In this document: one piece after another, positions 1-64,000 of the stretch | Layout of the letters: every line of letters starts with the position of its first letter | How positions within the stretch are numbered: the stretch's first letter is position 1 | NCBI GenBank assembly: GCA_003133385.1 | Contig: PKXF01000008.1 | Span: 31,270-95,269 of the forward strand | Length of the DNA stretch: 64,000 nucleotides | Reading direction: 5' to 3' | From: Candidatus Saccharimonadota bacterium | GTDB lineage: Bacteria > Patescibacteriota > Saccharimonadia > Saccharimonadales > UBA4665 | Notes under the pieces: model-generated | The model's input: the letters and a program-made list of their open reading frames with translations, nothing else | Told to the model about the DNA's origin: nothing | Databases searched by the model: none | Translations under genes and position numbers: made by a program

Positions 1-1723
1 TATGGTGAGTGGCGGGCAAGGATTGGTCTTTAAGCAAGTCGGTAGAGTCACCGGTCTCATCAAAGAGATCGAGGACAACGATGGCGACGCCGGTCTAGTA
101 ATCGGCCATACACGCTGGGCGACTCATGGCGGTGTCACGATTTCCAATGCCCACCCGCAAAGTAATAATGACAGTACAATTTTTGTCGTGCATAACGGAA
201 TTATTGAAAACTTCGCCGAGTTACGCCAACGCCTGCAGGCTGCTGGTTATAGTTTCACTTCCGAAACCGACACCGAGGTCATCCCTAACCTTATAGATTA
301 TTACCAAAAGCAGTTGCCGACTTTTGAGGCGGCTTTTGAGGCCGCGCTAAGGGATGTAAGAGGCGCCTACTCGATTGTCGCCATTTGCACCGGTGAGCCG
401 GACACCTTGTACGCAGCCCGTTTGTCCAGCCCGCTGGTGATTGGGGTTGGTGAGAATGAAAACTTTCTAGCGTCTGACCCTTCGGCCATCATGGAACATA
501 CCAAGAAGGTAATTTATCTGGAAGATTACGATATAGCTGTACTAACTAAGACTGAAGTGTCTGTGCGCAACCTCAAGAAGGATAAACAGGCTGAGCCTAA
601 AGTCGAACTGCTGGACTACGAGAATGAGCAGGCTTTGCTCGGTGATTTTCCTAATTTTATGCTCAAAGAGATTTATGAAACTCCGGCCGCTATAAAATCA
701 GCCACTCTGGGACGAGCCGTACTTGACCAAAAACTGGTGAAACTCGGCGGCTTAGAGAGCGTGCTAGGTCAATTAAAATATATTGACCGGATTGTAATTG
801 TCGCTATGGGCACGTCTTACTATGCCGGCCTGGTTGGTGAGTACTTAATTGAGGAGTTGGCTGATATACCTGTAGAAGTTCAGTTAGCCAGCGAATTCAA
901 CTATCGCCAAGAGCCCTTTTCGCGCAGCACTGCTCTACTGGCCATTTCCCAGTCCGGCGAAACAGCTGACACCATAGCAGCACTCAAGAAAGTTGAGAAC
1001 TACGGGGTGTTAAGGCTTGGAATCGTCAACGCCGTTGGCAGCACCATTGCCAGAATGACCGACGCCGGCGTTTACTGTCATGCCGGCCCGGAAAAAGCCG
1101 TAGCCAGCACCAAGGCTTTTGTGGCTCAGGTAACGGTACTGCTGGAGATTGCATTGCACCTCAATGACGGGCGCAGCAAACGCTTCAAGCCACTTATAGA
1201 GGAGTTGAACGCATTACCGGGTAAGGCCCAAGCCATCCTTGACCAAGCCGAGACTATCAAAGCGATCGCCGAAAAATATGCTGACTCGCGGGACTTTCTA
1301 TTCATTGGCCGGCATAATGCTTTTCCCTCAGCTCTAGAGGGCGCCTTAAAGCTGAAAGAGGTATCATATATGCACTCCGAGGGCTACGCAGCAGGAGAAA
1401 TGAAGCATGGTCCGCTGGCTTTAATAGACGAGAACTTTCCAACTTTTGCCATTGCCACAAATTCTCCTTTGCTTGAAAAAACCTACTCCAACATTCAAGA
1501 AATCCGGGCCCGCAATGGTCCAGTCGTAGCCCTGGCTACTGAAGGCAATAAGACTATAAAGGATTTATGTACTGACGTTATCTATATTCCGGATACGGCA
1601 CTGGAAACCCAGCCTATATTACAGGTCATTGTCATGCAGCTATTCGCCTACTATATTGCCACTGCCCGCGGCTGTGACGTTGACCGGCCACGCAACTTGG
1701 CAAAATCAGTTACTGTTGAGTAG
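1..1723 (+). CDS. glmS: Glutamine-fructose-6-phosphate aminotransferase, 5' end cut by window
   Basis: Makes glucosamine-6-phosphate from fructose-6-phosphate and glutamine, the entry step to UDP-GlcNAc for peptidoglycan and amino sugars. About 573 residues are visible. The N-terminal glutaminase domain is present from roughly its fortieth residue, with HTRWATHG near residue 36 and the NGIIEN loop after it. Two SIS sugar-isomerase domains follow (AMGTSYYAG near 268, SQSGETADT near 316), and the conserved C-terminal end PRNLAKSVTVE is intact. Full family members are about 600-610 residues, so only the start with the catalytic Cys (MCGIVG) lies outside the window. The first in-frame ATG at position 2 is not the real start. 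It converges with the phosphomannomutase gene with an 8-nt gap. Identification is very secure. Confidence 0.97.
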   Translation, partial: MVSGGQGLVFKQVGRVTGLIKEIEDNDGDAGLVIGHTRWATHGGVTISNAHPQSNNDSTIFVVHNGIIENFAELRQRLQAAGYSFTSETDTEVIPNLIDYYQKQLPTFEAAFEAALRDVRGAYSIVAICTGEPDTLYAARLSSPLVIGVGENENFLASDPSAIMEHTKKVIYLEDYDIAVLTKTEVSVRNLKKDKQAEPKVELLDYENEQALLGDFPNFMLKEIYETPAAIKSATLGRAVLDQKLVKLGGLESVLGQLKYIDRIVIVAMGTSYYAGLVGEYLIEELADIPVEVQLASEFNYRQEPFSRSTALLAISQSGETADTIAALKKVENYGVLRLGIVNAVGSTIARMTDAGVYCHAGPEKAVASTKAFVAQVTVLLEIALHLNDGRSKRFKPLIEELNALPGKAQAILDQAETIKAIAEKYADSRDFLFIGRHNAFPSALEGALKLKEVSYMHSEGYAAGEMKHGPLALIDENFPTFAIATNSPLLEKTYSNIQEIRARNGPVVALATEGNKTIKDLCTDVIYIPDTALETQPILQVIVMQLFAYYIATARGCDVDRPRNLAKSVTVE

Positions 1724-1731
1724 CAAACTCC

Positions 1732-2505
1732 TTATACCACGTGCTGGATAACTTCTACGACTAAGGCCGTTTCTTTCCAGTGCGATATCTCAATGCTATC
1801 AACGCCCATAGCTTTAACCGGGTAATCGTTGCCGCCTTCTTGTAAGCGGTCGCCTATAAAGAGCACATCCTCTTTGGTAATTCCCAGCATATCGATTAGC
1901 TTTTGGATACCATAGGCCTTGTCTATGCCCTTTTTGGTAACATCTATGGAGGTCACTCCGCCAACCCTGACTTCAAACTCAGGTATTAGCGGGGCTATGT
2001 AGTCACGTAATTCATTTTTCTTTTTATTATCCGGGTCCCACTCATGTTTCAATCTAAGGCCTTCCTCGCCGAGTTCATCGACAATATCCTGACCTAGAAC
2101 TGAAAAGGTAATCTGGCTGCCTCTGTCTTCTACAGTCTCACCATAGATTTTTTCCTCGCGGTAACCGAGGTCGTCAAAACCTTTATTGAGGGCTGCGGTG
2201 ATATTTTCCTTCTGTGAATCGTCGAAGTCTTCGGCATATACCAGGCTCCAGCCATTATCTTCAGCTGAATAAGTGTAGTAGCGTGTTCCACAGGTTGGCA
2301 TTAAATGGAGATTTTTGAGTTTGCCCGGCTCGGTTTTTAGCCTATTTAGAAGTTGCTTTTCAAACTGCTGGAATTTGCCGCCCGATATGACGCAGACTTG
2401 AAATTTTACAAGCAGCCCGTCCAGAGCAATTAACATTCTATCGTCAGCTACTGATTTGCTCTCAGACAGCGTCCCGTCCAAATCGAAGGCAATTAATTTC
2501 TTCAT
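1732..2505 (-). CDS. HAD-family phosphomannomutase, eukaryotic PMM type
   Basis: Likely interconverts mannose-6-phosphate and mannose-1-phosphate, supplying the next gene upstream (manC). The sequence opens with the HAD motif FDLDGTL (Asp8 and Asp10 as nucleophile and acid/base) and has ISGGK near residue 41. Near residue 216 it has GDRLQEGGND, which matches the GDK-PGGND motif of eukaryotic PMM1/PMM2 rather than the alpha-D-phosphohexomutase ManB fold usual in bacteria. The ATG at 2505 is preferred because AGGAGG lies 4 nt upstream; a TTG at 2508 would sit only 1 nt behind that site. The ATG overlaps the manC stop by one base (TGATG), so the two are translationally coupled. The assignment to PMM rather than another HAD-IIB phosphatase rests on the motif and the context. 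Confidence 0.82.
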   Translation of the reverse strand: MKKLIAFDLDGTLSESKSVADDRMLIALDGLLVKFQVCVISGGKFQQFEKQLLNRLKTEPGKLKNLHLMPTCGTRYYTYSAEDNGWSLVYAEDFDDSQKENITAALNKGFDDLGYREEKIYGETVEDRGSQITFSVLGQDIVDELGEEGLRLKHEWDPDNKKKNELRDYIAPLIPEFEVRVGGVTSIDVTKKGIDKAYGIQKLIDMLGITKEDVLFIGDRLQEGGNDYPVKAMGVDSIEISHWKETALVVEVIQHVV

Positions 2506-3545
2506 CAATCCTCCTTGTTGTTAAACCTTTTACTCAACTCACCGACTTTTTGAGCCTGGTCTTTACGAGCTACCAAGATGCCGTTTGGCGTATTGACGAC
2601 CACCACATTATCCAGTCCAATGACTGCCAGGGGTTTTTCCTCTTGGTTAATCACCAGCGTGTTTGAAACTTCCTCTATTTCAACCGCTCCGTGAACATGG
2701 TTACCCTGCTCATCGCTGCCAACGGCTTTGTGGAAATCACCGAACGAACCCAAGTCCATCCAGTCAAAAGATGCAGGTACTACCAAAAGGTCAGGTACTT
2801 TTTCCATTAAGGCGTAGTCGATGGCTGCATTTTCAAATCCGAGGTAGACTTTATCATAATCCTCGGGTGATGCAGCGGCTAGGGCCTGATAATTGTCATA
2901 CAGTTCCGCAGCGTGTGCCTCCATATTCGTTTTGAAGGTGTTAACGGAACCTATGAAGTAGCCACAATTCCATAAATAGTTACCGCTTGCAACATAGGCT
3001 TTAGCGACATCAAAATCAGGCTTTTCCTTAAAACTATGCACGTTAAAGACCGTTTGATCTTTGTTGAGCGGATCATCCTTCTGAATGTAGCCAAGACCAG
3101 TTGCCGGGTAGTCTGGTTCAACGCCGACTAGAACAATTCTTTTTTCTGAGCCAGCAGCTTCATTAGCTACCTGGAAGCTATGGATAAAGCCTGCCGTATC
3201 ACGAATATAGTGATCGGCGTGAACGTAGGCTATTGGTTCATCGTGATTATGGTACTTACCTATATAGATTAGTGCCGCCACTATACAGTTAGCGGTGCCG
3301 CGCCGTGCTGGTTCAACGATAAAATGATCTTCATCCAGCTCGCCGAGCTGATTCCGGACAATATCTATATGGCTAGCTTCAGATACAACATATATCTTGT
3401 CCGTTAATTGCTTAGCACGCTCATAGGTATGCTGCAGCAGCGACAAGTCGTTGCCGTTTATCTTAAGCAAGTGTTTGGGGTGGTCCGGCGTAGACAGCGG
3501 CCAAAGGCGCGTACCTGACCCGCCAGCTATTATTACTACAATCAT
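2505..3545 (-). CDS. manC: Mannose-1-phosphate guanylyltransferase
   Basis: Forms GDP-mannose from mannose-1-phosphate and GTP. It shows the nucleotidyltransferase signature AGGSGTRLWPLSTPDHPKHL at residues 7-26, then EPARRGTANC, which is typical of GMP transferases, and DWMDLGSFGDF near residue 266. At 346 residues it carries only the transferase domain and lacks the C-terminal isomerase cupin of the bifunctional AlgA type. It forms a two-gene operon with the PMM-like gene. A TATTAT hexamer lies 9 nt before the ATG and no Shine-Dalgarno site is seen, so the message may have almost no leader. GDP-mannose could serve the DPM1-like transferase at 6868 or other mannosyltransferases. No GDP-fucose genes are visible. 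Confidence 0.93.
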   Translation of the reverse strand: MIVVIIAGGSGTRLWPLSTPDHPKHLLKINGNDLSLLQHTYERAKQLTDKIYVVSEASHIDIVRNQLGELDEDHFIVEPARRGTANCIVAALIYIGKYHNHDEPIAYVHADHYIRDTAGFIHSFQVANEAAGSEKRIVLVGVEPDYPATGLGYIQKDDPLNKDQTVFNVHSFKEKPDFDVAKAYVASGNYLWNCGYFIGSVNTFKTNMEAHAAELYDNYQALAAASPEDYDKVYLGFENAAIDYALMEKVPDLLVVPASFDWMDLGSFGDFHKAVGSDEQGNHVHGAVEIEEVSNTLVINQEEKPLAVIGLDNVVVVNTPNGILVARKDQAQKVGELSKRFNNKED

Positions 3546-3554
3546 TGCCTACAA

Positions 3555-3560
3555 ATAATA
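3555..3560 (-). promoter_or_regulatory. -10 box of the manC operon
   Basis: TATTAT on the minus strand, 9 nt upstream of the manC ATG, in a 50-nt divergent spacer. No clear -35 element is visible. The predicted transcription start falls within about 3 nt of the ATG. Confidence 0.5.
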
Positions 3561-3578
3561 CCAGAATGTCAGCCGTAG

Positions 3579-4600
<1,022 letters not shown>

Positions 4601-4601
<1 letters not shown>

Positions 4602-5152
4602 TGGCCGATCAACTAGCCGTTCGTGAAACTGATATTACCGGTCTGTACGTAATTGACCTGGTGCTGCACGGCGATGAACGGGGTTGGTTCAAAGAAAATT
4701 ACCAACGGGAAAAAATGGAGGCGCTTGGCCTGCCACACTTTGAAGCCATACAGAACAATTTCTCCTTCAACGCCGAGAAAGGCGTAACGAGGGGCTTGCA
4801 CGCCGAGCCATGGGAAAAGTTTATCTCACTGGCCAACGGCCGGGTTTTTGGTACCTGGGTAGACTTACGCCAAGGCGACGGTTTTGGCAAGGTTTTCACG
4901 ATGGAAATTACACCCGACAAAGCCGTGTTCGTGCCCCGCGGTATTGCTAACGGCTACCAAACACTTGAAACAAATATCACCTACACATATCTAGTTAATG
5001 CGCACTGGTCGCCGGATGCAAAGTATGCCAGTGTTAATTTGTTTGACCCTAACTTAAACATTGATTGGCCGATTGTTAAAGACCAGGCTATTGTTTCAGA
5101 AAAAGACCGTAATAATCCGCTACTGGTTGATGTCCAGCCAATGGAGTTTTAG
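4601..5152 (+). CDS. rfbC: dTDP-4-dehydrorhamnose 3,5-epimerase
   Basis: Third step of dTDP-L-rhamnose synthesis, inverting C3 and C5 of the 4-keto sugar. This is an RmlC cupin of 183 residues with GDERGWFKENY, QNNFSFN, and the catalytic-region motif RGLHAEPWEK (the His acts as base in the family). VPRGIANGYQ and the TYLVNAHWSP segment with its catalytic Tyr follow. It starts on the last base of rfbB and is followed two bases later by rfbD, so the group is one transcript. Confidence 0.95.
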
Positions 5153-5154
5153 TT

Positions 5155-6009
5155 ATGGACGATGCTACTTTTTTTATTGTCGGCGCTAACGGGCAACTTG
5201 GCCGTGCCCTCAAGTCCAAATATCCTGGTGCAAAAAGCGCTGACATTGATGCCCTAGATATTACCGACCATGACTCGGTTGAAAATTTCGATTGGAGCGG
5301 TATCAAGATAATTTTTAACGCTGCGGCGTACACAAACGTCGATGGCGCCGAAACTGCCGAAGGCCGCTTAACTGCTTGGCAAGTTAACGCAGCAGCGGTA
5401 GCCAGCTTGGTCAACGTCTCGCTCAAACATGATATAGCCCTTGTCCATTTATCAACTGACTACGTCTTTGACGGCACCCAGGATGAGCACACCGAGGACG
5501 AACCGTATTCGCCGCTAGGTGTTTACGCCCAGACCAAGGCTGCAGGTGATATTGCTGTCGGTCTGTTGCCCAAATATTACATATTGCGCACCTCTTGGGT
5601 GATTGGTGAGGGTAAAAATTTTGTCCGCGCAATGCTTGACGTTGGTAAGCGAGGTATCGAGCCAAATGTGGTAAACGATCAGGTTGGGAGACTAACTTTC
5701 ACGAGCGAATTGGTCCGAGCAATTGATCATCTGCTTACGAGTGGGGCGGCATATGGTACATATAATGTCACTAACAGTGGCGATCCGGCTAGTTGGGCAG
5801 ACATTACCAGGGCTATTTTTAAGGAGGCTGGCTTTGAGCAGAAAATTACTGATACAACCACAGCGGAGTACTATAAAGGCAAGGAAGGAATAGCTCCTAG
5901 ACCTTTGAAAAGTACTCTAGATTTATCTAAGTTACAGGCTACAGGCTTCCAATCAACCGACTGGAACGTGGATTTGGCAAAATATATACAGAAGGAGGCA
6001 CGGGCATGA
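5155..6009 (+). CDS. rfbD: dTDP-4-dehydrorhamnose reductase
   Basis: Last step of dTDP-L-rhamnose synthesis, the NAD(P)H-dependent reduction at C4. RmlD-type SDR of 284 residues with GANGQLGRAL near the N terminus, FNAAAYTNVDGAE, STDYVFDG, and the catalytic motif YAQTKAAGD. The C-terminal RPLKSTLD segment corresponds to the family RP-S-L motif. The stop overlaps the rfbA start (ATGA), indicating translational coupling. Confidence 0.95.
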   Translation: MDDATFFIVGANGQLGRALKSKYPGAKSADIDALDITDHDSVENFDWSGIKIIFNAAAYTNVDGAETAEGRLTAWQVNAAAVASLVNVSLKHDIALVHLSTDYVFDGTQDEHTEDEPYSPLGVYAQTKAAGDIAVGLLPKYYILRTSWVIGEGKNFVRAMLDVGKRGIEPNVVNDQVGRLTFTSELVRAIDHLLTSGAAYGTYNVTNSGDPASWADITRAIFKEAGFEQKITDTTTAEYYKGKEGIAPRPLKSTLDLSKLQATGFQSTDWNVDLAKYIQKEARA

Positions 6010-6881
6010 AAGGAATCATCTTAGCTGGGGGTTCAGGCACGCGGCTATATCCCATTACCATGGCTGTCAGCAAACAGCTTATCCCAATCTATGATAAACC
6101 AATGGTATATTATCCGTTGAGCACGCTTATGAGCGCTGGTATCCGAGATATCCTTATAATTTCTACGCCTCACGATTTGCCGCGTTTTGAACAATTGCTA
6201 GGTGATGGTTCTCGGATAGGTTGTAACTTCTCTTACAAAGTCCAGGAAGAACCGCGCGGTCTGGCGGATGCATATATTGTTGGTGCCGATTTCATCGGCC
6301 AGGATAAAGTTGCCATGATTTTGGGCGATAACCTATTCTATGGTACTGGCCTTGAAGAAAAACTGCAGTCGTTTACTGATGTCGTTGGTGCGGTCGGTTT
6401 TGCAGCCCAAGTCAATGATCCCGAGCGTTACGGTGTTTACGAGTTTGATAAAGACATGAACGTATTGTCAATTGAAGAGAAGCCGGAAAAACCGAAGTCG
6501 GACTATGCCAACGCCGGTCTTTATTTTTGCGATAATGACGTGGTTGAAATCGCTAAGAATGTTAAGCCTAGCGCCCGTGATGAAATAGAGATCACCTCAG
6601 TACTTGACATTTACCTACAACATGGTAAACTAAAGGTCTGTTTATTCGATCGTGGTACGGCTTGGTTGGATACCGGAACCTTCGGTTCAATGAATGATGC
6701 CAGTGAATATATTCGTGTTATTGAAAAACGTACCGGCATTAAAATCGGCTGCATCGAAGAAGTAGCTTACCGACAAGGTTTTATCACCAAGGAGCAGCTT
6801 AGTGAAATTGCCAAGCCTTTGGTAAAGAGTGGCTACGGGAAATATTTATTGGGAATATTAGGACAGGATGATGGCGGCTAA
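6006..6881 (+). CDS. rfbA: Glucose-1-phosphate thymidylyltransferase
   Basis: First step of dTDP-L-rhamnose synthesis: dTTP plus glucose-1-phosphate to dTDP-glucose. The signature LAGGSGTRLYPITMAVSKQL starts at residue 6, followed by DKPMVYYPLSTLM, LGDNLFYG, the EEKPEKPKS lysine motif and WLDTGTFGSM. At 291 residues it has the typical RmlA length. It is the last of four rfb genes, so all enzymes from glucose-1-phosphate to dTDP-L-rhamnose are present. The following gene starts 14 nt inside it. Confidence 0.96.
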   Translation: MKGIILAGGSGTRLYPITMAVSKQLIPIYDKPMVYYPLSTLMSAGIRDILIISTPHDLPRFEQLLGDGSRIGCNFSYKVQEEPRGLADAYIVGADFIGQDKVAMILGDNLFYGTGLEEKLQSFTDVVGAVGFAAQVNDPERYGVYEFDKDMNVLSIEEKPEKPKSDYANAGLYFCDNDVVEIAKNVKPSARDEIEITSVLDIYLQHGKLKVCLFDRGTAWLDTGTFGSMNDASEYIRVIEKRTGIKIGCIEEVAYRQGFITKEQLSEIAKPLVKSGYGKYLLGILGQDDGG

Positions 6882-7590
6882 GAGAAACTCGGCAAGAATT
6901 GCGATTGTTATTCCTGCCTACAATGAGGCAGAAAGCATTGCTCAAGTAATACGAGAAGTGCAGCATGTTTTTGGATCTTCAGCCTACACATACACTATTG
7001 TCGTTGTTGATGATGGTTCAAAAGACGCTACAGCCCAGCTTGCGCTTGACGCCGGAGTACATGTTATCAGACACATAATTAACATCGGTAGCGGTGGCGC
7101 AACGGCAACAGGCTTAAGCTATGCCCAGCAGCATGGATATACTATGGCAGCCACTCTTGATGCCGATGGTCAGCATCATGCCGAGGACGTGCTTAAAGGT
7201 GTCCGCCTAATGGGAAAGGGCAAACATGATTTGCTTATAGGCAGTCGGCTGGTTGTCAACGCCGGCATGTCACGGACGAAACGATTAGGCAACAAAGGCC
7301 TCAGTTTTATTACTTACCTACTTTTTGGCGTTAATACTACCGATTCACAGTCCGGATTAAGAATATTCTCAACGCGCGCACTTGATAAACTAAAATGGAA
7401 AACTAGCGGTTATGAATTCTGCTCGGAAATGTTGTGGCGTGCCAAGCAGCAAAAACTAGATATTGGTGAGTACCCTGTCCAGGCAATTTATACGGATTAT
7501 TCAAAGGCTAAAGGTCAAAATAATTGGAATGCTTTTAACATTGTTAAGTCGTTGGTGCGTAGGAGAATAGTGGAGATCATCGGTGAGTAG
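6868..7590 (+). CDS. Family 2 glycosyltransferase, DPM1/DolP-mannose-synthase-like
   Basis: Probably transfers a sugar to a polyprenyl phosphate carrier. The GT-A fold is evident: VIPAYNEAESI near residue 14, VVDDGSKDAT near 48, and the metal-binding LDADGQHHAED near 97. It lacks the C-terminal membrane anchor of some family members, and the next gene encodes a separate DUF2304 membrane protein, a pairing common in polysaccharide loci. It starts inside rfbA, with an AGGACAGG ribosome site in front of tandem ATGs. Donor is unknown: GDP-mannose, dTDP-rhamnose and UDP-glucose are all possible. Confidence 0.85.
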   Translation: MMAAKRNSARIAIVIPAYNEAESIAQVIREVQHVFGSSAYTYTIVVVDDGSKDATAQLALDAGVHVIRHIINIGSGGATATGLSYAQQHGYTMAATLDADGQHHAEDVLKGVRLMGKGKHDLLIGSRLVVNAGMSRTKRLGNKGLSFITYLLFGVNTTDSQSGLRIFSTRALDKLKWKTSGYEFCSEMLWRAKQQKLDIGEYPVQAIYTDYSKAKGQNNWNAFNIVKSLVRRRIVEIIGE

Positions 7591-7960
7591 GTATCTTATA
7601 CTCTTATTGCTTAATACGCCGTTTATCTTGGCTGGCCTTCTTAATGCTTTAGTAAACTATAAGCTTAAAAAGGTGTCGTCAAGGAAATTTGTCTATCAAC
7701 TAAGCATGTGGATTATAATTTTTGCTGGTCTGGCATTGGTAAAGCCGATATACCAGTTTCTTTTCTCGAACCATCTGACACAAACTGAGCCCTTAAGCTT
7801 ATTTGATGTAGCAGAGATAACCGGGATTGTAGCCGTGATCTTTATCAGTAGTCGCTCACGTTCGAAAATAGAGGTGCTTGAAAGGCGGATTCAAGATTTA
7901 CACCAGGAATTATCAATTCGTCTTTCAGAAGGTGGGTCAGACGAGTCCGGTAAAAAATGA
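7583..7960 (+). CDS. DUF2304 family small membrane protein
   Basis: A 125-residue protein with three hydrophobic segments (about residues 2-22, 36-55 and 72-90) followed by a charged, predicted coiled-coil tail rich in Arg, Glu and Leu. This layout and the position after a DPM1-like transferase fit DUF2304, whose members accompany such transferases and may anchor them or act in flipping of the lipid-linked sugar; the function is not established. It starts with GTG, overlaps the preceding gene by 8 nt, and overlaps the next start (ATGA). Confidence 0.75.
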   Translation: MSRYLILLLLNTPFILAGLLNALVNYKLKKVSSRKFVYQLSMWIIIFAGLALVKPIYQFLFSNHLTQTEPLSLFDVAEITGIVAVIFISSRSRSKIEVLERRIQDLHQELSIRLSEGGSDESGKK

Positions 7961-9147
7961 AAGAAATTGACGCCCTGGTAGTTGGCGCCGGGGCGGTGGG
8001 CATTAGTACGGCGTATCATCTGGCACAAGAAGGTGCTAGCGTGGCAGTTATTGAAAAAGAATCAGGACCTGCCATGCATCAAAGCGGACGTAACTCGGGC
8101 GTGATTCACGCCGGTTATAACCCTAAGCCGGGCTCACTAAAAGCTGAATATTGCGTGGAGGGTAACCGGCAACTGCGAGAATATTGCCAAGATAGAGGGG
8201 TACCTATAAGAGAAGGGGGCATTTTGATTGTTGCCCGCTCTGACCCTGAAATGATGGTTATTGAAGAATTAGCCAGCCGGGGCCGCGCCAATGGCACAGA
8301 CATAAGAGTACTTGGTGAGGACGAAATAAAAGATGTGGAGCCTCATACACATGGCATTGGGGCACTGCAGGCAATTGAAGGGGCTTCATTTGATTCACGG
8401 GCCTATGTACATGCCCTAGCCGGTGACGCCAGCAATGCCGGCGCTAGCCTTTTCTATGACTCCAAAGTCAGATCTATAAAAGAGTCTGGCAAGGCAGTGA
8501 CAGTCAACACGGCTAAAGGACGCTTCATGGCGAAAGTGGCAGTTAACGCGGCCGGGCTCTACGCCGATGAATTGGCGGATGAATTGGCGGATGACATGAG
8601 GGTTATACCTTTCAGAGGCTATTACGCTGAGCTGTCCCCGGCTAAGACGCCTCTGGTTAACAGCCACATTTATGCAGCGCCGGACCTGAATTTTCCGTTT
8701 CTCGGTGTTCATCTTTCTAAAAGGACTGATGGGAGAGTGATAGTTGGTCCTGGTGCAATGCTGGCTTTTGGTCGGGAAGCCTACGACTTTAGCAGTTTTA
8801 AGGGTGGCGGATTAGGTAAAACATTAGGGTGGCCGGGATTCTACCGGATGATGATGCGTTCGGAATTTCAAAGCCTGGCACGGACAGAAGTTAAAAAATC
8901 ATTGATGCTTAGAGCTATAGCCAAAGAAGCAATTCAACTTGTGCCTGAACTGGAAGCCAGGGATTTTGTACGTTCTTACGCCGGTAACCGGGCTCAGCTT
9001 GTTGATAGACAAGGTAATTTAGTTGACGACATCGTGGTCCGAGAGACAGCTCGTTCCGTGCATGTACTGAACGCGGTTAGCCCGGGTTTAACCTGTTCCC
9101 TGCCATTCGGTAAACAACTCGCCGAACAAGCCTTAAGTAAACTGTAG
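7957..9147 (+). CDS. FAD-dependent oxidoreductase, L-2-hydroxyglutarate oxidase-like
   Basis: DAO-fold flavoprotein of 396 residues with the dinucleotide-binding motif VVGAGAVGISTAYHL near residue 8, followed by SGRNSGVIHAGY (typical of LhgO), GILIV, NAAGLYAD, PFRGYY and a C-terminal SPGLTCSLPFGK. In other bacteria LhgO oxidises L-2-hydroxyglutarate and feeds electrons to quinone. Here it is the last gene of a sugar-nucleotide operon, coupled by ATGA overlap to DUF2304, so a glycan-related 2-hydroxyacid or another substrate is possible. A perfect 12-nt tandem duplication (8566-8589) adds four residues (ADEL twice) after the AGLY motif. The stop codon abuts the stop of the convergent 2-epimerase with no spacer. 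Confidence 0.8.
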   Translation: MKEIDALVVGAGAVGISTAYHLAQEGASVAVIEKESGPAMHQSGRNSGVIHAGYNPKPGSLKAEYCVEGNRQLREYCQDRGVPIREGGILIVARSDPEMMVIEELASRGRANGTDIRVLGEDEIKDVEPHTHGIGALQAIEGASFDSRAYVHALAGDASNAGASLFYDSKVRSIKESGKAVTVNTAKGRFMAKVAVNAAGLYADELADELADDMRVIPFRGYYAELSPAKTPLVNSHIYAAPDLNFPFLGVHLSKRTDGRVIVGPGAMLAFGREAYDFSSFKGGGLGKTLGWPGFYRMMMRSEFQSLARTEVKKSLMLRAIAKEAIQLVPELEARDFVRSYAGNRAQLVDRQGNLVDDIVVRETARSVHVLNAVSPGLTCSLPFGKQLAEQALSKL

Positions 9148-10227
9148 TTAGCGCCAGTAGCTTAGCACAATCCTAACTACTACATCACTAACGTTCTGGG
9201 TTAAGTACTCTGGTGGTGCTGACCAGTTGTTTTCGCTGCTTGTTACGGTGGCTATGCCTCGTAAAATGGCTTCTGGCTCGCAGCCCGATATAAAGTTGCT
9301 GCCAGCCTCCATTGTTTCTGGTCGTTCGGTTACATCGCGAAGCGTGACGGTCGGAACACCAAAAATGGCACATTCTTCCTGCGCAGTACCGCTATCGCTT
9401 AGGACGCAGTAAGCGTTCTTTTGCAGGTTATTAAATTCAAATAAACCCAGAGGCTCAACAACCCGTATTCCATCCCTGAGTTTTAATTCGGGCTGATTAG
9501 CTAACCGTTTGCGGGTTCTCGGATGCACGCTCCAGATCATTGGCAATTTATATTGGTCGTAAATACCATTGAAAGCTTCGACGAATTTGGCCAATCTGTC
9601 TTCAGGATCAACATTTTCAGCCCGGTGAAGTGTCATAAGGAAGAACTTACTTTTTTCGACCTCAAGTTTTTGCATAATGTCGCTACTGTCAATTTGTGTC
9701 ATAAAATGGTCAAGAACTTCTTTTATAGGGTTACCTGTCACGTATACACGCTCGCCAGCGATACCTTCCTTAAGAAGGTTGGCCCGGCTGCGCTCAGTAT
9801 AAGGCAGCAATATGTCGCTTTGGCTATCAATGATACGGCGGTTATTCTCCTCGGGTACGCGGTCGTCATAGCAACGGTTGCCGGCCTCCATGTGGAAGAC
9901 CCTGATACCATAGCGCTTAGCCATAATGGCCCCCAGGCTGCTGTTTGTGTCCCCCAGGACAAGGAAAGCATCTGGCTTTTCTTTAGGGATAATTTCCTCC
10001 AGCTTAGTCAGTATGACACCGGCTTGTTCACCAAACGTGCCTTTTGCATCTAGGTAATAGTCGGCTTTACGAATACCAAGTTGGTCAATGAATATATCAT
10101 TAAGGTTCGGGTCGTAATTTTGTCCGGTATGTACAAGTACTTGATCACATAGCTTATCTAGTTTTTCTACGATAAGACATAAACGGATAAGTTCCGGGCG
10201 GGTACCCAAGATTGTCATTACTTTCAT
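9148..10227 (-). CDS. UDP-N-acetylglucosamine 2-epimerase family, CapG/WbjD-like
   Basis: Non-hydrolysing 2-epimerase of 359 residues. The motifs are GTRPELIRL near residue 7, HTGQNYD, EAGNRCYDDRVPEENNRR near residue 115, TLHRAENVD and DSGTAQEE. The EAGNRC-D-RVPEE form, as I recall it, is found in the CapG/WbjD branch that makes UDP-L-FucNAc rather than in WecB, which would fit the reductase and cupin genes directly upstream. It is the last gene of a four-gene minus-strand operon and overlaps the preceding reductase by an ATGA. UDP-ManNAc formation (WecB/MnaA activity) is the main alternative. Confidence 0.85.
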   Translation of the reverse strand: MKVMTILGTRPELIRLCLIVEKLDKLCDQVLVHTGQNYDPNLNDIFIDQLGIRKADYYLDAKGTFGEQAGVILTKLEEIIPKEKPDAFLVLGDTNSSLGAIMAKRYGIRVFHMEAGNRCYDDRVPEENNRRIIDSQSDILLPYTERSRANLLKEGIAGERVYVTGNPIKEVLDHFMTQIDSSDIMQKLEVEKSKFFLMTLHRAENVDPEDRLAKFVEAFNGIYDQYKLPMIWSVHPRTRKRLANQPELKLRDGIRVVEPLGLFEFNNLQKNAYCVLSDSGTAQEECAIFGVPTVTLRDVTERPETMEAGSNFISGCEPEAILRGIATVTSSENNWSAPPEYLTQNVSDVVVRIVLSYWR

Positions 10228-11153
10228 TTTTGGCTCCCATCAGGAAAACCAAAGCCGGCAACTTCGGCTACCATTTGTTCTATAGTAGGCGGGGTGTCAT
10301 AGCCAGCTGCTTGCCAGATTTGATTATTAATCTCTTCATTATTCGTAGCCAGAGTTCGATCAATAATTTTCGGTGCTTCGACGGAGTTTATTACTATGTC
10401 GGCACGCCCGAATTCTTTAGCGAAGCTTTTTAAAAGGTTAGCTTTGTGGATTCTGTTACCGGGTATAACGTGCTGGATGTGGCTAAGCTCAATATCCTGC
10501 TTGATAATGCCTTGGCATATCCTGGCAAAATGAAGCGTGGTGACACCGTTCCATTGGTGATTTGTGAAGCCGTTTAGGCTGGCACCTTTTGGCTGGCTGA
10601 GAAACCAGTCCATGAGGGACAAATGAGCCTTTAGTTCGGGCCCGATGATAGAGCAACGCAAGTGATACATGTTGCCTAGATAAGCTTCTCCCAGGCTCTT
10701 AGTCTTGCCGTAGACGTCAAGCGCGTCATGAAGGTCTTCTTCGGTGTAGCTACCTTTAATGCCAGAGTAGACGCAGTCAGTAGCAATTTGTAGGACTTTG
10801 GCACTCTTTTTAGCGGCGGCTTTTCCTAGCGAGTGCGGAAAAAGAGCGTTGATAAGAGTGGCCCTCTCTACTTCTTGGGCATTGTCGTCATGGATGTATG
10901 GCTTTATGACGCCTATAGCATTAACTACCCATGCGGCACCGTCAATAGCCTTGGCGATTTCCGCTTGACCGGCGGTTTCGGCGTCCAGCTCACGGAAGTT
11001 TACTGACGAATATTTTTTGATAAACGGGGCGGCTTCTTTGGCATCACGGTAAGTGGCGATTAAATCAAACTCGCCGCTTCTCGCGAAAGACTCCAGGGTC
11101 ATCGCTCCCAACATCCCGGTTGAGCCCAAAATTGCTACTTTTGGTTTAGCCAT
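10224..11153 (-). CDS. SDR sugar-nucleotide reductase, RmlD-like
   Basis: A 309-residue SDR with an N-terminal Rossmann motif GSTGMLGA near residue 10, VVNAIGVIKPY, ATDCVYSG, the catalytic YGKTKSLGE near residue 160, and HLRCSIIGPE. The overall form is that of dTDP-4-dehydrorhamnose reductase, but it is clearly diverged from the rfbD in this window. With the adjacent cupin and CapG-like epimerase it may act on a 4-keto-6-deoxy amino sugar, like the CapF step of UDP-L-FucNAc synthesis. Substrate is inferred from context only. Confidence 0.78.
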   Translation of the reverse strand: MAKPKVAILGSTGMLGAMTLESFARSGEFDLIATYRDAKEAAPFIKKYSSVNFRELDAETAGQAEIAKAIDGAAWVVNAIGVIKPYIHDDNAQEVERATLINALFPHSLGKAAAKKSAKVLQIATDCVYSGIKGSYTEEDLHDALDVYGKTKSLGEAYLGNMYHLRCSIIGPELKAHLSLMDWFLSQPKGASLNGFTNHQWNGVTTLHFARICQGIIKQDIELSHIQHVIPGNRIHKANLLKSFAKEFGRADIVINSVEAPKIIDRTLATNNEEINNQIWQAAGYDTPPTIEQMVAEVAGFGFPDGSQK

Positions 11154-11157
11154 TATC

Positions 11158-11598
11158 TCACCTTTCCTCTACCGACCAGATGTCCCAGTAGCGTGCGTCG
11201 TAGCGTATGTCATCGCCCAATGACTCTTCTAGCGTTGATGTCGAAAAGAACATAACCTGCGCATCTTTGGTAAGCGACATAAAGCCGTTGGCATGACCGG
11301 CTGGAATGTAGAGAACAGTTGGTTTTTTTTCAGATAATACAAAGCGCTTGACCTCGGCATTTTTCGATGGCTTATCCCAATCATCAATTGCCACCGCACC
11401 TACTACGACCGCGCCTTTAACAACCAGGACGTATTTGGCTTCTTTCTTATGGGCGTGCCAGGCCCTGACAAATCCGGCGGAGTGGTTTGAGACCATGTAA
11501 AAACGCTTTACGTCTTTAAAATCAAAATCATTGACAAAGCTTACCTGCCCTCGGTCATCTACTGCTAAACCGCCGTTGGTTAATTTAAGTTCCGCCAT
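11158..11598 (-). CDS. Cupin sugar epimerase/isomerase, RmlC- or FdtA-like
   Basis: A 146-residue single cupin with RFYMVSNHSAGFVRAWHAH near residue 32, KYVLVVKGAVVVG, and YIPAGHANGFMSL. Such proteins epimerise or isomerise 4-keto sugar nucleotides; WxcM/FdtA-type and CapF-cupin-type enzymes look alike at this level. It sits between two SDR genes: it starts on the last base of the upstream gene (TAATG) and ends four bases before the reductase. Exact reaction unknown. Confidence 0.75.
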   Translation of the reverse strand: MAELKLTNGGLAVDDRGQVSFVNDFDFKDVKRFYMVSNHSAGFVRAWHAHKKEAKYVLVVKGAVVVGAVAIDDWDKPSKNAEVKRFVLSEKKPTVLYIPAGHANGFMSLTKDAQVMFFSTSTLEESLGDDIRYDARYWDIWSVEER

Positions 11599-12554
11599 TA
11601 GGCCGCTCCGTCTATGTAATGGTGGGTGTTAAACATGGTTAAGAAATTCTGGTTCGAGTACCTGGGATTATTTACATCCTTGATCCGATTCCCCGCAATT
11701 AACTTTTTAACCTCGTTAATGCCGTCTTCGGCGGTTAATTTGGGTTTAAAGCCAAGTGTCTTGCGGGCTTTGTTACTATTAACCTTGTAGTTACGTGCAT
11801 CCTGGAACTTGATATCCACTATTTCCATTTTCACGCTCGGTACATGTTTCTTTACCTGGTGGGCAAGGTCTATGATCTTAATGTTTTCTTGGTGCAGGTT
11901 GTAAATTCCGGTGTGTTTAGTTTCTAAATTATCAGCCACAGCCTGGGCGGCGTCGCGTACGTGCAACAATGGGCGCCACTGCTCACCACCAAAGACTTTG
12001 AATTGGCCGTCAACTATAGCTCGTGTAGTTAATGTGTTAAGTACGAGATCGAGCCGAATGCGTGCATAGCTGTCGCCTAGACCAAAAATTGTGCCTAATC
12101 GAAAAATGATAGCGTTCTTATTTTTTAGGTAGTCCTCGGCTGCCAATTTAGTAACAGCGTAAACCGACAGTGGGTTAGTTGGCGCATCCTCGTCCAGTAC
12201 TGCGTCATGCTCACCATAAACAGAACAGGTTGACATAAAGACTATGCGACCGTTGAAGTTCTTAGCCAGCCACTTAACACTATCCTGATTCAGCTCGGTT
12301 GATATTTCAGGATTGATAGCACAAGCGCCATCACCCACGAGCGCGGCGAACCATACTACGGCGTCTGCCCAGTCAAGCTGCTTTTTAAGGTGTGCTCTAT
12401 TGCGTATATCGCCAAAGACAAATGGGATATCTTTTAGGTATTCTTCTTCAAATAACAGCGCGTCGTAAACTCGTATATCGTGCTTCGATTTTTGTAAAAT
12501 ATCTGTTAAAGCACCGCCGATATATCCTGCGCCACCAACAACCAATACTTTCAA
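11598..12554 (-). CDS. NAD-dependent epimerase/dehydratase (extended SDR)
   Basis: First gene of the second sugar-nucleotide operon. 318 residues with GGAGYIGGAL at the N terminus, VVWFAALVGD, STCSVYGEHD, the catalytic YAVTKLAAED near residue 151, and RPLLHVRDAA. The family includes UDP-sugar 4-epimerases and 4,6-dehydratases; it is probably the enzyme that feeds the cupin and reductase downstream. The start is TTG with GGAG 8 nt upstream; no in-frame ATG fits the Rossmann start. The C-terminal residues after the SDR domain (NPRYSNQNFLTMF) form a short unusual tail. Confidence 0.8.
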   Translation of the reverse strand: MKVLVVGGAGYIGGALTDILQKSKHDIRVYDALLFEEEYLKDIPFVFGDIRNRAHLKKQLDWADAVVWFAALVGDGACAINPEISTELNQDSVKWLAKNFNGRIVFMSTCSVYGEHDAVLDEDAPTNPLSVYAVTKLAAEDYLKNKNAIIFRLGTIFGLGDSYARIRLDLVLNTLTTRAIVDGQFKVFGGEQWRPLLHVRDAAQAVADNLETKHTGIYNLHQENIKIIDLAHQVKKHVPSVKMEIVDIKFQDARNYKVNSNKARKTLGFKPKLTAEDGINEVKKLIAGNRIKDVNNPRYSNQNFLTMFNTHHYIDGAA

Positions 12555-12643
12555 GATACACTCTCCTTCTTTTTACCTCGTTTGATTTTGCTTCATTTGA
12601 TTATCTCATAGATGTGTTCGGGTTATCAAGACGGTGGCGTCTA

Positions 12644-12672
12644 TTGCCCGGGAAATGTTACGAGGCTATGCT
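12644..12672 (+). promoter_or_regulatory. Sigma-70-type promoter of the methyltransferase/WbuB-like operon
   Basis: TTGCCC, 17-nt spacer, TATGCT. It lies about 34 nt upstream of the GTG at 12706, leaving a leader with an AAGAAGAGG ribosome site. This is one of the leadered transcripts in the window. Confidence 0.5.
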
Positions 12673-12705
12673 AGACTAGTATGGAATTTATAAGAAGAGG
12701 TTCAG

Positions 12706-13479
12706 GTGAGTAATAAAGCCAGTAGCAAAGAGACAAACCGGGAGTATTATAAAACTTACTGGAACGATAATATGCTCCAGTATCTACTCAACAGCGCAGG
12801 CGCTAAGTGGTTTGACTATCTCCTCCTTTTAACCTTGAATGAAACCTCCAAAAACTCTGTCCGTTCAGTAGCAGACGTGGGCTGTGGCGTTGGCATCAAA
12901 ACAGCATTTATGGCAAAGTACTACCCTAAAGCGGGGGTAACCGGATATGATTTTTCCAAGGAAGGTATTGCGGCGGCAAAAAAATTCCATAAGTTAAAGA
13001 ACGTGCATTTTGCCACGGAAGATATAACCGAAGCTAAGTATAAAAAGAAGTTTGACCTTATAACAGCTTTTGATTTTTTGGAACATATAGACGACTGGAA
13101 AGGGCTTACTAAAAAACTTATTAAAGCCAACAACCGTTACATGCTGATTTCTTCGCCAGTAGGACGAATGCGACCTTATGAAGTCCATATAGGCCATGTA
13201 AGGAACTTCAAGCGAAGGGAAATTGAAGATTTTATGGAGTCCCAAGGCTATAAAACAGTTAAGACCCTTTACGCTGGTTTTCCCTTCCACTCGCCGATTC
13301 TCCGAGATTTGACAAATATTTTCTACAAAGACTACGCTGAGCTACCGCAAGCTAAGATGAGTTTTCTGTCAAAGCGAATGCATGACATATGGTACTTTCT
13401 ATTCCGCTATTTATCCTTCAAAAATAAAGGTGATATTTTTGTTGGGTTGTTCGAGAAGAGAAAACTAAGTTCTGACTGA
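12706..13479 (+). CDS. Class I SAM-dependent methyltransferase
   Basis: A 257-residue methyltransferase with motif I VADVGCGVGIKTA near residue 49, an acidic D in GYDFSKEGI (motif II), ATEDITEA, and the post-motif ITAFDFLEHIDDW. The ELVH/FLEH form is typical of small-molecule or glycan O-methyltransferases of the UbiE/Methyltransf_11 group. Start is GTG with an AGAGG site 5 nt upstream. It is followed 9 nt later by a glycosyltransferase, so methylation of the glycan is a reasonable inference. Confidence 0.82.
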   Translation: MSNKASSKETNREYYKTYWNDNMLQYLLNSAGAKWFDYLLLLTLNETSKNSVRSVADVGCGVGIKTAFMAKYYPKAGVTGYDFSKEGIAAAKKFHKLKNVHFATEDITEAKYKKKFDLITAFDFLEHIDDWKGLTKKLIKANNRYMLISSPVGRMRPYEVHIGHVRNFKRREIEDFMESQGYKTVKTLYAGFPFHSPILRDLTNIFYKDYAELPQAKMSFLSKRMHDIWYFLFRYLSFKNKGDIFVGLFEKRKLSSD

Positions 13480-13488
13480 GTTTATGAA

Positions 13489-14718
13489 GTGAAAACCGAA
13501 AAACGGGTTTTAGTTGTCTGTCAGCATTTTTGGCCCGAGGCCTTCCGCATAAACGACATCTGCGACTTTTTAGTTGAGAAAGATTGTGAGATCGATGTCC
13601 TGTGCGGCATACCCAACTACCCAAAAGGTAGGTTCTTCGACGGTTATTCGTATTTTCGGAACCGTAAGCAACGACATAACAGCGTCAATATTAGACGGGC
13701 TTTTGAGGTTCCGCGCGGCAATAATTCAAATCTGCGTATATTTTTGAACTACCTGTCGTTCCCGCTGGCCAGCCTATTTCATATTCCCCGCTTACTAACC
13801 AAGAAGTACGATAAGATAATTATCTACCAGTTGTCGCCAGTCATGATGTCAATTGCCGGCATTATCATCGGCAAAATTAAAAAGACCGAAACAACTATGT
13901 ACGTATTGGACTTATGGCCGGAGAACCTATTTTCAGTTATCAATCCTAGGAGCGCTCTATTGAGAAAAATAGCCACTAAAGTTTCTCATTGGCATTACAA
14001 GAAAGTTGATAAATTGGTCGTCTTGTCGGAAAAGATGAAAGACCGCCTGCTTGATGTAACGAAAATCGATCCGGAAAAAATCATCGTTCTGCCGCAGGCT
14101 TGCGAGAAGGTATTTGAAAAAGATATGCACGACAAAGCCCTATCTTCTAGATTCAAAAACGGCTTTAACATTCTTTATACTGGCAACATCAGCCCCGCCC
14201 AGTCTTTCAGAACCATCATAGCCGCGGCCAAAGAGCTTAAGCAGACAGGCGTTACGGACATCAACTGGATAATTGTTGGCGACGGCATGTCACGTAATTG
14301 GCTGGAGGGCGAGGTGGGAAAAGCCGGCCTGGGCAACAGCTTTTTCTTTGAAGGTTTTAAGCCGATCGAGGATATCCCCAAGTACACAGATATTGCCGAT
14401 CTGTTAATAGGTTGCCTGGTTAAAAGCGATTTGCTGGAAGCTACAATACCCGCTAAGGTAATGTCCTACCTCGCTTCTGGAAAGCCGATGGTGCTAGCAA
14501 TGGACGGTGAGGTCCAGGAGCTTGTCAACAATACCATCAAGTGCGGCTTTTCCGGCCCTACCGAAGATGCCGCTGCCTTGGTCGCAAACATCAATAGGAT
14601 TTACGCGATGCCGGCCAAGGACCGACAAGTAATGGGAGCCCGCGGCCGGGCTTACCACTTCAAGCATTTTGAAAGGAACATTATATTAAATCAACTATAC
14701 AGATTTATCTTTGGATAG
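13489..14718 (+). CDS. Family 4 glycosyltransferase, WbuB-like
   Basis: A 409-residue GT-B glycosyltransferase. The N-terminal domain has CQHFWPEAFRINDI and GIPNYPKGRFFDGY, the middle has VLDLWPENLFSV, and the donor domain has LYTGNIS near residue 226 and GDGMSRNWLE. WPE-FR-ND and LDLWPE are characteristic of WbuB-type transferases, some of which add L-FucNAc; that would match the CapG-like module next door, but donor specificity is inference. GTG start without a clear ribosome site, 9 nt after the methyltransferase stop. Confidence 0.85.
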   Translation: MKTEKRVLVVCQHFWPEAFRINDICDFLVEKDCEIDVLCGIPNYPKGRFFDGYSYFRNRKQRHNSVNIRRAFEVPRGNNSNLRIFLNYLSFPLASLFHIPRLLTKKYDKIIIYQLSPVMMSIAGIIIGKIKKTETTMYVLDLWPENLFSVINPRSALLRKIATKVSHWHYKKVDKLVVLSEKMKDRLLDVTKIDPEKIIVLPQACEKVFEKDMHDKALSSRFKNGFNILYTGNISPAQSFRTIIAAAKELKQTGVTDINWIIVGDGMSRNWLEGEVGKAGLGNSFFFEGFKPIEDIPKYTDIADLLIGCLVKSDLLEATIPAKVMSYLASGKPMVLAMDGEVQELVNNTIKCGFSGPTEDAAALVANINRIYAMPAKDRQVMGARGRAYHFKHFERNIILNQLYRFIFG

Positions 14719-14726
14719 ATTTTTCG

Positions 14727-14732
14727 TATAAT
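14727..14732 (+). promoter_or_regulatory. -10 box for the EamA-like gene, leaderless
   Basis: Perfect TATAAT ending 8 nt before the GTG start at 14741, with no ribosome site between. A weak TTTATC lies 17 nt upstream of the hexamer. Confidence 0.6.
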
Positions 14733-14740
14733 ACATCTAC

Positions 14741-15094
14741 GTGTCAAAAATCATATTAACATTGTATATAATTACCACCTCTCTTGGCCTTATTATTCTG
14801 AAGCTAGGGACTAACTCGGGTCTACCGGTCAGTTACGCTAATAATAAGCTCCATTTCAATATGAACTTCTACTCCGTAGCCGGGATAGTTTTGTATGGTT
14901 TAAGTTTTATGCTGTACGTTTATCTGATTTCTAAAAACGACCTGGGATACATAATCCCGTTGGCCGCGGCTTTCGTCTATATCGTTATCTTTATCGCCTC
15001 GGCGGTCGTCTTTAAAGAGGTCTTTACCGCCACAAAAATCATAGGCATTGCTATGATTGTGGTCGGTTTAATATTCCTAAACCTCAAAAAATAG
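14741..15094 (+). CDS. Small EamA/SMR-like four-helix membrane protein
   Basis: A 117-residue protein with four hydrophobic helices (about residues 2-20, 41-63, 69-90 and 95-114). The end of helix 3 and helix 4 (VVFKEVFTATKIIGIAMIVVGL) match the half-EamA/SMR pattern seen in ArnE/ArnF and small multidrug transporters. Its position in a glycan locus suggests flipping of a lipid-linked sugar, as ArnEF do, but this is not proven. Start GTG directly behind a TATAAT. It converges with the DUF2142 gene with an 18-nt gap. Confidence 0.65.
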   Translation: MSKIILTLYIITTSLGLIILKLGTNSGLPVSYANNKLHFNMNFYSVAGIVLYGLSFMLYVYLISKNDLGYIIPLAAAFVYIVIFIASAVVFKEVFTATKIIGIAMIVVGLIFLNLKK

Positions 15095-15112
15095 ACTAGG
15101 TATTTTGACAGC

Positions 15113-16540
15113 TTATAAAACTTGTCTGCCGTACGTAGCGAGCAGGTAGTACACTGCGCTTACGGCTAGGCTCAAGGAGCTGATAGTACCAAAAATGTAT
15201 GGAGCCTGCCTGGCTTTTATCTTTACTTCAATGGGTATAAACGCTGCCAGCAGCATGACTACGGGCGCAATAAACGGAAGGAAGTATCTCCCCTGTATAC
15301 CGTCAACGGCTCGGCTCCCCGTCGGGTTGAAAGCAATATAAAGAGAGGCAAAAACACCTATAATTCCACCCAAAACGAGAACATTAAACAAAATAAGTTT
15401 TTGGCGTATGGCAATGACCTCATCCTTTGCGTAGAAACCGGCGAGCAGAATTCCTATAACAAGCAAGCAGGTAATGATGATCGGTATGCCTACGAAATTC
15501 CATCCTAGAAGAGAGATCATGGATTGGAAATATGAATCCCCGCTGTTAGCAATACTCCTTGCGCAAGCTTCGAAGAAATGGAGTGGGTGATGTGCCATAA
15601 AGGAGATTTGGGCTGAAGCAACCAGCTTAGCCCCATCAGACCGTTGAGACGCCGCTATATTACTTGTGACCTTTGAGGCCATTGCCCAAAGCAATCCTAA
15701 AATGACTGCCAAGGAGACGCCCCCTGCTTTGGCGGCAATCGCCGTCTTTGCTGACTTGAATAGCCTGTTGGGAACAAGAACCAGACCAAAGCTAAGTAAT
15801 ATATAATTTAACTTTACCAAGGGTATAATCGACGCAACGGCGACTAAAGCGTAGAACAGTCTTTTGTCTTTTGCCGTGCCGGTATTTTGGAAAAGCCTCA
15901 CCAATATACAGACGAGCAGCAGTGACAGCCCCACGATCATATTGTCCGCGGTGACTATTGATGCCTGGTACAGAGACATCGGTAGCAAAGCAATGGTGAA
16001 AATAAGCCATTTCAGCTTGGAGTTCCTTAGTAATCTAATGCCTAGCCAGATAAGTGCTATGTACAGCAGGAGCGAGCATAGCCTTGCCAGGAATATTGTT
16101 TGCTCAATAGAGGCATGAAATATATCGGCTACTACTACTCCGATTGTAGGGGCAACATACGCGACAGGAGAATAGACTGCCGAGCCCGGGGAGGTTTGTT
16201 GTTGTTTTGAAAATGGCTGTCTATCAAGTTTGTTGTACGTAGCCGTACTATCGACGTCCTTGCGAGAAAAAATTCCACCGCCCTTGTTATCCAAAAGATC
16301 GGACTTAGTATAGTTCCATAAGGTAACCAAGTTTTTTGGCAGAGCACCACCATAGGTGCCATCTAGGTTTTTTTTAGGGGAAAAATCTCCGTGAGCCAGC
16401 TGATAGGCGCGGGCAAAGTGAGCAGTTTCGTCAACTCCCCAGAGCGGCGGAGTCATCTTGGCAAACCATACGCCAAAAAAAAGAGCTATTAAGACAAATA
16501 GATACTCGGCTTTAGTGAGGTGTTTAAATATATTTTCCAC
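15113..16540 (-). CDS. DUF2142 family polytopic membrane protein
   Basis: A 475-residue protein with about ten to twelve transmembrane segments. After the first helix it has the extracytoplasmic motif MTPPLWGVDETAHFARAYQLA near residue 29, which matches the P-DE-HF-RA motif of DUF2142, a GT-C-like group in polysaccharide loci. The acidic DE pair sits where GT-C transferases keep catalytic acid residues. It may transfer or ligate a sugar on the outer face of the membrane. GTG start; TATAAG ends only 3 nt before it. Monocistronic. Confidence 0.72.
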   Translation of the reverse strand: MENIFKHLTKAEYLFVLIALFFGVWFAKMTPPLWGVDETAHFARAYQLAHGDFSPKKNLDGTYGGALPKNLVTLWNYTKSDLLDNKGGGIFSRKDVDSTATYNKLDRQPFSKQQQTSPGSAVYSPVAYVAPTIGVVVADIFHASIEQTIFLARLCSLLLYIALIWLGIRLLRNSKLKWLIFTIALLPMSLYQASIVTADNMIVGLSLLLVCILVRLFQNTGTAKDKRLFYALVAVASIIPLVKLNYILLSFGLVLVPNRLFKSAKTAIAAKAGGVSLAVILGLLWAMASKVTSNIAASQRSDGAKLVASAQISFMAHHPLHFFEACARSIANSGDSYFQSMISLLGWNFVGIPIIITCLLVIGILLAGFYAKDEVIAIRQKLILFNVLVLGGIIGVFASLYIAFNPTGSRAVDGIQGRYFLPFIAPVVMLLAAFIPIEVKIKARQAPYIFGTISSLSLAVSAVYYLLATYGRQVL

Positions 16541-16656
16541 TATCTTATACAGTTTAGCATTTGCAGCTGGATTCGTAATAATAAACTCTATTAAGTTTAA
16601 CCTGTTAAGGCTTGCGGTATTGTGTTAAAATATAAGAAGGACAGTTAAAATAAAAT

Positions 16657-17250
16657 ATGGGCTATAAATACAGTAAATACGGTAAGCGAGCAGGCCTAAG
16701 CAAGCGCATGGTAGCGGTTACCATACTGCTGGTGCTGGTAGTGGTCATGGCCGGGCTGGAACTGACCGGTGTTACGCACATATTCCACAAGCAAACTCCG
16801 GCGGTAGTATCCGGAGGCTCGTTTAATACCAAAGGTGAGCCCAAAACTACCAAGACGGGTAGCGCCACCCAAAACGGCTCTTCCGTTTCCGCGAGTAGCG
16901 CCAACGGTTCCAACAATAAGCCTGCCGGCCCCGCATTAGCGCTTATCACGCCTTCTGGTGATTTTGTTAGCAACCACCACCCGAATTTAAGCGGCTCGCC
17001 CGCACCTAATGCCCTGTCGTCGGTTTGTAATTCGACGCCCGGAGCATCCTGTCAAATAACTTTCACAATGGATGGCGTTGTCAAATCCCTGCCCGCCCGA
17101 ACCGCTGATTCTGACGGCTCGGTGTTTTGGGACTGGAAGCTCCAAGATATTGGACTAACTGTGGGGTCTTGGAATATCCAAGCTATTGCCAGCCTAAACG
17201 GGCAAACTAAAACCGCTTCTGACTCGCTGGACCTGGTGGTATCGCAATGA
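16657..17250 (+). CDS. Membrane-anchored surface protein of unknown function
   Basis: 197 residues: a basic N-terminal stretch, one transmembrane segment at about residues 19-40, a Ser/Thr/Gly/Asn-rich linker (45-90), and a compact C-terminal domain with one cysteine pair (SVCNSTPGASC) and a beta-rich pattern ending in LDLVVSQ that resembles a bacterial Ig-like domain. No family is recognised with certainty. It overlaps the large surface protein by ATGA, so the two products probably act together at the cell surface. Confidence 0.6.
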   Translation: MGYKYSKYGKRAGLSKRMVAVTILLVLVVVMAGLELTGVTHIFHKQTPAVVSGGSFNTKGEPKTTKTGSATQNGSSVSASSANGSNNKPAGPALALITPSGDFVSNHHPNLSGSPAPNALSSVCNSTPGASCQITFTMDGVVKSLPARTADSDGSVFWDWKLQDIGLTVGSWNIQAIASLNGQTKTASDSLDLVVSQ

Positions 17251-19631
17251 GGTACGCGCTGCGGCTTGGCGCTGTTTTGTTAATAGCCGCTTCGATCGTG
17301 CTGCCGTTTTTCAGCCATACCAGTGCAGACACATTCAATCAAAATAATATTATTGACGATGCTGTTTTTGATAACGCTAACTCGATGGGTGCCGCCCAGA
17401 TAGATAATTGGCTAAATTCCAACTTCGGCAGCGGCAGTTGTATCAGTACCAGCCACGGTTTCAGCGCGCCCGATCCGACCGGATATAACCCGACCAACGG
17501 CTTCCTTTACGGCGGCAATGTAAGCTCCGGGCAAGTTATTTATGACGCAGCTCAAGCGTATGGTCTTAATCCCCAGGTATTGTTAGCAACTCTGGAGAAA
17601 GAAGAGAGTTTGGTCTCTGGAGGCTCAGGTTGTAGTACCTTACAATATGCTTCAGCAGTAGGTTATGGCTGCCCCGATGGCGGAGCAAGTTATAGTTATT
17701 CCGGCGTTGACCTTTATTCGATTAATGGTGCGGCCGTGACTTCTGTCAGCGGTACCTGCGTTAATACTGCCGCTAAAGCTGGCTTTTCACAGCAAGTCAT
17801 TCACGCAGCCTGGCTGCTGAAATTCGGCGAGCAACGCTCGGAGGGTAATGTCGGTTGGGCAGTTATAAAAGGTAATTGGAATAATTCTGATGACCCGCAA
17901 TCATGCTACGGCGGACCTATGACGCAAGGTACCTATCAAATTTGTCCAAGTGGTGCTACCACATACTATGACGGTTACACTACTATAGATGGCACCGCTG
18001 TGCATATGGATGATGGGGCGACAGCCGCGCTGTACTGGTATACGCCGCATTTTTCAGGTAACCAAAACTTTTTCAATATCTTTAGTGGCTGGTTCGGCTC
18101 AACCCATTATGCCCAGCCCCTTGGAGCATCGCTTTATGCCCAGACGTCAACTGGTAAATTATTCTTAGTGACTGACTCGACCCGTTATTACATACCAAGT
18201 TGGGCGGTAATGACCGACTATGGTCTTGACGCCTATCCGCCGATACCAGCTAGCGATACTACCATCCAGCAATTTACTGATGGCGGTACTCTGAGTAACC
18301 TGATATGGGATGGCACTGGTGTATACCTGGTCAACAACCGGACGCGTTACCACGTTCCAGGCCCTATGTGTTCAGCCTGGGGTTTCAGTTGCTCTGACAA
18401 TACGATAGTCAAGGGTCTGGGTGCCGCTTTCCAAACGCAGTATCTGCAAACTGGCTGGGATCTGGCGCAGCTTCAAGCGTCAAATGGCGTTGTTTACGAA
18501 ATGTCGGGCGGCCAAAAACTGCCGGTCGCAAACCCCCAAACTCTTAGTGCTCTTGGTTTGGCAAATACTTCTATCTTAATCACAGCACCCCTCAACTCAG
18601 GCCAGCCTTTAGGCCAGTTACTTATAACGACGCCTCTGGTGCTGAGCTTTCCCCCAAATCCGACGATTTACTATTACGACGGTACGACGTATTACGCCGC
18701 CCCGAGCATGACAAGCTATACCGACTGGAGTCTGAGCAGTCCTCCCCAGTTACTGCCGCCGACTTCCAGCTATAATACGACTCCGCCGACTTCCCAAACC
18801 CTTAGCTCATGGTATCAGGACGGGGGTGGCAATAAGTACATTATAGACGGGGGTCGTCGTGTACTGGTACCGCCTTCTTTGCAGAGTCTTTGGAGTACAA
18901 AAACTTTTGTCACCCAGCCGCAGGCTTTAGCAAATAGTCTGCCACAAACCACGTTACAGCAATTTATATGGGCAAACCCGGGTATCTACACACTGAGCAA
19001 TGGCGCAAAGCATTATGTACCTAGCTGGGACGATTATTTGGCTCTGGGCATAAACAATAGCAATACGACAGGCTTGCAGCCGGATAAGCTTGCTGGAATT
19101 ACTCAAGGTAATGATGCTTTAGGCGACGGCGTTGTTATTGCCCTTCAGACCGATAACCAAGGCTTATACGTCATTAACAACGGCAAGACTACCCATGTAT
19201 CCGACTCGAATACGTTTAATGCCTTCGGCTTTGACTGGAATAACATATTAACGTATCCCAGCACGATTCTTAATGACTACCCGCTGGCCTCTTCACCCTT
19301 ATCAAGCGGTATTGCTACTGACGGAACTTATTACGTAGTCGGTAATAATACGATGTATAAGATGTCTCCGAATACGGCAGCGGACTTTGGGGCAATAGGT
19401 ACGCAGTTCCAGAGCCTGAGCAATCAAACTGCCAGGAACAGCAACGCGGCCATTTTGCCACGGTTTATCTACAATGCCGATACCGGCCGCATATACTACG
19501 CGTCCGGCGGGGCGCTTCATTACATCGCTACCTACAGTGCTTTTGCCGCTTACGGCGGCACCCGTAGCCCGATTGCTGTCGTTAACAATGCCGCTATCGG
19601 CCTGTTCACGCTTGGCCAGTCGGTTTTCTAG
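17247..19631 (+). CDS. Large secreted surface protein: lysozyme-like N domain plus nine beta-repeats
   Basis: 794 residues with a signal peptide (about 1-27, ending HTSADT). Residues 60-280 resemble the N-terminal domain of actinobacterial 'hemagglutinin/peptidoglycan hydrolase' proteins: a bound-ligand helix AQAYGLNPQVLLATLEKEESL, then ASAVGYGCPDGG. The acidic EKEES could be the catalytic part of a lysozyme-like fold. From about residue 285 onward there are nine imperfect repeats of 45-70 residues, each with a [LI]Y-[DN]NG---YVPS core (for example KLFLVTDSTRYYIPS, GIYTLSNGAKHYVPS, GLYVINNGKTTHVSD). This suggests a beta-propeller or beta-solenoid adhesin. It ends one base before the convergent transferase stop. 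Confidence 0.65.
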   Translation: MRYALRLGAVLLIAASIVLPFFSHTSADTFNQNNIIDDAVFDNANSMGAAQIDNWLNSNFGSGSCISTSHGFSAPDPTGYNPTNGFLYGGNVSSGQVIYDAAQAYGLNPQVLLATLEKEESLVSGGSGCSTLQYASAVGYGCPDGGASYSYSGVDLYSINGAAVTSVSGTCVNTAAKAGFSQQVIHAAWLLKFGEQRSEGNVGWAVIKGNWNNSDDPQSCYGGPMTQGTYQICPSGATTYYDGYTTIDGTAVHMDDGATAALYWYTPHFSGNQNFFNIFSGWFGSTHYAQPLGASLYAQTSTGKLFLVTDSTRYYIPSWAVMTDYGLDAYPPIPASDTTIQQFTDGGTLSNLIWDGTGVYLVNNRTRYHVPGPMCSAWGFSCSDNTIVKGLGAAFQTQYLQTGWDLAQLQASNGVVYEMSGGQKLPVANPQTLSALGLANTSILITAPLNSGQPLGQLLITTPLVLSFPPNPTIYYYDGTTYYAAPSMTSYTDWSLSSPPQLLPPTSSYNTTPPTSQTLSSWYQDGGGNKYIIDGGRRVLVPPSLQSLWSTKTFVTQPQALANSLPQTTLQQFIWANPGIYTLSNGAKHYVPSWDDYLALGINNSNTTGLQPDKLAGITQGNDALGDGVVIALQTDNQGLYVINNGKTTHVSDSNTFNAFGFDWNNILTYPSTILNDYPLASSPLSSGIATDGTYYVVGNNTMYKMSPNTAADFGAIGTQFQSLSNQTARNSNAAILPRFIYNADTGRIYYASGGALHYIATYSAFAAYGGTRSPIAVVNNAAIGLFTLGQSVF

Positions 19632-20945
19632 CTAGCCGCTTGTCAGATCATTCCATATGATGTCGAGCTGTTTAGTCCAGTCGCTGCTAACCGTGTCATA
19701 GCCACCCTTTTGGATTTTGCGCCGCAGGTCTTTGTCTTCGATCAGCCAGCCGATTTTTTCGGCCATAGCTGCAGGTGATGGCTCAGAAATCAGACAGTTA
19801 GTACCGTCTTTCAGAAACCATAGGTTATCTTCGTTATTGTTGGTCACCGTAGCCACGCCGGTAGACATAAACTCAAACGGCTGGTAAGAGGGATGCTTGG
19901 ATAGCATGTACACGAAGCCTATGTCGCATGAACGGTATAGGTCCCCGACTTCCTGCAGGTCTTTTAGTAAGCCAAGGTTCGTAACCAAACCTTTTAGTTC
20001 GAACTTTTTTTCTTTCCAATTCGAGCCAGCGGTAACGATTTCTATTTTGTCGCCGTACTTATGCAACAGTATTTTAATAATCATGACCCCCAGGTGAAAA
20101 GCGTTGCGCGGATTGTTTGGACGGGCATAGAAGAAGACACGAAGCCTCTCATTATCTTTCTGCTTGGGGGAGTAGTAATAGCGGGCGTCAACGGCCGGCG
20201 TGAAGCTAATTCCCTGAAGACCGTGACGCTGGTTGATTGCCCGCAGCAATCCGGGAGTATTGACTATGCCTTCGAAGCCGAAACGGTAAGTCGATTCAGC
20301 CAGGGCGGAGATCGAGCCGCCTTCGTAAAACAGCGGCTCATAATCCTGAATGAAGTAGTACTTGCGTTTGGTCTGGTTGAAGTGCAATAAGAAATAGGCC
20401 GAGACCCAGAACGTACAAATACCAATGTCCGTTGCCGGCAGATCCTTGATCTTGTCTTTGTGCGGGTCATATATAACTAGCTTGGCTGTTGCCAGGTGCG
20501 GAAAGGCTCTCTCAATCTCGGCTTTCATAGCCACGGCGTCAACGCTTGGGTTGTCATAAATAACAATGTGGTTAGAGACGCCTTTTTCGGCAAAATAATT
20601 AATGAATCGGAAGATAGTGTAAATGCCACCGAATGACAAATGGTCGAAGTAAGGAACGAACCAGGTGGCGCTTTGGATTTTGTCGGGTTTGGGTTGCTGT
20701 AAGACCTTTTTGCTAAGCTTTAGGTCTTTATCGGTAATATTGAATAGGGGATTCGTTAGATAGATGTAGTCCGAGCTGTATTTGCCGTTATTCGCCTGCA
20801 GATATTTAGGTAGGTACTTGCTGTACTTAACGTGGGTGCGGCCAACTGCCCAAGGAATATATCGCACGAGTTTTTTTGTAAACACCGCCGGCCCTTCGTT
20901 TTGGATGGACCGCTTGGCTTTTCCTAACCTTGATTTTGTGATCAT
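19632..20945 (-). CDS. Family 4 glycosyltransferase, WsaF-like rhamnosyltransferase
   Basis: 437 residues. After a 90-residue N-terminal extension comes WFVPYFDHLSFGGIYTIFRF near residue 94, a hallmark of WsaF-type GT4 enzymes that use dTDP-L-rhamnose. The C-terminal donor domain has FYARPNNPRNAF near residue 270 and the acidic YQPFEFMSTGVATVT near 370. A GAGGAGATAAACC site precedes the ATG, and the gene follows the two-domain GT2 by only 3 nt. With Wzt and Wzm upstream it forms a four-gene minus-strand operon for export and extension of a rhamnose-containing glycan. Confidence 0.8.
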   Translation of the reverse strand: MITKSRLGKAKRSIQNEGPAVFTKKLVRYIPWAVGRTHVKYSKYLPKYLQANNGKYSSDYIYLTNPLFNITDKDLKLSKKVLQQPKPDKIQSATWFVPYFDHLSFGGIYTIFRFINYFAEKGVSNHIVIYDNPSVDAVAMKAEIERAFPHLATAKLVIYDPHKDKIKDLPATDIGICTFWVSAYFLLHFNQTKRKYYFIQDYEPLFYEGGSISALAESTYRFGFEGIVNTPGLLRAINQRHGLQGISFTPAVDARYYYSPKQKDNERLRVFFYARPNNPRNAFHLGVMIIKILLHKYGDKIEIVTAGSNWKEKKFELKGLVTNLGLLKDLQEVGDLYRSCDIGFVYMLSKHPSYQPFEFMSTGVATVTNNNEDNLWFLKDGTNCLISEPSPAAMAEKIGWLIEDKDLRRKIQKGGYDTVSSDWTKQLDIIWNDLTSG

Positions 20946-20948
20946 GGT

Positions 20949-22718
20949 TTATCTCCTCAGGCTTATTTGCTCGTGCATAAGGTCAAGGTTGGGATTAAAG
21001 TACGGGTCGCCCTTATCGAGATACGGCCTGTAGTATTCCAGTGAGTGATCATAATCTAATTGTGGCACATTTTTGTATGATCCGACCGATACGTTTTCAT
21101 AATGTACAAGTTCAGCGAACGGCCAATAGACATTGCGGTACCCGGCCTCGTATAGTCTTAGCCCAAAAGCCACGTCATTGCCAGCAACGGTAAACGTTTC
21201 ATCCAGGCCGCCTACTTCGTCATATTTTTTAGCTCGGACAGCCAAACACGCAGCAGTGACCGCCAGGTAGTTGCGCGGCCAGGCCGGCATGCCGAAATCC
21301 GTCCAATTATTCGATACAAGACGCCTAAATACGTGTCCCGCCATGCCTGTCATGCCAAGCACTACGCCAGCATGTTGAATGGTCTTGTTAGGGTAATACA
21401 GCAGCGGGCCTACGGCGCCAATCCCCGGCTGGCTGGCCACGCCAATCAACTCCTCCAGCCAGTTCGGCGTAATGACTTTGGTGTCGTTGTTAAGTAGTAC
21501 TAGGTATTCGCCTTTAGCTTTTTTGCGGCCAAAGTTATTTATCTTCGAGTAATTGAACGGGTGGTCCCAATAGTATATTTTGCAGCGCTTGTCTTGTTTC
21601 AATTCTTCTAAGTAGTCGTGGGTCAATGTCTGGGTGCTATTATTCGAAACCAATATGAGCTCATAGTTCTTGTACGTCGTCTTGAGCAGTATGCTGCCAA
21701 CGCATTGTTTTAGGAGATTGGCCTTGTCCTTGAATGGAATTATTATGGAAACCTTCGGTTGCGGGCCGGTCAGTCCAAACCGAAGCCGGTAGTTAGTCGG
21801 GCGCTTGGGGATTTCTACCATTTCGGCCGTTACCCCACGCCGTTCCGCAGCATCGGCTAATGCCCGCTTCCCAGCCGAGTGGGCATAGCTTTTTTCGCTG
21901 ACGTTCTTAGCGGTTGAGCCGTCGGCCAGCCGCCAGTGGTACAAAATCTTCGGTATGTGCTTGATCTTGTCAGTCTTTTCCGTAAAGCGTAGTAAAAAAT
22001 CGTAATCCTGGGCGCCATCAAGGCCTTGCCGTAAGCCGCCAATCTGGTCGACAATCGACTTTCTGGCAACTACGAAATGAGTAATGTAATTAATCCCTAG
22101 GAGCAGCTCGGGCGACCAGTCCGGTTTGAAGAAGGGCAACAAACGGGTCTTGCCATTATCGCTAAGTTTATCCTCGTCGCTATATATAAGATCTGTTTCG
22201 GGATCTTCGTCCAAGGCAATAACGACTTCGGCCAGAGCGTATTGTGACAGTGCGTCATCGTGGTCCATGAAAGCCACGAATTTGCCCTTTGCAGCTTCTA
22301 GGCCGGCATTGGTGTTGCCGACTATGCCGAGGTTTTCGCCGACTTTTATATACGCTATTCTATCGTCCTGCTTACATGCCTCCCTCAGGTATTTGCTGGC
22401 CTGCCCATCTGTTGAACCGTCCGCGATACAGAGTTGCCAGTTCTCATAAATCTGACTTTTAACCGACTGTAGTAGCTCGTCCAAATAGCGTTGCGGTGTG
22501 TTATAACAAGGCACTACTATGCTGATCAAGGGTTTTGACTTCACTGCTTTAAGACGCTCGTATGTGCCCGAGAAAGACAGGGGTTCGTAGTTTTTGATCC
22601 ATTTGCTATAACGATGACGGTTGGTGCCCAAAACCTTTTGTTTAACGCGACCCGCGAACATGCGTTGCTTACTGCCATCGGGCAAAAAAACTTTTACCGC
22701 CGGCCTGTGGTCCAACAT
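20949..22718 (-). CDS. Two-domain family 2 glycosyltransferase, rhamnan-type
   Basis: 589 residues with two GT-A domains in tandem. Domain 1 (about 60-280) has ISIVVPCYNTPQRYLDELL, DGSTDGQ and FMDHDDAL; domain 2 (about 320-560) has VSIIIPFKDKANLLKQCV, LLNNDTKVI and the AGHVFRR region with VGGLDETFTVAGNDVAFGLR. Both catalytic acidic motifs (DHDD, NNDT) are intact. Proteins of this layout elongate O-antigen or rhamnan chains in ABC-exported systems. Translationally close to both neighbours (3-4 nt). Confidence 0.87.
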   Translation of the reverse strand: MLDHRPAVKVFLPDGSKQRMFAGRVKQKVLGTNRHRYSKWIKNYEPLSFSGTYERLKAVKSKPLISIVVPCYNTPQRYLDELLQSVKSQIYENWQLCIADGSTDGQASKYLREACKQDDRIAYIKVGENLGIVGNTNAGLEAAKGKFVAFMDHDDALSQYALAEVVIALDEDPETDLIYSDEDKLSDNGKTRLLPFFKPDWSPELLLGINYITHFVVARKSIVDQIGGLRQGLDGAQDYDFLLRFTEKTDKIKHIPKILYHWRLADGSTAKNVSEKSYAHSAGKRALADAAERRGVTAEMVEIPKRPTNYRLRFGLTGPQPKVSIIIPFKDKANLLKQCVGSILLKTTYKNYELILVSNNSTQTLTHDYLEELKQDKRCKIYYWDHPFNYSKINNFGRKKAKGEYLVLLNNDTKVITPNWLEELIGVASQPGIGAVGPLLYYPNKTIQHAGVVLGMTGMAGHVFRRLVSNNWTDFGMPAWPRNYLAVTAACLAVRAKKYDEVGGLDETFTVAGNDVAFGLRLYEAGYRNVYWPFAELVHYENVSVGSYKNVPQLDYDHSLEYYRPYLDKGDPYFNPNLDLMHEQISLRR

Positions 22719-22722
22719 CAGC

Positions 22723-23904
22723 TTATACCGTCCATTTATACTTTAGGCGGCTCAACCCCTGGTTAACGTCGTCTTCTTTAGGCCTAATGATGAACTGCGG
22801 GCCTTCGTTCAAATAATCTATAGTCTGGTTTTGCTTATCCCCAAAAAGCCCTGCCATAAGGTAATATTTACCCGGGCCCAAAGAGAGCTTTACGGAATAC
22901 GTTATCTTGTTTTTCCCTCTAAGCTTTACCTCTTCATTGAAAGTGTTGGCACCAAACACGAATTCCCCGCTCTGTTTCACAATACCGACGCCGACATTGC
23001 TGACCTTAGGCGTAGATTTGGGCCAGGAAACTTCCACCGTAAATTCCTCATCCGTTACGTAGCCAGACTTTTGTTTGTCGCTGGCGGTAAGGATCTTGAG
23101 GCTAATGTTACTCTCTTTTTTGGTGTTTTCTGTGTTTTCTTTTTCTAGCTCATTATCGATCTTTTCCTCGTTGAATTTGGAGTACTTTTGGGCCACCTCT
23201 CTTGGCTCGCCGATGGCCACTATTTCTCCGTCGTGAATGAGCATAGCCCCCGAGCAAAAACGCCTGACGATTTCCATGTCGTGCGTGACCAGCACGATGG
23301 TTTGTTTCTGGGCTTTGTATTTTTCGAAGACGTCTATGCATTTTTGTTGGAAAGCTTCATCGCCTACTGCCAGGACTTCGTCCAGCATAAGGATATCGCT
23401 TTGGACGCGAATAGCAATCGAGAAAGCTAGGCGAACCTGCATACCCGATGAATAGTTCTTGAGCTTCTGGTCCATGAAGCGTTCCAGCTCTGCGAAAGCT
23501 ACGATATCGTCATACATGGCGCCCATCTCGCGACGGTTAAAACCGAGTAAGGCACCATTCAAGAAGACGTTCTCGCGCCCGGTAAGCTCGGGGTTAAACC
23601 CAACGCCCAGTTCGATGAAAGGCGTCAGCTTACCATCAACCCGTATTGACCCGCTGTCTGGCGAATAGATACCGGCTAGCAGCTTAAGCAACGTGCTTTT
23701 GCCACTGCCGTTGCGCCCGACTATGCCGAAGAATTCGCCTTGTTTGATTTCGAATGATATGTCCTGTAGGACTTGCTGCTTTTCATATGTCTTATTTCTC
23801 TTATAGAAATTGACGACTGTGCTTTTGATCGACGCGTTCTTCTCGTGTGGTAGCGCGAACGTTTTGCAGACATTTTCGACTTTGATAACTGTTTCGCGAT
23901 CCAT
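22723..23904 (-). CDS. wzt: Polysaccharide ABC transporter ATP-binding protein with Wzt C-terminal domain
   Basis: 393 residues. The ATPase domain has Walker A GRNGSGKST near residue 63, the LSGG-like signature YSSGMQVRLAFS near 164, Walker B ILMLDEVLAVGDE near 189 and the switch His in LVTHDME. Residues 265-390 form a beta-rich Wzt_C-type domain, which in the family reads the modified end of the glycan before export. The linker is rich in Glu, Asn and Lys. The permease gene ends 3 nt upstream. This identifies the ABC-dependent export route. Confidence 0.9.
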   Translation of the reverse strand: MDRETVIKVENVCKTFALPHEKNASIKSTVVNFYKRNKTYEKQQVLQDISFEIKQGEFFGIVGRNGSGKSTLLKLLAGIYSPDSGSIRVDGKLTPFIELGVGFNPELTGRENVFLNGALLGFNRREMGAMYDDIVAFAELERFMDQKLKNYSSGMQVRLAFSIAIRVQSDILMLDEVLAVGDEAFQQKCIDVFEKYKAQKQTIVLVTHDMEIVRRFCSGAMLIHDGEIVAIGEPREVAQKYSKFNEEKIDNELEKENTENTKKESNISLKILTASDKQKSGYVTDEEFTVEVSWPKSTPKVSNVGVGIVKQSGEFVFGANTFNEEVKLRGKNKITYSVKLSLGPGKYYLMAGLFGDKQNQTIDYLNEGPQFIIRPKEDDVNQGLSRLKYKWTV

Positions 23905-23906
23905 GG

Positions 23907-24707
23907 CTAGATATTCTCCGCGAAATATTTTGATTCTCTTCGGAAGTAGCTAATGCCTATAACCAGTACCAGCCCAACGATTAAGAACGGTATAAACTGG
24001 TACCACCCTCCTTGGAAAAGTGTATGGGCTGTTACTGTTTCGTGCGTCACGGTGGCGTAACGGGCGTCCTGAATGGCTTGGCCCATCGGGTTAATCATGA
24101 TCAGCTTCTGGAAAGTCAGGTTAGGGATTCGGGATAGCGGGTAGAGTATCGGTGTCAAGTAGAAGCCAGCTTGAAGGATCACCTCCCAGATATAGTTAAC
24201 GTCTCGGAACTTGACGAAAGCCGCCGCCAGAAACATCGACAACCCCAGAGCCAGTAAATAAACTTCGGCGAGAATAAGCGGCAGCCAGAGTATCGTACTC
24301 ATAAGATCAACATGATTAACAACCATGAAGATGGCAATCACTACCAGATTCAAAAGCAGGTTTATAAGGGCAGATATACTACTGCTCAACACGATAATCC
24401 AGCGCGGAATACGGATCTTGCGTATCAGATCACCACGGCCAACGATTGAGCCAAGGCTTTGTACGGTCATTTCATTAAAGAAGTTCCATATAACAATCCC
24501 AAGCAGCAAATACACCGGAAAGTGTGGCACTCCAGTGCCGAGTTTCAGAAACTTAACGAAAACTACGTACAAAATGACGAATAGTAGCAGGGGCCGCAGT
24601 AGTGACCATGCATATCCCAATGCTGAACCTTGGTAGCGAAGCTTGAAATCGGTACGTACTAGTTCACTCAGTAGCGCCCTGTTTTGCTTTGTGAAAAATC
24701 GCTTCAT
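23907..24707 (-). CDS. wzm: Polysaccharide ABC transporter permease
   Basis: 266 residues, ABC-2 type permease with about six transmembrane helices, the cytoplasmic N-terminal ELVRTDFKLRYQGSALGYAWS motif typical of Wzm/TagG/RfbA-like permeases, and a C-terminal YFRRESKYFAENI end. ATG at 24707 is preferred over a TTG one codon earlier because of its position 10 nt behind a TATAAT. First gene of the export operon; divergent from a glycosyltransferase with only 20 nt between starts. Confidence 0.9.
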   Translation of the reverse strand: MKRFFTKQNRALLSELVRTDFKLRYQGSALGYAWSLLRPLLLFVILYVVFVKFLKLGTGVPHFPVYLLLGIVIWNFFNEMTVQSLGSIVGRGDLIRKIRIPRWIIVLSSSISALINLLLNLVVIAIFMVVNHVDLMSTILWLPLILAEVYLLALGLSMFLAAAFVKFRDVNYIWEVILQAGFYLTPILYPLSRIPNLTFQKLIMINPMGQAIQDARYATVTHETVTAHTLFQGGWYQFIPFLIVGLVLVIGISYFRRESKYFAENI

Positions 24708-24716
24708 CAATTAAGG

Positions 24717-24723
24717 TATTATA
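24717..24723. promoter_or_regulatory. Shared bidirectional -10 element (TATTATA)
   Basis: The seven bases TATTATA read as TATTAT on the plus strand (24717-24722) and TATAAT on the minus strand (24723-24718). The plus-strand gene starts 5 nt after it and wzm 10 nt after it. No ribosome site fits either gene. One AT-rich core may serve as the -10 box for both directions, giving leaderless or near-leaderless transcripts. Confidence 0.6.
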
Positions 24724-24727
24724 GAAG

Positions 24728-25756
24728 ATGAAAGCTGGTAAGTCGATGCATAAGTCTTGCGTGGTCGTCCCTAATTGGAATGGTGCTGATAGTTTGCCAA
24801 GTTGCCTTGACTCATTGCTGGGGCAATCTTTCAAACCGCATATTATTGTCATCGATAACGGCTCAGTTGACGAGTCCCTCAAGCTGCTTGAACAATATCC
24901 GCAGGTTGAGGTTATTAAACACGCTGAAAATAAAGGTTTCGCCGGTGGCGTTAACGCCGGTATCCGACTAGCTATTAAAATGAAGGCTACTTATGTAGCC
25001 TTACTAAACAATGATGCTGTAGCTGATAAGAATTGGCTTGCTGAGCTAGTTTCGTACATGGATAATCATGACCGGACCGGCATTGTCACCAGCAAAATTT
25101 TAGATAGTACCGGTGATAAACTCGATAGTACCGGTGATTATTACACAATCTGGGGCCTGCCCTATCCGCGCGGACGCAATGAGTCAAATATTGATAAGTA
25201 CGATAGCAGCGTTGAAATTTTTGGGGCCAGTGGAGGGGCAAGTTTGTATAGGCTTAGTATGCTTGAAGAAATTGGGCTATTTGATGAAGACTTCTTTGCG
25301 TACTATGAGGATGTCGATATTAGTTTTCGGGCACAATTGGCCGGGCATAAGGTTTCTTACGTACCTGCAGCCGTTGTCTATCACCAGATAGGAGCCACCA
25401 GTGGCAAGCTAAAAGGCTTTACTACATATCAAACGATGAAAAACTTACAGCTTTTATATTACAAAAACGTACCCAGACGATTTTTGTTCAAAGTTGGCTG
25501 GCGGCTTTTCGTGGCGCAAGTACTATTTATTGCGCGGGCTTTTACGCGTAGACAGGGTTGGACAGCTGTTAGAGGTGATCTTGAAGGCACGTACCTGCTT
25601 ATTAAAAAAATCAAGGAGCGCAGTAGGATCCAAAAAGCCAGAAAAGTTTCAGACGATTACGTTTGGAAGTTGATTGTGCATGATTTACCACCAAATGCCA
25701 GAGCTCTCCGAAAATTGCGTACAAACTTGGGAAAGCTAGTGGGTAAAAACGTATGA
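24728..25756 (+). CDS. Family 2 glycosyltransferase, rhamnosyltransferase-like
   Basis: 342 residues. GT-A domain with VVVPNWNGADSLPSCLDSL near residue 12, IDNGSVDES, ALLNNDAV and FDEDFFAYYEDVDISFRAQ near residue 180, the ED-D motif common in WbbL/RfbF-type rhamnosyltransferases. The extra C-terminal 90 residues include a hydrophobic stretch and a basic tail. The ATG at 24728 follows a -10 box; the internal ATG at 24746 gives the more usual GT2 N terminus and cannot be excluded. A 15-nt sequence is repeated exactly at 25103-25117 and 25124-25138. Stop overlaps the next start (ATGA). Confidence 0.85.
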   Translation: MKAGKSMHKSCVVVPNWNGADSLPSCLDSLLGQSFKPHIIVIDNGSVDESLKLLEQYPQVEVIKHAENKGFAGGVNAGIRLAIKMKATYVALLNNDAVADKNWLAELVSYMDNHDRTGIVTSKILDSTGDKLDSTGDYYTIWGLPYPRGRNESNIDKYDSSVEIFGASGGASLYRLSMLEEIGLFDEDFFAYYEDVDISFRAQLAGHKVSYVPAAVVYHQIGATSGKLKGFTTYQTMKNLQLLYYKNVPRRFLFKVGWRLFVAQVLFIARAFTRRQGWTAVRGDLEGTYLLIKKIKERSRIQKARKVSDDYVWKLIVHDLPPNARALRKLRTNLGKLVGKNV

Positions 25757-26847
25757 AGCGGATTGTTATCGATGCCCGCGAATGGAATACGAGTACCGGT
25801 CGTTATATTAGTAATCTGGTGCGACAACTGGAGGAGCTTGATCAGAAGCATGACTACAGCATCCTGCTAAAACCGCGCGACGTGGATTTATGGGAACCTA
25901 CGAACCAAAAATTCCAAAAGGTTAGTAGCTTATACAAAGAGTTTAGCCTAGGCGAACAGCTTGGATTCAAGTGGCAATTGGAGTCACTTAAGCCTGACTT
26001 AGTGCACTTCGGCATGACCCAACAACCAGTGCGATACCGCGGTAAAACTATTACGACCATCCACGATTTAACGACTGCCCGCTTTAGAAATCCGTCAAAA
26101 AACCCCCTTACCTTTGTTTTTAAGCAACGTGTTTATATACGTGTCATTAAACGCGTAGCCCGGCGATCGGCGTTTATTTTTGTGCCGTCGGAGTTTGTAA
26201 AAAAAGACCTGGTCCAATTCACTGGCATCAACCCGGGGAAAATTATAGTGACTTATGAGGCAGCCAGCCCCATTAAAGCGGCCGCGGTTCCACTTGATAA
26301 TCTAGCTAGTAGGCAGTTTCTGCTCTATGTTGGGCGCCCGACACCCCACAAGAACCTGGAGAGACTGATTGAGGCCTTTAGGCTGATCCAAGCTCAGCAT
26401 CACGACTTAATACTTGTTCTGGCCGGCAAAAAAGATGCTAACTATCGACATATTGAAAAAAAAGTGCATAAGAACTCAGTCAAAAACGTTATTTTCACTG
26501 ATTTTGTCAGCGAAGGTCAATTGCGCTGGCTGTATGAGCATTGCGCTGCCTACGTCTTTCCGTCTTTAAGTGAAGGCTTTGGCCTGCCAGGCCTGGAAGC
26601 CATGATGCACGGAGCGCCTGTAGTGAGCAGTAACGCTACCTGCTTGCCGGAAATCTACAGTGATGCTGCCCACTATTTTGATCCTTATAATACCCAGGCT
26701 ATGGCTGATGCCCTTAACGCGGTTTTAATTAACACAAACTTTCGGGAGGATCTTATCTACAAAGGCCGTGAGCAGGCTGCAAAATATTCCTGGCAACGTA
26801 TGGCTGAACAAACGCTTCAAATCTACTCACAAGTACTTGGCGACTAG
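25753..26847 (+). CDS. Family 4 glycosyltransferase, mannosyltransferase-like
   Basis: 364 residues, GT-B fold. N-terminal domain with IDAREWNTSTGRYI, LVHFGMTQQPVRY and TTIHDLTTARF; C-terminal donor domain with LLYVGRPTPHKNLERLIEAF near residue 190 and the E-x7-E pattern FPSLSEGFGLPGLEAM near residue 275. The IDAR-----G-Y-----HDL arrangement is typical of WbaZ/MtfB-type GT4 enzymes, some of which use GDP-mannose. Second gene of a two-gene operon; its TAG stop interlocks with the jag stop in the palindrome CTAG. Confidence 0.85.
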   Translation: MKRIVIDAREWNTSTGRYISNLVRQLEELDQKHDYSILLKPRDVDLWEPTNQKFQKVSSLYKEFSLGEQLGFKWQLESLKPDLVHFGMTQQPVRYRGKTITTIHDLTTARFRNPSKNPLTFVFKQRVYIRVIKRVARRSAFIFVPSEFVKKDLVQFTGINPGKIIVTYEAASPIKAAAVPLDNLASRQFLLYVGRPTPHKNLERLIEAFRLIQAQHHDLILVLAGKKDANYRHIEKKVHKNSVKNVIFTDFVSEGQLRWLYEHCAAYVFPSLSEGFGLPGLEAMMHGAPVVSSNATCLPEIYSDAAHYFDPYNTQAMADALNAVLINTNFREDLIYKGREQAAKYSWQRMAEQTLQIYSQVLGD

Positions 26848-27317
26848 CTGGCTTCTGGTTCTTTTTTAAGTACGATATGCCGTTCCCGCCCCTCACCGTC
26901 TGATTCACTTGTCAGGCCGTACTCAGCAGCAAGCTGGTGTACCACGCGGCGGTCAGCTGCATTCATAGGATCCAAATTCATCGGCTCGCCCGAATCACGC
27001 ACTTGTTTAACCCAGTCCTCGGCCTTATCCCGCAGGCGGTCAGCCCGCTGCTTTTTATACTCAGCAATGTCAACATTAACCCTGCTATGAACATAGTTAT
27101 TGTTTTTTAAGGCCGTGCTGGTTAGATACTGGAGCGAACGCATGTTCTCGCCCCGCTGGCCAATCAAAAAACCGTTCAGATGTGTACTGGGAACGTTAAG
27201 TTGTATAACCTCGTCATCACTGGTCGCATACACATCCGTATTCAAACCAAAAAAGGACAGTAAGTCCTCAAGATATTTTTTGGCATAAACAATTGCTTCT
27301 TCCAGTGACTCATTCAT
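26844..27317 (-). CDS. jag: Jag/KhpB RNA-binding protein (KH plus R3H)
   Basis: 157 residues. A KH domain with GFLIGQRGENMRSLQYL (G-x-x-G loop near residue 53) is followed by an R3H domain with LDPMNAADRRVVHQL near residue 121. The N-terminal Jag_N domain of larger Firmicute proteins is absent. Family members bind RNA and influence cell-wall synthesis together with KhpA. It overlaps the yidC stop (ATGA), the usual gene order rpmH-rnpA-yidC-jag. Confidence 0.93.
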   Translation of the reverse strand: MNESLEEAIVYAKKYLEDLLSFFGLNTDVYATSDDEVIQLNVPSTHLNGFLIGQRGENMRSLQYLTSTALKNNNYVHSRVNVDIAEYKKQRADRLRDKAEDWVKQVRDSGEPMNLDPMNAADRRVVHQLAAEYGLTSESDGEGRERHIVLKKEPEAS

Positions 27318-28264
27318 CGCTTTCTCCGTTTCTTAGAGTGCTTTTTGCTTTTGGAGGAAGCGTCTTTTTTGTTAGTCTTTGAAGGTTTATCAATAATTTC
27401 TGCTTCGGGTATATTAGCAACGTCTTTAGTGGGCTTATCGGCGATAGCTTCCATTTCAGTTTCATCTTCCCGTAGCACAATACTCTGCTGGATAAAGGCC
27501 ACGATACCTCCGACTAGCCAGTAAAGGCTCAGGGCCGAGGCTATACTGACCGTAAAGATAAAGATCATGACTGGCAGCAAGTATCGGGTACTCTGGCCGA
27601 CGGCAGCATTAACTTCTGATTGGTCAGCTTGCTTCCCACTGCCGGCATCACGCAGTATAGACCGCAAGCCACGATGTTCTTTGGAGGTTGGCAGTAGTTG
27701 CTTGCTTTGATAGAACTGGGCCACGGCGCTGCCGAAAACTATTAACATGGCTGGCCAATATACTCCGTGCCCGCCTTTATTTAGTGCGGCCCGTCCGAGG
27801 TTAACAACACCAAACAGGGTGTCATCAAATTTATGAATATTATGCGACAGCTCTTTCATCCAGCTTAGATGCTGGAGGGTTGGGTAGGCAAAAGTCACTA
27901 TTGCGTGCGGGTCAACAATGATACGACGTAAACCACTGTAGAGACCAATAAGAATAATAAGCTGTAATATGAGGGTCGGAAACGTAGCAAACGGATTGAT
28001 GCCGCGCTCTTTGTACAGTTCCATTAGCATTTTCGATTCTTTGGTACGATCGCCTTTGGCGGCTTGCTTCACCTTCTTAATCTCCGGCTGAAGTTTGCGC
28101 ATGGCTTTGGCTTGGTGCAACTGCTTCTTAAGCATTGGCCATAGCAGCAGACGAATCACTACGGTGAACAAAATGAGCGCCAGGCCAAAATTATGGCCAG
28201 GCAGCAGGGCATAGATCAAAACCAGCAGGTTAAATATCGGCTGAACAATAAACGTCGTAAACAT
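27314..28264 (-). CDS. yidC: YidC/OxaA membrane protein insertase
   Basis: 316 residues; inserts and folds inner-membrane proteins, alone or with Sec. It is the short form without the large periplasmic P1 domain of Gram-negative YidC. Five hydrophobic segments are seen; between the first two is the cytoplasmic loop LKKQLHQAKAMRKLQPEIKK (residues 45-64) and ERGINPFATFPTLILQL. The C-terminal tail (about 280-316) is strongly Lys-rich (SKSKKHSKKRRKR), a ribosome-binding feature. It has an AGGAGT site 7 nt before ATG, unlike the leaderless genes. Confidence 0.95.
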   Translation of the reverse strand: MFTTFIVQPIFNLLVLIYALLPGHNFGLALILFTVVIRLLLWPMLKKQLHQAKAMRKLQPEIKKVKQAAKGDRTKESKMLMELYKERGINPFATFPTLILQLIILIGLYSGLRRIIVDPHAIVTFAYPTLQHLSWMKELSHNIHKFDDTLFGVVNLGRAALNKGGHGVYWPAMLIVFGSAVAQFYQSKQLLPTSKEHRGLRSILRDAGSGKQADQSEVNAAVGQSTRYLLPVMIFIFTVSIASALSLYWLVGGIVAFIQQSIVLREDETEMEAIADKPTKDVANIPEAEIIDKPSKTNKKDASSKSKKHSKKRRKR

Positions 28265-28298
28265 AGTTGACTCCTACTATATCATGTTTGACCGATGT

Positions 28299-28655
28299 TT
28301 AGACGCTCTTTTTGACTTGCAGACTAGCTTTAGTTAGCAATTCACTAAGTAACGAGTTTAGCTGTTCGGCTCCAAGTGTTGCTACTTGGTCACTAAAAAC
28401 CGTGAAGATAAGGTCTGTAGCCAGTGGTACAGTCTCGGACTGGCGCATCCATTCGTAGACGCGACGCCTTATACGGTTGCGCACTACGGCCGACTTATGT
28501 ACTTTACGGCTTACCACAACTGCAACGCGGTAAGGCTTCCCGGCAGGCCGTGAGCCGTAGCGTAGACTGATAAGCGAACCGCGCACGGTCTGCCCGTGGC
28601 TGTACGTGCGACGTAAGCTGCCATAACCATGGAAGCGGTGCGAACGTTTAAGCAT
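28299..28655 (-). CDS. rnpA: Ribonuclease P protein component
   Basis: 118 residues, basic. The signature region RVAVVVSRKVHKSAVVRNRIRRRVYEWMR (residues 43-71) contains the conserved RNR core that binds the RNase P RNA for tRNA 5' processing. The N terminus MLKRSHRFHGYGSLRRTYSHG is typical. It lies 7 nt after rpmH with an AAGGA site. Confidence 0.95.
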   Translation of the reverse strand: MLKRSHRFHGYGSLRRTYSHGQTVRGSLISLRYGSRPAGKPYRVAVVVSRKVHKSAVVRNRIRRRVYEWMRQSETVPLATDLIFTVFSDQVATLGAEQLNSLLSELLTKASLQVKKSV

Positions 28656-28662
28656 GCGTTCC

Positions 28663-28800
28663 TTAGGCTGAGAGTTTAGCTCTGCCTTTAATACGGCGTC
28701 TCTTTAAGACATTGCGTCCGGCTTTATTGGCCATACGTTTCATGAATCCATGTTCACGTGCTCTTGAGCGCTTTTTTGGTTGGTGGGTTCCCTTTGGCAT
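28663..28800 (-). CDS. rpmH: 50S ribosomal protein L34
   Basis: 45 residues, highly basic: starts [19 protein letters not shown] and continues with the diagnostic [17 protein letters not shown] and KGRAKLSA. The N terminus is slightly longer and differs from the usual MKRT-QPS start. It is too short for many ORF callers. It is the first gene of the rpmH-rnpA-yidC-jag unit and sits 8 nt behind a strong promoter with no ribosome site. Confidence 0.95.
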
Positions 28801-28808
28801 ATCTGATG

Positions 28809-28837
28809 ACTATATCTGTTCTGGGGTGAATTGTAAA
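28809..28837 (-). promoter_or_regulatory. Strong sigma-70-type promoter of rpmH, leaderless
   Basis: On the minus strand TTTACA (28837-28832), an exact 17-nt spacer, then TATAGT (28814-28809). The ATG of rpmH starts 9 nt further (8 nt gap). This is the clearest leaderless promoter in the window because both hexamers match. Confidence 0.75.
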
Positions 28838-28860
28838 GAGATAACCCTGAGTAATAACTA

Positions 28861-30117
28861 TTATATCTGTGCTTCTAACTGCAGCATTTCTTCTAGCGTC
28901 TGGCGTCGGGCAATTTCAACCAGTGATCCATCGATTTTTTTCACGACCTCTGGGCTACGAGGAAATGAGTTGTAGTTTATCGCGCTCATCGCGGCACAAT
29001 ACGCACCTACACCTTCAATAACAAGAACATCGCCCCTGCTAGCCTTTTTTAGTAGCCGTGTCTTTAACATATCTGGTTGATCTGGATCCGGCGTGAGAAT
29101 ATCTCCTGACTCGCAGCAATGCCCGGCTACTATATACTGCTCATCCTCAGATCCATCCGTAACAACTACCAGGGGATGTTGCGCCCCATATAAGGTAGGC
29201 CGTAATATTTCTGTCATGCCGCTGTCAATTTTTAAGAAAGTGTAGCCGTCATACCCGGTATCGACAATGTCATGGATAGTGGTTATAAGTGACCCGGCAT
29301 TGGCTATTAAGAAAGTGCCTGGCTCAATCTCTAGTCGTATTTTACGGCCAGTTTCATCATAAAACGTCTGCAAGGCGTCTGCGACTACGCTACTTATTTC
29401 GCTTAATTTAGTTTGCGCTTCACCCTGTGTGAGAGCAGCTTTGAAACCGCCGCCAAGATTGAGTATTGTAACGTTGGGTAAAGTCCGAACTTGTTCTAGG
29501 CTAATCTTTGCTGCGTTCATCCAAACGGCCGGGTCGCTGCCCGAACCAATATGAGTATGGAGCCGATTTATATTAAGTTTATGCTCTGTAGCGATATCAT
29601 TAAGCTCGTCAATATATTCATGCCAGATGCCAAAACTAGACGCCGAGCCACCAACATTTGTTTTCTTGGAATGGCCAGAACCTAAGCCAGGATTAATGCG
29701 AATACTAACGTTGGTACCAGGAAATTTAGCGCCGTATTCTTGTAGTTGATGCAGGGAACAGGCGTTAAACTGCACTCCTTTTTCTACAAGCTCGACTAAA
29801 TTTTTGGGCAGTTCCTGGCCAGTAATTAGAATGTCTTTAGGGTCTATGCCCGCCCTAAGCGCTCGGTCTGCTTCCCATCCGGAACCTGCATCAATAGCTA
29901 CACCCATACTGCTAAACATGCGCAAGATATTACTGTTAGGATTCGCTTTCATGGCATAACGAACCGTCAATCCGAAGGGAGCGCTGAAGGCTAATGCTTG
30001 TTGTACTTGTTGTTGCATTATTGCTTCGTCATACACAAAAACGGAAGTACCCCATTGTCCTATAACACCTTTAACGTCTTCGGTGTTAAGAAATCTTAAT
30101 TGTTCTAGATGGCTCAT
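28861..30117 (-). CDS. PLP-dependent decarboxylase, diaminopimelate/ornithine decarboxylase family
   Basis: 418 residues from the ATG at 30117. Group IV (alanine-racemase fold) decarboxylase: PLP lysine in YAMKAN (Lys57), HIGSGS at 189-194, LGGGF at 221-225, and the substrate-site CESGD at 335-339 with GAYCAAMSA after it. These resemble LysA, which makes lysine from meso-diaminopimelate. However, the nearly universal EPGR motif reads EPGT (265-268), so substrate specificity may be altered. No other lysine-pathway gene is in the window. It follows the CHAP gene of T4SS cluster A by 46 nt on the same strand. A longer ORF start at 30231 would overlap CHAP and is unlikely. Confidence 0.75.
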   Translation of the reverse strand: MSHLEQLRFLNTEDVKGVIGQWGTSVFVYDEAIMQQQVQQALAFSAPFGLTVRYAMKANPNSNILRMFSSMGVAIDAGSGWEADRALRAGIDPKDILITGQELPKNLVELVEKGVQFNACSLHQLQEYGAKFPGTNVSIRINPGLGSGHSKKTNVGGSASSFGIWHEYIDELNDIATEHKLNINRLHTHIGSGSDPAVWMNAAKISLEQVRTLPNVTILNLGGGFKAALTQGEAQTKLSEISSVVADALQTFYDETGRKIRLEIEPGTFLIANAGSLITTIHDIVDTGYDGYTFLKIDSGMTEILRPTLYGAQHPLVVVTDGSEDEQYIVAGHCCESGDILTPDPDQPDMLKTRLLKKASRGDVLVIEGVGAYCAAMSAINYNSFPRSPEVVKKIDGSLVEIARRQTLEEMLQLEAQI

Positions 30118-30163
30118 AACCATATAGTTTGCTGTTTGTTTGCTAAGTTTGCAATCGTGGATC

Positions 30164-30673
30164 TCATTGAGTGTGAATAAAGTTATAGCCAGTTGCGTCC
30201 GCTGCCGACAGTGTTTTGTAATCAACCACATCGAGACCTTGAACGTTCATCTCTGAAATAGTCCAACTGCCATCTGTGGGGTTAACACTTTCAACGAAGG
30301 CCACGTGACCAAGGCCGTTATCTACATTTGGAATTTGCATTATGGCTCCATAGGTTGGTGTATGGTCAATCTGGTAACCATCAGCTTGGGCCCGCACCGC
30401 CCAAGTTGCGGCGTTGCCCCAAGAGTTAGATATTGGCTCACCGATCTGTGACCGGCGCATATCGGCCCACCATGTACAGTTACCCCAGTCGTAATTGTCA
30501 CCCGGATAACTAGCGACATCATAAATAGCACTTGCCTTACTCAATGAATCAGTGTGGGTAAGACTCATCAACGCTATCATTGGCATAGCGAGCAGCAGAA
30601 GCAACACAGTAAGAGAAATACCAAACTCTTTTTTTAGCGATTTGGTGGCTTTCATTAAAAGAAACGGTGTCAT
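30164..30673 (-). CDS. CHAP-domain cell-wall hydrolase, secreted
   Basis: 169 residues; an N-terminal hydrophobic segment at about 19-37 acts as signal or anchor. The CHAP domain follows with the catalytic Cys in WGNCTWWADMRR (near residue 64), His in LGHVAFVE (near 121) and a polar residue in ISEMN. CHAP enzymes cut peptidoglycan as amidases or endopeptidases. It overlaps the VirB4 stop by ATGA, so it is translated with T4SS cluster A and probably opens the wall for the machine or acts on a neighbour cell. Confidence 0.85.
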   Translation of the reverse strand: MTPFLLMKATKSLKKEFGISLTVLLLLLAMPMIALMSLTHTDSLSKASAIYDVASYPGDNYDWGNCTWWADMRRSQIGEPISNSWGNAATWAVRAQADGYQIDHTPTYGAIMQIPNVDNGLGHVAFVESVNPTDGSWTISEMNVQGLDVVDYKTLSAADATGYNFIHTQ

Positions 30674-32400
30674 AGATGATAGACTTCGGCCGGATTGGTG
30701 GTAATGAGGGGGTGTTCTTTGCCTGAGGCTACTACTTTTATAGCCACATGGTTTTGGTCAGCAATAATTAGGGCGTCCCCCTTCTCGCACGTCAGTAAAA
30801 AATTCTGCTCGTATTCGCTGAGGTTAAATTCGGACGCCACGTTTTTGATGGTTGTTGTATCCTGGCGCATCAGAACACGCAGGCTGCTCTGCGAAGCTAT
30901 AGCCCGCCCATAGTCGTTACTCAAGAAATCGTTGGCCTGCTGGGAGATAATGGAAACCCCTAAGTAGTACTTTCGGGCCCGCCGAACAAGACCGGACACA
31001 AAGCGGGCACTTTCCTCATGCTGCAACAGCATCCAGCCTTCGTCTATAACCAGCAAGCGCTTTTGGGGCTTGGCTTTGACCTGATTTTCTACAAAATTAG
31101 AGATAATCAGCATCATGATTTGTCTTAAGCTTTCAGGCAAGTCCTTGATGTCAAAAATAACTAGACGGTTATCCAGTTCAATATTTGTCTGGGTATTAAA
31201 GACGTCAGCCAGTGATCCGGATATATACTTCTCCAGGCGATCACAGAGCTTCATTTGTCCCAAGGTACGCAGTTCTCGGTACAAGTCCTCTAGTAGTGGT
31301 CGCTTAACTTGTTTGTATATCTCAAGAATAGCCTTATCTAAAGCAGCCTTTTCTGTAGCGCTTAGACCTTCGGCCATCAGTGAGATGATTTCAGTAAGAT
31401 CCTGGGTGTGCTGGGCTAGGTCGTCAGGATTATGAAACGTAGTTGCAAGATCAAAAGGATTAATCTTTTGCTTTGACCTGGACGATAGTTTTATATAGCT
31501 GCCTTTGACGGATTCACTTAGCAGCTTATACTCACGCTCCGGGTCTATAACAATAACCTTGGTGCCCTGCATTAGCTGCCGCAGGATTTCAACCTTAGCG
31601 GCGTAGCTTTTCCCGCTGCCGCTTTGGGCAAAAGTAATGCTGTTGGCATTATGGAGAGAGAAACGGTCAAGAATAACCAGTGAGTTGTTCGACTTATTGA
31701 CGCCGTAGAGTATACCGGATTCCTGTACGAGCTCAGAGCTCATAAACGGAAATGTTAAGGCGGCTGTTGAGCTATCGAGATTCCGTTTTTGCGATAGCAC
31801 GTCTTCGCCACGCGGTAAGATAGACTGTAAGGCTTCAAGCTGTTGATAGCTGGCTACTTTAGTGTAGAACATACGGGACGCTAGAGCAGTCTCAAGCAGT
31901 TTAGTTACCTTATTGAGATCTTCTAAAGACCCCGCCCTAACAGCTATGTATATCGAGATTTGAAATAATTTTTCCTGTCCACGTTGAATTTTGTCACGCA
32001 AAGTCATAGCAGACTGCAAAGGATCTGTAATCTCGGGGCCAACGATCTTGCCGTTGCGGATCATAGCCCGTTTTGTTGACTCGAGTTCGGTAATTTTACG
32101 GTGTAGCTTCGGTAAGGCCTGAATGGCATCTACGGTGTGTATATGGTAAGCAACGTCAACATTATGATTAAAGTTAACCAAGTTATTAAGCCAGCCGGAA
32201 GATGCCACAAAGGGGTAGCCTGAAATGAAGAGCGTACGTATGTATTGGTCGTCAATGACTACATAGTTTTTTTGCTCCTCCAGGCCAGAATAAGATATAA
32301 GGTCTATAAAATCCTGCTCACCGTAGCTCAAAATATATTCTTTGGGCTTATCGGTTTTACGACGTCGCACTTTTTCTAGTTGACCAACTAGCCTGTTCAT
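30670..32400 (-). CDS. VirB4/TraC-family T4SS ATPase, cluster A
   Basis: 576 residues. The energising ATPase of T4SS and related machines. Walker A FAQSGSGKSY near residue 256, Walker B LLVIDEGWMLL near 456, and the following SQQANDF segment place it in the VirB4 family. The N-terminal part (about 20-240) corresponds to the CagE/TrbE-VirB middle domain. The first VirB4 portion is encoded separately by the gene upstream, with ATGA overlap. A clear paralogue is at 45674-47611. Confidence 0.9.
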   Translation of the reverse strand: MNRLVGQLEKVRRRKTDKPKEYILSYGEQDFIDLISYSGLEEQKNYVVIDDQYIRTLFISGYPFVASSGWLNNLVNFNHNVDVAYHIHTVDAIQALPKLHRKITELESTKRAMIRNGKIVGPEITDPLQSAMTLRDKIQRGQEKLFQISIYIAVRAGSLEDLNKVTKLLETALASRMFYTKVASYQQLEALQSILPRGEDVLSQKRNLDSSTAALTFPFMSSELVQESGILYGVNKSNNSLVILDRFSLHNANSITFAQSGSGKSYAAKVEILRQLMQGTKVIVIDPEREYKLLSESVKGSYIKLSSRSKQKINPFDLATTFHNPDDLAQHTQDLTEIISLMAEGLSATEKAALDKAILEIYKQVKRPLLEDLYRELRTLGQMKLCDRLEKYISGSLADVFNTQTNIELDNRLVIFDIKDLPESLRQIMMLIISNFVENQVKAKPQKRLLVIDEGWMLLQHEESARFVSGLVRRARKYYLGVSIISQQANDFLSNDYGRAIASQSSLRVLMRQDTTTIKNVASEFNLSEYEQNFLLTCEKGDALIIADQNHVAIKVVASGKEHPLITTNPAEVYHL

Positions 32401-33011
32401 ACATAGGCCTCTTTAAGAAGTTTGAGTGTTTGCTCGGTTATCAGTTGGGTCTTTGCAAGCTTAGGATTATAAAAACTGTAGAAGAAATCTAACAGCTCAA
32501 GAGAAGTAAGTCGGCGAGTCTGCATGCCAAGCCGGGCTAGTCCTTTGCTAATAATATCGGCGTTCAGGGCAAGTTGTTCACGCGCCAGGTCAAAGTCGCC
32601 CGCATCTTTTTCGCTACTCGGTAAGACTACGTAGAAGTGGCGAGAGAGTATCTTATTTTTAGCCACAAGCTTGCTAACAAATTCACTATAGTTGGTGATT
32701 TGTTGCCGATATATATCTTCGGCCTCGTTTTGTAACTTAGATTGAAAGTCTTCGATGTATTTATCTAGATCCATTTCCCGGATGCAAATCAATATCTGTA
32801 CAGGGCAAACAAGTGAATTTAGAACGCTTTGATAGGCCTCAATCAGTGCATCTTGCTCATCTTCACTCCTAAGCTCAAAGTTGACGGATGATGCGTGGAG
32901 TACTAGGCGGTACCGATTACCAGAAAGCGTCATGATTCCGTCTTTTATTTGCTTAATGTTTATCTGCAAACGGCTGGATGCTTTTCTATTCGACTTCTGA
33001 AACACTGGCAT
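32397..33011 (-). CDS. TraC-like/VirB4 N-terminal domain protein, cluster A
   Basis: About 204 residues from the ATG at 33011 (MPVFQKSNRK). No transmembrane segment. It resembles the N-terminal domain of VirB4: DGIMTLSGNRYRLVLHASSVNFEL, SEDEQDALIEAYQSVLNSL, VCPVQILI, and a C-terminal SFYNPKLAKTQ. The cluster B counterpart at 47611-48657 has the same order (GFVIMNDGSYRSVV, PQEQEAVEYAYQGFLNSL, FPVQIFI, SYNPDTATRQ). Its start overlaps the PrgI gene by 26 nt and it is coupled to VirB4. Confidence 0.78.
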   Translation of the reverse strand: MPVFQKSNRKASSRLQINIKQIKDGIMTLSGNRYRLVLHASSVNFELRSEDEQDALIEAYQSVLNSLVCPVQILICIREMDLDKYIEDFQSKLQNEAEDIYRQQITNYSEFVSKLVAKNKILSRHFYVVLPSSEKDAGDFDLAREQLALNADIISKGLARLGMQTRRLTSLELLDFFYSFYNPKLAKTQLITEQTLKLLKEAYV

Positions 33012-33495
33012 ACAGGATACCCTTCTTGCTGGTTGCAAAACTTAAATTGGCCGACGGGTGCGCTAGAATGTGTTCCAGCTTGAAAACATCTTCGTCGGAC
33101 AGCCTTGTTGCATCACGCTGAGTAGCCTGTTTAATATCCGCCTCTGTTTGCACATTGGCTTCCTTAACGGGCAAGCTGTCTTCGCTACGAAAGTGGGCAC
33201 TATTTTTGTCGAAGACATAGTAGCGTGGCCTGGCGTTGTACCTAAGCATCGTTATGGCCCAAGTAAGTAAGATCTTACTCCTGATCCTGAGCGCCAATAG
33301 GCCCGCGGTAAGCGTCACTACGACCATGAGGGCAAGCTTATAGGCATTAAGCTTCAACGTGGCCGGTAGCGCCGCGTACAAGGCAAAGTCGATGAATACA
33401 GGACTTGCGAGTAACCCTACCTGCTGCAGAGTTAGGTTGCCAGCAATTTTGTCTTCAATGGTTGTTATCTGTGCTGGCACGGTTGCTGTTTTCAT
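32986..33495 (-). CDS. PrgI family (VirB3-like) T4SS membrane protein, cluster A
   Basis: 169 residues. The N-terminal motif TVPAQITTIEDKIAGNLTLQQ is followed by two transmembrane helices (about 28-45 and 50-68) and a cytoplasmic region; this is the PrgI/TcpE layout, the inner-membrane partner of VirB4. The C-terminal part has EADIKQATQ, matched by NADIKQAIY in the cluster B copy. It begins on the last base of the TrbL-like gene. Confidence 0.8.
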   Translation of the reverse strand: MKTATVPAQITTIEDKIAGNLTLQQVGLLASPVFIDFALYAALPATLKLNAYKLALMVVVTLTAGLLALRIRSKILLTWAITMLRYNARPRYYVFDKNSAHFRSEDSLPVKEANVQTEADIKQATQRDATRLSDEDVFKLEHILAHPSANLSFATSKKGILYASVSEVE

Positions 33496-34718
33496 CAGAA
33501 CCCTCCCCTGGCACTCGATGCATGGCTGATGCCGTTAACGAACTGTGTGCCGAGCCGGCGAGCGGCTTTTGGTCCAATACTGGCGTAAGTAAGCTGCGTC
33601 ATAACGCCCTGGGTCTTGAGTAGAGCCACAAGTGTAGACAACCCGACAACCAGCGCCATAATCGTATCGGGCGTCTTGTCCGGCCCGCTAGTTATAAGAG
33701 TTGCGAAGATAGAGGCTGCTAGTTCAAGGATGACAACGTGGACAAACAGAACAAAGATCGTTGTTAGGTATGTTTTTGCAGCACTCGAGGCAAAGTCCTT
33801 AAAACTAGGCAGAAGCCAGAGCATGAGTATAAGCGGGGCAAGTATTGCGCCCAGGTAAAGCGTTATCAGCCTACCGACGTAGTAGACAAGCAGTATGACT
33901 GACATGATGACAAAAACAATCATAATTAGCAGTGCGGCAAGGCCAAGCCCGCCGGCTTGGTCAGTAATCAATATAAGCGTCTGCCAAACGGGGGCGGCCC
34001 CAAAACCAGCACGCAACGCGTCAATCATACCATTGCTTAAACCAATAATGGTGTCGATCGCAAATATGGAGCTATTCATCAGAAGAAACGCTAAACCTAG
34101 TTGCGGCAAGACTTGCTTGAGGTTTACTTCACTGAGGCCAAGGCTAGCGGCACTCATAAGATTGAACCCGAGAGCAGCTACTACTAGAACAAACAAGCTG
34201 TCTGCTATAGCTAGTACTGCCAACCACAAGTTGAAGACGCTGGGATTGGCGGCCATAAGTGGTGTGGCGGTGGTGAAATACTGCAGAGCACTTATGAACG
34301 GTGCCGCAACCGACTCAATAATGTTCTTGAGCACCCCAACGATGGCTTTAATTATCAGGTCAACTAGGCTTAAAGAGGTGCTTGCTGGCTTAATAGCATT
34401 GAGCGGGGGAACAGCTTGCGCTGCGCTGCCTCCCGACGAGCCGTAAGCATGTGCCAGTATTGCGGTAAGTGTAGCGGCGGCCAGAACCATTACGAGCCCA
34501 ATGAGGGAATTACGAATCACCTTCTTGGCATGGGCCAATCCATCCGGTTTGCCACTGCTACTCATGTAGTTTATGCCGCCGACTATCAGGAACAAGACAC
34601 AAATAAGCCCGGCTATTGCAATCAATACGCTCATAAGCGGCGTGACTACCGACTGCATGGTCGTAGCCACAGCTGATGTGTTGGCCAAGATCTGTAAGTG
34701 ATGTGAGATGAAAATCAT
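33495..34718 (-). CDS. TrbL/VirB6-like polytopic membrane protein with pilin-like N-terminal module, cluster A
   Basis: About 407 residues with roughly eight transmembrane helices; TrbL/VirB6-type inner-membrane channel component. The first 95 residues repeat the pilin plan seen elsewhere in this window: a helix, GGINYMSSSGKPDGLAHAKK, a second helix. This suggests an ancestral pilin fused to a VirB6 channel. ATG at 34718 lies 7 nt after the pilin stop; a TTG 33 nt earlier would overlap the pilin and is less likely. Confidence 0.78.
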   Translation of the reverse strand: MIFISHHLQILANTSAVATTMQSVVTPLMSVLIAIAGLICVLFLIVGGINYMSSSGKPDGLAHAKKVIRNSLIGLVMVLAAATLTAILAHAYGSSGGSAAQAVPPLNAIKPASTSLSLVDLIIKAIVGVLKNIIESVAAPFISALQYFTTATPLMAANPSVFNLWLAVLAIADSLFVLVVAALGFNLMSAASLGLSEVNLKQVLPQLGLAFLLMNSSIFAIDTIIGLSNGMIDALRAGFGAAPVWQTLILITDQAGGLGLAALLIMIVFVIMSVILLVYYVGRLITLYLGAILAPLILMLWLLPSFKDFASSAAKTYLTTIFVLFVHVVILELAASIFATLITSGPDKTPDTIMALVVGLSTLVALLKTQGVMTQLTYASIGPKAARRLGTQFVNGISHASSARGGF

Positions 34719-34725
34719 AGTAATG

Positions 34726-35067
34726 CTAGTTTCCAAATGCACTAGTGGCAAGGCCGGTTACAATGTTACTAAGGACAAATGCCGCAATAGTAATCGCCAG
34801 CCCTGTGGCCGAGAACATGATAGTCCTTTTTGCACGTTCCAAATGTTCTGGGTTACCAGAACTTGTAATATAGCGAAAGCCGCCAATGACAAAGAAACCC
34901 GTGGCAACGAGGCCGGCTAGGCCCGCAAGTGCCTGAATTACGCTTTGCATAAAACCTTCAACTTGCCCGACGCTACCGCTTGCAGCCAATGCCGAACCAC
35001 TAAATATCCAAGGTCCCCCTACCAATATCACGTACGCTATGGCCTGTAGTTTTTTGCTACTTATCAT
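34726..35067 (-). CDS. VirB2/TrbC-like pilin, cluster A
   Basis: 113 residues: signal peptide ending near ALAA (residue 29), helix 1 at 43-64, the loop GGFRYITSSGNPEHLERAKR, and helix 2 at 87-108. This two-helix plan with a conserved loop is that of conjugative-pilus type subunits. First gene of cluster A. A perfect AAGGAGGT Shine-Dalgarno site 8 nt before the ATG suggests strong translation, in keeping with an abundant pilus subunit. Related to the six pilin genes at 54723-57459. Confidence 0.82.
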   Translation of the reverse strand: MISSKKLQAIAYVILVGGPWIFSGSALAASGSVGQVEGFMQSVIQALAGLAGLVATGFFVIGGFRYITSSGNPEHLERAKRTIMFSATGLAITIAAFVLSNIVTGLATSAFGN

Positions 35068-35075
35068 GAGCTCGC

Positions 35076-35083
35076 ACCTCCTT
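35076..35083 (-). promoter_or_regulatory. Consensus ribosome binding site of the cluster A pilin
   Basis: AAGGAGGT, fully complementary to the usual 16S rRNA tail, 8 nt upstream of the pilin ATG. It stands out because many start codons in this window have no ribosome site at all. Confidence 0.8.
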
Positions 35084-35409
35084 TTGTGTTATCAGGTTTA
35101 GCACGTACCTTGCTTTAATCGCAAAAGCTTTTCTTGGTATTTAATACTTTTTTAACATTCGGCTGCAGCAAAGTATGCTTGCCACATGCCTGCTTCAAGT
35201 AGCGTAGTTTTGACAATGTTTACCCGCTCTTTTATGGCTGCTTTTCCACCAAACAGTAACTTTTATCCACTAACCTGTCAGATGTGTCATTAGGCTGTGT
35301 ATAAATCCACCTCCGTATACTAAAATCTATTTGTTCGGCTCAAAAAAACGCTAGAAGGTCTGAGAAATATGTGGAAAACTCCTGCTCTATCCGCTATAGT
35401 AACAAGCAC
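35084..35409. other. Candidate origin region, left part: DnaA-box-like sites upstream of dnaA
   Basis: A 326-nt stretch with no gene. DnaA-box-like sites: TTTTCCACC at 35242-35250, TTATCCACT at 35263-35271, TTATACACA (perfect TTATNCACA) on the minus strand at 35296-35304, and TTTTCCACA on the minus strand at 35370-35378. The dnaA promoter overlaps the last site, so DnaA could repress its own gene. Runs of A and T occur at 35140-35160. Confidence 0.65.
35395..35400 (+). promoter_or_regulatory. -10 box of dnaA, nearly leaderless
   Basis: TATAGT ends 9 nt before the ATG at 35410; TGGAAA (35372-35377), 17 nt upstream, can serve as a weak -35 and lies inside a DnaA-box-like site. No ribosome site precedes the ATG. 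Confidence 0.55.
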
Positions 35410-36798
35410 ATGAAAGGGCAAGGAGTGCAGCAAGACGATATTTGGCAGGCTGTTTTGGGAGAGATCGAGGTGTCTCTATCGCGCGGTAGTTTCTTGACTT
35501 GGTTCAAGAACACTTGCCTGCTTAAACAGGAAGAAGACTTAACCATTATCGGCGTGTCTAATATTTTCGTTAAGCAGCACCTTGAGAAAAAATATGGGGG
35601 TTTAATCGAAAGCACTCTGCGCAAACAAGGTGCTACTGTTGGACAGATCGAGTATAAAATAACGCCGGCAGCCGGACGGCGGCGTGACCTTGGCAACGAA
35701 AAAGACTTTGAGTCTTCCCAGCTGACATCACTTGCCATGCCTGCCAATGCTGGCAGCTCCGTTCAAAATCTAAGGCAAAGCCCCAATGGCCTGAATGAGC
35801 GTTATACTCTTGATAACTTTATAGTCGGTGACGGAAATGAATTGGCTTTTGCGGCCTGCCAAGCGGTTACCCAGCAGCCCGGCACGAAGTATAACCCTCT
35901 GTATCTATATGGCGGTGTTGGCATAGGGAAAACCCACCTTATCCAAGCTGTTGGTAATGCACTGCAGGCACGCAACCCCGACGCCAAGGTCTTATACATA
36001 GCGACCGAGCAGTTTGTACGCGAGTTTGTACAGTCGTTGCGCGGGAGAACTGCTGCCGCTTTCGCAAGCAACTATAGATCTGCCGATGTCTTGATTGTTG
36101 ATGATGTACAGTTTTTAGCCGGTAAGGACAAGATTCAGGAAGAGTTTTTTCACACGTTCAATACTCTACACCAGGCTGACAAGCAAATCATTATGAGTTC
36201 AGATAAGCCGCCTAGAGACATAGCCATGTTAGAAGACCGACTTAAGTCGCGCTTTGTTGGCGGTATGAGCATTGACATGCAAGTGCCGGATTTTGAAACG
36301 CGTTGTGCCATCATCCAGCTTAAAGCTGAGGGGCATCAAGTCACACTAGACCCAGAAGTCATAGAACACCTAGCTACTGCAGTACAGACTAACATACGTG
36401 AGCTGGAGGGGGCCTTAAACCAGCTTCTCGCTTGGTGTGACGTACGCAACCTGACACCGACCGTGGCTATTGCTTCAAGTCTGCTACAGGTTAATAAAAC
36501 CCGTCCGAAACATCTTAGCGCCAAACAAATTATTGAGAAAACCGCCCGTCATTTTCAAATACCGCTTGAGGAGATGGTTGGGCCAAAGCGCGACAAAGAT
36601 ATTGTGGTGCCCAGGCAAGTAGCCATGTACATGCTTCATGAGGAGCTGAGATTGAGCTATCCTAAAATTGCCCGAGAGCTTGGCCGCAAAGATCACACCA
36701 CTGCTATGCACTCAGTCCGCAAGATAACTCAGGAGTCGCAGGTTGACGCTGCACTAAGGAATGCAATTTCGGAAATCAAAGAGCATTTATATGCGTAG
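35410..36798 (+). CDS. dnaA: Chromosomal replication initiator protein DnaA
   Basis: 462 residues from ATG 35410; binds DnaA boxes and opens the origin. Domain I (about 7-75) includes DDIWQAVLGEIE and SFLTWFKNT. A short linker leads to the AAA+ domain with Walker A GGVGIGKTHL near 172, Walker B VLIVDDVQFLAGKDK near 233, and sensor region DRLKSRFVGG. Domain IV ends with the DNA-binding signature GRKDHTTAMHSVRKI near 430. A GTG at 35371 would add 13 residues but would place the start upstream of the -10 box; the ATG is preferred. Confidence 0.97.
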   Translation: MKGQGVQQDDIWQAVLGEIEVSLSRGSFLTWFKNTCLLKQEEDLTIIGVSNIFVKQHLEKKYGGLIESTLRKQGATVGQIEYKITPAAGRRRDLGNEKDFESSQLTSLAMPANAGSSVQNLRQSPNGLNERYTLDNFIVGDGNELAFAACQAVTQQPGTKYNPLYLYGGVGIGKTHLIQAVGNALQARNPDAKVLYIATEQFVREFVQSLRGRTAAAFASNYRSADVLIVDDVQFLAGKDKIQEEFFHTFNTLHQADKQIIMSSDKPPRDIAMLEDRLKSRFVGGMSIDMQVPDFETRCAIIQLKAEGHQVTLDPEVIEHLATAVQTNIRELEGALNQLLAWCDVRNLTPTVAIASSLLQVNKTRPKHLSAKQIIEKTARHFQIPLEEMVGPKRDKDIVVPRQVAMYMLHEELRLSYPKIARELGRKDHTTAMHSVRKITQESQVDAALRNAISEIKEHLYA

Positions 36799-37080
36799 AG
36801 TGGTGCTTGGTTGTACAAAGCCTGTGTGTAAGCTGTGGTCAGTATGTGCGCGGCTAGCGGTTTTACCCACACACCTTTACGTTGAGTCGCGAGTCTTGTT
36901 CATAAGCAGCCGGCTTTTGCAACAAGTTATACGTTGGACTGCCACATGGTTATCCACCCCATTTATGAGCAGTTCCCGTCTGTTGGCTTCTGGTTTTTAC
37001 CCAGTTTCCACAAGACCAACAAATACTACTACAAGTTTTATAAATTTATTTAAGTTTAATTGTTATAGCGGGGTATATTT
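36799..37080. other. Candidate origin region, right part: DnaA-box-like sites and AT-rich stretch
   Basis: The 282-nt dnaA-dnaN spacer. It holds TTACCCACA (36863-36871), TTATCCACC (36950-36958) and GTTTCCACA (37004-37012), all one mismatch from DnaA boxes, followed by a stretch at 37021-37068 that is about 85% A/T and could be the unwinding element. The arrangement of boxes then AT-rich DNA matches many bacterial origins, and the dnaA-dnaN position is a common one. No gene is seen here. Confidence 0.65.
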
Positions 37081-38175
37081 ATGAAACTACAAGTAACTCA
37101 AGAAAATCTTAACCGTGCGCTAGGTTCTGTCGCCCGGGTAGCGAACTCTCGTGGAACCCTGCCGATACTCGCTAACGTACTAATTAAGACCACCAAGAAT
37201 AGGCTAAGCCTATCAGCTACTAACCTAGATATTGCCATAACGCATTACATTGGCGCGAAAGTTAGTGAAGAGGGGTCAATTACCGTGCCAGCCCGCTTAA
37301 TGCAAGATTTTGTTGGGAGCTTGCCAGAGAGCGTAATTAACCTGGAGTTAAAAGAAACAAAACTACATGTAAACACCGACCAGTACCAGTCGGTTGTTAA
37401 CGGGATAGTGGCTGACGATTTTCCAGTTATGCCAGCCATGAGCGACGGTACGAAATGGAAGATAGAGGGGAGCTTGCTTAAAAGGTCATTACAGCAAGTT
37501 GTTTTTGCAGCTTCATCAGACGAGACCAGACCGGTCCTTACTGGAGTGCTTATTAAAACAATAGCCGGAAAGCTAGTAATGGTGGCGACAGACAGCTACC
37601 GGCTTGCTGAGAAGCAGCTTGGTGCACAAAAACAAGCAATAGATTTACTTATACCCGCTTCAGCGCTGCATGATTTACTAAGGATAATCAGCGACACTGA
37701 CGAAGAAGTAAAAGTTACCCATAATGAACAACAAGTACTGTTTCAAGTGGGAGACATCGAGCTTGTTACCAGGCTTGTTGAGGGGGCGTACCCAGACTAC
37801 CAGAAACTAATCCCCGAAACTTTTACTACCAAGGCCACATTAAAACGTGCCGATCTGGTAAATGTGACAAAAGTGTCTAGCTTATTTGCCAGGGAAAGTG
37901 CTGGTAGCGTAACCATTGAAGTTGATGAAAAATCTAAACAACTTAGTATTCGTTCTGTAGCTTCACAGCTCGGTGAGAACACCGCCACAGCAGAGGTGTC
38001 TAAAGTGACGGGGTCGTCTTCTATTACCCTCAACTCACGCTATCTACTGGATGCTCTTGGTGTTATGAATGGCGAGAATGTAACGTTTGGATTTAACGGA
38101 AAGTTGGAGCCGACTTTATTACAATCACCAGACAACCCAGACTACCGGCATGTCATAATGCCGCTTAAGAGCTAG
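37081..38175 (+). CDS. dnaN: DNA polymerase III sliding clamp (beta subunit)
   Basis: 364 residues, three-domain clamp that tethers the replicase to DNA. Family features: N-terminal MKLQVTQENLNRALGSVARV, RGTLPILANVLI, VFAASSDETRPVLTGVLI near residue 141, TDSYRLAEKQ near 167, and the C-terminal NPDYRHVIMPLK. Length is normal. The spacer gives GGGG about 7 nt before ATG as a possible weak ribosome site. Confidence 0.97.
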   Translation: MKLQVTQENLNRALGSVARVANSRGTLPILANVLIKTTKNRLSLSATNLDIAITHYIGAKVSEEGSITVPARLMQDFVGSLPESVINLELKETKLHVNTDQYQSVVNGIVADDFPVMPAMSDGTKWKIEGSLLKRSLQQVVFAASSDETRPVLTGVLIKTIAGKLVMVATDSYRLAEKQLGAQKQAIDLLIPASALHDLLRIISDTDEEVKVTHNEQQVLFQVGDIELVTRLVEGAYPDYQKLIPETFTTKATLKRADLVNVTKVSSLFARESAGSVTIEVDEKSKQLSIRSVASQLGENTATAEVSKVTGSSSITLNSRYLLDALGVMNGENVTFGFNGKLEPTLLQSPDNPDYRHVIMPLKS

Positions 38176-38200
38176 GGCTTCACCCAGGCATACCAAGACG

Positions 38201-38206
38201 TATAAT
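38201..38206 (+). promoter_or_regulatory. -10 box of recF, leaderless
   Basis: Perfect TATAAT ending 6 nt before the recF ATG at 38213, exactly the spacing that puts the predicted transcription start on the A of ATG. No ribosome site; no clear -35. Confidence 0.62.
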
Positions 38207-38212
38207 ACCTCT

Positions 38213-39271
38213 ATGTTAACCGATTTGAGGCTACAGAATTTTCGCTCGTATATAGACGAATCGTTTGAGTTTAGCCCGGGAGTGAATATTATTGTTGGGC
38301 CTAACACGAGCGGTAAAACAAACCTTCTAGAGGGCGTGTTGGTAATGGCTCATGGTAGCTCATACAGGGCCAAAGACGGCGAATTAGTTCGCTTCAATCA
38401 AGCTTGGGCCCGGCTTGACTGCAACCTTGCAAACAGTAGCCAGAGAACCGTTAAGTTAGTGGCTGACCCAAAACCAAGCAAAACATACGAACTAGATGGC
38501 AAAGTCTATAAACGTCTGAGCCTAACAAATAGCTTGCCAATTGTTTGGTTTGAGCCAAACCACCTACAGTTACTATCTGGTAAACCGGAAAATCGCCGCG
38601 ACTATCTGGACGATTTACTAGAACAGGTAACCCCAGGCTATAGTGCTGTGCGACGTAGTTACCGTCGCACACTAGCGCAACGCAACGCCATGCTAAAACA
38701 AGCCAAGTTGCCTACTCAGATGCAGCTTTTTCCTTGGAATGTGCGCCTTAGCGAACTAGCCGGCCAAATTGCCCGGGCGCGAAGCCGGCTAGTATACCAA
38801 AACAGCAGCCAGGCAAGCTCCCTTTACAAAGCTTTATCAGATACCAAGATTGATCTTAATCTCAGCTACCAAAGCGCCTGGCCTGCCGAAAGCTACCAAA
38901 GCCACCTTTTGAAAACGCTGGAGACCAGCCTTGAGACCGACCGGCTGCGAGGCTTCACTACCGCCGGCCCCCACCGAGACGATCTAGCAGTTTTATTTAA
39001 TGGTCGCCCAGCCCAGGAATCGGCCTCGCGTGGCGAGCTACGCACGGCAGTATTGGTGCTCAAACTAATTGAACTCCAGGTTATTCAAGCTGCTCGTGAC
39101 GGCCAGCCCCCAATACTCCTATTAGATGATGTTTTTAGTGAGCTTGACGGTAAGCGTCGTCATGCTCTGACCGACTACCTTGTGCGGTATCAAACTTTCA
39201 TCACTACAACAGACGCCGACATCGTTACTAAACATTTCACAGCTAAGAGCAACATTATTCCACTGGGCTAA
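38213..39271 (+). CDS. recF: DNA replication and repair protein RecF
   Basis: 352 residues; SMC-like ATPase that helps load RecA at gaps. Walker A GPNTSGKTNLLEG near residue 31, the family motif WFEPNHLQLLSGKPENRRDYLD near residue 112, TAGPHRDDLA near 257, and the C-terminal Walker B region LLLDDVFSELD near 302. It ends by overlapping 4 nt with the stop of the convergent gene. No gyrB follows, unlike in many genomes. Confidence 0.96.
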   Translation: MLTDLRLQNFRSYIDESFEFSPGVNIIVGPNTSGKTNLLEGVLVMAHGSSYRAKDGELVRFNQAWARLDCNLANSSQRTVKLVADPKPSKTYELDGKVYKRLSLTNSLPIVWFEPNHLQLLSGKPENRRDYLDDLLEQVTPGYSAVRRSYRRTLAQRNAMLKQAKLPTQMQLFPWNVRLSELAGQIARARSRLVYQNSSQASSLYKALSDTKIDLNLSYQSAWPAESYQSHLLKTLETSLETDRLRGFTTAGPHRDDLAVLFNGRPAQESASRGELRTAVLVLKLIELQVIQAARDGQPPILLLDDVFSELDGKRRHALTDYLVRYQTFITTTDADIVTKHFTAKSNIIPLG

Positions 39272-40668
39272 CTACCTGGCACAAGCTTAAACTGGAGCTT
39301 GCTTAAATCAAAACCATCCTGATTAAGTTCGTTTTGAGCTTCTTGCAGATAGGCCTGAGCGCTTAAATTACTGTTTGGGAATGACGTTACTAAGATAGTT
39401 GGAGGCTGCGTAAAGTTAACCAGGCTTAGCGAACAATCATTTAACGTCATGGGGAGGATCCCTTGTAGCTTATTTATGTAATCTGGAAACTGCTGCTCAT
39501 TCAGACCAACGCGCAGAAGGGCGTATTTATTGTCAAAGCTAGGGCCGTTAGCGGTTAGATAGACATAGGACCTGTCGCCGCTGAGACTCAGGCCTGTTAT
39601 AGAACTGGCAAAAAATGGCATGTTGGCCTGCAGCTCCGCGCTTTGATTATTTAAATCGTACGACCATAGCTCATTGCCTGAAGTGTATAAGAACTTGTTA
39701 TTATCCAGCCACGTTATATAGCCCACAGATGAACTGTTCGGGACTATGGCAATTTGATTTAGTGAAGAGTCATAGACACTTACGTATGACTTGTTAACGC
39801 TTACTAAATATTGGCCGCTTGGTGATAACGCCAGCTTGACAATCTCTCCAGCCTCATTCTTTTTAATCACACTGCCGGACGTGTCGACAACAGCTAGTAC
39901 GGGACTAGGGGTATTGACGCTTTGCCCTACTACTTCATCGGCAACCACTACTTTATTTACGCCTGCCGCAAGCAATAGATTGGAATATGCGGCAGTATAT
40001 ATTTTCTTAAAGTTTCCAGCCGGACCGCCCGCGTAAACGTCTGCGCCATAAGACACATAAATTTGTTTGTTTTCTGACACATCAAAACTAACTGCCGTAG
40101 CGCCATAAGAAAAAGGTACCCTAAGCGGGCTAATCGCACCATCATCTATTGTGTATAGTTGCCCATTGTTATCCTGGCCGACTCCAAAGGAAGCATTAGC
40201 CCATTTTACACTTCGGAATTGCTGGGATGAATTAATTGCAGCAAGATTATTTTGGCCATCAATTTTGTATATATTTTCATTGCCAGAGTCTAGATAAACC
40301 AATTCGGTATTGCTGGCAGCAATGTTGGAGGCATTTTGATAAGCCACAGGTTCAACTTGCAATAATCTCGAAAGAGCAATTGAATATCTAAGTGTTTTAT
40401 GCCCCGAATTAAAATTAATAACCTGCTCACTTACTTGTGAGCCATTTTTTACCGTAGCAAGGTATTGGCCGTGAGTTGCGGTTACATTAAGCGAGCCAAG
40501 ACCTATTTTAACGAACGGCTTTCCTTGGCTGGTTCTCTGCAAGGTTATTGTGCTGCCACTCTCATTAGTTGTGAGAATAATAGTGCCCGTAGAAAGATAG
40601 TTAAAAAGCCACGCCAGTACTCCAATACCGGCGAGACCCAGGATTAATAGAAATAGAATTTTTTTCAT
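39268..40668 (-). CDS. Membrane-anchored PEGA/beta-propeller-like protein, unknown function
   Basis: 466 residues. One N-terminal transmembrane anchor (about 4-22), then a PEGA-like module (GTIILTTNESGSTITLQ … TVKNGSQVS), then a region of repeated short strands with WD40-like spacing (VYLDSGNENIYKID, GQLYTIDDGAI, QYLVSVNKSYVSVYD, KFLYTSGNELWSYD) consistent with an extracytoplasmic beta-propeller. Last gene of cluster B; no recognised T4SS family. Could be an accessory scaffold or a binding protein. Confidence 0.6.
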   Translation of the reverse strand: MKKILFLLILGLAGIGVLAWLFNYLSTGTIILTTNESGSTITLQRTSQGKPFVKIGLGSLNVTATHGQYLATVKNGSQVSEQVINFNSGHKTLRYSIALSRLLQVEPVAYQNASNIAASNTELVYLDSGNENIYKIDGQNNLAAINSSQQFRSVKWANASFGVGQDNNGQLYTIDDGAISPLRVPFSYGATAVSFDVSENKQIYVSYGADVYAGGPAGNFKKIYTAAYSNLLLAAGVNKVVVADEVVGQSVNTPSPVLAVVDTSGSVIKKNEAGEIVKLALSPSGQYLVSVNKSYVSVYDSSLNQIAIVPNSSSVGYITWLDNNKFLYTSGNELWSYDLNNQSAELQANMPFFASSITGLSLSGDRSYVYLTANGPSFDNKYALLRVGLNEQQFPDYINKLQGILPMTLNDCSLSLVNFTQPPTILVTSFPNSNLSAQAYLQEAQNELNQDGFDLSKLQFKLVPGS

Positions 40669-40674
40669 AGACTA

Positions 40675-41151
40675 TTACCCTGGGGATCCCCCAACGTTTT
40701 GGGAATCATAAATCAGCTTCGAGCCGTCTAGGCTGTACAAATATAGCCTGATCCCCGTTAAATTAAAGTAATCCATTTTAGCTTTGTAAGTAGCAATGTT
40801 ATTTAATTGGACTGCAAAGGATATTGTCCATATCGGCATAACAGCATTTCTGTTCACTGATATTTCTTGCACTGAATTAAAGCTAACTTGACTTGGGGTT
40901 TTGCCGGCAGAACTTAAGTATTGCTCAAGCACTTGCTCCAAGCTGCTTACCTGTTCGCTTGTTATACCAATGTTTGTAAGATTGTCTTCGCCTGTGAAGG
41001 TTGGCGTGCTTACGGTAGGGCTACTGACCGGGCCGCTAGTGTTTGTATTGGTAGGCAATGCAGGCTTGTTAGAGAAGTAGGCAGACGCGAGCACGGCGAG
41101 AATAATAAGTACCACTACTGCTGACCCCGTAAGAATTAACTTTTTCTGCAT
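40675..41151 (-). CDS. Membrane-anchored protein of unknown function
   Basis: 158 residues: anchor helix at 5-25, a Thr/Ser/Pro linker (30-52), then a compact domain of about 100 residues with no recognisable motif (starts EDNLTNIGITSEQVSSLEQVL). No cysteine, so not a lipoprotein. It has an AAGGAGGG site and is followed 6 nt later by the propeller-like gene, so it belongs to cluster B. Confidence 0.55.
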   Translation of the reverse strand: MQKKLILTGSAVVVLIILAVLASAYFSNKPALPTNTNTSGPVSSPTVSTPTFTGEDNLTNIGITSEQVSSLEQVLEQYLSSAGKTPSQVSFNSVQEISVNRNAVMPIWTISFAVQLNNIATYKAKMDYFNLTGIRLYLYSLDGSKLIYDSQNVGGSPG

Positions 41152-41187
41152 TACTTTAATCCCTCCTTAGATTTATAAAAGTAGCAA

Positions 41188-42435
41188 TCACGGAGAGCCT
41201 GCGTGACTAGTCTGCGAGGGCGGAGGTAAAGAAAATGTCTGCTCCGCCCATGTGGCAAAGTCTAGCACCATTTGGGACGGATTGGATACCCCGCTCTCTG
41301 CCAAGGGGTTAGTGGGCGTACCGGCGGATCCATCAACAGCCACGCCCCACTCGATCTGCCCACTGCCGTCCGATGTTGTACCGTAGGCATTCCCGTATGG
41401 CGAAGGCGCTGGGTCGGCAATCGGTGTACCGGCAGTGACATGGCCACTCGTTACAATAGGCTTAAGCCCCTCGGCGAAATAAAGGGTAGAGGTTGGTAGC
41501 CCCTGTGGCTGCTGGTCGGCCTTAATCTCCATATAACCACCCCAGTTGGAGAAGGAATTGGCGGCGTAGGTTATCGTGCCCGAAAACGGCGCTACGAGCT
41601 GTCCCTTAAACGTTCCGTCGTAGCCCATATCCAACCGGTTCGGCGTCCACCCTCCAGGGAAGGGGCTAGTAAAGCCCGTTGTGGTGGTGGTAGTGCTAGA
41701 GCAATTCCCACCAGTCGAGGGCGGGCTACCTGGGCTACCGCCAGTTGCGTATTGTGGGAACAGATTTGCAGCAACGCTACCCCGATCCGAACAGCTTATA
41801 TCAGCTGTGTTACACGCCTCATAACCAATTCTAAACAAAACTGCAGCCTGGCTTGCGGCGTTAGCGTCATTACCGGTTATCTGCTTTAAGCCATCAAGGG
41901 TACTCTTGTAACCTGTGCTAAGTTCTTGCCACATGAATAGCAGCTGAACCAACATGTCCGTTACCGGCTTGGGCGGCTGCTGGGCGGCTGCAAAAGCTAT
42001 TAAAGGAGCCTGCCTAGCCGTGTAAGTCCATTGTGCAATTCCAAAAGCAGTACCATTTGTTGGAGGTGCTCCATTCGTAGGATCTACGCCGGACTCGTTT
42101 ATTAAGTTGGCCAGAATACCAACAGACTGAGCTGGCGTTAGTCCCTCGGCAATGAAAAAATTATAGGCTTCATGTTCATGATCACTGCCGGTCAACGATG
42201 TTATACTCCCCCCCGTAGCACCAGTAGAGCTGCCACCACAGTTAGAAGCTACCCAGTGTGTCCATGTGTTTAGAGCCTGGAGCTCAGATGCCGGGAGTGG
42301 CACTGGCGGGGGCAGAGGCGCAGCAAAAGCATGGTGATCGTTCGACCCTAAAGTCAGCAAAAAGCATATAGCAAGCACTAATGCAGCGACAGTCCTACTC
42401 GGCATACCTGAAACTATATTGGCGCTTTTTTTCAT
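41188..42435 (-). CDS. Secreted phage-tail-lysozyme-like protein with a degenerate M23-like domain
   Basis: 415 residues. Signal peptide (about 1-39, ending HAFAAP). Residues 85-230 match the phage tail lysozyme family: ILANLINESGVDP with the probable catalytic Glu115, then GIAQWTYTARQAPL. Residues 262-390 follow the M23 (LytM) plan, GYDG…APFSGTIT…YFAEG…IEWGV, but all zinc-binding residues are missing: MGYD replaces H-x-x-x-D, and IEWG replaces H-L-H. The same replacements occur in the gene upstream. Likely acts on peptidoglycan through its lysozyme domain, with the C-terminal part as a binding module. It starts directly after the upstream stop. Confidence 0.78.
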   Translation of the reverse strand: MKKSANIVSGMPSRTVAALVLAICFLLTLGSNDHHAFAAPLPPPVPLPASELQALNTWTHWVASNCGGSSTGATGGSITSLTGSDHEHEAYNFFIAEGLTPAQSVGILANLINESGVDPTNGAPPTNGTAFGIAQWTYTARQAPLIAFAAAQQPPKPVTDMLVQLLFMWQELSTGYKSTLDGLKQITGNDANAASQAAVLFRIGYEACNTADISCSDRGSVAANLFPQYATGGSPGSPPSTGGNCSSTTTTTTGFTSPFPGGWTPNRLDMGYDGTFKGQLVAPFSGTITYAANSFSNWGGYMEIKADQQPQGLPTSTLYFAEGLKPIVTSGHVTAGTPIADPAPSPYGNAYGTTSDGSGQIEWGVAVDGSAGTPTNPLAESGVSNPSQMVLDFATWAEQTFSLPPPSQTSHAGSP

Positions 42436-45400
42436 TTAAAGACCCTGCACCCAACTATCGAAACTTGTGCCGCATGGAGTCGGTATGCCAATCGGGCACA
42501 TGAATCCCTCGGTTGGACTTTTCCCCCAACCAATCTCAATTCCTGGGCTCTGGTCGTTATGGCCAATGACATCACCCTTATTTACGTGTACCCCAACATT
42601 TATACTACTATTGATCTGGATAAGCTCTGCAAAATAAATGAACTGGCTACTACTGGGAGCATTTGGAGGTTGATCCAATTTTTCTATAATCTCGGCCTGT
42701 CCAGTGGTTCGGTCAAAATGATGCCCTGTTTGATCGGCTAACGTTATGGTTCCGGACGCGGGCGCGCAAATATCAAACCCGCTGCTTCCAGAGGGAACAA
42801 AATCGATTCCTTGGTCAACGCCAGCAAAACTTGAACCCGAACCCACAAGGGAAGAATATTTTCCACTACCGCCACATCCTGGTCCTGGCGATGTGCTACC
42901 ACTGCTCGTGCCCCCATTAATGTCAGCTTGGTCATCCGGAGTTAACAGACTGCTGTCGTATATTGCCCCGGCACTGCCAACAGCAGACTTAATAAGCATG
43001 CAAGGATTGACTGTAGCGTTTGTCGGCTGGCCGTTGTCAGGATCTGTTGTAGTGTCATCGTTCCAGTACTTATCCCCGGCATTTATCTGTGCCTGCGTAA
43101 GCGTTTTTTGATAACCCTGGGCGGCATTATCCGAACAATTAGCGTTCCAGTAAGCCTCAGGGTCTGAAGGTACGCTGTTGCCTGGGTAACCATACTGGGT
43201 AACGCCAAAAGCATCGGGTCCTGGTGTGGCGGCTGCAGCCGACCTGCCCGTTAGTAATGACCCGAAACTGCTAGACAAAGCACTAAGCGGATTAAGCAGG
43301 CTTGCAAACCCATCTTGGATAGAGGTAGATACGCCAAATGGGATAGCTTCAGCCACCTTAGATATTAACGAATACTGGGTGTCAGTGCTAAATAGCCTGG
43401 CAAACAGTGGCTGGGTTTGAAATTCCTTCTGGGCCTCTGTCTCTTGCTGCTGTGTTATAGCTGCCACTTGGCCCGGCGTTAGTTTCTGGCCGCCTAGGCC
43501 GGTGTGCGCAAAATCGTTGCCGGAAACATCCGCCCCAGCCGCCATCATGTCAAAGGTCCGGCCGCCACTTTCATCTGGCGATATTATCGAGGGGATAAGA
43601 TCGTTAGCTAGAGCTTTGAATATTGATGCGGCGGCATTTTTCGCAGATGATACCAGGCTAGAATCAACTAAATTGAGAAGGGCTTCGGCTCCGCTCAAGA
43701 TTGTGCCTGCAACGTAGCTAGTTGCGCTGCTTATTGCATTAAAAACAGTAGCGACAGGACTACTTTCATAGGCGTTTGCTATAGCCAATATGCCCGTGCT
43801 ACTAAGTACACTGTCGATTGAACTGATCGTTTGATTTTTTGCTCCGAGATTTTCCTCCGGACATACTGTTTTACCTGCCGGAACGGGTTTGTTGTCGTTG
43901 CACAGATAAGTTTTCGATTGGCCGGGCGAAGGATTGCCTTCAATCAGCGAACTATAAAGCGGTGTATTCTCTGCCTCGGCCGTACCGTTTACGGGCGGAC
44001 CGCTACACGTCTCAATTTCTGGCTGGCATTGATCGCCTGGGCCCAAGGAGTTGGTGAATGACCCAACCTCAGTAGCTGTAACGTGTCCGGTATGTATCTC
44101 GTCCGCATAACTTTGAAATAAGGTAAAGATACTAACGGCGGCGGCGGCGTTCACAAGGTAAGAATATGTTTGTAGTTTGTTGCCGGCGCCACCGGCTTCA
44201 TTTACAAAGGATAAGCCCTGATTTAACATTCCCAGTTCACCGACGACAGGAACCTCGTCAATAGCGTTAGTGCTAGTAAACTTAGTAATGACTTTGTTCA
44301 CAACATAGGTTTGGAGGCCTCCCTCTACTCGCACGTCAGATATTAATTGAATTAATTTATCGGCCGTTTCTGATCCGAAGCCTGACGATGCTTCTCCAAT
44401 GGCCTGCTCAACATTGGCGGCTGCTACGTCCTCTGTTTCACCAGCCAGCTCGTCACAAGTTGACGCAGCACAGGTTGTCGGGGCTTTGCCGTCACAGCCG
44501 TTATTAGCTACCAGAATGCAGCCTAAAACTGCGCTGAGGGCGGCACTGCGGGGCCCGACAACACGGTTAATCAAGAACATCTTGGCTGCATACTTTGCCT
44601 GAACCTTGGCGTTGGCGAAGGAATCCCTAACTCCACAATAGACCACACAACGTTTAATACCGTACTTTTCTTCAAGTAGACGACCAGCTTTGTAGCGGAT
44701 CATGACGTTATAAAAACTGGTTGCATCTTGTATAGACGCCCGCATATCGGCACGGCTGGCTTTATTAAACTCGCCGGCCAGGCCGTCTCCATTGGCGCCA
44801 ATAGGGTCGCCCTTTCCTGAAGTAGTGGGTGTTTTTAAATACCACTGACCTCTCCGGCCGTTTGCACTTCTGTCGAATTGAAATTCTATACCGTACTTTC
44901 TGGCAAGTTTATTCTCCAGGTTACCATTTCTCCAGCCTCTATAAAGCGCATGAACAGGGTTTGAGGTACCACCAGTAAGCGTATTGTTTAGGTAAGCGTT
45001 ACAGTGCCTGTCAATAACCGCAGTTGACCTTGCCCCACAAGCTCTAAGTGCGGGGAGCACATGATCTGTCATATAGTGGGTAAAGAGATTGTCTGTTTGT
45101 CTCTGAGTGGCACTAGTGGCCGTTGACATAAAGTGATGCTCTAAATTGGTTACAATACTTTCGATTTTTAGAGGTATCAATACTAAAAATGCCGTAACAA
45201 TCAAACTCATGATGCCGCCAATGATGCCGCTAATCAGGAAGTAGGTACGGTACTTGCGGAGTAAGCCGCCGCCGATTTTCCTGGATAAGCTACGAGGAGA
45301 CTGTCCCTTCACATCATTGATGAAAGAGAAATCATTTTTGAGGTCGGCCTTCTCGTCTTCGAATTCATCTGATTGAACAAATCCTTCAAGCTCTTTAAGG

Positions 45401-45642
45401 GCTTCAGGGGCAAGAGCATCGCCAATAGCGCTAGCTGCCCCATGGGCTCTAGATTTACCTGCTTCACCACGGCGCACATTATCAAGGCCATCGCCCCCGC
45501 GGGGATCTGACGGATTGTTAGCTGCAACGTCATTACCGCGAGGATCAGTTGGATTGCCCGCAGGCGTATTCTGACCTGCGCCCGAGTCTTCTGCGGGCGC
45601 GTATTCTTCGTCTGCCTCAGGACCGTAAACGTTTTGCGGCAT
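42436..45642 (-). CDS. Large membrane protein of T4SS cluster B with degenerate M23-like C-terminal domain
   Basis: 1068 residues from ATG 45642 (a TTG 21 nt upstream is the alternative). An acidic, Pro-rich, low-complexity N terminus (1-85) is followed by a basic stretch and a strong transmembrane helix near residues 125-150, a long Cys-containing extracytoplasmic region with further hydrophobic helices (370-400 and 630-680), and a C-terminal domain (about 928-1068) with VDQGIDF, APASGTIT, IYFAEL and IEIGWG. This is the M23/LytM outline without its histidines. The central part may fill the role of VirB10/TraG-like or bacteriophage-like murein spanning proteins, but no family is recognised. 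Sits between VirB4 and the lysozyme gene. Confidence 0.7.
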   Translation of the reverse strand: MPQNVYGPEADEEYAPAEDSGAGQNTPAGNPTDPRGNDVAANNPSDPRGGDGLDNVRRGEAGKSRAHGAASAIGDALAPEALKELEGFVQSDEFEDEKADLKNDFSFINDVKGQSPRSLSRKIGGGLLRKYRTYFLISGIIGGIMSLIVTAFLVLIPLKIESIVTNLEHHFMSTATSATQRQTDNLFTHYMTDHVLPALRACGARSTAVIDRHCNAYLNNTLTGGTSNPVHALYRGWRNGNLENKLARKYGIEFQFDRSANGRRGQWYLKTPTTSGKGDPIGANGDGLAGEFNKASRADMRASIQDATSFYNVMIRYKAGRLLEEKYGIKRCVVYCGVRDSFANAKVQAKYAAKMFLINRVVGPRSAALSAVLGCILVANNGCDGKAPTTCAASTCDELAGETEDVAAANVEQAIGEASSGFGSETADKLIQLISDVRVEGGLQTYVVNKVITKFTSTNAIDEVPVVGELGMLNQGLSFVNEAGGAGNKLQTYSYLVNAAAAVSIFTLFQSYADEIHTGHVTATEVGSFTNSLGPGDQCQPEIETCSGPPVNGTAEAENTPLYSSLIEGNPSPGQSKTYLCNDNKPVPAGKTVCPEENLGAKNQTISSIDSVLSSTGILAIANAYESSPVATVFNAISSATSYVAGTILSGAEALLNLVDSSLVSSAKNAAASIFKALANDLIPSIISPDESGGRTFDMMAAGADVSGNDFAHTGLGGQKLTPGQVAAITQQQETEAQKEFQTQPLFARLFSTDTQYSLISKVAEAIPFGVSTSIQDGFASLLNPLSALSSSFGSLLTGRSAAAATPGPDAFGVTQYGYPGNSVPSDPEAYWNANCSDNAAQGYQKTLTQAQINAGDKYWNDDTTTDPDNGQPTNATVNPCMLIKSAVGSAGAIYDSSLLTPDDQADINGGTSSGSTSPGPGCGGSGKYSSLVGSGSSFAGVDQGIDFVPSGSSGFDICAPASGTITLADQTGHHFDRTTGQAEIIEKLDQPPNAPSSSQFIYFAELIQINSSINVGVHVNKGDVIGHNDQSPGIEIGWGKSPTEGFMCPIGIPTPCGTSFDSWVQGL

Positions 45643-45673
45643 GTTGGTTTCTCTTAACCCCAATCACAGGTAA

Positions 45674-47611
45674 TTATACACTTCCGGCACTTCCTGGAGA
45701 TAGCCGGTTGCCGAGGTCCACGGTGCCTTGCTGCTGATTAAGCTCACCGGACTCATCCGCAGCGTTCGCGGCCTGTACTTGTTCGGGGTCCGTTGTAATT
45801 AACCCGGTTTCGGTCGAACTGGCTATAACTTGCAGATGTACATGGCTTTGGCCAGCAAAGAACAGGCCTTGCCCCACGGGGAACTGGCTGAGAAGTTTCC
45901 GCTCCTCACTAGTCAACTTAAAGACATCTGACAATACATCCACGGCAGTCGGCGACTGCTTGAGCAGGAACTGCATAGAAGCGTTAGCCACAATTGCCCG
46001 GCCCATTCGCGAACCCATGAAATCCTCAACATCCTGGGTGATAGTAGTAATTCCTAAGTTGTATTTACGGGCACGTTTGGCCAAACTAAATAGGAAGTTC
46101 GCTGAATCCTCGTATTTCATAAGCTGCCAGGCTTCATCGACAATCAAAATACGGCGCTTTTGATCGGTCTTGGTCTTATTCCAGATGTAGTTAAGAACAA
46201 TGTACATAGCAACTGGCCTTAGTTCATCTTCTAAGTCGCGTAGATTGAAAACAACCATAGGGTTGTTAATGTCTATATTGCTTTGCTGGCTGAAGATACC
46301 AGCAAATGTACCGGTGGTGTACTTGCGAAGTCGTTGGGCTAGCTGAGGTCCGGTGCCGCCCATGTGCAGCAGAGTGTCATACAGTTCGCTAATAGTCGGA
46401 GGTGTACCGTTATGCGTAAGAGGGTCATTAGTAATACCGGCCTTGGCATAAGTTCCGATCAGGGCAGCATCTAAGTCGGCTTCCTCGCTTGGTGCGAGCG
46501 CCGGCATCATATTTTGGTTTCCCCCTTGCATCTCGATCTGTGCGCCACCCATCATCAAGCGGATTAACCCGTGTAAAGTTATGAGATTAGTTCTAAGGGC
46601 GTTGTCGGCCTCTTCGGTGTCAACGACTTTAGGTAAATCAAAAGGATTGATACGGGTGTTTGAGTTTAGGCTGAGCCGTACATATGCACCACCGACTGCG
46701 TCACACATCCGCTGATATTCGTTTTCTGGGTCGATAATAAATATCTCGGTACCAAACATCATGCTCCGCAGGGCCTCAAGCTTAACTGTAAAACTCTTAC
46801 CGGCACCGGATTTTGCAAACACTACCGAGTTGCCATTTTCCAGGGAGAAACGGTCGAATATGACTAGCCCTGAGTTATGCATGTTAATGCCATATAGAAT
46901 GCCGCTGTCCTGGCTTAAATCAGCACTTGTGAACGGAAAACTGGTACTAAGGGCCCCAGTATTCATGTTGCGCCTGACCTGCAGCTGGTCAACCAGCTGA
47001 GGCACCGTACTATTCAATCCTTGTTCTTGTTGCGAGCTAGCCGGCTTGCTATAAACAAGCTGTTGGCCTAGCATTGACTCAACCTTGTGAGATATGAATT
47101 CTAGCTCCTCTAAGCTACCGGCATAAATAGTGAAGTATAGCCCAAAGCGGAAGAACCTTTCTTCGCCAACTTGCAGTTTGTCGCGCATCTCTTCAGCGTC
47201 CAGGATCGCGGCTTGCTTGCCTGGATCACGCACTCGGCCTTTCTCGCTATCAATTTGGATACCCGCTTCCAGCTGGGTAACTTTCTTCCGGAGATTTTCC
47301 AGCACAACTTGGCTCTCGACCGGGTAAATGTACATGCTTATATCTACGACTTCGTCAAGATTTACCATACTGCTCAGCCAGCCCGTATAGACCTGACGGG
47401 GATAACCATAGACATAGTAGCTGCGTGCGTACCTTGTTCCGAGTTGAAAATGAGTGCTGCTAAACTCAAGCGAACTGGGTGCAATGAAGTCACGCAGCGC
47501 AGTAATACCTTTCTGAAAGGCTGTCTGAACCTCTTGTTCTTCCTGGACGCGCTGCGCCTGGGCCGCAGCCGCCGGATCTACCGGCTGCTTCTTGTTCCTA
47601 CCGAAGGCCAT
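45674..47611 (-). CDS. VirB4/TraC-family T4SS ATPase, cluster B
   Basis: 645 residues; paralogue of the cluster A VirB4. Walker A FAKSGAGKSF near residue 268, the arginine-containing ENEYQRMCDAVGGAYVRL, and Walker B RILIVDEAWQLMK near 490, then TQDVEDF. The N-terminal TGWLSSMVNLDEVVDIS and GRVRDPGKQAAILDAEEMRDKL segments align with cluster A's SSGWLNNLVNFNHNVDVA and GKIVGPEITDPLQSAMTLRDK. It starts on the last base of the TraC-like gene (TAATG). C-terminal 30 residues are an extra acidic/Gln-rich tail. Confidence 0.92.
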   Translation of the reverse strand: MAFGRNKKQPVDPAAAAQAQRVQEEQEVQTAFQKGITALRDFIAPSSLEFSSTHFQLGTRYARSYYVYGYPRQVYTGWLSSMVNLDEVVDISMYIYPVESQVVLENLRKKVTQLEAGIQIDSEKGRVRDPGKQAAILDAEEMRDKLQVGEERFFRFGLYFTIYAGSLEELEFISHKVESMLGQQLVYSKPASSQQEQGLNSTVPQLVDQLQVRRNMNTGALSTSFPFTSADLSQDSGILYGINMHNSGLVIFDRFSLENGNSVVFAKSGAGKSFTVKLEALRSMMFGTEIFIIDPENEYQRMCDAVGGAYVRLSLNSNTRINPFDLPKVVDTEEADNALRTNLITLHGLIRLMMGGAQIEMQGGNQNMMPALAPSEEADLDAALIGTYAKAGITNDPLTHNGTPPTISELYDTLLHMGGTGPQLAQRLRKYTTGTFAGIFSQQSNIDINNPMVVFNLRDLEDELRPVAMYIVLNYIWNKTKTDQKRRILIVDEAWQLMKYEDSANFLFSLAKRARKYNLGITTITQDVEDFMGSRMGRAIVANASMQFLLKQSPTAVDVLSDVFKLTSEERKLLSQFPVGQGLFFAGQSHVHLQVIASSTETGLITTDPEQVQAANAADESGELNQQQGTVDLGNRLSPGSAGSV

Positions 47612-48657
47612 TACTTAAGCTCCCTTTGTAAATGAGCCTGCTGTGCGGCTCCCTGACCCTTAGTGACAACATCGGCTGTCAGGCTGTCAAAGTGTTTCAA
47701 CTTCTGCCGCGTCGCGGTGTCAGGGTTATAGCTGTCGTAATACAGCTCGATTAGTTCCTGGGTATCAAGCGGTAAACCTTGGATACCACACTGTTGTAAA
47801 CCAGCCAGCGCAGCTTGCACCCGGTTGCGTAGCTCTGTTTTAGCTTTTTCGAGATCGGCTTCGTTAATTACGACATGCTGATCGCTGCGGTCAAACAGCT
47901 TGGTTACGCCCGAAAGAAAGTTCTTATTTTGGGTTAAGACCTTCTGTACTTCTACAACCGGGAAGTAAGGGATTACTATATAAAAGTTCTTGTCCATAAT
48001 GTTGGTCTGTTGGCTAAGAGCATCCATGTAGTCGATGTAATCTTCCATCAAAAGAGCCAGCAGCATGTTATCGTGTTCTGAGCGTATTTTATCGAGCCGC
48101 TCAATGTAAGGCCGAAGATCAACTTTGCGGGAGCGTATGAATATTTGGACCGGGAAGTACAATGAATTTAAGAAGCCCTGATAAGCGTATTCGACTGCTT
48201 CTTGTTCTTGCGGGCTCATCAGGTCGAAGTTGATGCTTTTAACCATTACAACCGAACGGTAAGAACCATCGTTCATGATGACAAAACCGTCGCGAACCTC
48301 GGCGATCTGCAAGGTATTTTGGGTACTGTTCGGACTTGTCTTGAGTTTAGGCATTGATTTGCCTGGGCTGGTCGTTACCGAGGGCGCAGCTCCAACTACA
48401 GGTGCCGGAGGAACAGGCGGCTGACTAGCCGTTTGCGGCGGTGGCGGCGGAACTGATGGTTGATATACGGCGGGAGCTGGCGGCAGGGGTGCTGGCTGCT
48501 GCGGTAGGGGCTGTTCTGCATACTGGGGAGGTTCTGGCGTCAGGCCGTAACGCGGTTCGGCCGTACTCACAATAGTTACTTGCGATGGATCATAAGCAGG
48601 CTCACCAACTGGCTGTCCGCCAGTTGCGGGGTCAGGGTTGTTTATTGAGGGATTCAT
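47611..48657 (-). CDS. TraC-like/VirB4 N-terminal domain protein, cluster B
   Basis: 348 residues. A Pro/Gln-rich, probably disordered N terminus (1-110, with a run of five prolines near residue 75) precedes a folded domain: GFVIMNDGSYRSVVMVKSI, PQEQEAVEYAYQGFLNSL, FPVQIFI, and YDSYNPDTATRQ. This matches the cluster A protein at 32397-33011 in order and spacing. The split of VirB4 into two genes is thus conserved in both clusters. Confidence 0.78.
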   Translation of the reverse strand: MNPSINNPDPATGGQPVGEPAYDPSQVTIVSTAEPRYGLTPEPPQYAEQPLPQQPAPLPPAPAVYQPSVPPPPPQTASQPPVPPAPVVGAAPSVTTSPGKSMPKLKTSPNSTQNTLQIAEVRDGFVIMNDGSYRSVVMVKSINFDLMSPQEQEAVEYAYQGFLNSLYFPVQIFIRSRKVDLRPYIERLDKIRSEHDNMLLALLMEDYIDYMDALSQQTNIMDKNFYIVIPYFPVVEVQKVLTQNKNFLSGVTKLFDRSDQHVVINEADLEKAKTELRNRVQAALAGLQQCGIQGLPLDTQELIELYYDSYNPDTATRQKLKHFDSLTADVVTKGQGAAQQAHLQRELK

Positions 48658-48706
48658 ATCGTACGTTAGCCCACCTTTTTGTCGACACTCCTCTTACTCG
48701 TATTTG

Positions 48707-49759
48707 TTAGTGGAGTGAAATGACAACTTCGCCATTTCCAGACTCGTTATCTTTGGCTTTCTTTGCCTCGCGAGCGATCGTAGAGACATTGAGGTCGTCG
48801 TTATTTGCCAAAGCTAGTATAGCAGGGTGAGGTGGTGCTGTCATCGCAGTTGGACTAGGTTGAGGCGCAGGTGCCGCTACTGCGCTAGCCGATTTAACTG
48901 CCTGCCGGCTGTCACTAAGAGGTCTAAGGGTGCGCAAGTTGCCATAAATGGCCTGTTTAATGTCAGCGTTAGCATGTATTTGAGCAGCTAAGTCGGGGTC
49001 ATCTGCCGCTGCCGCAGTTACAGGAGCAGTAGCCACAGCTGCAGTACCGCCGCTTCCCATAAAAAACCACGTTGGATCAGAAGCTACTGCAACAGAAGGC
49101 TGCGGCGCAGCAGTGTCGTTCATCTTGGCAACCAATTGTTGGCGGTACAGTTGGCTGGACTGCGCAATCATATTGTCAAATTGGTGGGCTATAGGATTAT
49201 TTTGCTCGTCAAGCATGTCATCGCTGGCCTGGACAATGGTGTCCGGCACAGCATCTGGCACGTCACTGATGTCTACCAACCTATCAGAGCTGGTAAAGAT
49301 TAATGGATTTGGCGCGTAGTTGGTGATGTTAACGTTTTTAATTGCCCAGCCACGGCTATCAATTGTACTAGCTAGGGCTTTTAGGCGGCTCTGAATCTCT
49401 GTTTGGCTGAGGCCATCGGTATATACATGCTCAATTTTCTTCGGCACGGTTATGGTAACCAGTTCCTTGACGCCGCTTTGATTCCACATACGCTTACGGG
49501 GCTTGAAAAAAAACCGTAGCTTAGCTAGAGCCCAAATTTCAGTTGGCTGGTCACCACCAAAAGGAACCGCAAAGAAGCCTGTTAATAGTAACGGGGGCAG
49601 AAAAATGATAAGCAAGAAAAACACATGCTTGACTATGCTAATAAAACAAAGGTATGCAAAGAATGTTGTTACTAGCGCAAAGATAAATTGCCTTAGCGTC
49701 AACGGGCCGAGAATTTTATCTTCAGCCTCAATATCTTGAATGAGTTTGTATGTTGCCAC
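48707..49759 (-). CDS. PrgI family (VirB3-like) T4SS membrane protein, cluster B
   Basis: 350 residues. The N-terminal 110 residues are PrgI: YKLIQDIEAEDKILGPLTLRQF, two helices (about 28-46 and 48-66), VPFGGDQPTEIWALAKLRFFF. Residues 110-350 form a soluble extension with Ala/Pro-rich linkers and the NADIKQAIYGNLR motif shared with cluster A, which has a much shorter tail. GTG start; a TATAAG hexamer lies 5 nt upstream (49770-49765, minus strand), so an internal leaderless promoter is possible. Confidence 0.82.
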   Translation of the reverse strand: MATYKLIQDIEAEDKILGPLTLRQFIFALVTTFFAYLCFISIVKHVFFLLIIFLPPLLLTGFFAVPFGGDQPTEIWALAKLRFFFKPRKRMWNQSGVKELVTITVPKKIEHVYTDGLSQTEIQSRLKALASTIDSRGWAIKNVNITNYAPNPLIFTSSDRLVDISDVPDAVPDTIVQASDDMLDEQNNPIAHQFDNMIAQSSQLYRQQLVAKMNDTAAPQPSVAVASDPTWFFMGSGGTAAVATAPVTAAAADDPDLAAQIHANADIKQAIYGNLRTLRPLSDSRQAVKSASAVAAPAPQPSPTAMTAPPHPAILALANNDDLNVSTIAREAKKAKDNESGNGEVVISLH

Positions 49760-49802
49760 GACACCTTATAGTATATACAAAGTGACGCTATAGAGCTAGA
49801 GC

Positions 49803-51503
49803 TTAATGGGCAAATTCCTGGCGTAGCAGCCGGCCAATTTCCACCTTGTCTTTGTAGCCAAGCTCACCGTCCTCCGATGTAATTTTGCTTAGGATGGCGT
49901 CAAGCTGGTTTTTAATGGCGTGTGGCATTTTCAAATCTTTCATGAGTTTATCATCTTTAATAACTACATACCGCTCTTTTATGACCTTCGTGAATTGGCC
50001 GTTAGGCAATTGGACAATTTCCTCACCTAGTTGGGCTAGTTTACGCTTAACTAACATATTAGCGAAGGCCGCACCTACACGATCATCAATAAGCTCTTGC
50101 TGCTTCTCCATATGCTTAGGTCCATAGCCAAACGGCGAACCCTCTTCAATACCAGCATCCTTTGACGTAACCTGATCTGCGTACTGGGGTTGAGCCAGAT
50201 AGTACTGCTTAGCCAGATCCCATAGAACCCAGCTAACGCTGTCATCTTTTTCAGGCGGCAAGCCTATCTTTTTAGCGTCAGCCGCGTAATTGCTTTTAAT
50301 GCGTTTTGCCAGCTCAATCAACCGCGCAGGGCCAAATTCTTCAGATAAATCAATCAAAGCTAGAGCACGTTCATCGTGATGAGGGTGTTCATTAAACTGA
50401 CGCTTCCGTTCGTCCAACTCAGCACCAGTATAAATATCCCCACCGCTCAATAGATCAGTTGCATTGTCTGCATCAAGAACGTGGCCTACAATAAGACCAC
50501 TCTTCACATCAAGCTTTCCACCTATGTGGCTGACTTTAGGACCATACCAATTATATTTGGCTCTGCTTAGGGTGATGTTGCCAAGCCTGCGGAACTGTGC
50601 CCGCTGGTCCATTTCTGCTCCGTTGACACGGAAGTGAATGTCAAGGATATTTCTCTCGGTACGGTCCAGGACTTGCCGAACATTAGAAGCCGATATCATG
50701 CTTCGGCTAAGCGGGCCGTCGTTATTTGACTTTTGGACCTCAAAGTAGCGCTTTTTAACCCAGCCATCAAAAGTACGTTCTGAGATGGTAACATCTCGCA
50801 ATATCTCCGATTGCTCGAGTTCCCCATCGGTATTATACGTTCGATAGTGAAGGCCGCTCCAGTCGCTAAGGTCATTGGCTTGTTGTGTTTCCTGGACGTA
50901 CTGCACTGTAGTTTTATCATCTTCTTTCGGAGTAATATTTGTGGGGACACGAACATTAATACGGCGGTCTCGTGGCGGTTCTTTCCGTTGCTCTTCCTGC
51001 CACCAAAAGTCAACTCCGTAACCAGACTTATCCCTGTTGACAAGAGTATCTATGTAGTCATCAAACTCTGTAGCAGGCAATGCCTCGACTTTAACAAGTC
51101 TGTCCTTAACCGGCTCATCGGCTGGCCGATTACCATCATAAACATCTACGTATAGTGTATCTGCAATCTCGGTCTCTGTTTCGTGTATTTCGCGACGACC
51201 ACGGCCAACTAGGCCTGACCGTTTCCGCACTATAGGGCCTACAAGGCGCGTACTTGAGACGGGTTTACCGGTCTGGGGATCAATAACAGCCCGGCGTTCA
51301 GCACCTCGATCTCTAACGACATAGATTCTGCCGTCATTTACCCAGGACAAGCCGTTGTGATCAACAATTCCAAGATTAGCTTCGGTAGTTTGAATCTGTT
51401 GTGACGCAGGCTGAGCCATGTGTTTGTTGACATTCAAGAAACGGGTCGGATCGGATTCCGAAGCCGGTATTGGTTCAGCTGAGGGAGGAGCGTGTTCTAG
51501 CAT
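49803..51503 (-). CDS. Unknown 566-residue soluble protein in T4SS cluster B
   Basis: No family recognised. No signal peptide or transmembrane segment. The protein is acidic to neutral and Asp/Arg-rich, with possible beta-rich N-terminal part (DHNGLSWVNDGRIYVVRD, DPQTGKPVSS) and a helical C-terminal third (residues 400-566; KHMEKQQELIDDRVGAAFANML, VVIKDDKLMKDLKM). It has no counterpart in cluster A, where TrbL is followed directly by PrgI. A cytoplasmic role at the base of the machine, or an effector, is possible. Driven by the best promoter in the window. A start at the downstream ATG (MAQPASQQ) is possible. Confidence 0.6.
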   Translation of the reverse strand: MLEHAPPSAEPIPASESDPTRFLNVNKHMAQPASQQIQTTEANLGIVDHNGLSWVNDGRIYVVRDRGAERRAVIDPQTGKPVSSTRLVGPIVRKRSGLVGRGRREIHETETEIADTLYVDVYDGNRPADEPVKDRLVKVEALPATEFDDYIDTLVNRDKSGYGVDFWWQEEQRKEPPRDRRINVRVPTNITPKEDDKTTVQYVQETQQANDLSDWSGLHYRTYNTDGELEQSEILRDVTISERTFDGWVKKRYFEVQKSNNDGPLSRSMISASNVRQVLDRTERNILDIHFRVNGAEMDQRAQFRRLGNITLSRAKYNWYGPKVSHIGGKLDVKSGLIVGHVLDADNATDLLSGGDIYTGAELDERKRQFNEHPHHDERALALIDLSEEFGPARLIELAKRIKSNYAADAKKIGLPPEKDDSVSWVLWDLAKQYYLAQPQYADQVTSKDAGIEEGSPFGYGPKHMEKQQELIDDRVGAAFANMLVKRKLAQLGEEIVQLPNGQFTKVIKERYVVIKDDKLMKDLKMPHAIKNQLDAILSKITSEDGELGYKDKVEIGRLLRQEFAH

Positions 51504-51535
51504 GGCATGTATTTGATATTTAAGTTACAGAGGCC

Positions 51536-51564
51536 ATTATAGAGTAAAATTTGTAAATTGTCAA
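51536..51564 (-). promoter_or_regulatory. Perfect consensus sigma-70 promoter inside T4SS cluster B
   Basis: On the minus strand TTGACA (51564-51559), exactly 17 nt, TATAAT (51541-51536), an exact match to both consensus hexamers and the ideal spacing. It drives the unknown 566-aa gene and the PrgI/TraC/VirB4 genes beyond, with a leader of about 26 nt. Confidence 0.8.
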
Positions 51565-51622
51565 GTTTCAGTTATAGAATGTTGAAAGGTTTAGATCTTA
51601 TTACTTGAATTGCGTATGGTTA

Positions 51623-54310
51623 TTACGGTCCTAAGTCAGGCATTGGAGGTTCAGGTTGCTGGGGATTAAGCATGTCTGGTGAAGCTGCCCGTCCACCAAA
51701 GCCCAAATTCTTCATACCTACTTCCTCAGCAATACTCTGTACTTTGCGACCTACATCGGTGTCGCCAACAGCGTAAGAAGCAATGTAACGGATGCGTTCC
51801 TGAGCAGCTTGGGCCTGAGCTGCTTGCACCGGATCTTGTTTCAATACCTTTTCGCCGGCGCCATTTTCTTGAGGAACTAATTTGCCATCTTTCATTTCCA
51901 TCTCATAAGGTGAGGCTGCAACTATCATCGTATCCCTCAAAGCATCTACGGCTTCTGACTTACCGCTGGCCAGCTCTTGAGCCGATATGCGCATAAATGA
52001 CTTTTGGGCTTCCGAACTAAGAGGATTCTGATAAACGTCGGTGGACCCCATGGTGCCATCTTCATTCCTAACATATAGGGTGCCATGGCCCCTGGCTTGT
52101 TCGGTACGCTTCTGGGTAGCTGCGTCACGCAGCAAGTTCTCTCGGGTTACGGCAAAACCACCCGTGACGCCAAGCGCCCTTTGCTGAGTACCTGATATCT
52201 CTTCATTCTCCAAACGCCCGGCTTTGGCGGCTGCAAGCAAGCCAACGGTCTCCAGGTCGGCGCGCTGAGTTTCTTCCTTGCCAGCTCCCTTGAAGCTACC
52301 CAACAAAGATGCCTTGCCTTGTAGTTCGGCAGCTGCATAGTGAGAGTTTTGCCCCCAGCCCTCGGAATAAATTTCACCGAGCCTTTGAGCATCTTTCTCG
52401 CCCTCAGCTGCCCTAAATATTTCATTACCGTTTCCATCTAATGCAGGCGATCCATCGGAATTCTTAACGCCAAAGTCATGTTGCAAGGCGGTATGCATTT
52501 TATCGTAGCCTGCCCTTGCTGCGGCATCAGAGCCATTAGCATCCTTTTTGAACTTTAGGCTGCCATCTTCATTCTTACCGTCAGTAAATTCATCCAAAGC
52601 ATAGTGGTGCAGGCCAGCCAGGGCTCGTCCGGATGAGTAGTGGAGGTTGGCCTGCTGTTCGGCTTTTTGGCTATGCTGGACTCTTTGCTCTGCAATTTTG
52701 TTTTCCAGTATGCGGCCCTTGCGCCCAAATGCCCAGCCAAAACCTCGTTTGGTGCCAAGGAATGCCGATCCGCTATCGCCAATATCAATAGAGTAGTTAC
52801 CGACTCTATTGGCAAACCGTCCGAGACGGTGATCGTTGCGGTATAATCCGCCAGTCTGGGCGGCCTTAACGCGCTCTTGGGTCCTGCGTTTACGCTGTTC
52901 GCTTAGAGCTTTAAAGCCGCCTTGGGCGCGGTTCTGGATAGCGCCGCCGATCTGACCCATAAGGGCGCCAGAAAGCTTAAAGGTCATCGGTATCATAAAA
53001 TACGGAGCAAAATAAGCTATGAAACCAATAAACTGATTAATAACCCCTGGCCTGCTGAACGTAACGGCAGCAAAAACCCTGCCAGTGGCAATCATTGCGG
53101 CAATCATGGGGAACATTAGCAGGGCTCTACTGAAATTCGACCACCAGAACTTATACATTTGCTGGGTGCGCGGCAGTATGTACGCGACAATAGCAATCGG
53201 AGACACCAGGATGAGCAGAATAATTACAATCTGCCTAAGCGTAAGGACTAAAATAGCCACAACGACCGCCAAAGCGGCGGTAGCGGCAAGCGATATGAGT
53301 GCCCCAAGACCTCCAAAGGCAATCCAAACAGGAATGGCTGCTAACGTGCCCCCGGCAACGGCCCCAGCACCAAAGAAGAAGTTAGCCGCATTGCCGCCGA
53401 AACTTAAATCAGGGGCGTTATGTATTTGGGTAAACGGATAGTATATAAGATGCCTTACGCCAATACCGAGAACATCGGAGGCCGTGACGGCAAAATTCAT
53501 TAAGGGCCAAGAAATAGTTATGCCGATGGCCGCCACCAACAACCTAGGCAAGGTCTTTTTTATGGTATAGGCATCAAGTATCTCCATACCCAAGGCTTCG
53601 GATATTACAATGATAAGACCAGCAACTACTAAGAGTCCCAGTGCAATGTCGCGGAATGATTGCCAAGCAGAATAATATGCGCCACATGTGGCACTGGAAC
53701 AAAAAATCGTACCCGTTTTTATATTCATCTGCGCGGTTATTAAATTATCAACACCGCTGACTATGCCCGTTAGGGCGTCAACAACAGGGCATATGACCCA
53801 GGTCAGAGGATTGTCCCATTCAAGGGTGCAGCTTAGGTTGCTGCTAGCATTTCCGGTAGTAGGAGACGGACTTGTAGCATTTGTAGTATCGGTAAGCGTA
53901 ATAGGTTGCGGAGCGCCACCATATTCGGGTTCACATTTATACCCCGTGGATTTGCCGACGTTCATTTTCACCCAATGGCTTAAAGTAATTGTTCCTTTTG
54001 AGGGGTCACTACTACTGGCAGTTATGGTATTGGGGCAAATAACGCCGCTTGTCACGGTACCACTAGGGCCAATTGTCTGACCAGGACTGGGCGCGTAGTA
54101 GTCAAAATTACCGGTTCCATCTTTATTGTAAGTAGCATGTTTCCCTGTTGAAGATCCAATTATTATGGTATTTTCATCAACCCATTGCCCGGTAAATGAC
54201 GCGGCAGAGGCTTTTCCGCTTGCAAAACTTGCAAAAAGCGGCATGATTGGCGTAACAAGTATCAAACTACCTATAGCAAGTAGTAGGAATTTTTTGGTAA
54301 TTCCTTTCAT
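51623..54310 (-). CDS. TrbL/VirB6-like large membrane protein, cluster B
   Basis: 895 residues. Signal peptide-like start (1-37), an extracytoplasmic domain (40-180) with one cysteine pair, then six to eight transmembrane helices between about 215 and 460 (DIALGLLVVAGLIIVISEALG, LRQIVIILLILVSPIAIVAYI, KFWWSNFSRALLMFPMIAAMI), the core of TrbL/VirB6. A long charged cytoplasmic C terminus (460-895) is rich in Gln, Glu, Ala and Arg, ending PQQPEPPMPDLGP. First gene of cluster B on this strand; 412 nt divergent from the pilin array. Confidence 0.75.
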   Translation of the reverse strand: MKGITKKFLLLAIGSLILVTPIMPLFASFASGKASAASFTGQWVDENTIIIGSSTGKHATYNKDGTGNFDYYAPSPGQTIGPSGTVTSGVICPNTITASSSDPSKGTITLSHWVKMNVGKSTGYKCEPEYGGAPQPITLTDTTNATSPSPTTGNASSNLSCTLEWDNPLTWVICPVVDALTGIVSGVDNLITAQMNIKTGTIFCSSATCGAYYSAWQSFRDIALGLLVVAGLIIVISEALGMEILDAYTIKKTLPRLLVAAIGITISWPLMNFAVTASDVLGIGVRHLIYYPFTQIHNAPDLSFGGNAANFFFGAGAVAGGTLAAIPVWIAFGGLGALISLAATAALAVVVAILVLTLRQIVIILLILVSPIAIVAYILPRTQQMYKFWWSNFSRALLMFPMIAAMIATGRVFAAVTFSRPGVINQFIGFIAYFAPYFMIPMTFKLSGALMGQIGGAIQNRAQGGFKALSEQRKRRTQERVKAAQTGGLYRNDHRLGRFANRVGNYSIDIGDSGSAFLGTKRGFGWAFGRKGRILENKIAEQRVQHSQKAEQQANLHYSSGRALAGLHHYALDEFTDGKNEDGSLKFKKDANGSDAAARAGYDKMHTALQHDFGVKNSDGSPALDGNGNEIFRAAEGEKDAQRLGEIYSEGWGQNSHYAAAELQGKASLLGSFKGAGKEETQRADLETVGLLAAAKAGRLENEEISGTQQRALGVTGGFAVTRENLLRDAATQKRTEQARGHGTLYVRNEDGTMGSTDVYQNPLSSEAQKSFMRISAQELASGKSEAVDALRDTMIVAASPYEMEMKDGKLVPQENGAGEKVLKQDPVQAAQAQAAQERIRYIASYAVGDTDVGRKVQSIAEEVGMKNLGFGGRAASPDMLNPQQPEPPMPDLGP

Positions 54311-54558
54311 GAGCGATAAAGACCTATCATTTGATGCATCACCATAATGCCAGCACCCTTATGGTTAAACGACGTTTCACAGGATTGGCTTTATTAAAAC
54401 GTCTAGATGACAAAAAGCACTTCTGACAGAGAAGACTGAGTTGTTTTTCATGCTAAACCTGTTCATACAATTGCACATTTTTGTCTTCAATTATGAATAC
54501 TTATTAACTATAGCACAATACAACAACTATCATTAATGATTTAGCTGGGGTCATTGGC

Positions 54559-54587
54559 TTGCGTGGAGGTATTGTCGATAGTATAGT
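54559..54587 (+). promoter_or_regulatory. Promoter of the pilin array
   Basis: TTGCGT, 17-nt spacer, TATAGT. The predicted transcription start (about 54594) lies inside the left arm of the inverted repeat at 54590-54643. A second TATAAT is at 54662-54667. The remaining divergent spacer (54311-54558) is AT-rich and shows no gene. Confidence 0.55.
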
Positions 54588-54589
54588 TA

Positions 54590-54643
54590 TAGAAAACGCC
54601 TATGATATACAAAGTCAAACAAAAAATTACCAGGCGTTTTCTA
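54590..54643. repeat. 12-bp perfect inverted repeat at the pilin promoter
   Basis: TAGAAAACGCCT (54590-54601) and AGGCGTTTTCTA (54632-54643), separated by 30 nt. It covers the predicted start of transcription of the pilin array. It could be an operator for a dimeric regulator or form a 5' stem-loop in the message. It is not a terminator because no T-run follows. Confidence 0.7.
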
Positions 54644-54722
54644 CTGGGCAACTTGCTTTCTTATAATGGACATCCCATAATAGCAGCTGTATTTGGAAAC
54701 ATTTTTCAACACAAACACAACT

Positions 54723-55184
54723 ATGCTCCGGACTCTCAATAAAAACATACTGCTTACGGCTGTTACCCTGCTGACCATATTTGGTTTAGCTGCACTTGTA
54801 AGTCCTTATCAGGCTCAGGCACTAAGCAGATCAGAAAATAGCAGCACAAGACCGTTGGGTTTTGAAATTGTACATTTGCGCAACGTTGCTGCAGCCTGTA
54901 CGCCAAGCAGCTGTAAAGATACAGCCATTGACTGCTCTAGTAGTAACTGCAATCTCATCCAGGAATACGTTGTCCCGACCATAAATTTACTATCGGTAGC
55001 GTTTGGTCTAATTGCAGTGATCTCTCTTCTCTTAGGAGCTATTAATTACATTGCCTCCGAAGGCGATCCGCAAAAAGTCTCAAGGGCAAAGACGCGCATT
55101 AGAAACACCATTTTTTCTATTGTCGCCTTTATGTTTTTGTACGCCTTCCTCAACTTCTTAATACCGGGGGGTATATTTCAGTGA
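54723..55184 (+). CDS. Pilin-like protein 1 (VirB2/TrbC type), cluster B array
   Basis: About 153 residues from ATG 54723 (a TTG 30 nt upstream is an alternative start). Signal peptide ends near AQALS. An extracytoplasmic Ser/Cys segment holds four cysteines (ACTPSSC, IDCSSSNC), followed by helix 1 (about 88-108), the loop GAINYIASEGDPQKVSRAK and helix 2. The loop is the family hallmark. No ribosome site in the CA-rich leader. First of six tandem pilin genes; stop overlaps the next start (GTGA). Confidence 0.72.
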   Translation: MLRTLNKNILLTAVTLLTIFGLAALVSPYQAQALSRSENSSTRPLGFEIVHLRNVAAACTPSSCKDTAIDCSSSNCNLIQEYVVPTINLLSVAFGLIAVISLLLGAINYIASEGDPQKVSRAKTRIRNTIFSIVAFMFLYAFLNFLIPGGIFQ

Positions 55185-55708
55185 TACTAGTCAAGTTTGC
55201 CACAAGGATTAAAGCTAAACACCTGCTAACTATACTTGCGTTAACTGCTGTTTGTCTTTCAAGCTTTAATATCTTTGGTAGCCCCAAAGTTCACGCTCAA
55301 TCACCGACCCAAACTGTCGCAAGCTGCAAAAAAGACTTCTTTGGCCTAGAGCCCTGGTATCAGTATCTTGGTGTTGAGCTGAACACTAACGGCTCGTGTG
55401 AGTTCAAATGTTTTAACATATTCACTCCTGGTAATGGTGTTGGCCAACAAGCCAACAAATGCGGACAAAACTCTTCCAGCGACATCCCCCTGATTTTACT
55501 TGCAGTTGTGGATGACCTGCTCAGGATTGCTGGAATAACCGCCGTCGCTTTCGTAATTTATGGCGCATTTGAGTACGTAGGCAGCCAGGGGAATTCGGAG
55601 GTTACTGCTAAGGCACAATCCATGATAATCAATGCCCTGATCGGTTTAGCAGTTGCTACGATTGCGGTTGTCGTAGTCAACTTCATAGGGAATAATATAG
55701 GGACATAG
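55181..55708 (+). CDS. Pilin-like protein 2, cluster B array
   Basis: 175 residues, GTG start coupled to the previous stop. Signal peptide cleaved near KVHAQS, then a region with four cysteines (ASCKKDFF, GSCEFKC, NKCGQN), helix 1 (about 103-125), the diverged loop GAFEYVGSQGNSEVTAKAQS, helix 2. The largest extracytoplasmic part of the array, so possibly a tip or adhesin-like minor pilin; this is inference. Confidence 0.7.
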   Translation: MILVKFATRIKAKHLLTILALTAVCLSSFNIFGSPKVHAQSPTQTVASCKKDFFGLEPWYQYLGVELNTNGSCEFKCFNIFTPGNGVGQQANKCGQNSSSDIPLILLAVVDDLLRIAGITAVAFVIYGAFEYVGSQGNSEVTAKAQSMIINALIGLAVATIAVVVVNFIGNNIGT

Positions 55709-55719
55709 GCAAAAATAAA

Positions 55720-56013
55720 ATGAGCACAATTCTACACATTTTAGCGACCGCCCCAATAACCTCAAACCAAGTTCAAAGTTTACCGATGCCACATACTGCT
55801 GGGGTAATTCAACAAGCTCTCACCATAGTGTTTGGTGTCATTGGGGCCTTTGCGCTGCTAATGATAACAGTTTCGGGCTTACGTTACGTGCTTTCATCAG
55901 GAGACCCCCAGAAAACAGCCCGGGCCAAGGACGGCATAGTATATTCATTAGTAGGGATAGCGGTAGCAGTAGCAGCAGAATCTATAGTTCTGTTCGTGGC
56001 GAATAAATTATGA
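55720..56013 (+). CDS. Pilin-like protein 3, minimal form without signal peptide or cysteines
   Basis: 97 residues; helix 1 (about 33-52), loop SGLRYVLSSGDPQKTARAKD, helix 2 (about 75-96). The N-terminal 30 residues lack a clear cleavable signal and have no cysteine, so it differs from its neighbours. It may be an inner-membrane assembly subunit or platform. Overlaps the next start (ATGA). Confidence 0.68.
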   Translation: MSTILHILATAPITSNQVQSLPMPHTAGVIQQALTIVFGVIGAFALLMITVSGLRYVLSSGDPQKTARAKDGIVYSLVGIAVAVAAESIVLFVANKL

Positions 56014-56405
56014 TCAAGCGAATAATATTTACACTATTACTTATCAGCGGCTGTATTGTGGCTGCTCCCCTTTCGGCACAAGCCGGCTCAAATATAGTAG
56101 GCACAGTTTGTAACGGCAACAATAATACGGGCAGCTCGGCAGTCTGTACTGATACTAAGAATGTTAATCCCTCCACTAACCCTATAATTGACAGATTTCA
56201 GAAGATTACCCTCATCGTTGCATATGTCGCCGGGGCTGCAGCTGTACTAATGCTTTTAGCCGGCAGCCTAAAATATATAACTGCGGCCGGCGATAGTAAT
56301 AAGATTAGCAGTGCCAAAAACACTATAATTTACGCACTCGTCGGTATAATCGTTATCGTGTTGGCCGCCTCAATAATAGAATTTGTTGTAACTAAGATAA
56401 AATAG
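56010..56405 (+). CDS. Pilin-like protein 4, cluster B array
   Basis: 131 residues. Signal peptide ending near SAQAGS, a short Asn/Ser-rich segment with one cysteine pair (VCNGNNNTGSSAVC), helix 1 (about 68-88), loop GSLKYITAAGDSNKISSAKN, helix 2 ending EFVVTKIK. Coupled to gene 3; 21 nt before gene 5. Confidence 0.74.
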   Translation: MIKRIIFTLLLISGCIVAAPLSAQAGSNIVGTVCNGNNNTGSSAVCTDTKNVNPSTNPIIDRFQKITLIVAYVAGAAAVLMLLAGSLKYITAAGDSNKISSAKNTIIYALVGIIVIVLAASIIEFVVTKIK

Positions 56406-56426
56406 ACTATAGGAGCTCATCTATTT

Positions 56427-56876
56427 ATGAAATACATCAAACAAAAGTTAAAAATATTCCTACCGCTATTTTTCATATTAAGTATGCTTGGCGGCCAGGC
56501 AATTATTCCTGCGAGCGCTTTCGCATGTGGTAATCCGAGCGGTTCATCTACGGATCAGGTAATAAACGGAGCTAATCCTAATGGTACGGACTGTGGTGGC
56601 AGCGGCATTACTAAAATAGTTAGGGCCGCCGTCACCGTTTTAAGTATCATCATAGGAGCGGCAGCTGTTCTCATGATAGTAGTTAGTGGTCTTCGGTATA
56701 TAACTTCCAGTGGCGATTCCGCCAAAGTCAGCGCCGCCAAGACCACCCTAATATACGCTCTTGTTGGCGTAGCTATAGCGGCACTCGCTCAGCTTCTAGT
56801 CCATTTTGCCCTAAATCAATCCAGAAGCGCGATTAGTTCAACAACCATAACGCCTACAGTTGAAAAATACTACTGA
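56427..56876 (+). CDS. Pilin-like protein 5, cluster B array
   Basis: 149 residues. Signal peptide ending near PASAFA, cysteine pair (FACGNPSG and GTDCGGSG) in a Gly/Asn-rich segment, helix 1, loop SGLRYITSSGDSAKVSAAKT, helix 2 LLVHFALNQ. It is closest in sequence to gene 6 (both end in QxxVHFxLNQ), so the two are probably a recent duplication. Confidence 0.76.
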   Translation: MKYIKQKLKIFLPLFFILSMLGGQAIIPASAFACGNPSGSSTDQVINGANPNGTDCGGSGITKIVRAAVTVLSIIIGAAAVLMIVVSGLRYITSSGDSAKVSAAKTTLIYALVGVAIAALAQLLVHFALNQSRSAISSTTITPTVEKYY

Positions 56877-56935
56877 AGATTTACGAATTAACTGCATAGC
56901 GACAGCCTTAGTAGGTTATGGACAAATGCAAAAGC

Positions 56936-56964
56936 TTGATTCCCGCTTACGCTTGTAGTATAAG
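56936..56964 (+). promoter_or_regulatory. Separate promoter for the last pilin gene
   Basis: TTGATT, exactly 17 nt, TATAAG, with a leader of about 40 nt and a GAAAGG site before ATG 57010. It makes pilin 6 an independent transcript followed by its own terminator, consistent with it being the major, more abundant subunit. Confidence 0.6.
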
Positions 56965-57009
56965 TTAAGGAAGTGCAAGTCTAAAAAATAGAATAGAAAG
57001 GTAACCTTT

Positions 57010-57459
57010 ATGATCAATAAATTTAGAAGTTATGCGCTCAGTATACTTACAGTGTTAACTTTCCTGACTCCAACGCTAGTGCCTGCCATTGCTCACGCAG
57101 CCGCTGCACCAACTACTCCTACATGTTCAACTACTGGTAGTGCCGTTAATTCCGGTGCAAATTTGGGAACCACAACCGGTGCCGTAACATGTGGTAGCAG
57201 TGCTGGGGTTTCTAATAGTGCTATTTCTACTGATGCAAGAAAGTTAGTCAACCTTTTTTCAATAGTTGTCGGTGCTGTATCAGTTATCATGATAATCTAC
57301 GGTGGATTTCGTTATATCACCTCGGGTGGTGATAGCGGCAGGGTTGGTAATGCCAAAAACACTCTCATCTATGCCATTGTCGGCCTGGTAATCGTAGCCC
57401 TTGCCCAAGTAATAGTACACTTTGTACTCAATCAAACTTCCACTGTCGTTTCGACTTAA
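57010..57459 (+). CDS. Pilin-like protein 6, probable major subunit, cluster B
   Basis: 149 residues. Signal peptide ending near AHAAAA, a Thr/Gly/Ser/Asn-rich segment with a cysteine pair (PTCSTTG and VTCGSS), helix 1 (about 84-102), loop GGFRYITSGGDSGRVGNAKN and helix 2 VIVHFVLNQ. The loop is the closest in the array to that of the cluster A pilin (GGFRYITSSGN). It has its own promoter and terminator. Confidence 0.77.
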   Translation: MINKFRSYALSILTVLTFLTPTLVPAIAHAAAAPTTPTCSTTGSAVNSGANLGTTTGAVTCGSSAGVSNSAISTDARKLVNLFSIVVGAVSVIMIIYGGFRYITSGGDSGRVGNAKNTLIYAIVGLVIVALAQVIVHFVLNQTSTVVST

Positions 57460-57496
57460 GCTCTAATACTGCTTCCGTTGTAATACTGACCCAACA

Positions 57497-57526
57497 GAAA
57501 ACCCCCTAGTTTAAAAGGGGGTTTTC
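57497..57526. terminator. Bidirectional rho-independent terminator
   Basis: GAAAACCCCC (57497-57506) pairs with GGGGGTTTTC (57517-57526) around a 10-nt loop; the stem is flanked by A and T runs so it can stop both the pilin transcript and the convergent hsp20 transcript. It is the only strong intrinsic terminator noticed in the window. Confidence 0.9.
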
Positions 57527-57555
57527 TTCAGTTCAGCCTTAAAGGCCAGCGAGGA

Positions 57556-58035
57556 CTATAAGACTTGGATTTTCTTGACCGTGTCCTGTTGGACTTTGCC
57601 GAAGCTTATGGTCAGAACTCCATCTTTGAGGACAGCCTCAATCTCTTCTTCTTTTACTGGTACCGGCAGTGCAATGGTGCGAGAGAACTCGCCCCAGTAA
57701 CATTCTTGCAAGAAGTAATTCTCAACACCCTCTTCGTTTCCAGAAGTCAATGTTCCACGAATGGTTAGCTGGTTGTCAGAAATACTCACATCAAGATCGT
57801 TCTTACTAACACCCGCTGTCCTTGCTTTAACAACAAGTTTCTCACGAGTTTCGTAGACATCTACCGCCAATTGTCCTGGCACGGTCTCCTCTTCATCCCA
57901 TTCATCGTCAGCCGCCGGGGCGCTTGCATCTTGCGAAGGCTCTTCGACGGGCAGACTGGCGTCATCACCCAAAAAAGCTGCAGTTAATTCATCTTCCTCG
58001 AGCAAAAGATCGTCGTCGCGATTACGTCGCGCCAT
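57556..58035 (-). CDS. Small heat-shock protein, Hsp20 family
   Basis: 159 residues. An acidic, disordered N terminus (1-50, rich in Asp, Glu, Ala) precedes an alpha-crystallin domain with VDVYETREKLVVKARTAGV near 63, the DLDVSISDNQLTIRG segment and the C-terminal GVLTISFGK; the IXI-like tail KKIQVL is present. ATG at 58035 is chosen since GGAGGG lies 8 nt upstream; a GTG at 58050 overlaps that site. Holdase chaperone, usually stress-induced. Confidence 0.9.
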   Translation of the reverse strand: MARRNRDDDLLLEEDELTAAFLGDDASLPVEEPSQDASAPAADDEWDEEETVPGQLAVDVYETREKLVVKARTAGVSKNDLDVSISDNQLTIRGTLTSGNEEGVENYFLQECYWGEFSRTIALPVPVKEEEIEAVLKDGVLTISFGKVQQDTVKKIQVL

Positions 58036-58127
58036 AGTTGTACCCTCCACAAGTTAATTAGTGTCAAAGCAATCTAACATCCCCGTTGTTGTAAGGATGA
58101 AAGTTCTTGCATTTTTGTGTTAGTAGC

Positions 58128-58156
58128 AGTATAGCTTAGGTAACAAACCATGTGCA
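58128..58156 (-). promoter_or_regulatory. Candidate hsp20 promoter
   Basis: On the minus strand TGCACA, 17 nt, TATACT, giving a leader of about 86 nt. No CIRCE-type inverted repeat (TTAGCACTC) is visible nearby. The 58157-58307 stretch shows nothing else recognisable. Confidence 0.4.
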
Positions 58157-58307
58157 ATGAATGAGATACATATTTACAACACATTAAACACAACACCATC
58201 TTATTAGGGGAGTAATTACCAAAACTATTAAATTTAGTTGAACAATTTGTTGAGCATCTCTAACTTTAGTGGACTGCACAACACTACCATTTTATTTTTA
58301 CAAGACT

Positions 58308-58313
58308 TATAGT
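58308..58313 (+). promoter_or_regulatory. -10 box of the 411-aa membrane protein gene, leaderless
   Basis: TATAGT ends 6 nt before GTG 58320, with no ribosome site. This favours GTG 58320 over the longer reading frame that begins upstream of the box. Confidence 0.55.
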
Positions 58314-58319
58314 ATTAGG

Positions 58320-59555
58320 GTGAGAAAAATACAAAATCGTCTACTGATAACCCCTTACCGCGAAATTCTTATTTTCACTGTTCCTGTAGCCATACTGATA
58401 TTCCTCCTGGCCATGAGTTTTGTGCTTGAAGGCAGCCAGCAGTTCCCTCTTTTGGCGCAGTCCTTTTTGCACGGGCATCTTAACTTCCTCTCTCCTATTG
58501 TCGGTCTTGGACAAGATCCTATTTTTTGGCATGGGAAAGTTTATTGGGGCGATGGGCCTTTTCCGGCAATGTTACTCATGCCGTTCGTAGCTCTTTGGAA
58601 CATTTCCCACTATTTTTTCTTTCAAGGCTACCTCACCTGGTTTTTGATAGTCGGCATAATATTTTTTATATTCAAATTGGCCAGGACTCTTTCCTACTCA
58701 AAAGAAGATAGTTTCATCCTAACTCTCGGCTTTGCCCTGGGGAGCGTTTTCATAGGCGTAGCTTCTGTATCCAGTAGTTGGTTTTTTGCCCAGGTGGTAA
58801 CAACCTTCTTACTGTTTTGGGGCTTGTACGAGTTTTACACGCGTAAACATAAACGTTGGTGGTTACTCGGGTTGATCAGCGCCCTAATCCTCATGACCCG
58901 GTCGACAGCCGCACCAGTATTTATATTTTTTGCTTTAGAAATCTGGTGCCTTACCATAGCAACTAACAAAAAATTAAAAAAATTTGCGCAACTATCTCTT
59001 CCGGTCGTTGCAGCGCTTGCACTACTGGGCCTATACAATTTTCTACGCTTCCAAAACCCCTTAAACGGCGGATATGCACACCAGCTGCTCTATCCAAGTG
59101 CCATAGAATCCCGGTCTTTCGGGATGTTTAGCTTGATGCACATACCGGCTAACCTTTACAGTGCCCTTTTAAGGGCGCCCGACCCCGTTTTGCGAGATAA
59201 CACCTCATGGTTATTAAAATTTCCCTATATCGAGAACAATATTTACGGCATGAGCATTTTTGTAACGTCACCTTATTTGCTATGGCTGTTTACAAACAAA
59301 TGGTCGTCATTTGACGCTAGAGCACGGCGCCTGTTAATCGCTGCATCGCTCAGCGCGTTGCTGGTGTTAACGTACTTTGGAATCGGCCTAATGCAGTTTG
59401 GCTACCGTTATTCCTTGGATTTCTTGCCTGAGTTGTTTCTGCTGTTCATGATTATGTACCGCAAAAAACACAGTCAGCTGTCCGGAGGTATGAAAATGTT
59501 ATTGCTTGGTTCCGGGGTATTTAATTTCTACCTGTTGATACATTTTATTTTATAA
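58320..59555 (+). CDS. Polytopic membrane protein, GT-C/glycosyltransferase-39-like, unknown
   Basis: 411 residues with about ten transmembrane helices. The first extracytoplasmic loop (about 40-100) has QFPLLAQSFLHGHLNFL and FWHGKVYWGDGPFPAMLLMP, resembling the acidic loop 1 of Pmt/ArnT-type GT-C enzymes. A basic cytoplasmic loop YTRKHKRWW and a C-terminal GYRYSLDFLPELFLL (the YSLDFLP motif is common in DUF-type glycan membrane proteins) follow. Likely glycosyl transfer from a polyprenyl-linked donor; substrate unknown. GTG start. Confidence 0.6.
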   Translation: MRKIQNRLLITPYREILIFTVPVAILIFLLAMSFVLEGSQQFPLLAQSFLHGHLNFLSPIVGLGQDPIFWHGKVYWGDGPFPAMLLMPFVALWNISHYFFFQGYLTWFLIVGIIFFIFKLARTLSYSKEDSFILTLGFALGSVFIGVASVSSSWFFAQVVTTFLLFWGLYEFYTRKHKRWWLLGLISALILMTRSTAAPVFIFFALEIWCLTIATNKKLKKFAQLSLPVVAALALLGLYNFLRFQNPLNGGYAHQLLYPSAIESRSFGMFSLMHIPANLYSALLRAPDPVLRDNTSWLLKFPYIENNIYGMSIFVTSPYLLWLFTNKWSSFDARARRLLIAASLSALLVLTYFGIGLMQFGYRYSLDFLPELFLLFMIMYRKKHSQLSGGMKMLLLGSGVFNFYLLIHFIL

Positions 59556-59567
59556 AGTCTTAATGTT

Positions 59568-59657
<90 letters not shown>

Positions 59658-59704
59658 AGAACACGCAACCTACTTAGTAAACCGGTCATTTTGAACGTTA
59701 TGCT

Positions 59705-59797
59705 TGGCGGAGAGAGAGGGATTCGAACCCTCGCGGGGGATTGCTCCCCCCTATCGATTTAGCAAACCGACCCCTTCAGCCTCTTGGGTACCTCTCC
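59705..59797 (-). tRNA. tRNA-Ser (anticodon GCT), CCA encoded
   Basis: Acceptor stem GGAGAGG/TCTCTCC (one G-T pair), discriminator G, encoded CCA. Anticodon loop TTGCTAA gives GCT for AGC/AGU codons. Long variable arm with a GGGGG…CCCCC stem, T-loop TTCGAAC. 93 nt including CCA. It lies 47 nt from the tRNA-Ser(TGA) gene. Confidence 0.93.
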
Positions 59798-59894
59798 ATA
59801 ACAGAGGTGATTATAACCCAGGCTGCACTATAATCAAAGCTAACTTAGTAATATTTTGCTTGCGCTGGAGCTTTATAGTGCCACAAGTGTGCGT

Positions 59895-59900
59895 TACAAT
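59895..59900 (+). promoter_or_regulatory. -10 box of the two-helix membrane protein gene, leaderless
   Basis: TACAAT ends 7 nt before ATG 59908; TTTATA (59872-59877) lies 17 nt upstream as a -35. No ribosome site precedes the ATG. Confidence 0.5.
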
Positions 59901-59907
59901 GGCACGT

Positions 59908-60603
59908 ATGGCCGAACCACAAAAAGATAGTCAAGAGACCGCACTTCCGGCCTCCAATCCCGGCGAGGTAATAACACCTGCCAATACTACGGCGAATACC
60001 ACTCCTCCCGTTGCAATAAACCCACCACCTACAGTGGCACCGCCACAGGCTCCACAAGCTGAGCCGGCAAAGGTGCCTGCCAATCCGGAGCCTGAGCCTG
60101 AAGACTCACTATTTAAGCCAGATAGTTCACCAGTGGCCGAAGACACCGAGGTTATTACATGGACCTCTTCAGAATTTCATACACATGAAAAAACAATTGC
60201 CTGGTATTTGGCTCTAGCCATTGCAACAATTGCGGTAGCTGCCGCCTTCTATCTCATTATGGGTGGCATAATGTCACCTCTTGTTATAGTAATCTGCGGT
60301 ATCATACTGGGATATTACGGTTCGCACAGACCGAACCAACTTGAATATGCCATGAACAATAAGGGCATACGCATCGGCACCAAACAATATCTATACGACG
60401 ACTTTCAGCTTTTTGTTGTGACGACTAACTCGTCCGCTCATGAAGTTACGCTTATACCTGTTAAGCGCTTCATGCCTCCGCTGAGTGTTCGGTATGTTCC
60501 GGATCTTGAGGAAAAAGTTCTGAATATGCTCTCTGATCACTTGCCACTTGAAGAGCGCCGAGCAGACTTAGTCGATAGTCTCATGCAACGCATACGTTTT
60601 TAG
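59908..60603 (+). CDS. Membrane protein with Pro-rich N terminus and PH-like C-terminal domain, unknown
   Basis: 231 residues. Residues 1-85 are disordered and Pro/Ala/Glu-rich (PPPTVAPPQAPQAEPAK); two transmembrane helices at about 96-115 and 121-140; residues 145-231 are a compact soluble domain (EYAMNNKGIRIGTKQYLYDDFQ … PLSVRYVPDLEEKVLNML), similar in outline to bacterial PH domains. A longer frame extending upstream reads through the tRNA-Ser(GCT) gene and is rejected. Confidence 0.62.
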   Translation: MAEPQKDSQETALPASNPGEVITPANTTANTTPPVAINPPPTVAPPQAPQAEPAKVPANPEPEPEDSLFKPDSSPVAEDTEVITWTSSEFHTHEKTIAWYLALAIATIAVAAAFYLIMGGIMSPLVIVICGIILGYYGSHRPNQLEYAMNNKGIRIGTKQYLYDDFQLFVVTTNSSAHEVTLIPVKRFMPPLSVRYVPDLEEKVLNMLSDHLPLEERRADLVDSLMQRIRF

Positions 60604-60636
60604 CGTCGCGCTTAGCTTATAAGGCCAGAACTCAAC

Positions 60637-60765
60637 TTATCGCTGCTGCGATCGCTCTTTGCGGCTTAACTTACGTTCCATACGGTGCAAAAAATCCTGC
60701 TTAGCGTGCTTAGCGTCCCACTTGTCAAAACTCTCCATCAAGGCTTCGGCTTCTTCATTCGACAT
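60637..60765 (-). CDS. Small basic/acidic protein, 42 residues
   Basis: Translated as MSNEEAEALMESFDKWDAKH followed by a basic, probably helical tail ending KERSQQR. An AAAGGAG site stands upstream of the ATG. The product is amphipathic, predicted helical, with no hydrophobic segment. Function unknown; it lies convergent to the two-helix membrane protein. Confidence 0.6.
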   Translation of the reverse strand: MSNEEAEALMESFDKWDAKHAKQDFLHRMERKLSRKERSQQR

Positions 60766-60847
60766 ACTAATTACTCCTTTTATGTTTGTAGAGACCATTA
60801 TTAAGCTTATGACTGCAACAAAGCTGTAAACTTTTTCACTTGTTCGC

Positions 60848-60853
60848 TAGAAT
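60848..60853 (+). promoter_or_regulatory. -10 box of the YihY-like gene, leaderless
   Basis: TAGAAT ends 8 nt before GTG 60862. The -35 region is weak (TGTAAA at 60825-60830). No ribosome site. Confidence 0.45.
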
Positions 60854-60861
60854 TAGGTTTA

Positions 60862-61767
60862 GTGAACCACCTAGAACGCCTGTCAAGGCGACTTAATCGC
60901 TATCAGCAACGAAACCATTCGCTGGCTTTTTGTTACGCCGTAATTAAAAAGTATGGTGATGACGCTGCCGGCTACCAGGCGGCGTTATTGACCTACTATG
61001 CTTTTTTGGCGCTCTTCCCCTTGCTATTAGTACTGACGACCCTTACCAATACGCTGCTCGCCCGGCACCCGCAGCTAGACGCCAGGGTTATAAAAAGTGT
61101 GACAGATTACTTTCCCTTGCTAGGAAACCAGCTGGCAGCCCACATCCACACCCTTAAGCGCAGCGGCGCTGCCTTATTTATCGGTATACTGTTTACTTTT
61201 TACGGTGCACGAGGCGTGGCAGGTGCTTTCAGCCATGGGGTCCAGCATATCTGGCAAATTCCCAAACAGGATCAGGCTGGCTTTCCTAAGTCCGTTTTCA
61301 AGAGCCTCGCCCTTCTTGTAGTCGGCGGTCTGGGATTTCTGCTGGCATCCATTAGCGCGGGTTTGGCTAGTGCTGCCGGCCATGGTTTATTATTCCGCAG
61401 CCTGTCGGTCGTTATAAACCTAATCATACTTTTCTGGGTTTTTACATTTATGATAAATTTTAGCCTGCCCCGGCGCGTATCGCTTGCCGAAACACGAATC
61501 GGTGCCGCCTTCGCAGCCATAGGCCTTGTTACCTTGCAATTGCTCGGCGGCTACCTTTTAGCCCACGAGCTAAAGAATCTTGACGCACTGTATAGCTATT
61601 TTGCTATCTCCCTGGGACTCCTATTCTGGATTTACTTGCAGTCCCAGATGTTGTTTTATGCCATGGAGATATCCGTTGTTAGCTCGCAAAAATTATGGCC
61701 CCGAAGTCTTGAAGCCAACCACCCAACACCCGTAGATGAGCAACTAAAAAATAAGAATAAACTTTAA
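60862..61767 (+). CDS. YihY/UPF0761-family membrane protein
   Basis: 301 residues, about six transmembrane helices. N-terminal cytoplasmic stretch with GYQAALLTYYAFLALFPLLL near residue 37, the LFIGILFTFYGARGVAGAF segment, and the AMEISVV-type end seen in YihY/BrkB proteins (once misnamed ribonuclease BN). Function in the family is poorly understood; some act in surface glycan or envelope processes. GTG start. Confidence 0.85.
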   Translation: MNHLERLSRRLNRYQQRNHSLAFCYAVIKKYGDDAAGYQAALLTYYAFLALFPLLLVLTTLTNTLLARHPQLDARVIKSVTDYFPLLGNQLAAHIHTLKRSGAALFIGILFTFYGARGVAGAFSHGVQHIWQIPKQDQAGFPKSVFKSLALLVVGGLGFLLASISAGLASAAGHGLLFRSLSVVINLIILFWVFTFMINFSLPRRVSLAETRIGAAFAAIGLVTLQLLGGYLLAHELKNLDALYSYFAISLGLLFWIYLQSQMLFYAMEISVVSSQKLWPRSLEANHPTPVDEQLKNKNKL

Positions 61768-61975
61768 CTAAGGTAAGCTCGCCACCAGACCCTAGGCCGA
61801 CCCGAGGCTCTACTACGAGTTGTTTGCTGATTCAATGACATGTTTAAACCCCCAGACAATAAAAACCACCACCCTTAGCGTAAAGCCACCCTAGTATTAA
61901 CGCTGTGAGTTTTCTCACAACGCCCTCAAACTAGCATTATCTTCGCTGTATGTAATAGTAAATAAAATATAAGAG
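61768..61975. other. Gene-free spacer with small hairpin
   Basis: About 208 nt between convergent genes. The only structure seen is TGTGAG-tttt-CTCACA (61904-61919), a 6-bp hairpin with no T-run after it, so not a convincing terminator. Confidence 0.3.
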
Positions 61976-62287
61976 TTAAGCGGCGTCGTCTAGAGGAAAA
62001 CCAATTTCAGCTTCTACGTCATTTGGCCTGTAGGTAACAGGAAGTGGTGTAACATTAGAATCTTCTTGGGGTGTACCCACTGTTGTAGGTATTTGCAACT
62101 CTCGTCTTGCTACAAAATCTCCCACGAGACGTCCAGGACTAGGACTTCGGACCGGTACCATTTCAGTAGCAACCTCGATTACCGCTCGCCCAGCCGACAT
62201 CGATTTTGAGCCTAGTTTCATAAAGGCCTTCTGAACTGCTTCAGTCGACAAAGTGGATCCTAGCTTTATCTCCCGCGGTACCATCAT
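61976..62287 (-). CDS. Hypothetical protein, 103 residues
   Basis: ATG 62287 is chosen because GAAGGA lies 5 nt upstream; a longer frame (from 62347) would add an unlikely hydrophobic lead. The product has a basic middle (SPSPGRLVGDFVARREL) and an acidic, Pro-containing end. No family recognised. Confidence 0.5.
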   Translation of the reverse strand: MMVPREIKLGSTLSTEAVQKAFMKLGSKSMSAGRAVIEVATEMVPVRSPSPGRLVGDFVARRELQIPTTVGTPQEDSNVTPLPVTYRPNDVEAEIGFPLDDAA

Positions 62288-62482
62288 ATTTTCCTTCAAC
62301 TTTAGATACTTTCTCAATAAATATGATAAAACCATGCCAATAATCAAGCTGTAAGAATCAATACAACACTTTAGTATTTATTATTACAAATAGCCGACTC
62401 CAATAGCACTAAAAGTGATGAATAGAAAAAAGGTTTCACCGAGGAAGTCTAGAATCTATGTCGATCAAGTCTTTAGTAGCGT

Positions 62483-62650
62483 TTAATAACCGCCAGTTGA
62501 AGTGCTACCACTCTTATGAATAAAGATCAAATAAATTAGACCGTATACAATAATAGCTACCACAACGTACAGTAATATCCACTGCCATTTTGGGCGCTTG
62601 CCATAGCCTTTAGATGGTTTTTGTGATGGTTGAGTATCTTGTTCTTCCAT
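62483..62650 (-). CDS. Small single-span membrane protein, 55 residues
   Basis: Starts MEEQDTQPSQKPSKGYGKRP, followed by one transmembrane helix (about residues 22-44) and a short Ser/Thr/Gly tail. An AGGAG site lies 5 nt before the ATG, and a TATAAT (62691-62686, minus strand) about 36 nt upstream. Function unknown. Confidence 0.6.
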   Translation of the reverse strand: MEEQDTQPSQKPSKGYGKRPKWQWILLYVVVAIIVYGLIYLIFIHKSGSTSTGGY

Positions 62651-62745
62651 ATAGACTCCTATGACCGCTAAGTTAATACACCGCCATTATATAACAGCGT
62701 TCAAAGCAGCTTAGTCAAATTGTCTAAGTTATCTGAGGCGCGAGC

Positions 62746-62931
62746 TTAATCGTCTATCTGATCGACGAGCGCTGAAATTGCCAGTGCCCCGCCCATGAGC
62801 AATAACTCCATTTCGAGCACTTCGGGCCTAGTAGTTATAAGCATTTCAGCAATAGCTAATTCAGGCTCATCTAGCTGATCTTGCCTCATATCTGGATCTT
62901 CTACTGGTGGTGCGATGTTGGGGTTTAACAT
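62746..62931 (-). CDS. Hypothetical acidic protein, 61 residues
   Basis: ATG 62931 follows GGGAG. The product begins MLNPNIAPPVEDPDMRQDQL and has a weakly hydrophobic C-terminal half. A TATTAT box lies about 30 nt upstream. It is acidic overall. No family recognised. Confidence 0.45.
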   Translation of the reverse strand: MLNPNIAPPVEDPDMRQDQLDEPELAIAEMLITTRPEVLEMELLLMGGALAISALVDQIDD

Positions 62932-63024
62932 AATGCTCCCATATACCTTAATTAGGTATAATAGCATAAGCTTGATAAAAAGTCAATGAGGTTGCACCAT
63001 GTGATAAATAACAGGTTGATAAAA

Positions 63025-63465
63025 CTATTGAAGTTGGTTTTCGACGGCTATTTTAAGTGCTTCCAGGTCCGATTGAAGCTCGCGGCGGGCTAACAATTTG
63101 AGTATTGGTTGGGTGAAAGCGAAAGACTTATGATCTGAGGAAACGTGAGTAGTACATACAACCTGCGTCTTACTGGTATTGTTGAGGAGCTTATAGTTTA
63201 CGCGGTAGTGAATGGTCCCAGTACTATTCGCAATCTCAATCTCCCTGTTTTGTATGTATTTGACTACTTTATTTGAGCCCCGAACCTCAATACCTAAGAG
63301 TAGGCTTGTACTTCTGTAGGTTACGCCTAGCTTAAGGCTATTTAACGGTGCCACCTTTCGCAAATGAGGGTTCCATAGATAGTGGCGCTTAAGATCAGTC
63401 AGGTAAGTGAATATCTCACTAGGCTTAACCCCTATATCAACCTTGGAGGTTATATTGACCTGCAC
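63025..63465 (-). CDS. SRPBCC-fold (polyketide cyclase/START-like) protein
   Basis: 146 residues with the typical opening VNITSKVDIGVKPSEIFTYLTDLKRHYLWNP, a central beta-sheet region, and a closing helix LLARRELQSDLEALKIAVE. These folds bind hydrophobic ligands; function is unassigned. GTG start, no ribosome site seen. Confidence 0.8.
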   Translation of the reverse strand: MQVNITSKVDIGVKPSEIFTYLTDLKRHYLWNPHLRKVAPLNSLKLGVTYRSTSLLLGIEVRGSNKVVKYIQNREIEIANSTGTIHYRVNYKLLNNTSKTQVVCTTHVSSDHKSFAFTQPILKLLARRELQSDLEALKIAVENQLQ

Positions 63466-63570
63466 GATTCTTACAGCCCGCTCATATGAATATATTCTAT
63501 AACAACGCTTAGTATTAATCGAAGCTAATTACCCTAGGCCAAACGCACCCGAACATTAAACAGCCTGATG

Positions 63571-63576
63571 TATGAT
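63571..63576 (+). promoter_or_regulatory. -10 box of the last gene, leaderless
   Basis: TATGAT ends 7 nt before ATG 63584, with no ribosome site. No -35 match. Confidence 0.45.
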
Positions 63577-63583
63577 TAGGGTA

Positions 63584-64000
63584 ATGGTTATACCGTTTGC
63601 TTCTGTAGTTAATCTGAATCAGCCTGGACATTATTTGCATTGGTCAATCTTCACTGTCTCAGTAGCAAATTTAGTAATAATTGCCGTCATGGTAATTATA
63701 TTTGGACTAGCCTTACTCCTACCCTTTCCAAAAGGCCACCGTGAAGAAAACGATGAGTCAGATAGTTCACGCCTACAAGAAAGGGCAGAGTTAGCAGCCT
63801 ACAATAAGGGGTTTCGGGGCGAAAATAAAATGTGGACTGCCAAGATTAGGAATTTTGCGTTAAGAATATTGCCGCCCGGAAAATTAATGCCCGATCGCCA
63901 ACCAGCATATGTGGCATCGTGGATCTATGTTTTCGGCGTGGCCACTCTTGCCGCTCTTGGCATGGTAATAATCTCGGGAACGGCTCTAGCAGTAGGCGGA
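63584..64000 (+). CDS. Membrane protein, 3' end cut by window
   Basis: At least 139 residues, open to the window edge. Starts MVIPFASVVNLNQPGHYLHW, first transmembrane helix (about 26-50), a charged loop (PKGHREENDESDSSRLQERAE), then a second hydrophobic segment VFGVATLAALGMVIISG. No family recognised; the frame may continue into a longer polytopic or cytochrome-like protein. Confidence 0.65.
   Translation, partial: MVIPFASVVNLNQPGHYLHWSIFTVSVANLVIIAVMVIIFGLALLLPFPKGHREENDESDSSRLQERAELAAYNKGFRGENKMWTAKIRNFALRILPPGKLMPDRQPAYVASWIYVFGVATLAALGMVIISGTALAVGG

Follow-up and report, generated by a model that had tools for sequence, protein, structure and literature searches.

The six adjacent pilin-like genes of the window (the whole stretch of 64,000 nucleotides analysed here), named p1 to p6 in array order, appear to be dedicated components of a single appendage and not interchangeable variants, because the same gene order and the same separate identities recur across many genera. 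We consider it probable that they encode a heteromeric T4SS pilus in which p6 would be the main subunit, transcribed from its own promoter, and in which dedicated minor subunits would be built in beside it. This reading argues against switching among equivalent pilins, as has been suggested for such arrays in the literature.

The pilin array and its T4SS surroundings

An initial annotation had described positions 54723-57459 as a tandem array of six genes for two-helix pilin-like proteins. The open reading frames, all on the + strand, and matches to the T4SS_pilin profile PF18895 bear this out, and the array is real (Table 1). All six proteins match the profile, five of them above its curated cut-off of 26.6 bits and p2 just under; judged by its orthology and synteny, p2 belongs to the family despite that score. 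On the profile evidence the homology of the array proteins is far beyond chance, and the pilin identity proposed in the annotation is upheld both by these matches and by linkage to T4SS genes. The VirB2/TrbC profile PF04956 was matched by p3, p4 and p6 at 18.7-23.1 bits (E 1e-4 to 2e-3) against a curated cut-off of 27.9, which no array member reached; the free pilin of the window's second T4SS (cluster A) came to 27.4 bits. A search of PHROGs profiles gave no match, NCBIfam gave sub-cut-off matches only, to a mycoplasma ICE pilin-like family, and a sequence search of the PDB with the array pilins found nothing significant.

Structure prediction, proposed in the annotation as a check and carried out with AlphaFold2, returned two long helices and a short turn for both proteins modelled. 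In gene 6 the helices span residues 69-104 and 109-148 (mean pLDDT 72, 42-sequence alignment) and in gene 2 residues 102-134 and 139-174 (mean pLDDT 76, 36-sequence alignment), with a four-residue turn in each. Signal-peptide-like N termini and two to four extracytoplasmic cysteines were found, as described, in genes 1, 2, 4, 5 and 6, and neither in gene 3. The loop motif that the annotation had assigned to these six proteins and to two further copies in cluster A held up in part: it is exact in genes 3, 4 and 5, and the other five of the eight copies deviate (the first position is A in gene 1, the end reads A-Q in gene 2, R replaces K/E in gene 6, and cluster A copies A1 and A2 also depart from it). 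A looser form, Y-x4-G-[DN]-x6-A-[KQ], covers most of the eight.

Table 1. Coordinates of the features discussed, by position in the window
Feature	Position	Strand	Remarks
VirB4 ATPase, second T4SS	30670..32400	-	TraG P-loop 85 bits
TraC-like N-terminal partner of second-T4SS VirB4	32397..33038	-	VirB4 split
PrgI, second T4SS	32986..33495	-	PF12666 33.1 bits
Pilin-VirB6 fusion, second T4SS	33495..34751	-	PF18895 38.0 bits (N-terminal); TrbL/VirB6 domain 21.9 bits, below cut-off 25.9
Free pilin, second T4SS (cluster A)	34726..35067	-	PF18895 45.7 bits
dnaA, dnaN, recF	35371..39271		names read from translations
Peptidoglycan hydrolase, proposed VirB1-like role	41188..42435	-	Phage_lysozyme2 74.3 bits
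1075-aa membrane-anchored protein	42436..45663	-	end of T4SS operon; no Pfam match; C-terminus peptidoglycan-peptidase-like by eye
VirB4-type ATPase	45674..47611	-	TraG P-loop 100.7 bits
VirB4 N-terminal-type protein	47611..48657	-	no Pfam match; by position and synteny
PrgI (VirB3-like)	48707..49759	-	PF12666 36.6 bits
566-aa protein	49803..51503	-	no Pfam match; between VirB6 and PrgI; homologue at one other examined locus (L070)
VirB6/TrbL-like polytopic protein	51623..54310	-	no Pfam match; by topology and position
Inverted repeat	54592..54641		GAAAACGCC...GGCGTTTTC; divergent VirB6/array region; possible regulatory or hairpin element
Pilin p1	54723..55184	+	PF18895 29.5 bits; 4 Cys; C-terminal ...FLIPGG; frame opens at TTG 54693, ATG 54723 likelier start
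Pilin p2	55181..55708	+	PF18895 23.3 bits, under cut-off; loop ends A-Q; C..FFGLxxWYxYL..C
Pilin p3	55720..56013	+	PF18895 50.1 bits; short, no signal peptide, no Cys
Pilin p4	56010..56405	+	PF18895 39.6 bits; one Cys pair
Pilin p5	56427..56876	+	PF18895 43.2 bits; one Cys pair; class shared with p6
Predicted p6 promoter	56936..56964	+	-35 TTGATT 56936-56941, 17-nt spacer, extended -10 TATAAG 56959-56964
Strong Shine-Dalgarno AGAAAGG of p6	56995..57001	+	followed by ATG 57010
Pilin p6, proposed main subunit	57010..57459	+	PF18895 60.0 bits; one Cys pair
Terminator-like hairpin, between array and Hsp20	57502..57520		number of sites predicted no higher than in shuffles
Hsp20, convergent neighbour of array	57556..58050	-	PF00011 66.9 bits

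The array is divergent from an operon for the VirB6-like protein, a 566-aa protein, PrgI and the N- and C-terminal parts of VirB4, and so shows the combination, tandem pilins near virB4 and other T4SS genes, by which Patescibacteria pilin arrays are recognised. Among 151 loci with at least three pilins, a VirB6 homologue is linked at 124, Hsp20 at 138, PrgI at 86 and the VirB4 parts at 49-64, counts in which many loci stop at contig ends and some genomes enter twice. Hsp20, convergent to the array at those 138 loci across the class, could be a pilin chaperone or could mark a conserved near-origin neighbourhood. The genome around the window (G000, with the window on its contig C14) is of Saccharimonadia type as judged by its nearest named relatives, belongs to an ultrasmall bacterium of the parasitic type and is 1.09 Mb in size; its dnaA, dnaN and recF genes lie between the window's two T4SS loci. 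An Rfam search found no RNA element, its one match being sub-threshold and implausible.

Both of the additional pilin copies that had been annotated in cluster A, the free pilin and the one fused to a TrbL-like protein, are real by their PF18895 scores. Another free pilin and pilin-VirB6 pair lies on contig C2, with the fusion at G000:C2:54907-56100. The second T4SS is patchily distributed among relatives; full-length homologues of the fusion occur in 12 of 60, and in two of these the aligned span is interrupted by one stop. A pilin tethered on VirB6 in this way would fit a role of VirB6 as assembly platform.

Positional orthology and fixed order

We compared the array with 40 array regions of relatives, each from another genus, and worked with the 28 loci, window included, that have exactly six members inside the applied length limit. 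When each array was scored with position profiles built without the genome under test, the best one-to-one assignment was 1-2-3-4-5-6 in 27 of the 28 genera; a random one-to-one assignment would give array order once in 720. The best match lay at the same position in another genome for p1, p2 and p3 in 27/28 cases each, for p4 in 17/28, for p5 in 9/28 and for p6 in 24/28, and p5 was nearest to a member of its own genome in 12/28. A FastTree phylogeny of 71-column cores, taken as supporting evidence since it is built on few columns and many of its forks are weakly supported, required 2, 2, 3 and 4 label changes for p1 to p4 versus about 26 after shuffling and placed p1 of 27 genera in a clade of its own; p5 and p6 mix in it, partly as same-genome pairs (L039, L042, L043 and L047). 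In a separate collection of 57 further arrays, 54 had their members in non-decreasing order (0.23 expected), p1-p4 were nearly always single-copy, and expansions fell mostly in the p5/p6 class.

By these comparisons the array positions are orthologous across genera. We limit this statement to the order Saccharimonadales, because the p1-p6 labels blur in other orders of the class. The pilin family itself is widespread, with PF18895 matches in 54/60 relatives, 95/99 genomes of the class and 113/116 of the phylum.

Several positions carry features of their own. p1 combines a Cys-containing N-terminal segment with a C-terminal PGG, the extracytoplasmic p2 motif given in Table 1 is kept in 36 sequences with W59 invariant, and orthologues of p3 are signal-peptide-like in 6/28 and free of cysteine in 21/28. 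The most conserved member is p6 (median core identity 66% between genera), and the N-terminal segments differ strongly in length among orthologues. Neighbours have also been joined: a p1-p2 fusion occurs in five genomes and has one origin according to the PrgI tree, and a p2-p3 fusion occurs in two genomes, one of them a complete chromosome (CP025011). Fusion of neighbouring pilins is compatible with direct contact within one assembly. In family f26 (L146-L171), many genomes have a single inverted pilin past Hsp20, as a rule a p6-class member, which forms a separate transcription unit, and some arrays include double-pilin proteins; an upstream Shine-Dalgarno sequence of the p6 type was not seen at these lone, mostly p6-like pilins.

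The p5-p6 junction

The p5-p6 junction is the sole one with a conserved gap. Across 50 arrays the median distances are -1 nt for p1-p2, -1 for p2-p3, -4 for p3-p4 and 9 for p4-p5, versus 73.5 nt for p5-p6. The motif T[GA]nTATAA, accompanied by a TTG-type -35, is present in this distal gap in 45 of 65 arrays, with 5.5 expected from first-order Markov resampling, and 41 of those 45 gaps have a T at the -35 position. At other array positions, including the mostly intergenic stretch 5' of p1, the motif is at or near chance. GAAAGG precedes 40 of 65 distal genes versus 3 of 332 other array genes. These promoter and Shine-Dalgarno counts were taken on the arrays in which the motif was first spotted, so that they show how conserved it is but are no independent confirmation; the signal is weaker in arrays with at least three p5/p6 members.

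Because the -10 element of p6 ends in G, a consensus promoter scan passed over this promoter. The conserved motif predicts that p6 is transcribed separately, and a separate promoter motif together with a strong ribosome site for one member suggests that the subunits are made in unequal stoichiometry. Codon usage, scored against ribosomal-protein genes, does not single p6 out as a highly expressed gene (-0.084 versus a background of -0.050).

A probable heteromeric appendage and the competing readings

Arrays of this kind are already known and the present one is a further member, so the array as such is not new (PMC12102498, PMC10633639, PMC12857230). Quinonero-Coronel et al. (PMC12102498) count 441 Patescibacteria arrays, each made up of 2-11 VirB2-like pilins, with a within-array identity of 25% on average, and propose that they confer host versatility, by analogy with Bartonella and Anaplasma. 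In Candidatus Southlakia epibionticum ML1 the pilin series, six pilins according to PMC12857230, is essential by Tn-seq and reported to be needed for epibiotic growth (Wang et al., PMC10633639). As here, the published Patescibacteria arrays, that of S. epibionticum included, consist of proteins of the same Pfam family and stand in tandem beside VirB4, PrgI and VirB6, near dnaA. A cultured Saccharibacterium cannot do without its T4SS (PMC11665869), and of the T4SS components of N. lyticus TM7x, two are higher in the initial host encounter than in recovery (PMC10768705). The array accounts stress sequence variability, and the passages considered here describe neither positional orthology nor the promoter and Shine-Dalgarno sequence of p6, the p1-p2 and p2-p3 fusions or the linkage to Hsp20, which we add.

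The annotation had taken six genes to suggest a heteropolymer, tip variants or switching between subunits. Fixed-order orthologous positions, position-specific motifs, neighbour fusions and the essentiality published for S. epibionticum favour the heteropolymer. Switching fits poorly with p1-p4, given their same-position best matches and the lack of invertible repeats; within p5/p6 there may be variation. Phase variation as such is unsupported: invertible repeats are absent, and a single G6 run is the one slippage tract. A paralogue repertoire would consist of six equivalent pilins that differ so as to fit different hosts, the role proposed for the copies of Bartonella TrwL and Anaplasma VirB2. 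It would account for the low within-array identity, the strongly varied lengths of the N-terminal segments and the duplication and within-genome likeness of p5 and p6, and is the reading of PMC12102498. Yet p1-p4 are orthologous, fixed in order and nearly always single-copy, and in one species the counterpart of the array is essential (PMC10633639), and we judge a repertoire of all six unlikely. The TrwL and A. phagocytophilum pilins, also tandem VirB2-family members in host-associated bacteria, are read as variants (via PMC12102498), whereas four positions here are old orthologues with distinct features; the lineage-specific duplication that marks interchangeable copies is absent from p1-p4 and present, as duplication, in p5/p6. 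The repertoire model is thus weakened for p1-p4 and possible for p5/p6.

Rather unlikely, too, is an arrangement with no extracellular pilus, in which the proteins would assemble on VirB6 into a short hetero-oligomer serving as membrane channel or cell-wall conduit, with a fixed ring or segment for each position. The one-to-one order and the neighbour fusions would suit such fixed stoichiometry, codon usage gives no hint of an abundant p6, and no long T4SS filament has been identified: the published work on Saccharibacteria considered here attributes none to a T4SS, and PMC12206443 argues by elimination that in N. lyticus the thick pilus is unlikely to be one. That one member has a conserved promoter motif of its own and a strong ribosome site suggests instead unequal stoichiometry, and duplication is mostly limited to the p5/p6 class. 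That the six might be unrelated small membrane proteins with a coincidental loop is very improbable. The two-helix hairpin is a generic fold, and Foldseek found no significant match in the PDB (the Aeropyrum conjugation pilus 8dfu gave an insignificant E of 4.2), but profile homology in all six contradicts this reading, as do the T4SS linkage at 124 of 151 loci and the occurrence of the strict loop motif in 0 of 2050 non-pilin ORFs.

A heteromeric pilus or conduit is the simplest reading, and we propose that the main T4SS, of Patescibacteria type (monoderm, MPF-FATA-like), draws the subunits of its filament or channel from the array. Each pilin would be exported or inserted with both termini outside, and the conserved G-D...A-K turn would lie on the cytoplasmic, later the lumenal, side. 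With its predicted promoter and strong ribosome site, p6 would be the main pilin and p5 its duplicable partner, and the tightly packed, probably translationally coupled p1-p4 would be dedicated minor subunits. These four may form an ordered initiating or tip complex, or a base adaptor on VirB6, in place of VirB5-type parts, which were not recognised at the locus. Such a pilus would probably make contact with the host bacterium or penetrate it.

Conjugative systems with VirB2/TrbC pilins usually have one pilin gene each. With their predicted two helices, short positively charged turn and T4SS linkage, the array proteins recall those pilins (PF04956); the array differs in comprising six pilins, most of which have cysteines in the N-terminal segment, and in belonging to a monoderm-type T4SS. 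A main subunit with fixed dedicated minor ones would be analogous, by analogy only, to type II secretion and type IV pili, where GspG is joined by the minor (pseudo)pilins GspH-I-J-K, whose fold, motor and processing are unrelated to those of T4SS pilins.

If the six are dedicated parts and not variants, the system would be a heteromeric pilus or channel whose main subunit can be predicted, in which p6 could be tagged, p1-p4 deleted singly and the fusions used for structural work; this would also bear on the published idea that the array serves host-range versatility (PMC12102498). For the Saccharimonadales at large, we hold the chances to be even that the T4SS builds a heteromeric appendage from ordered, old, dedicated VirB2-like subunits, four minor ones and a separately transcribed main one. 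If so, the T4SS superfamily, whose characterised pili consist of one pilin, would include a minor-pilin system, and dedicated VirB2-like subunits would supply the tip or adaptor functions in place of VirB5-like parts.
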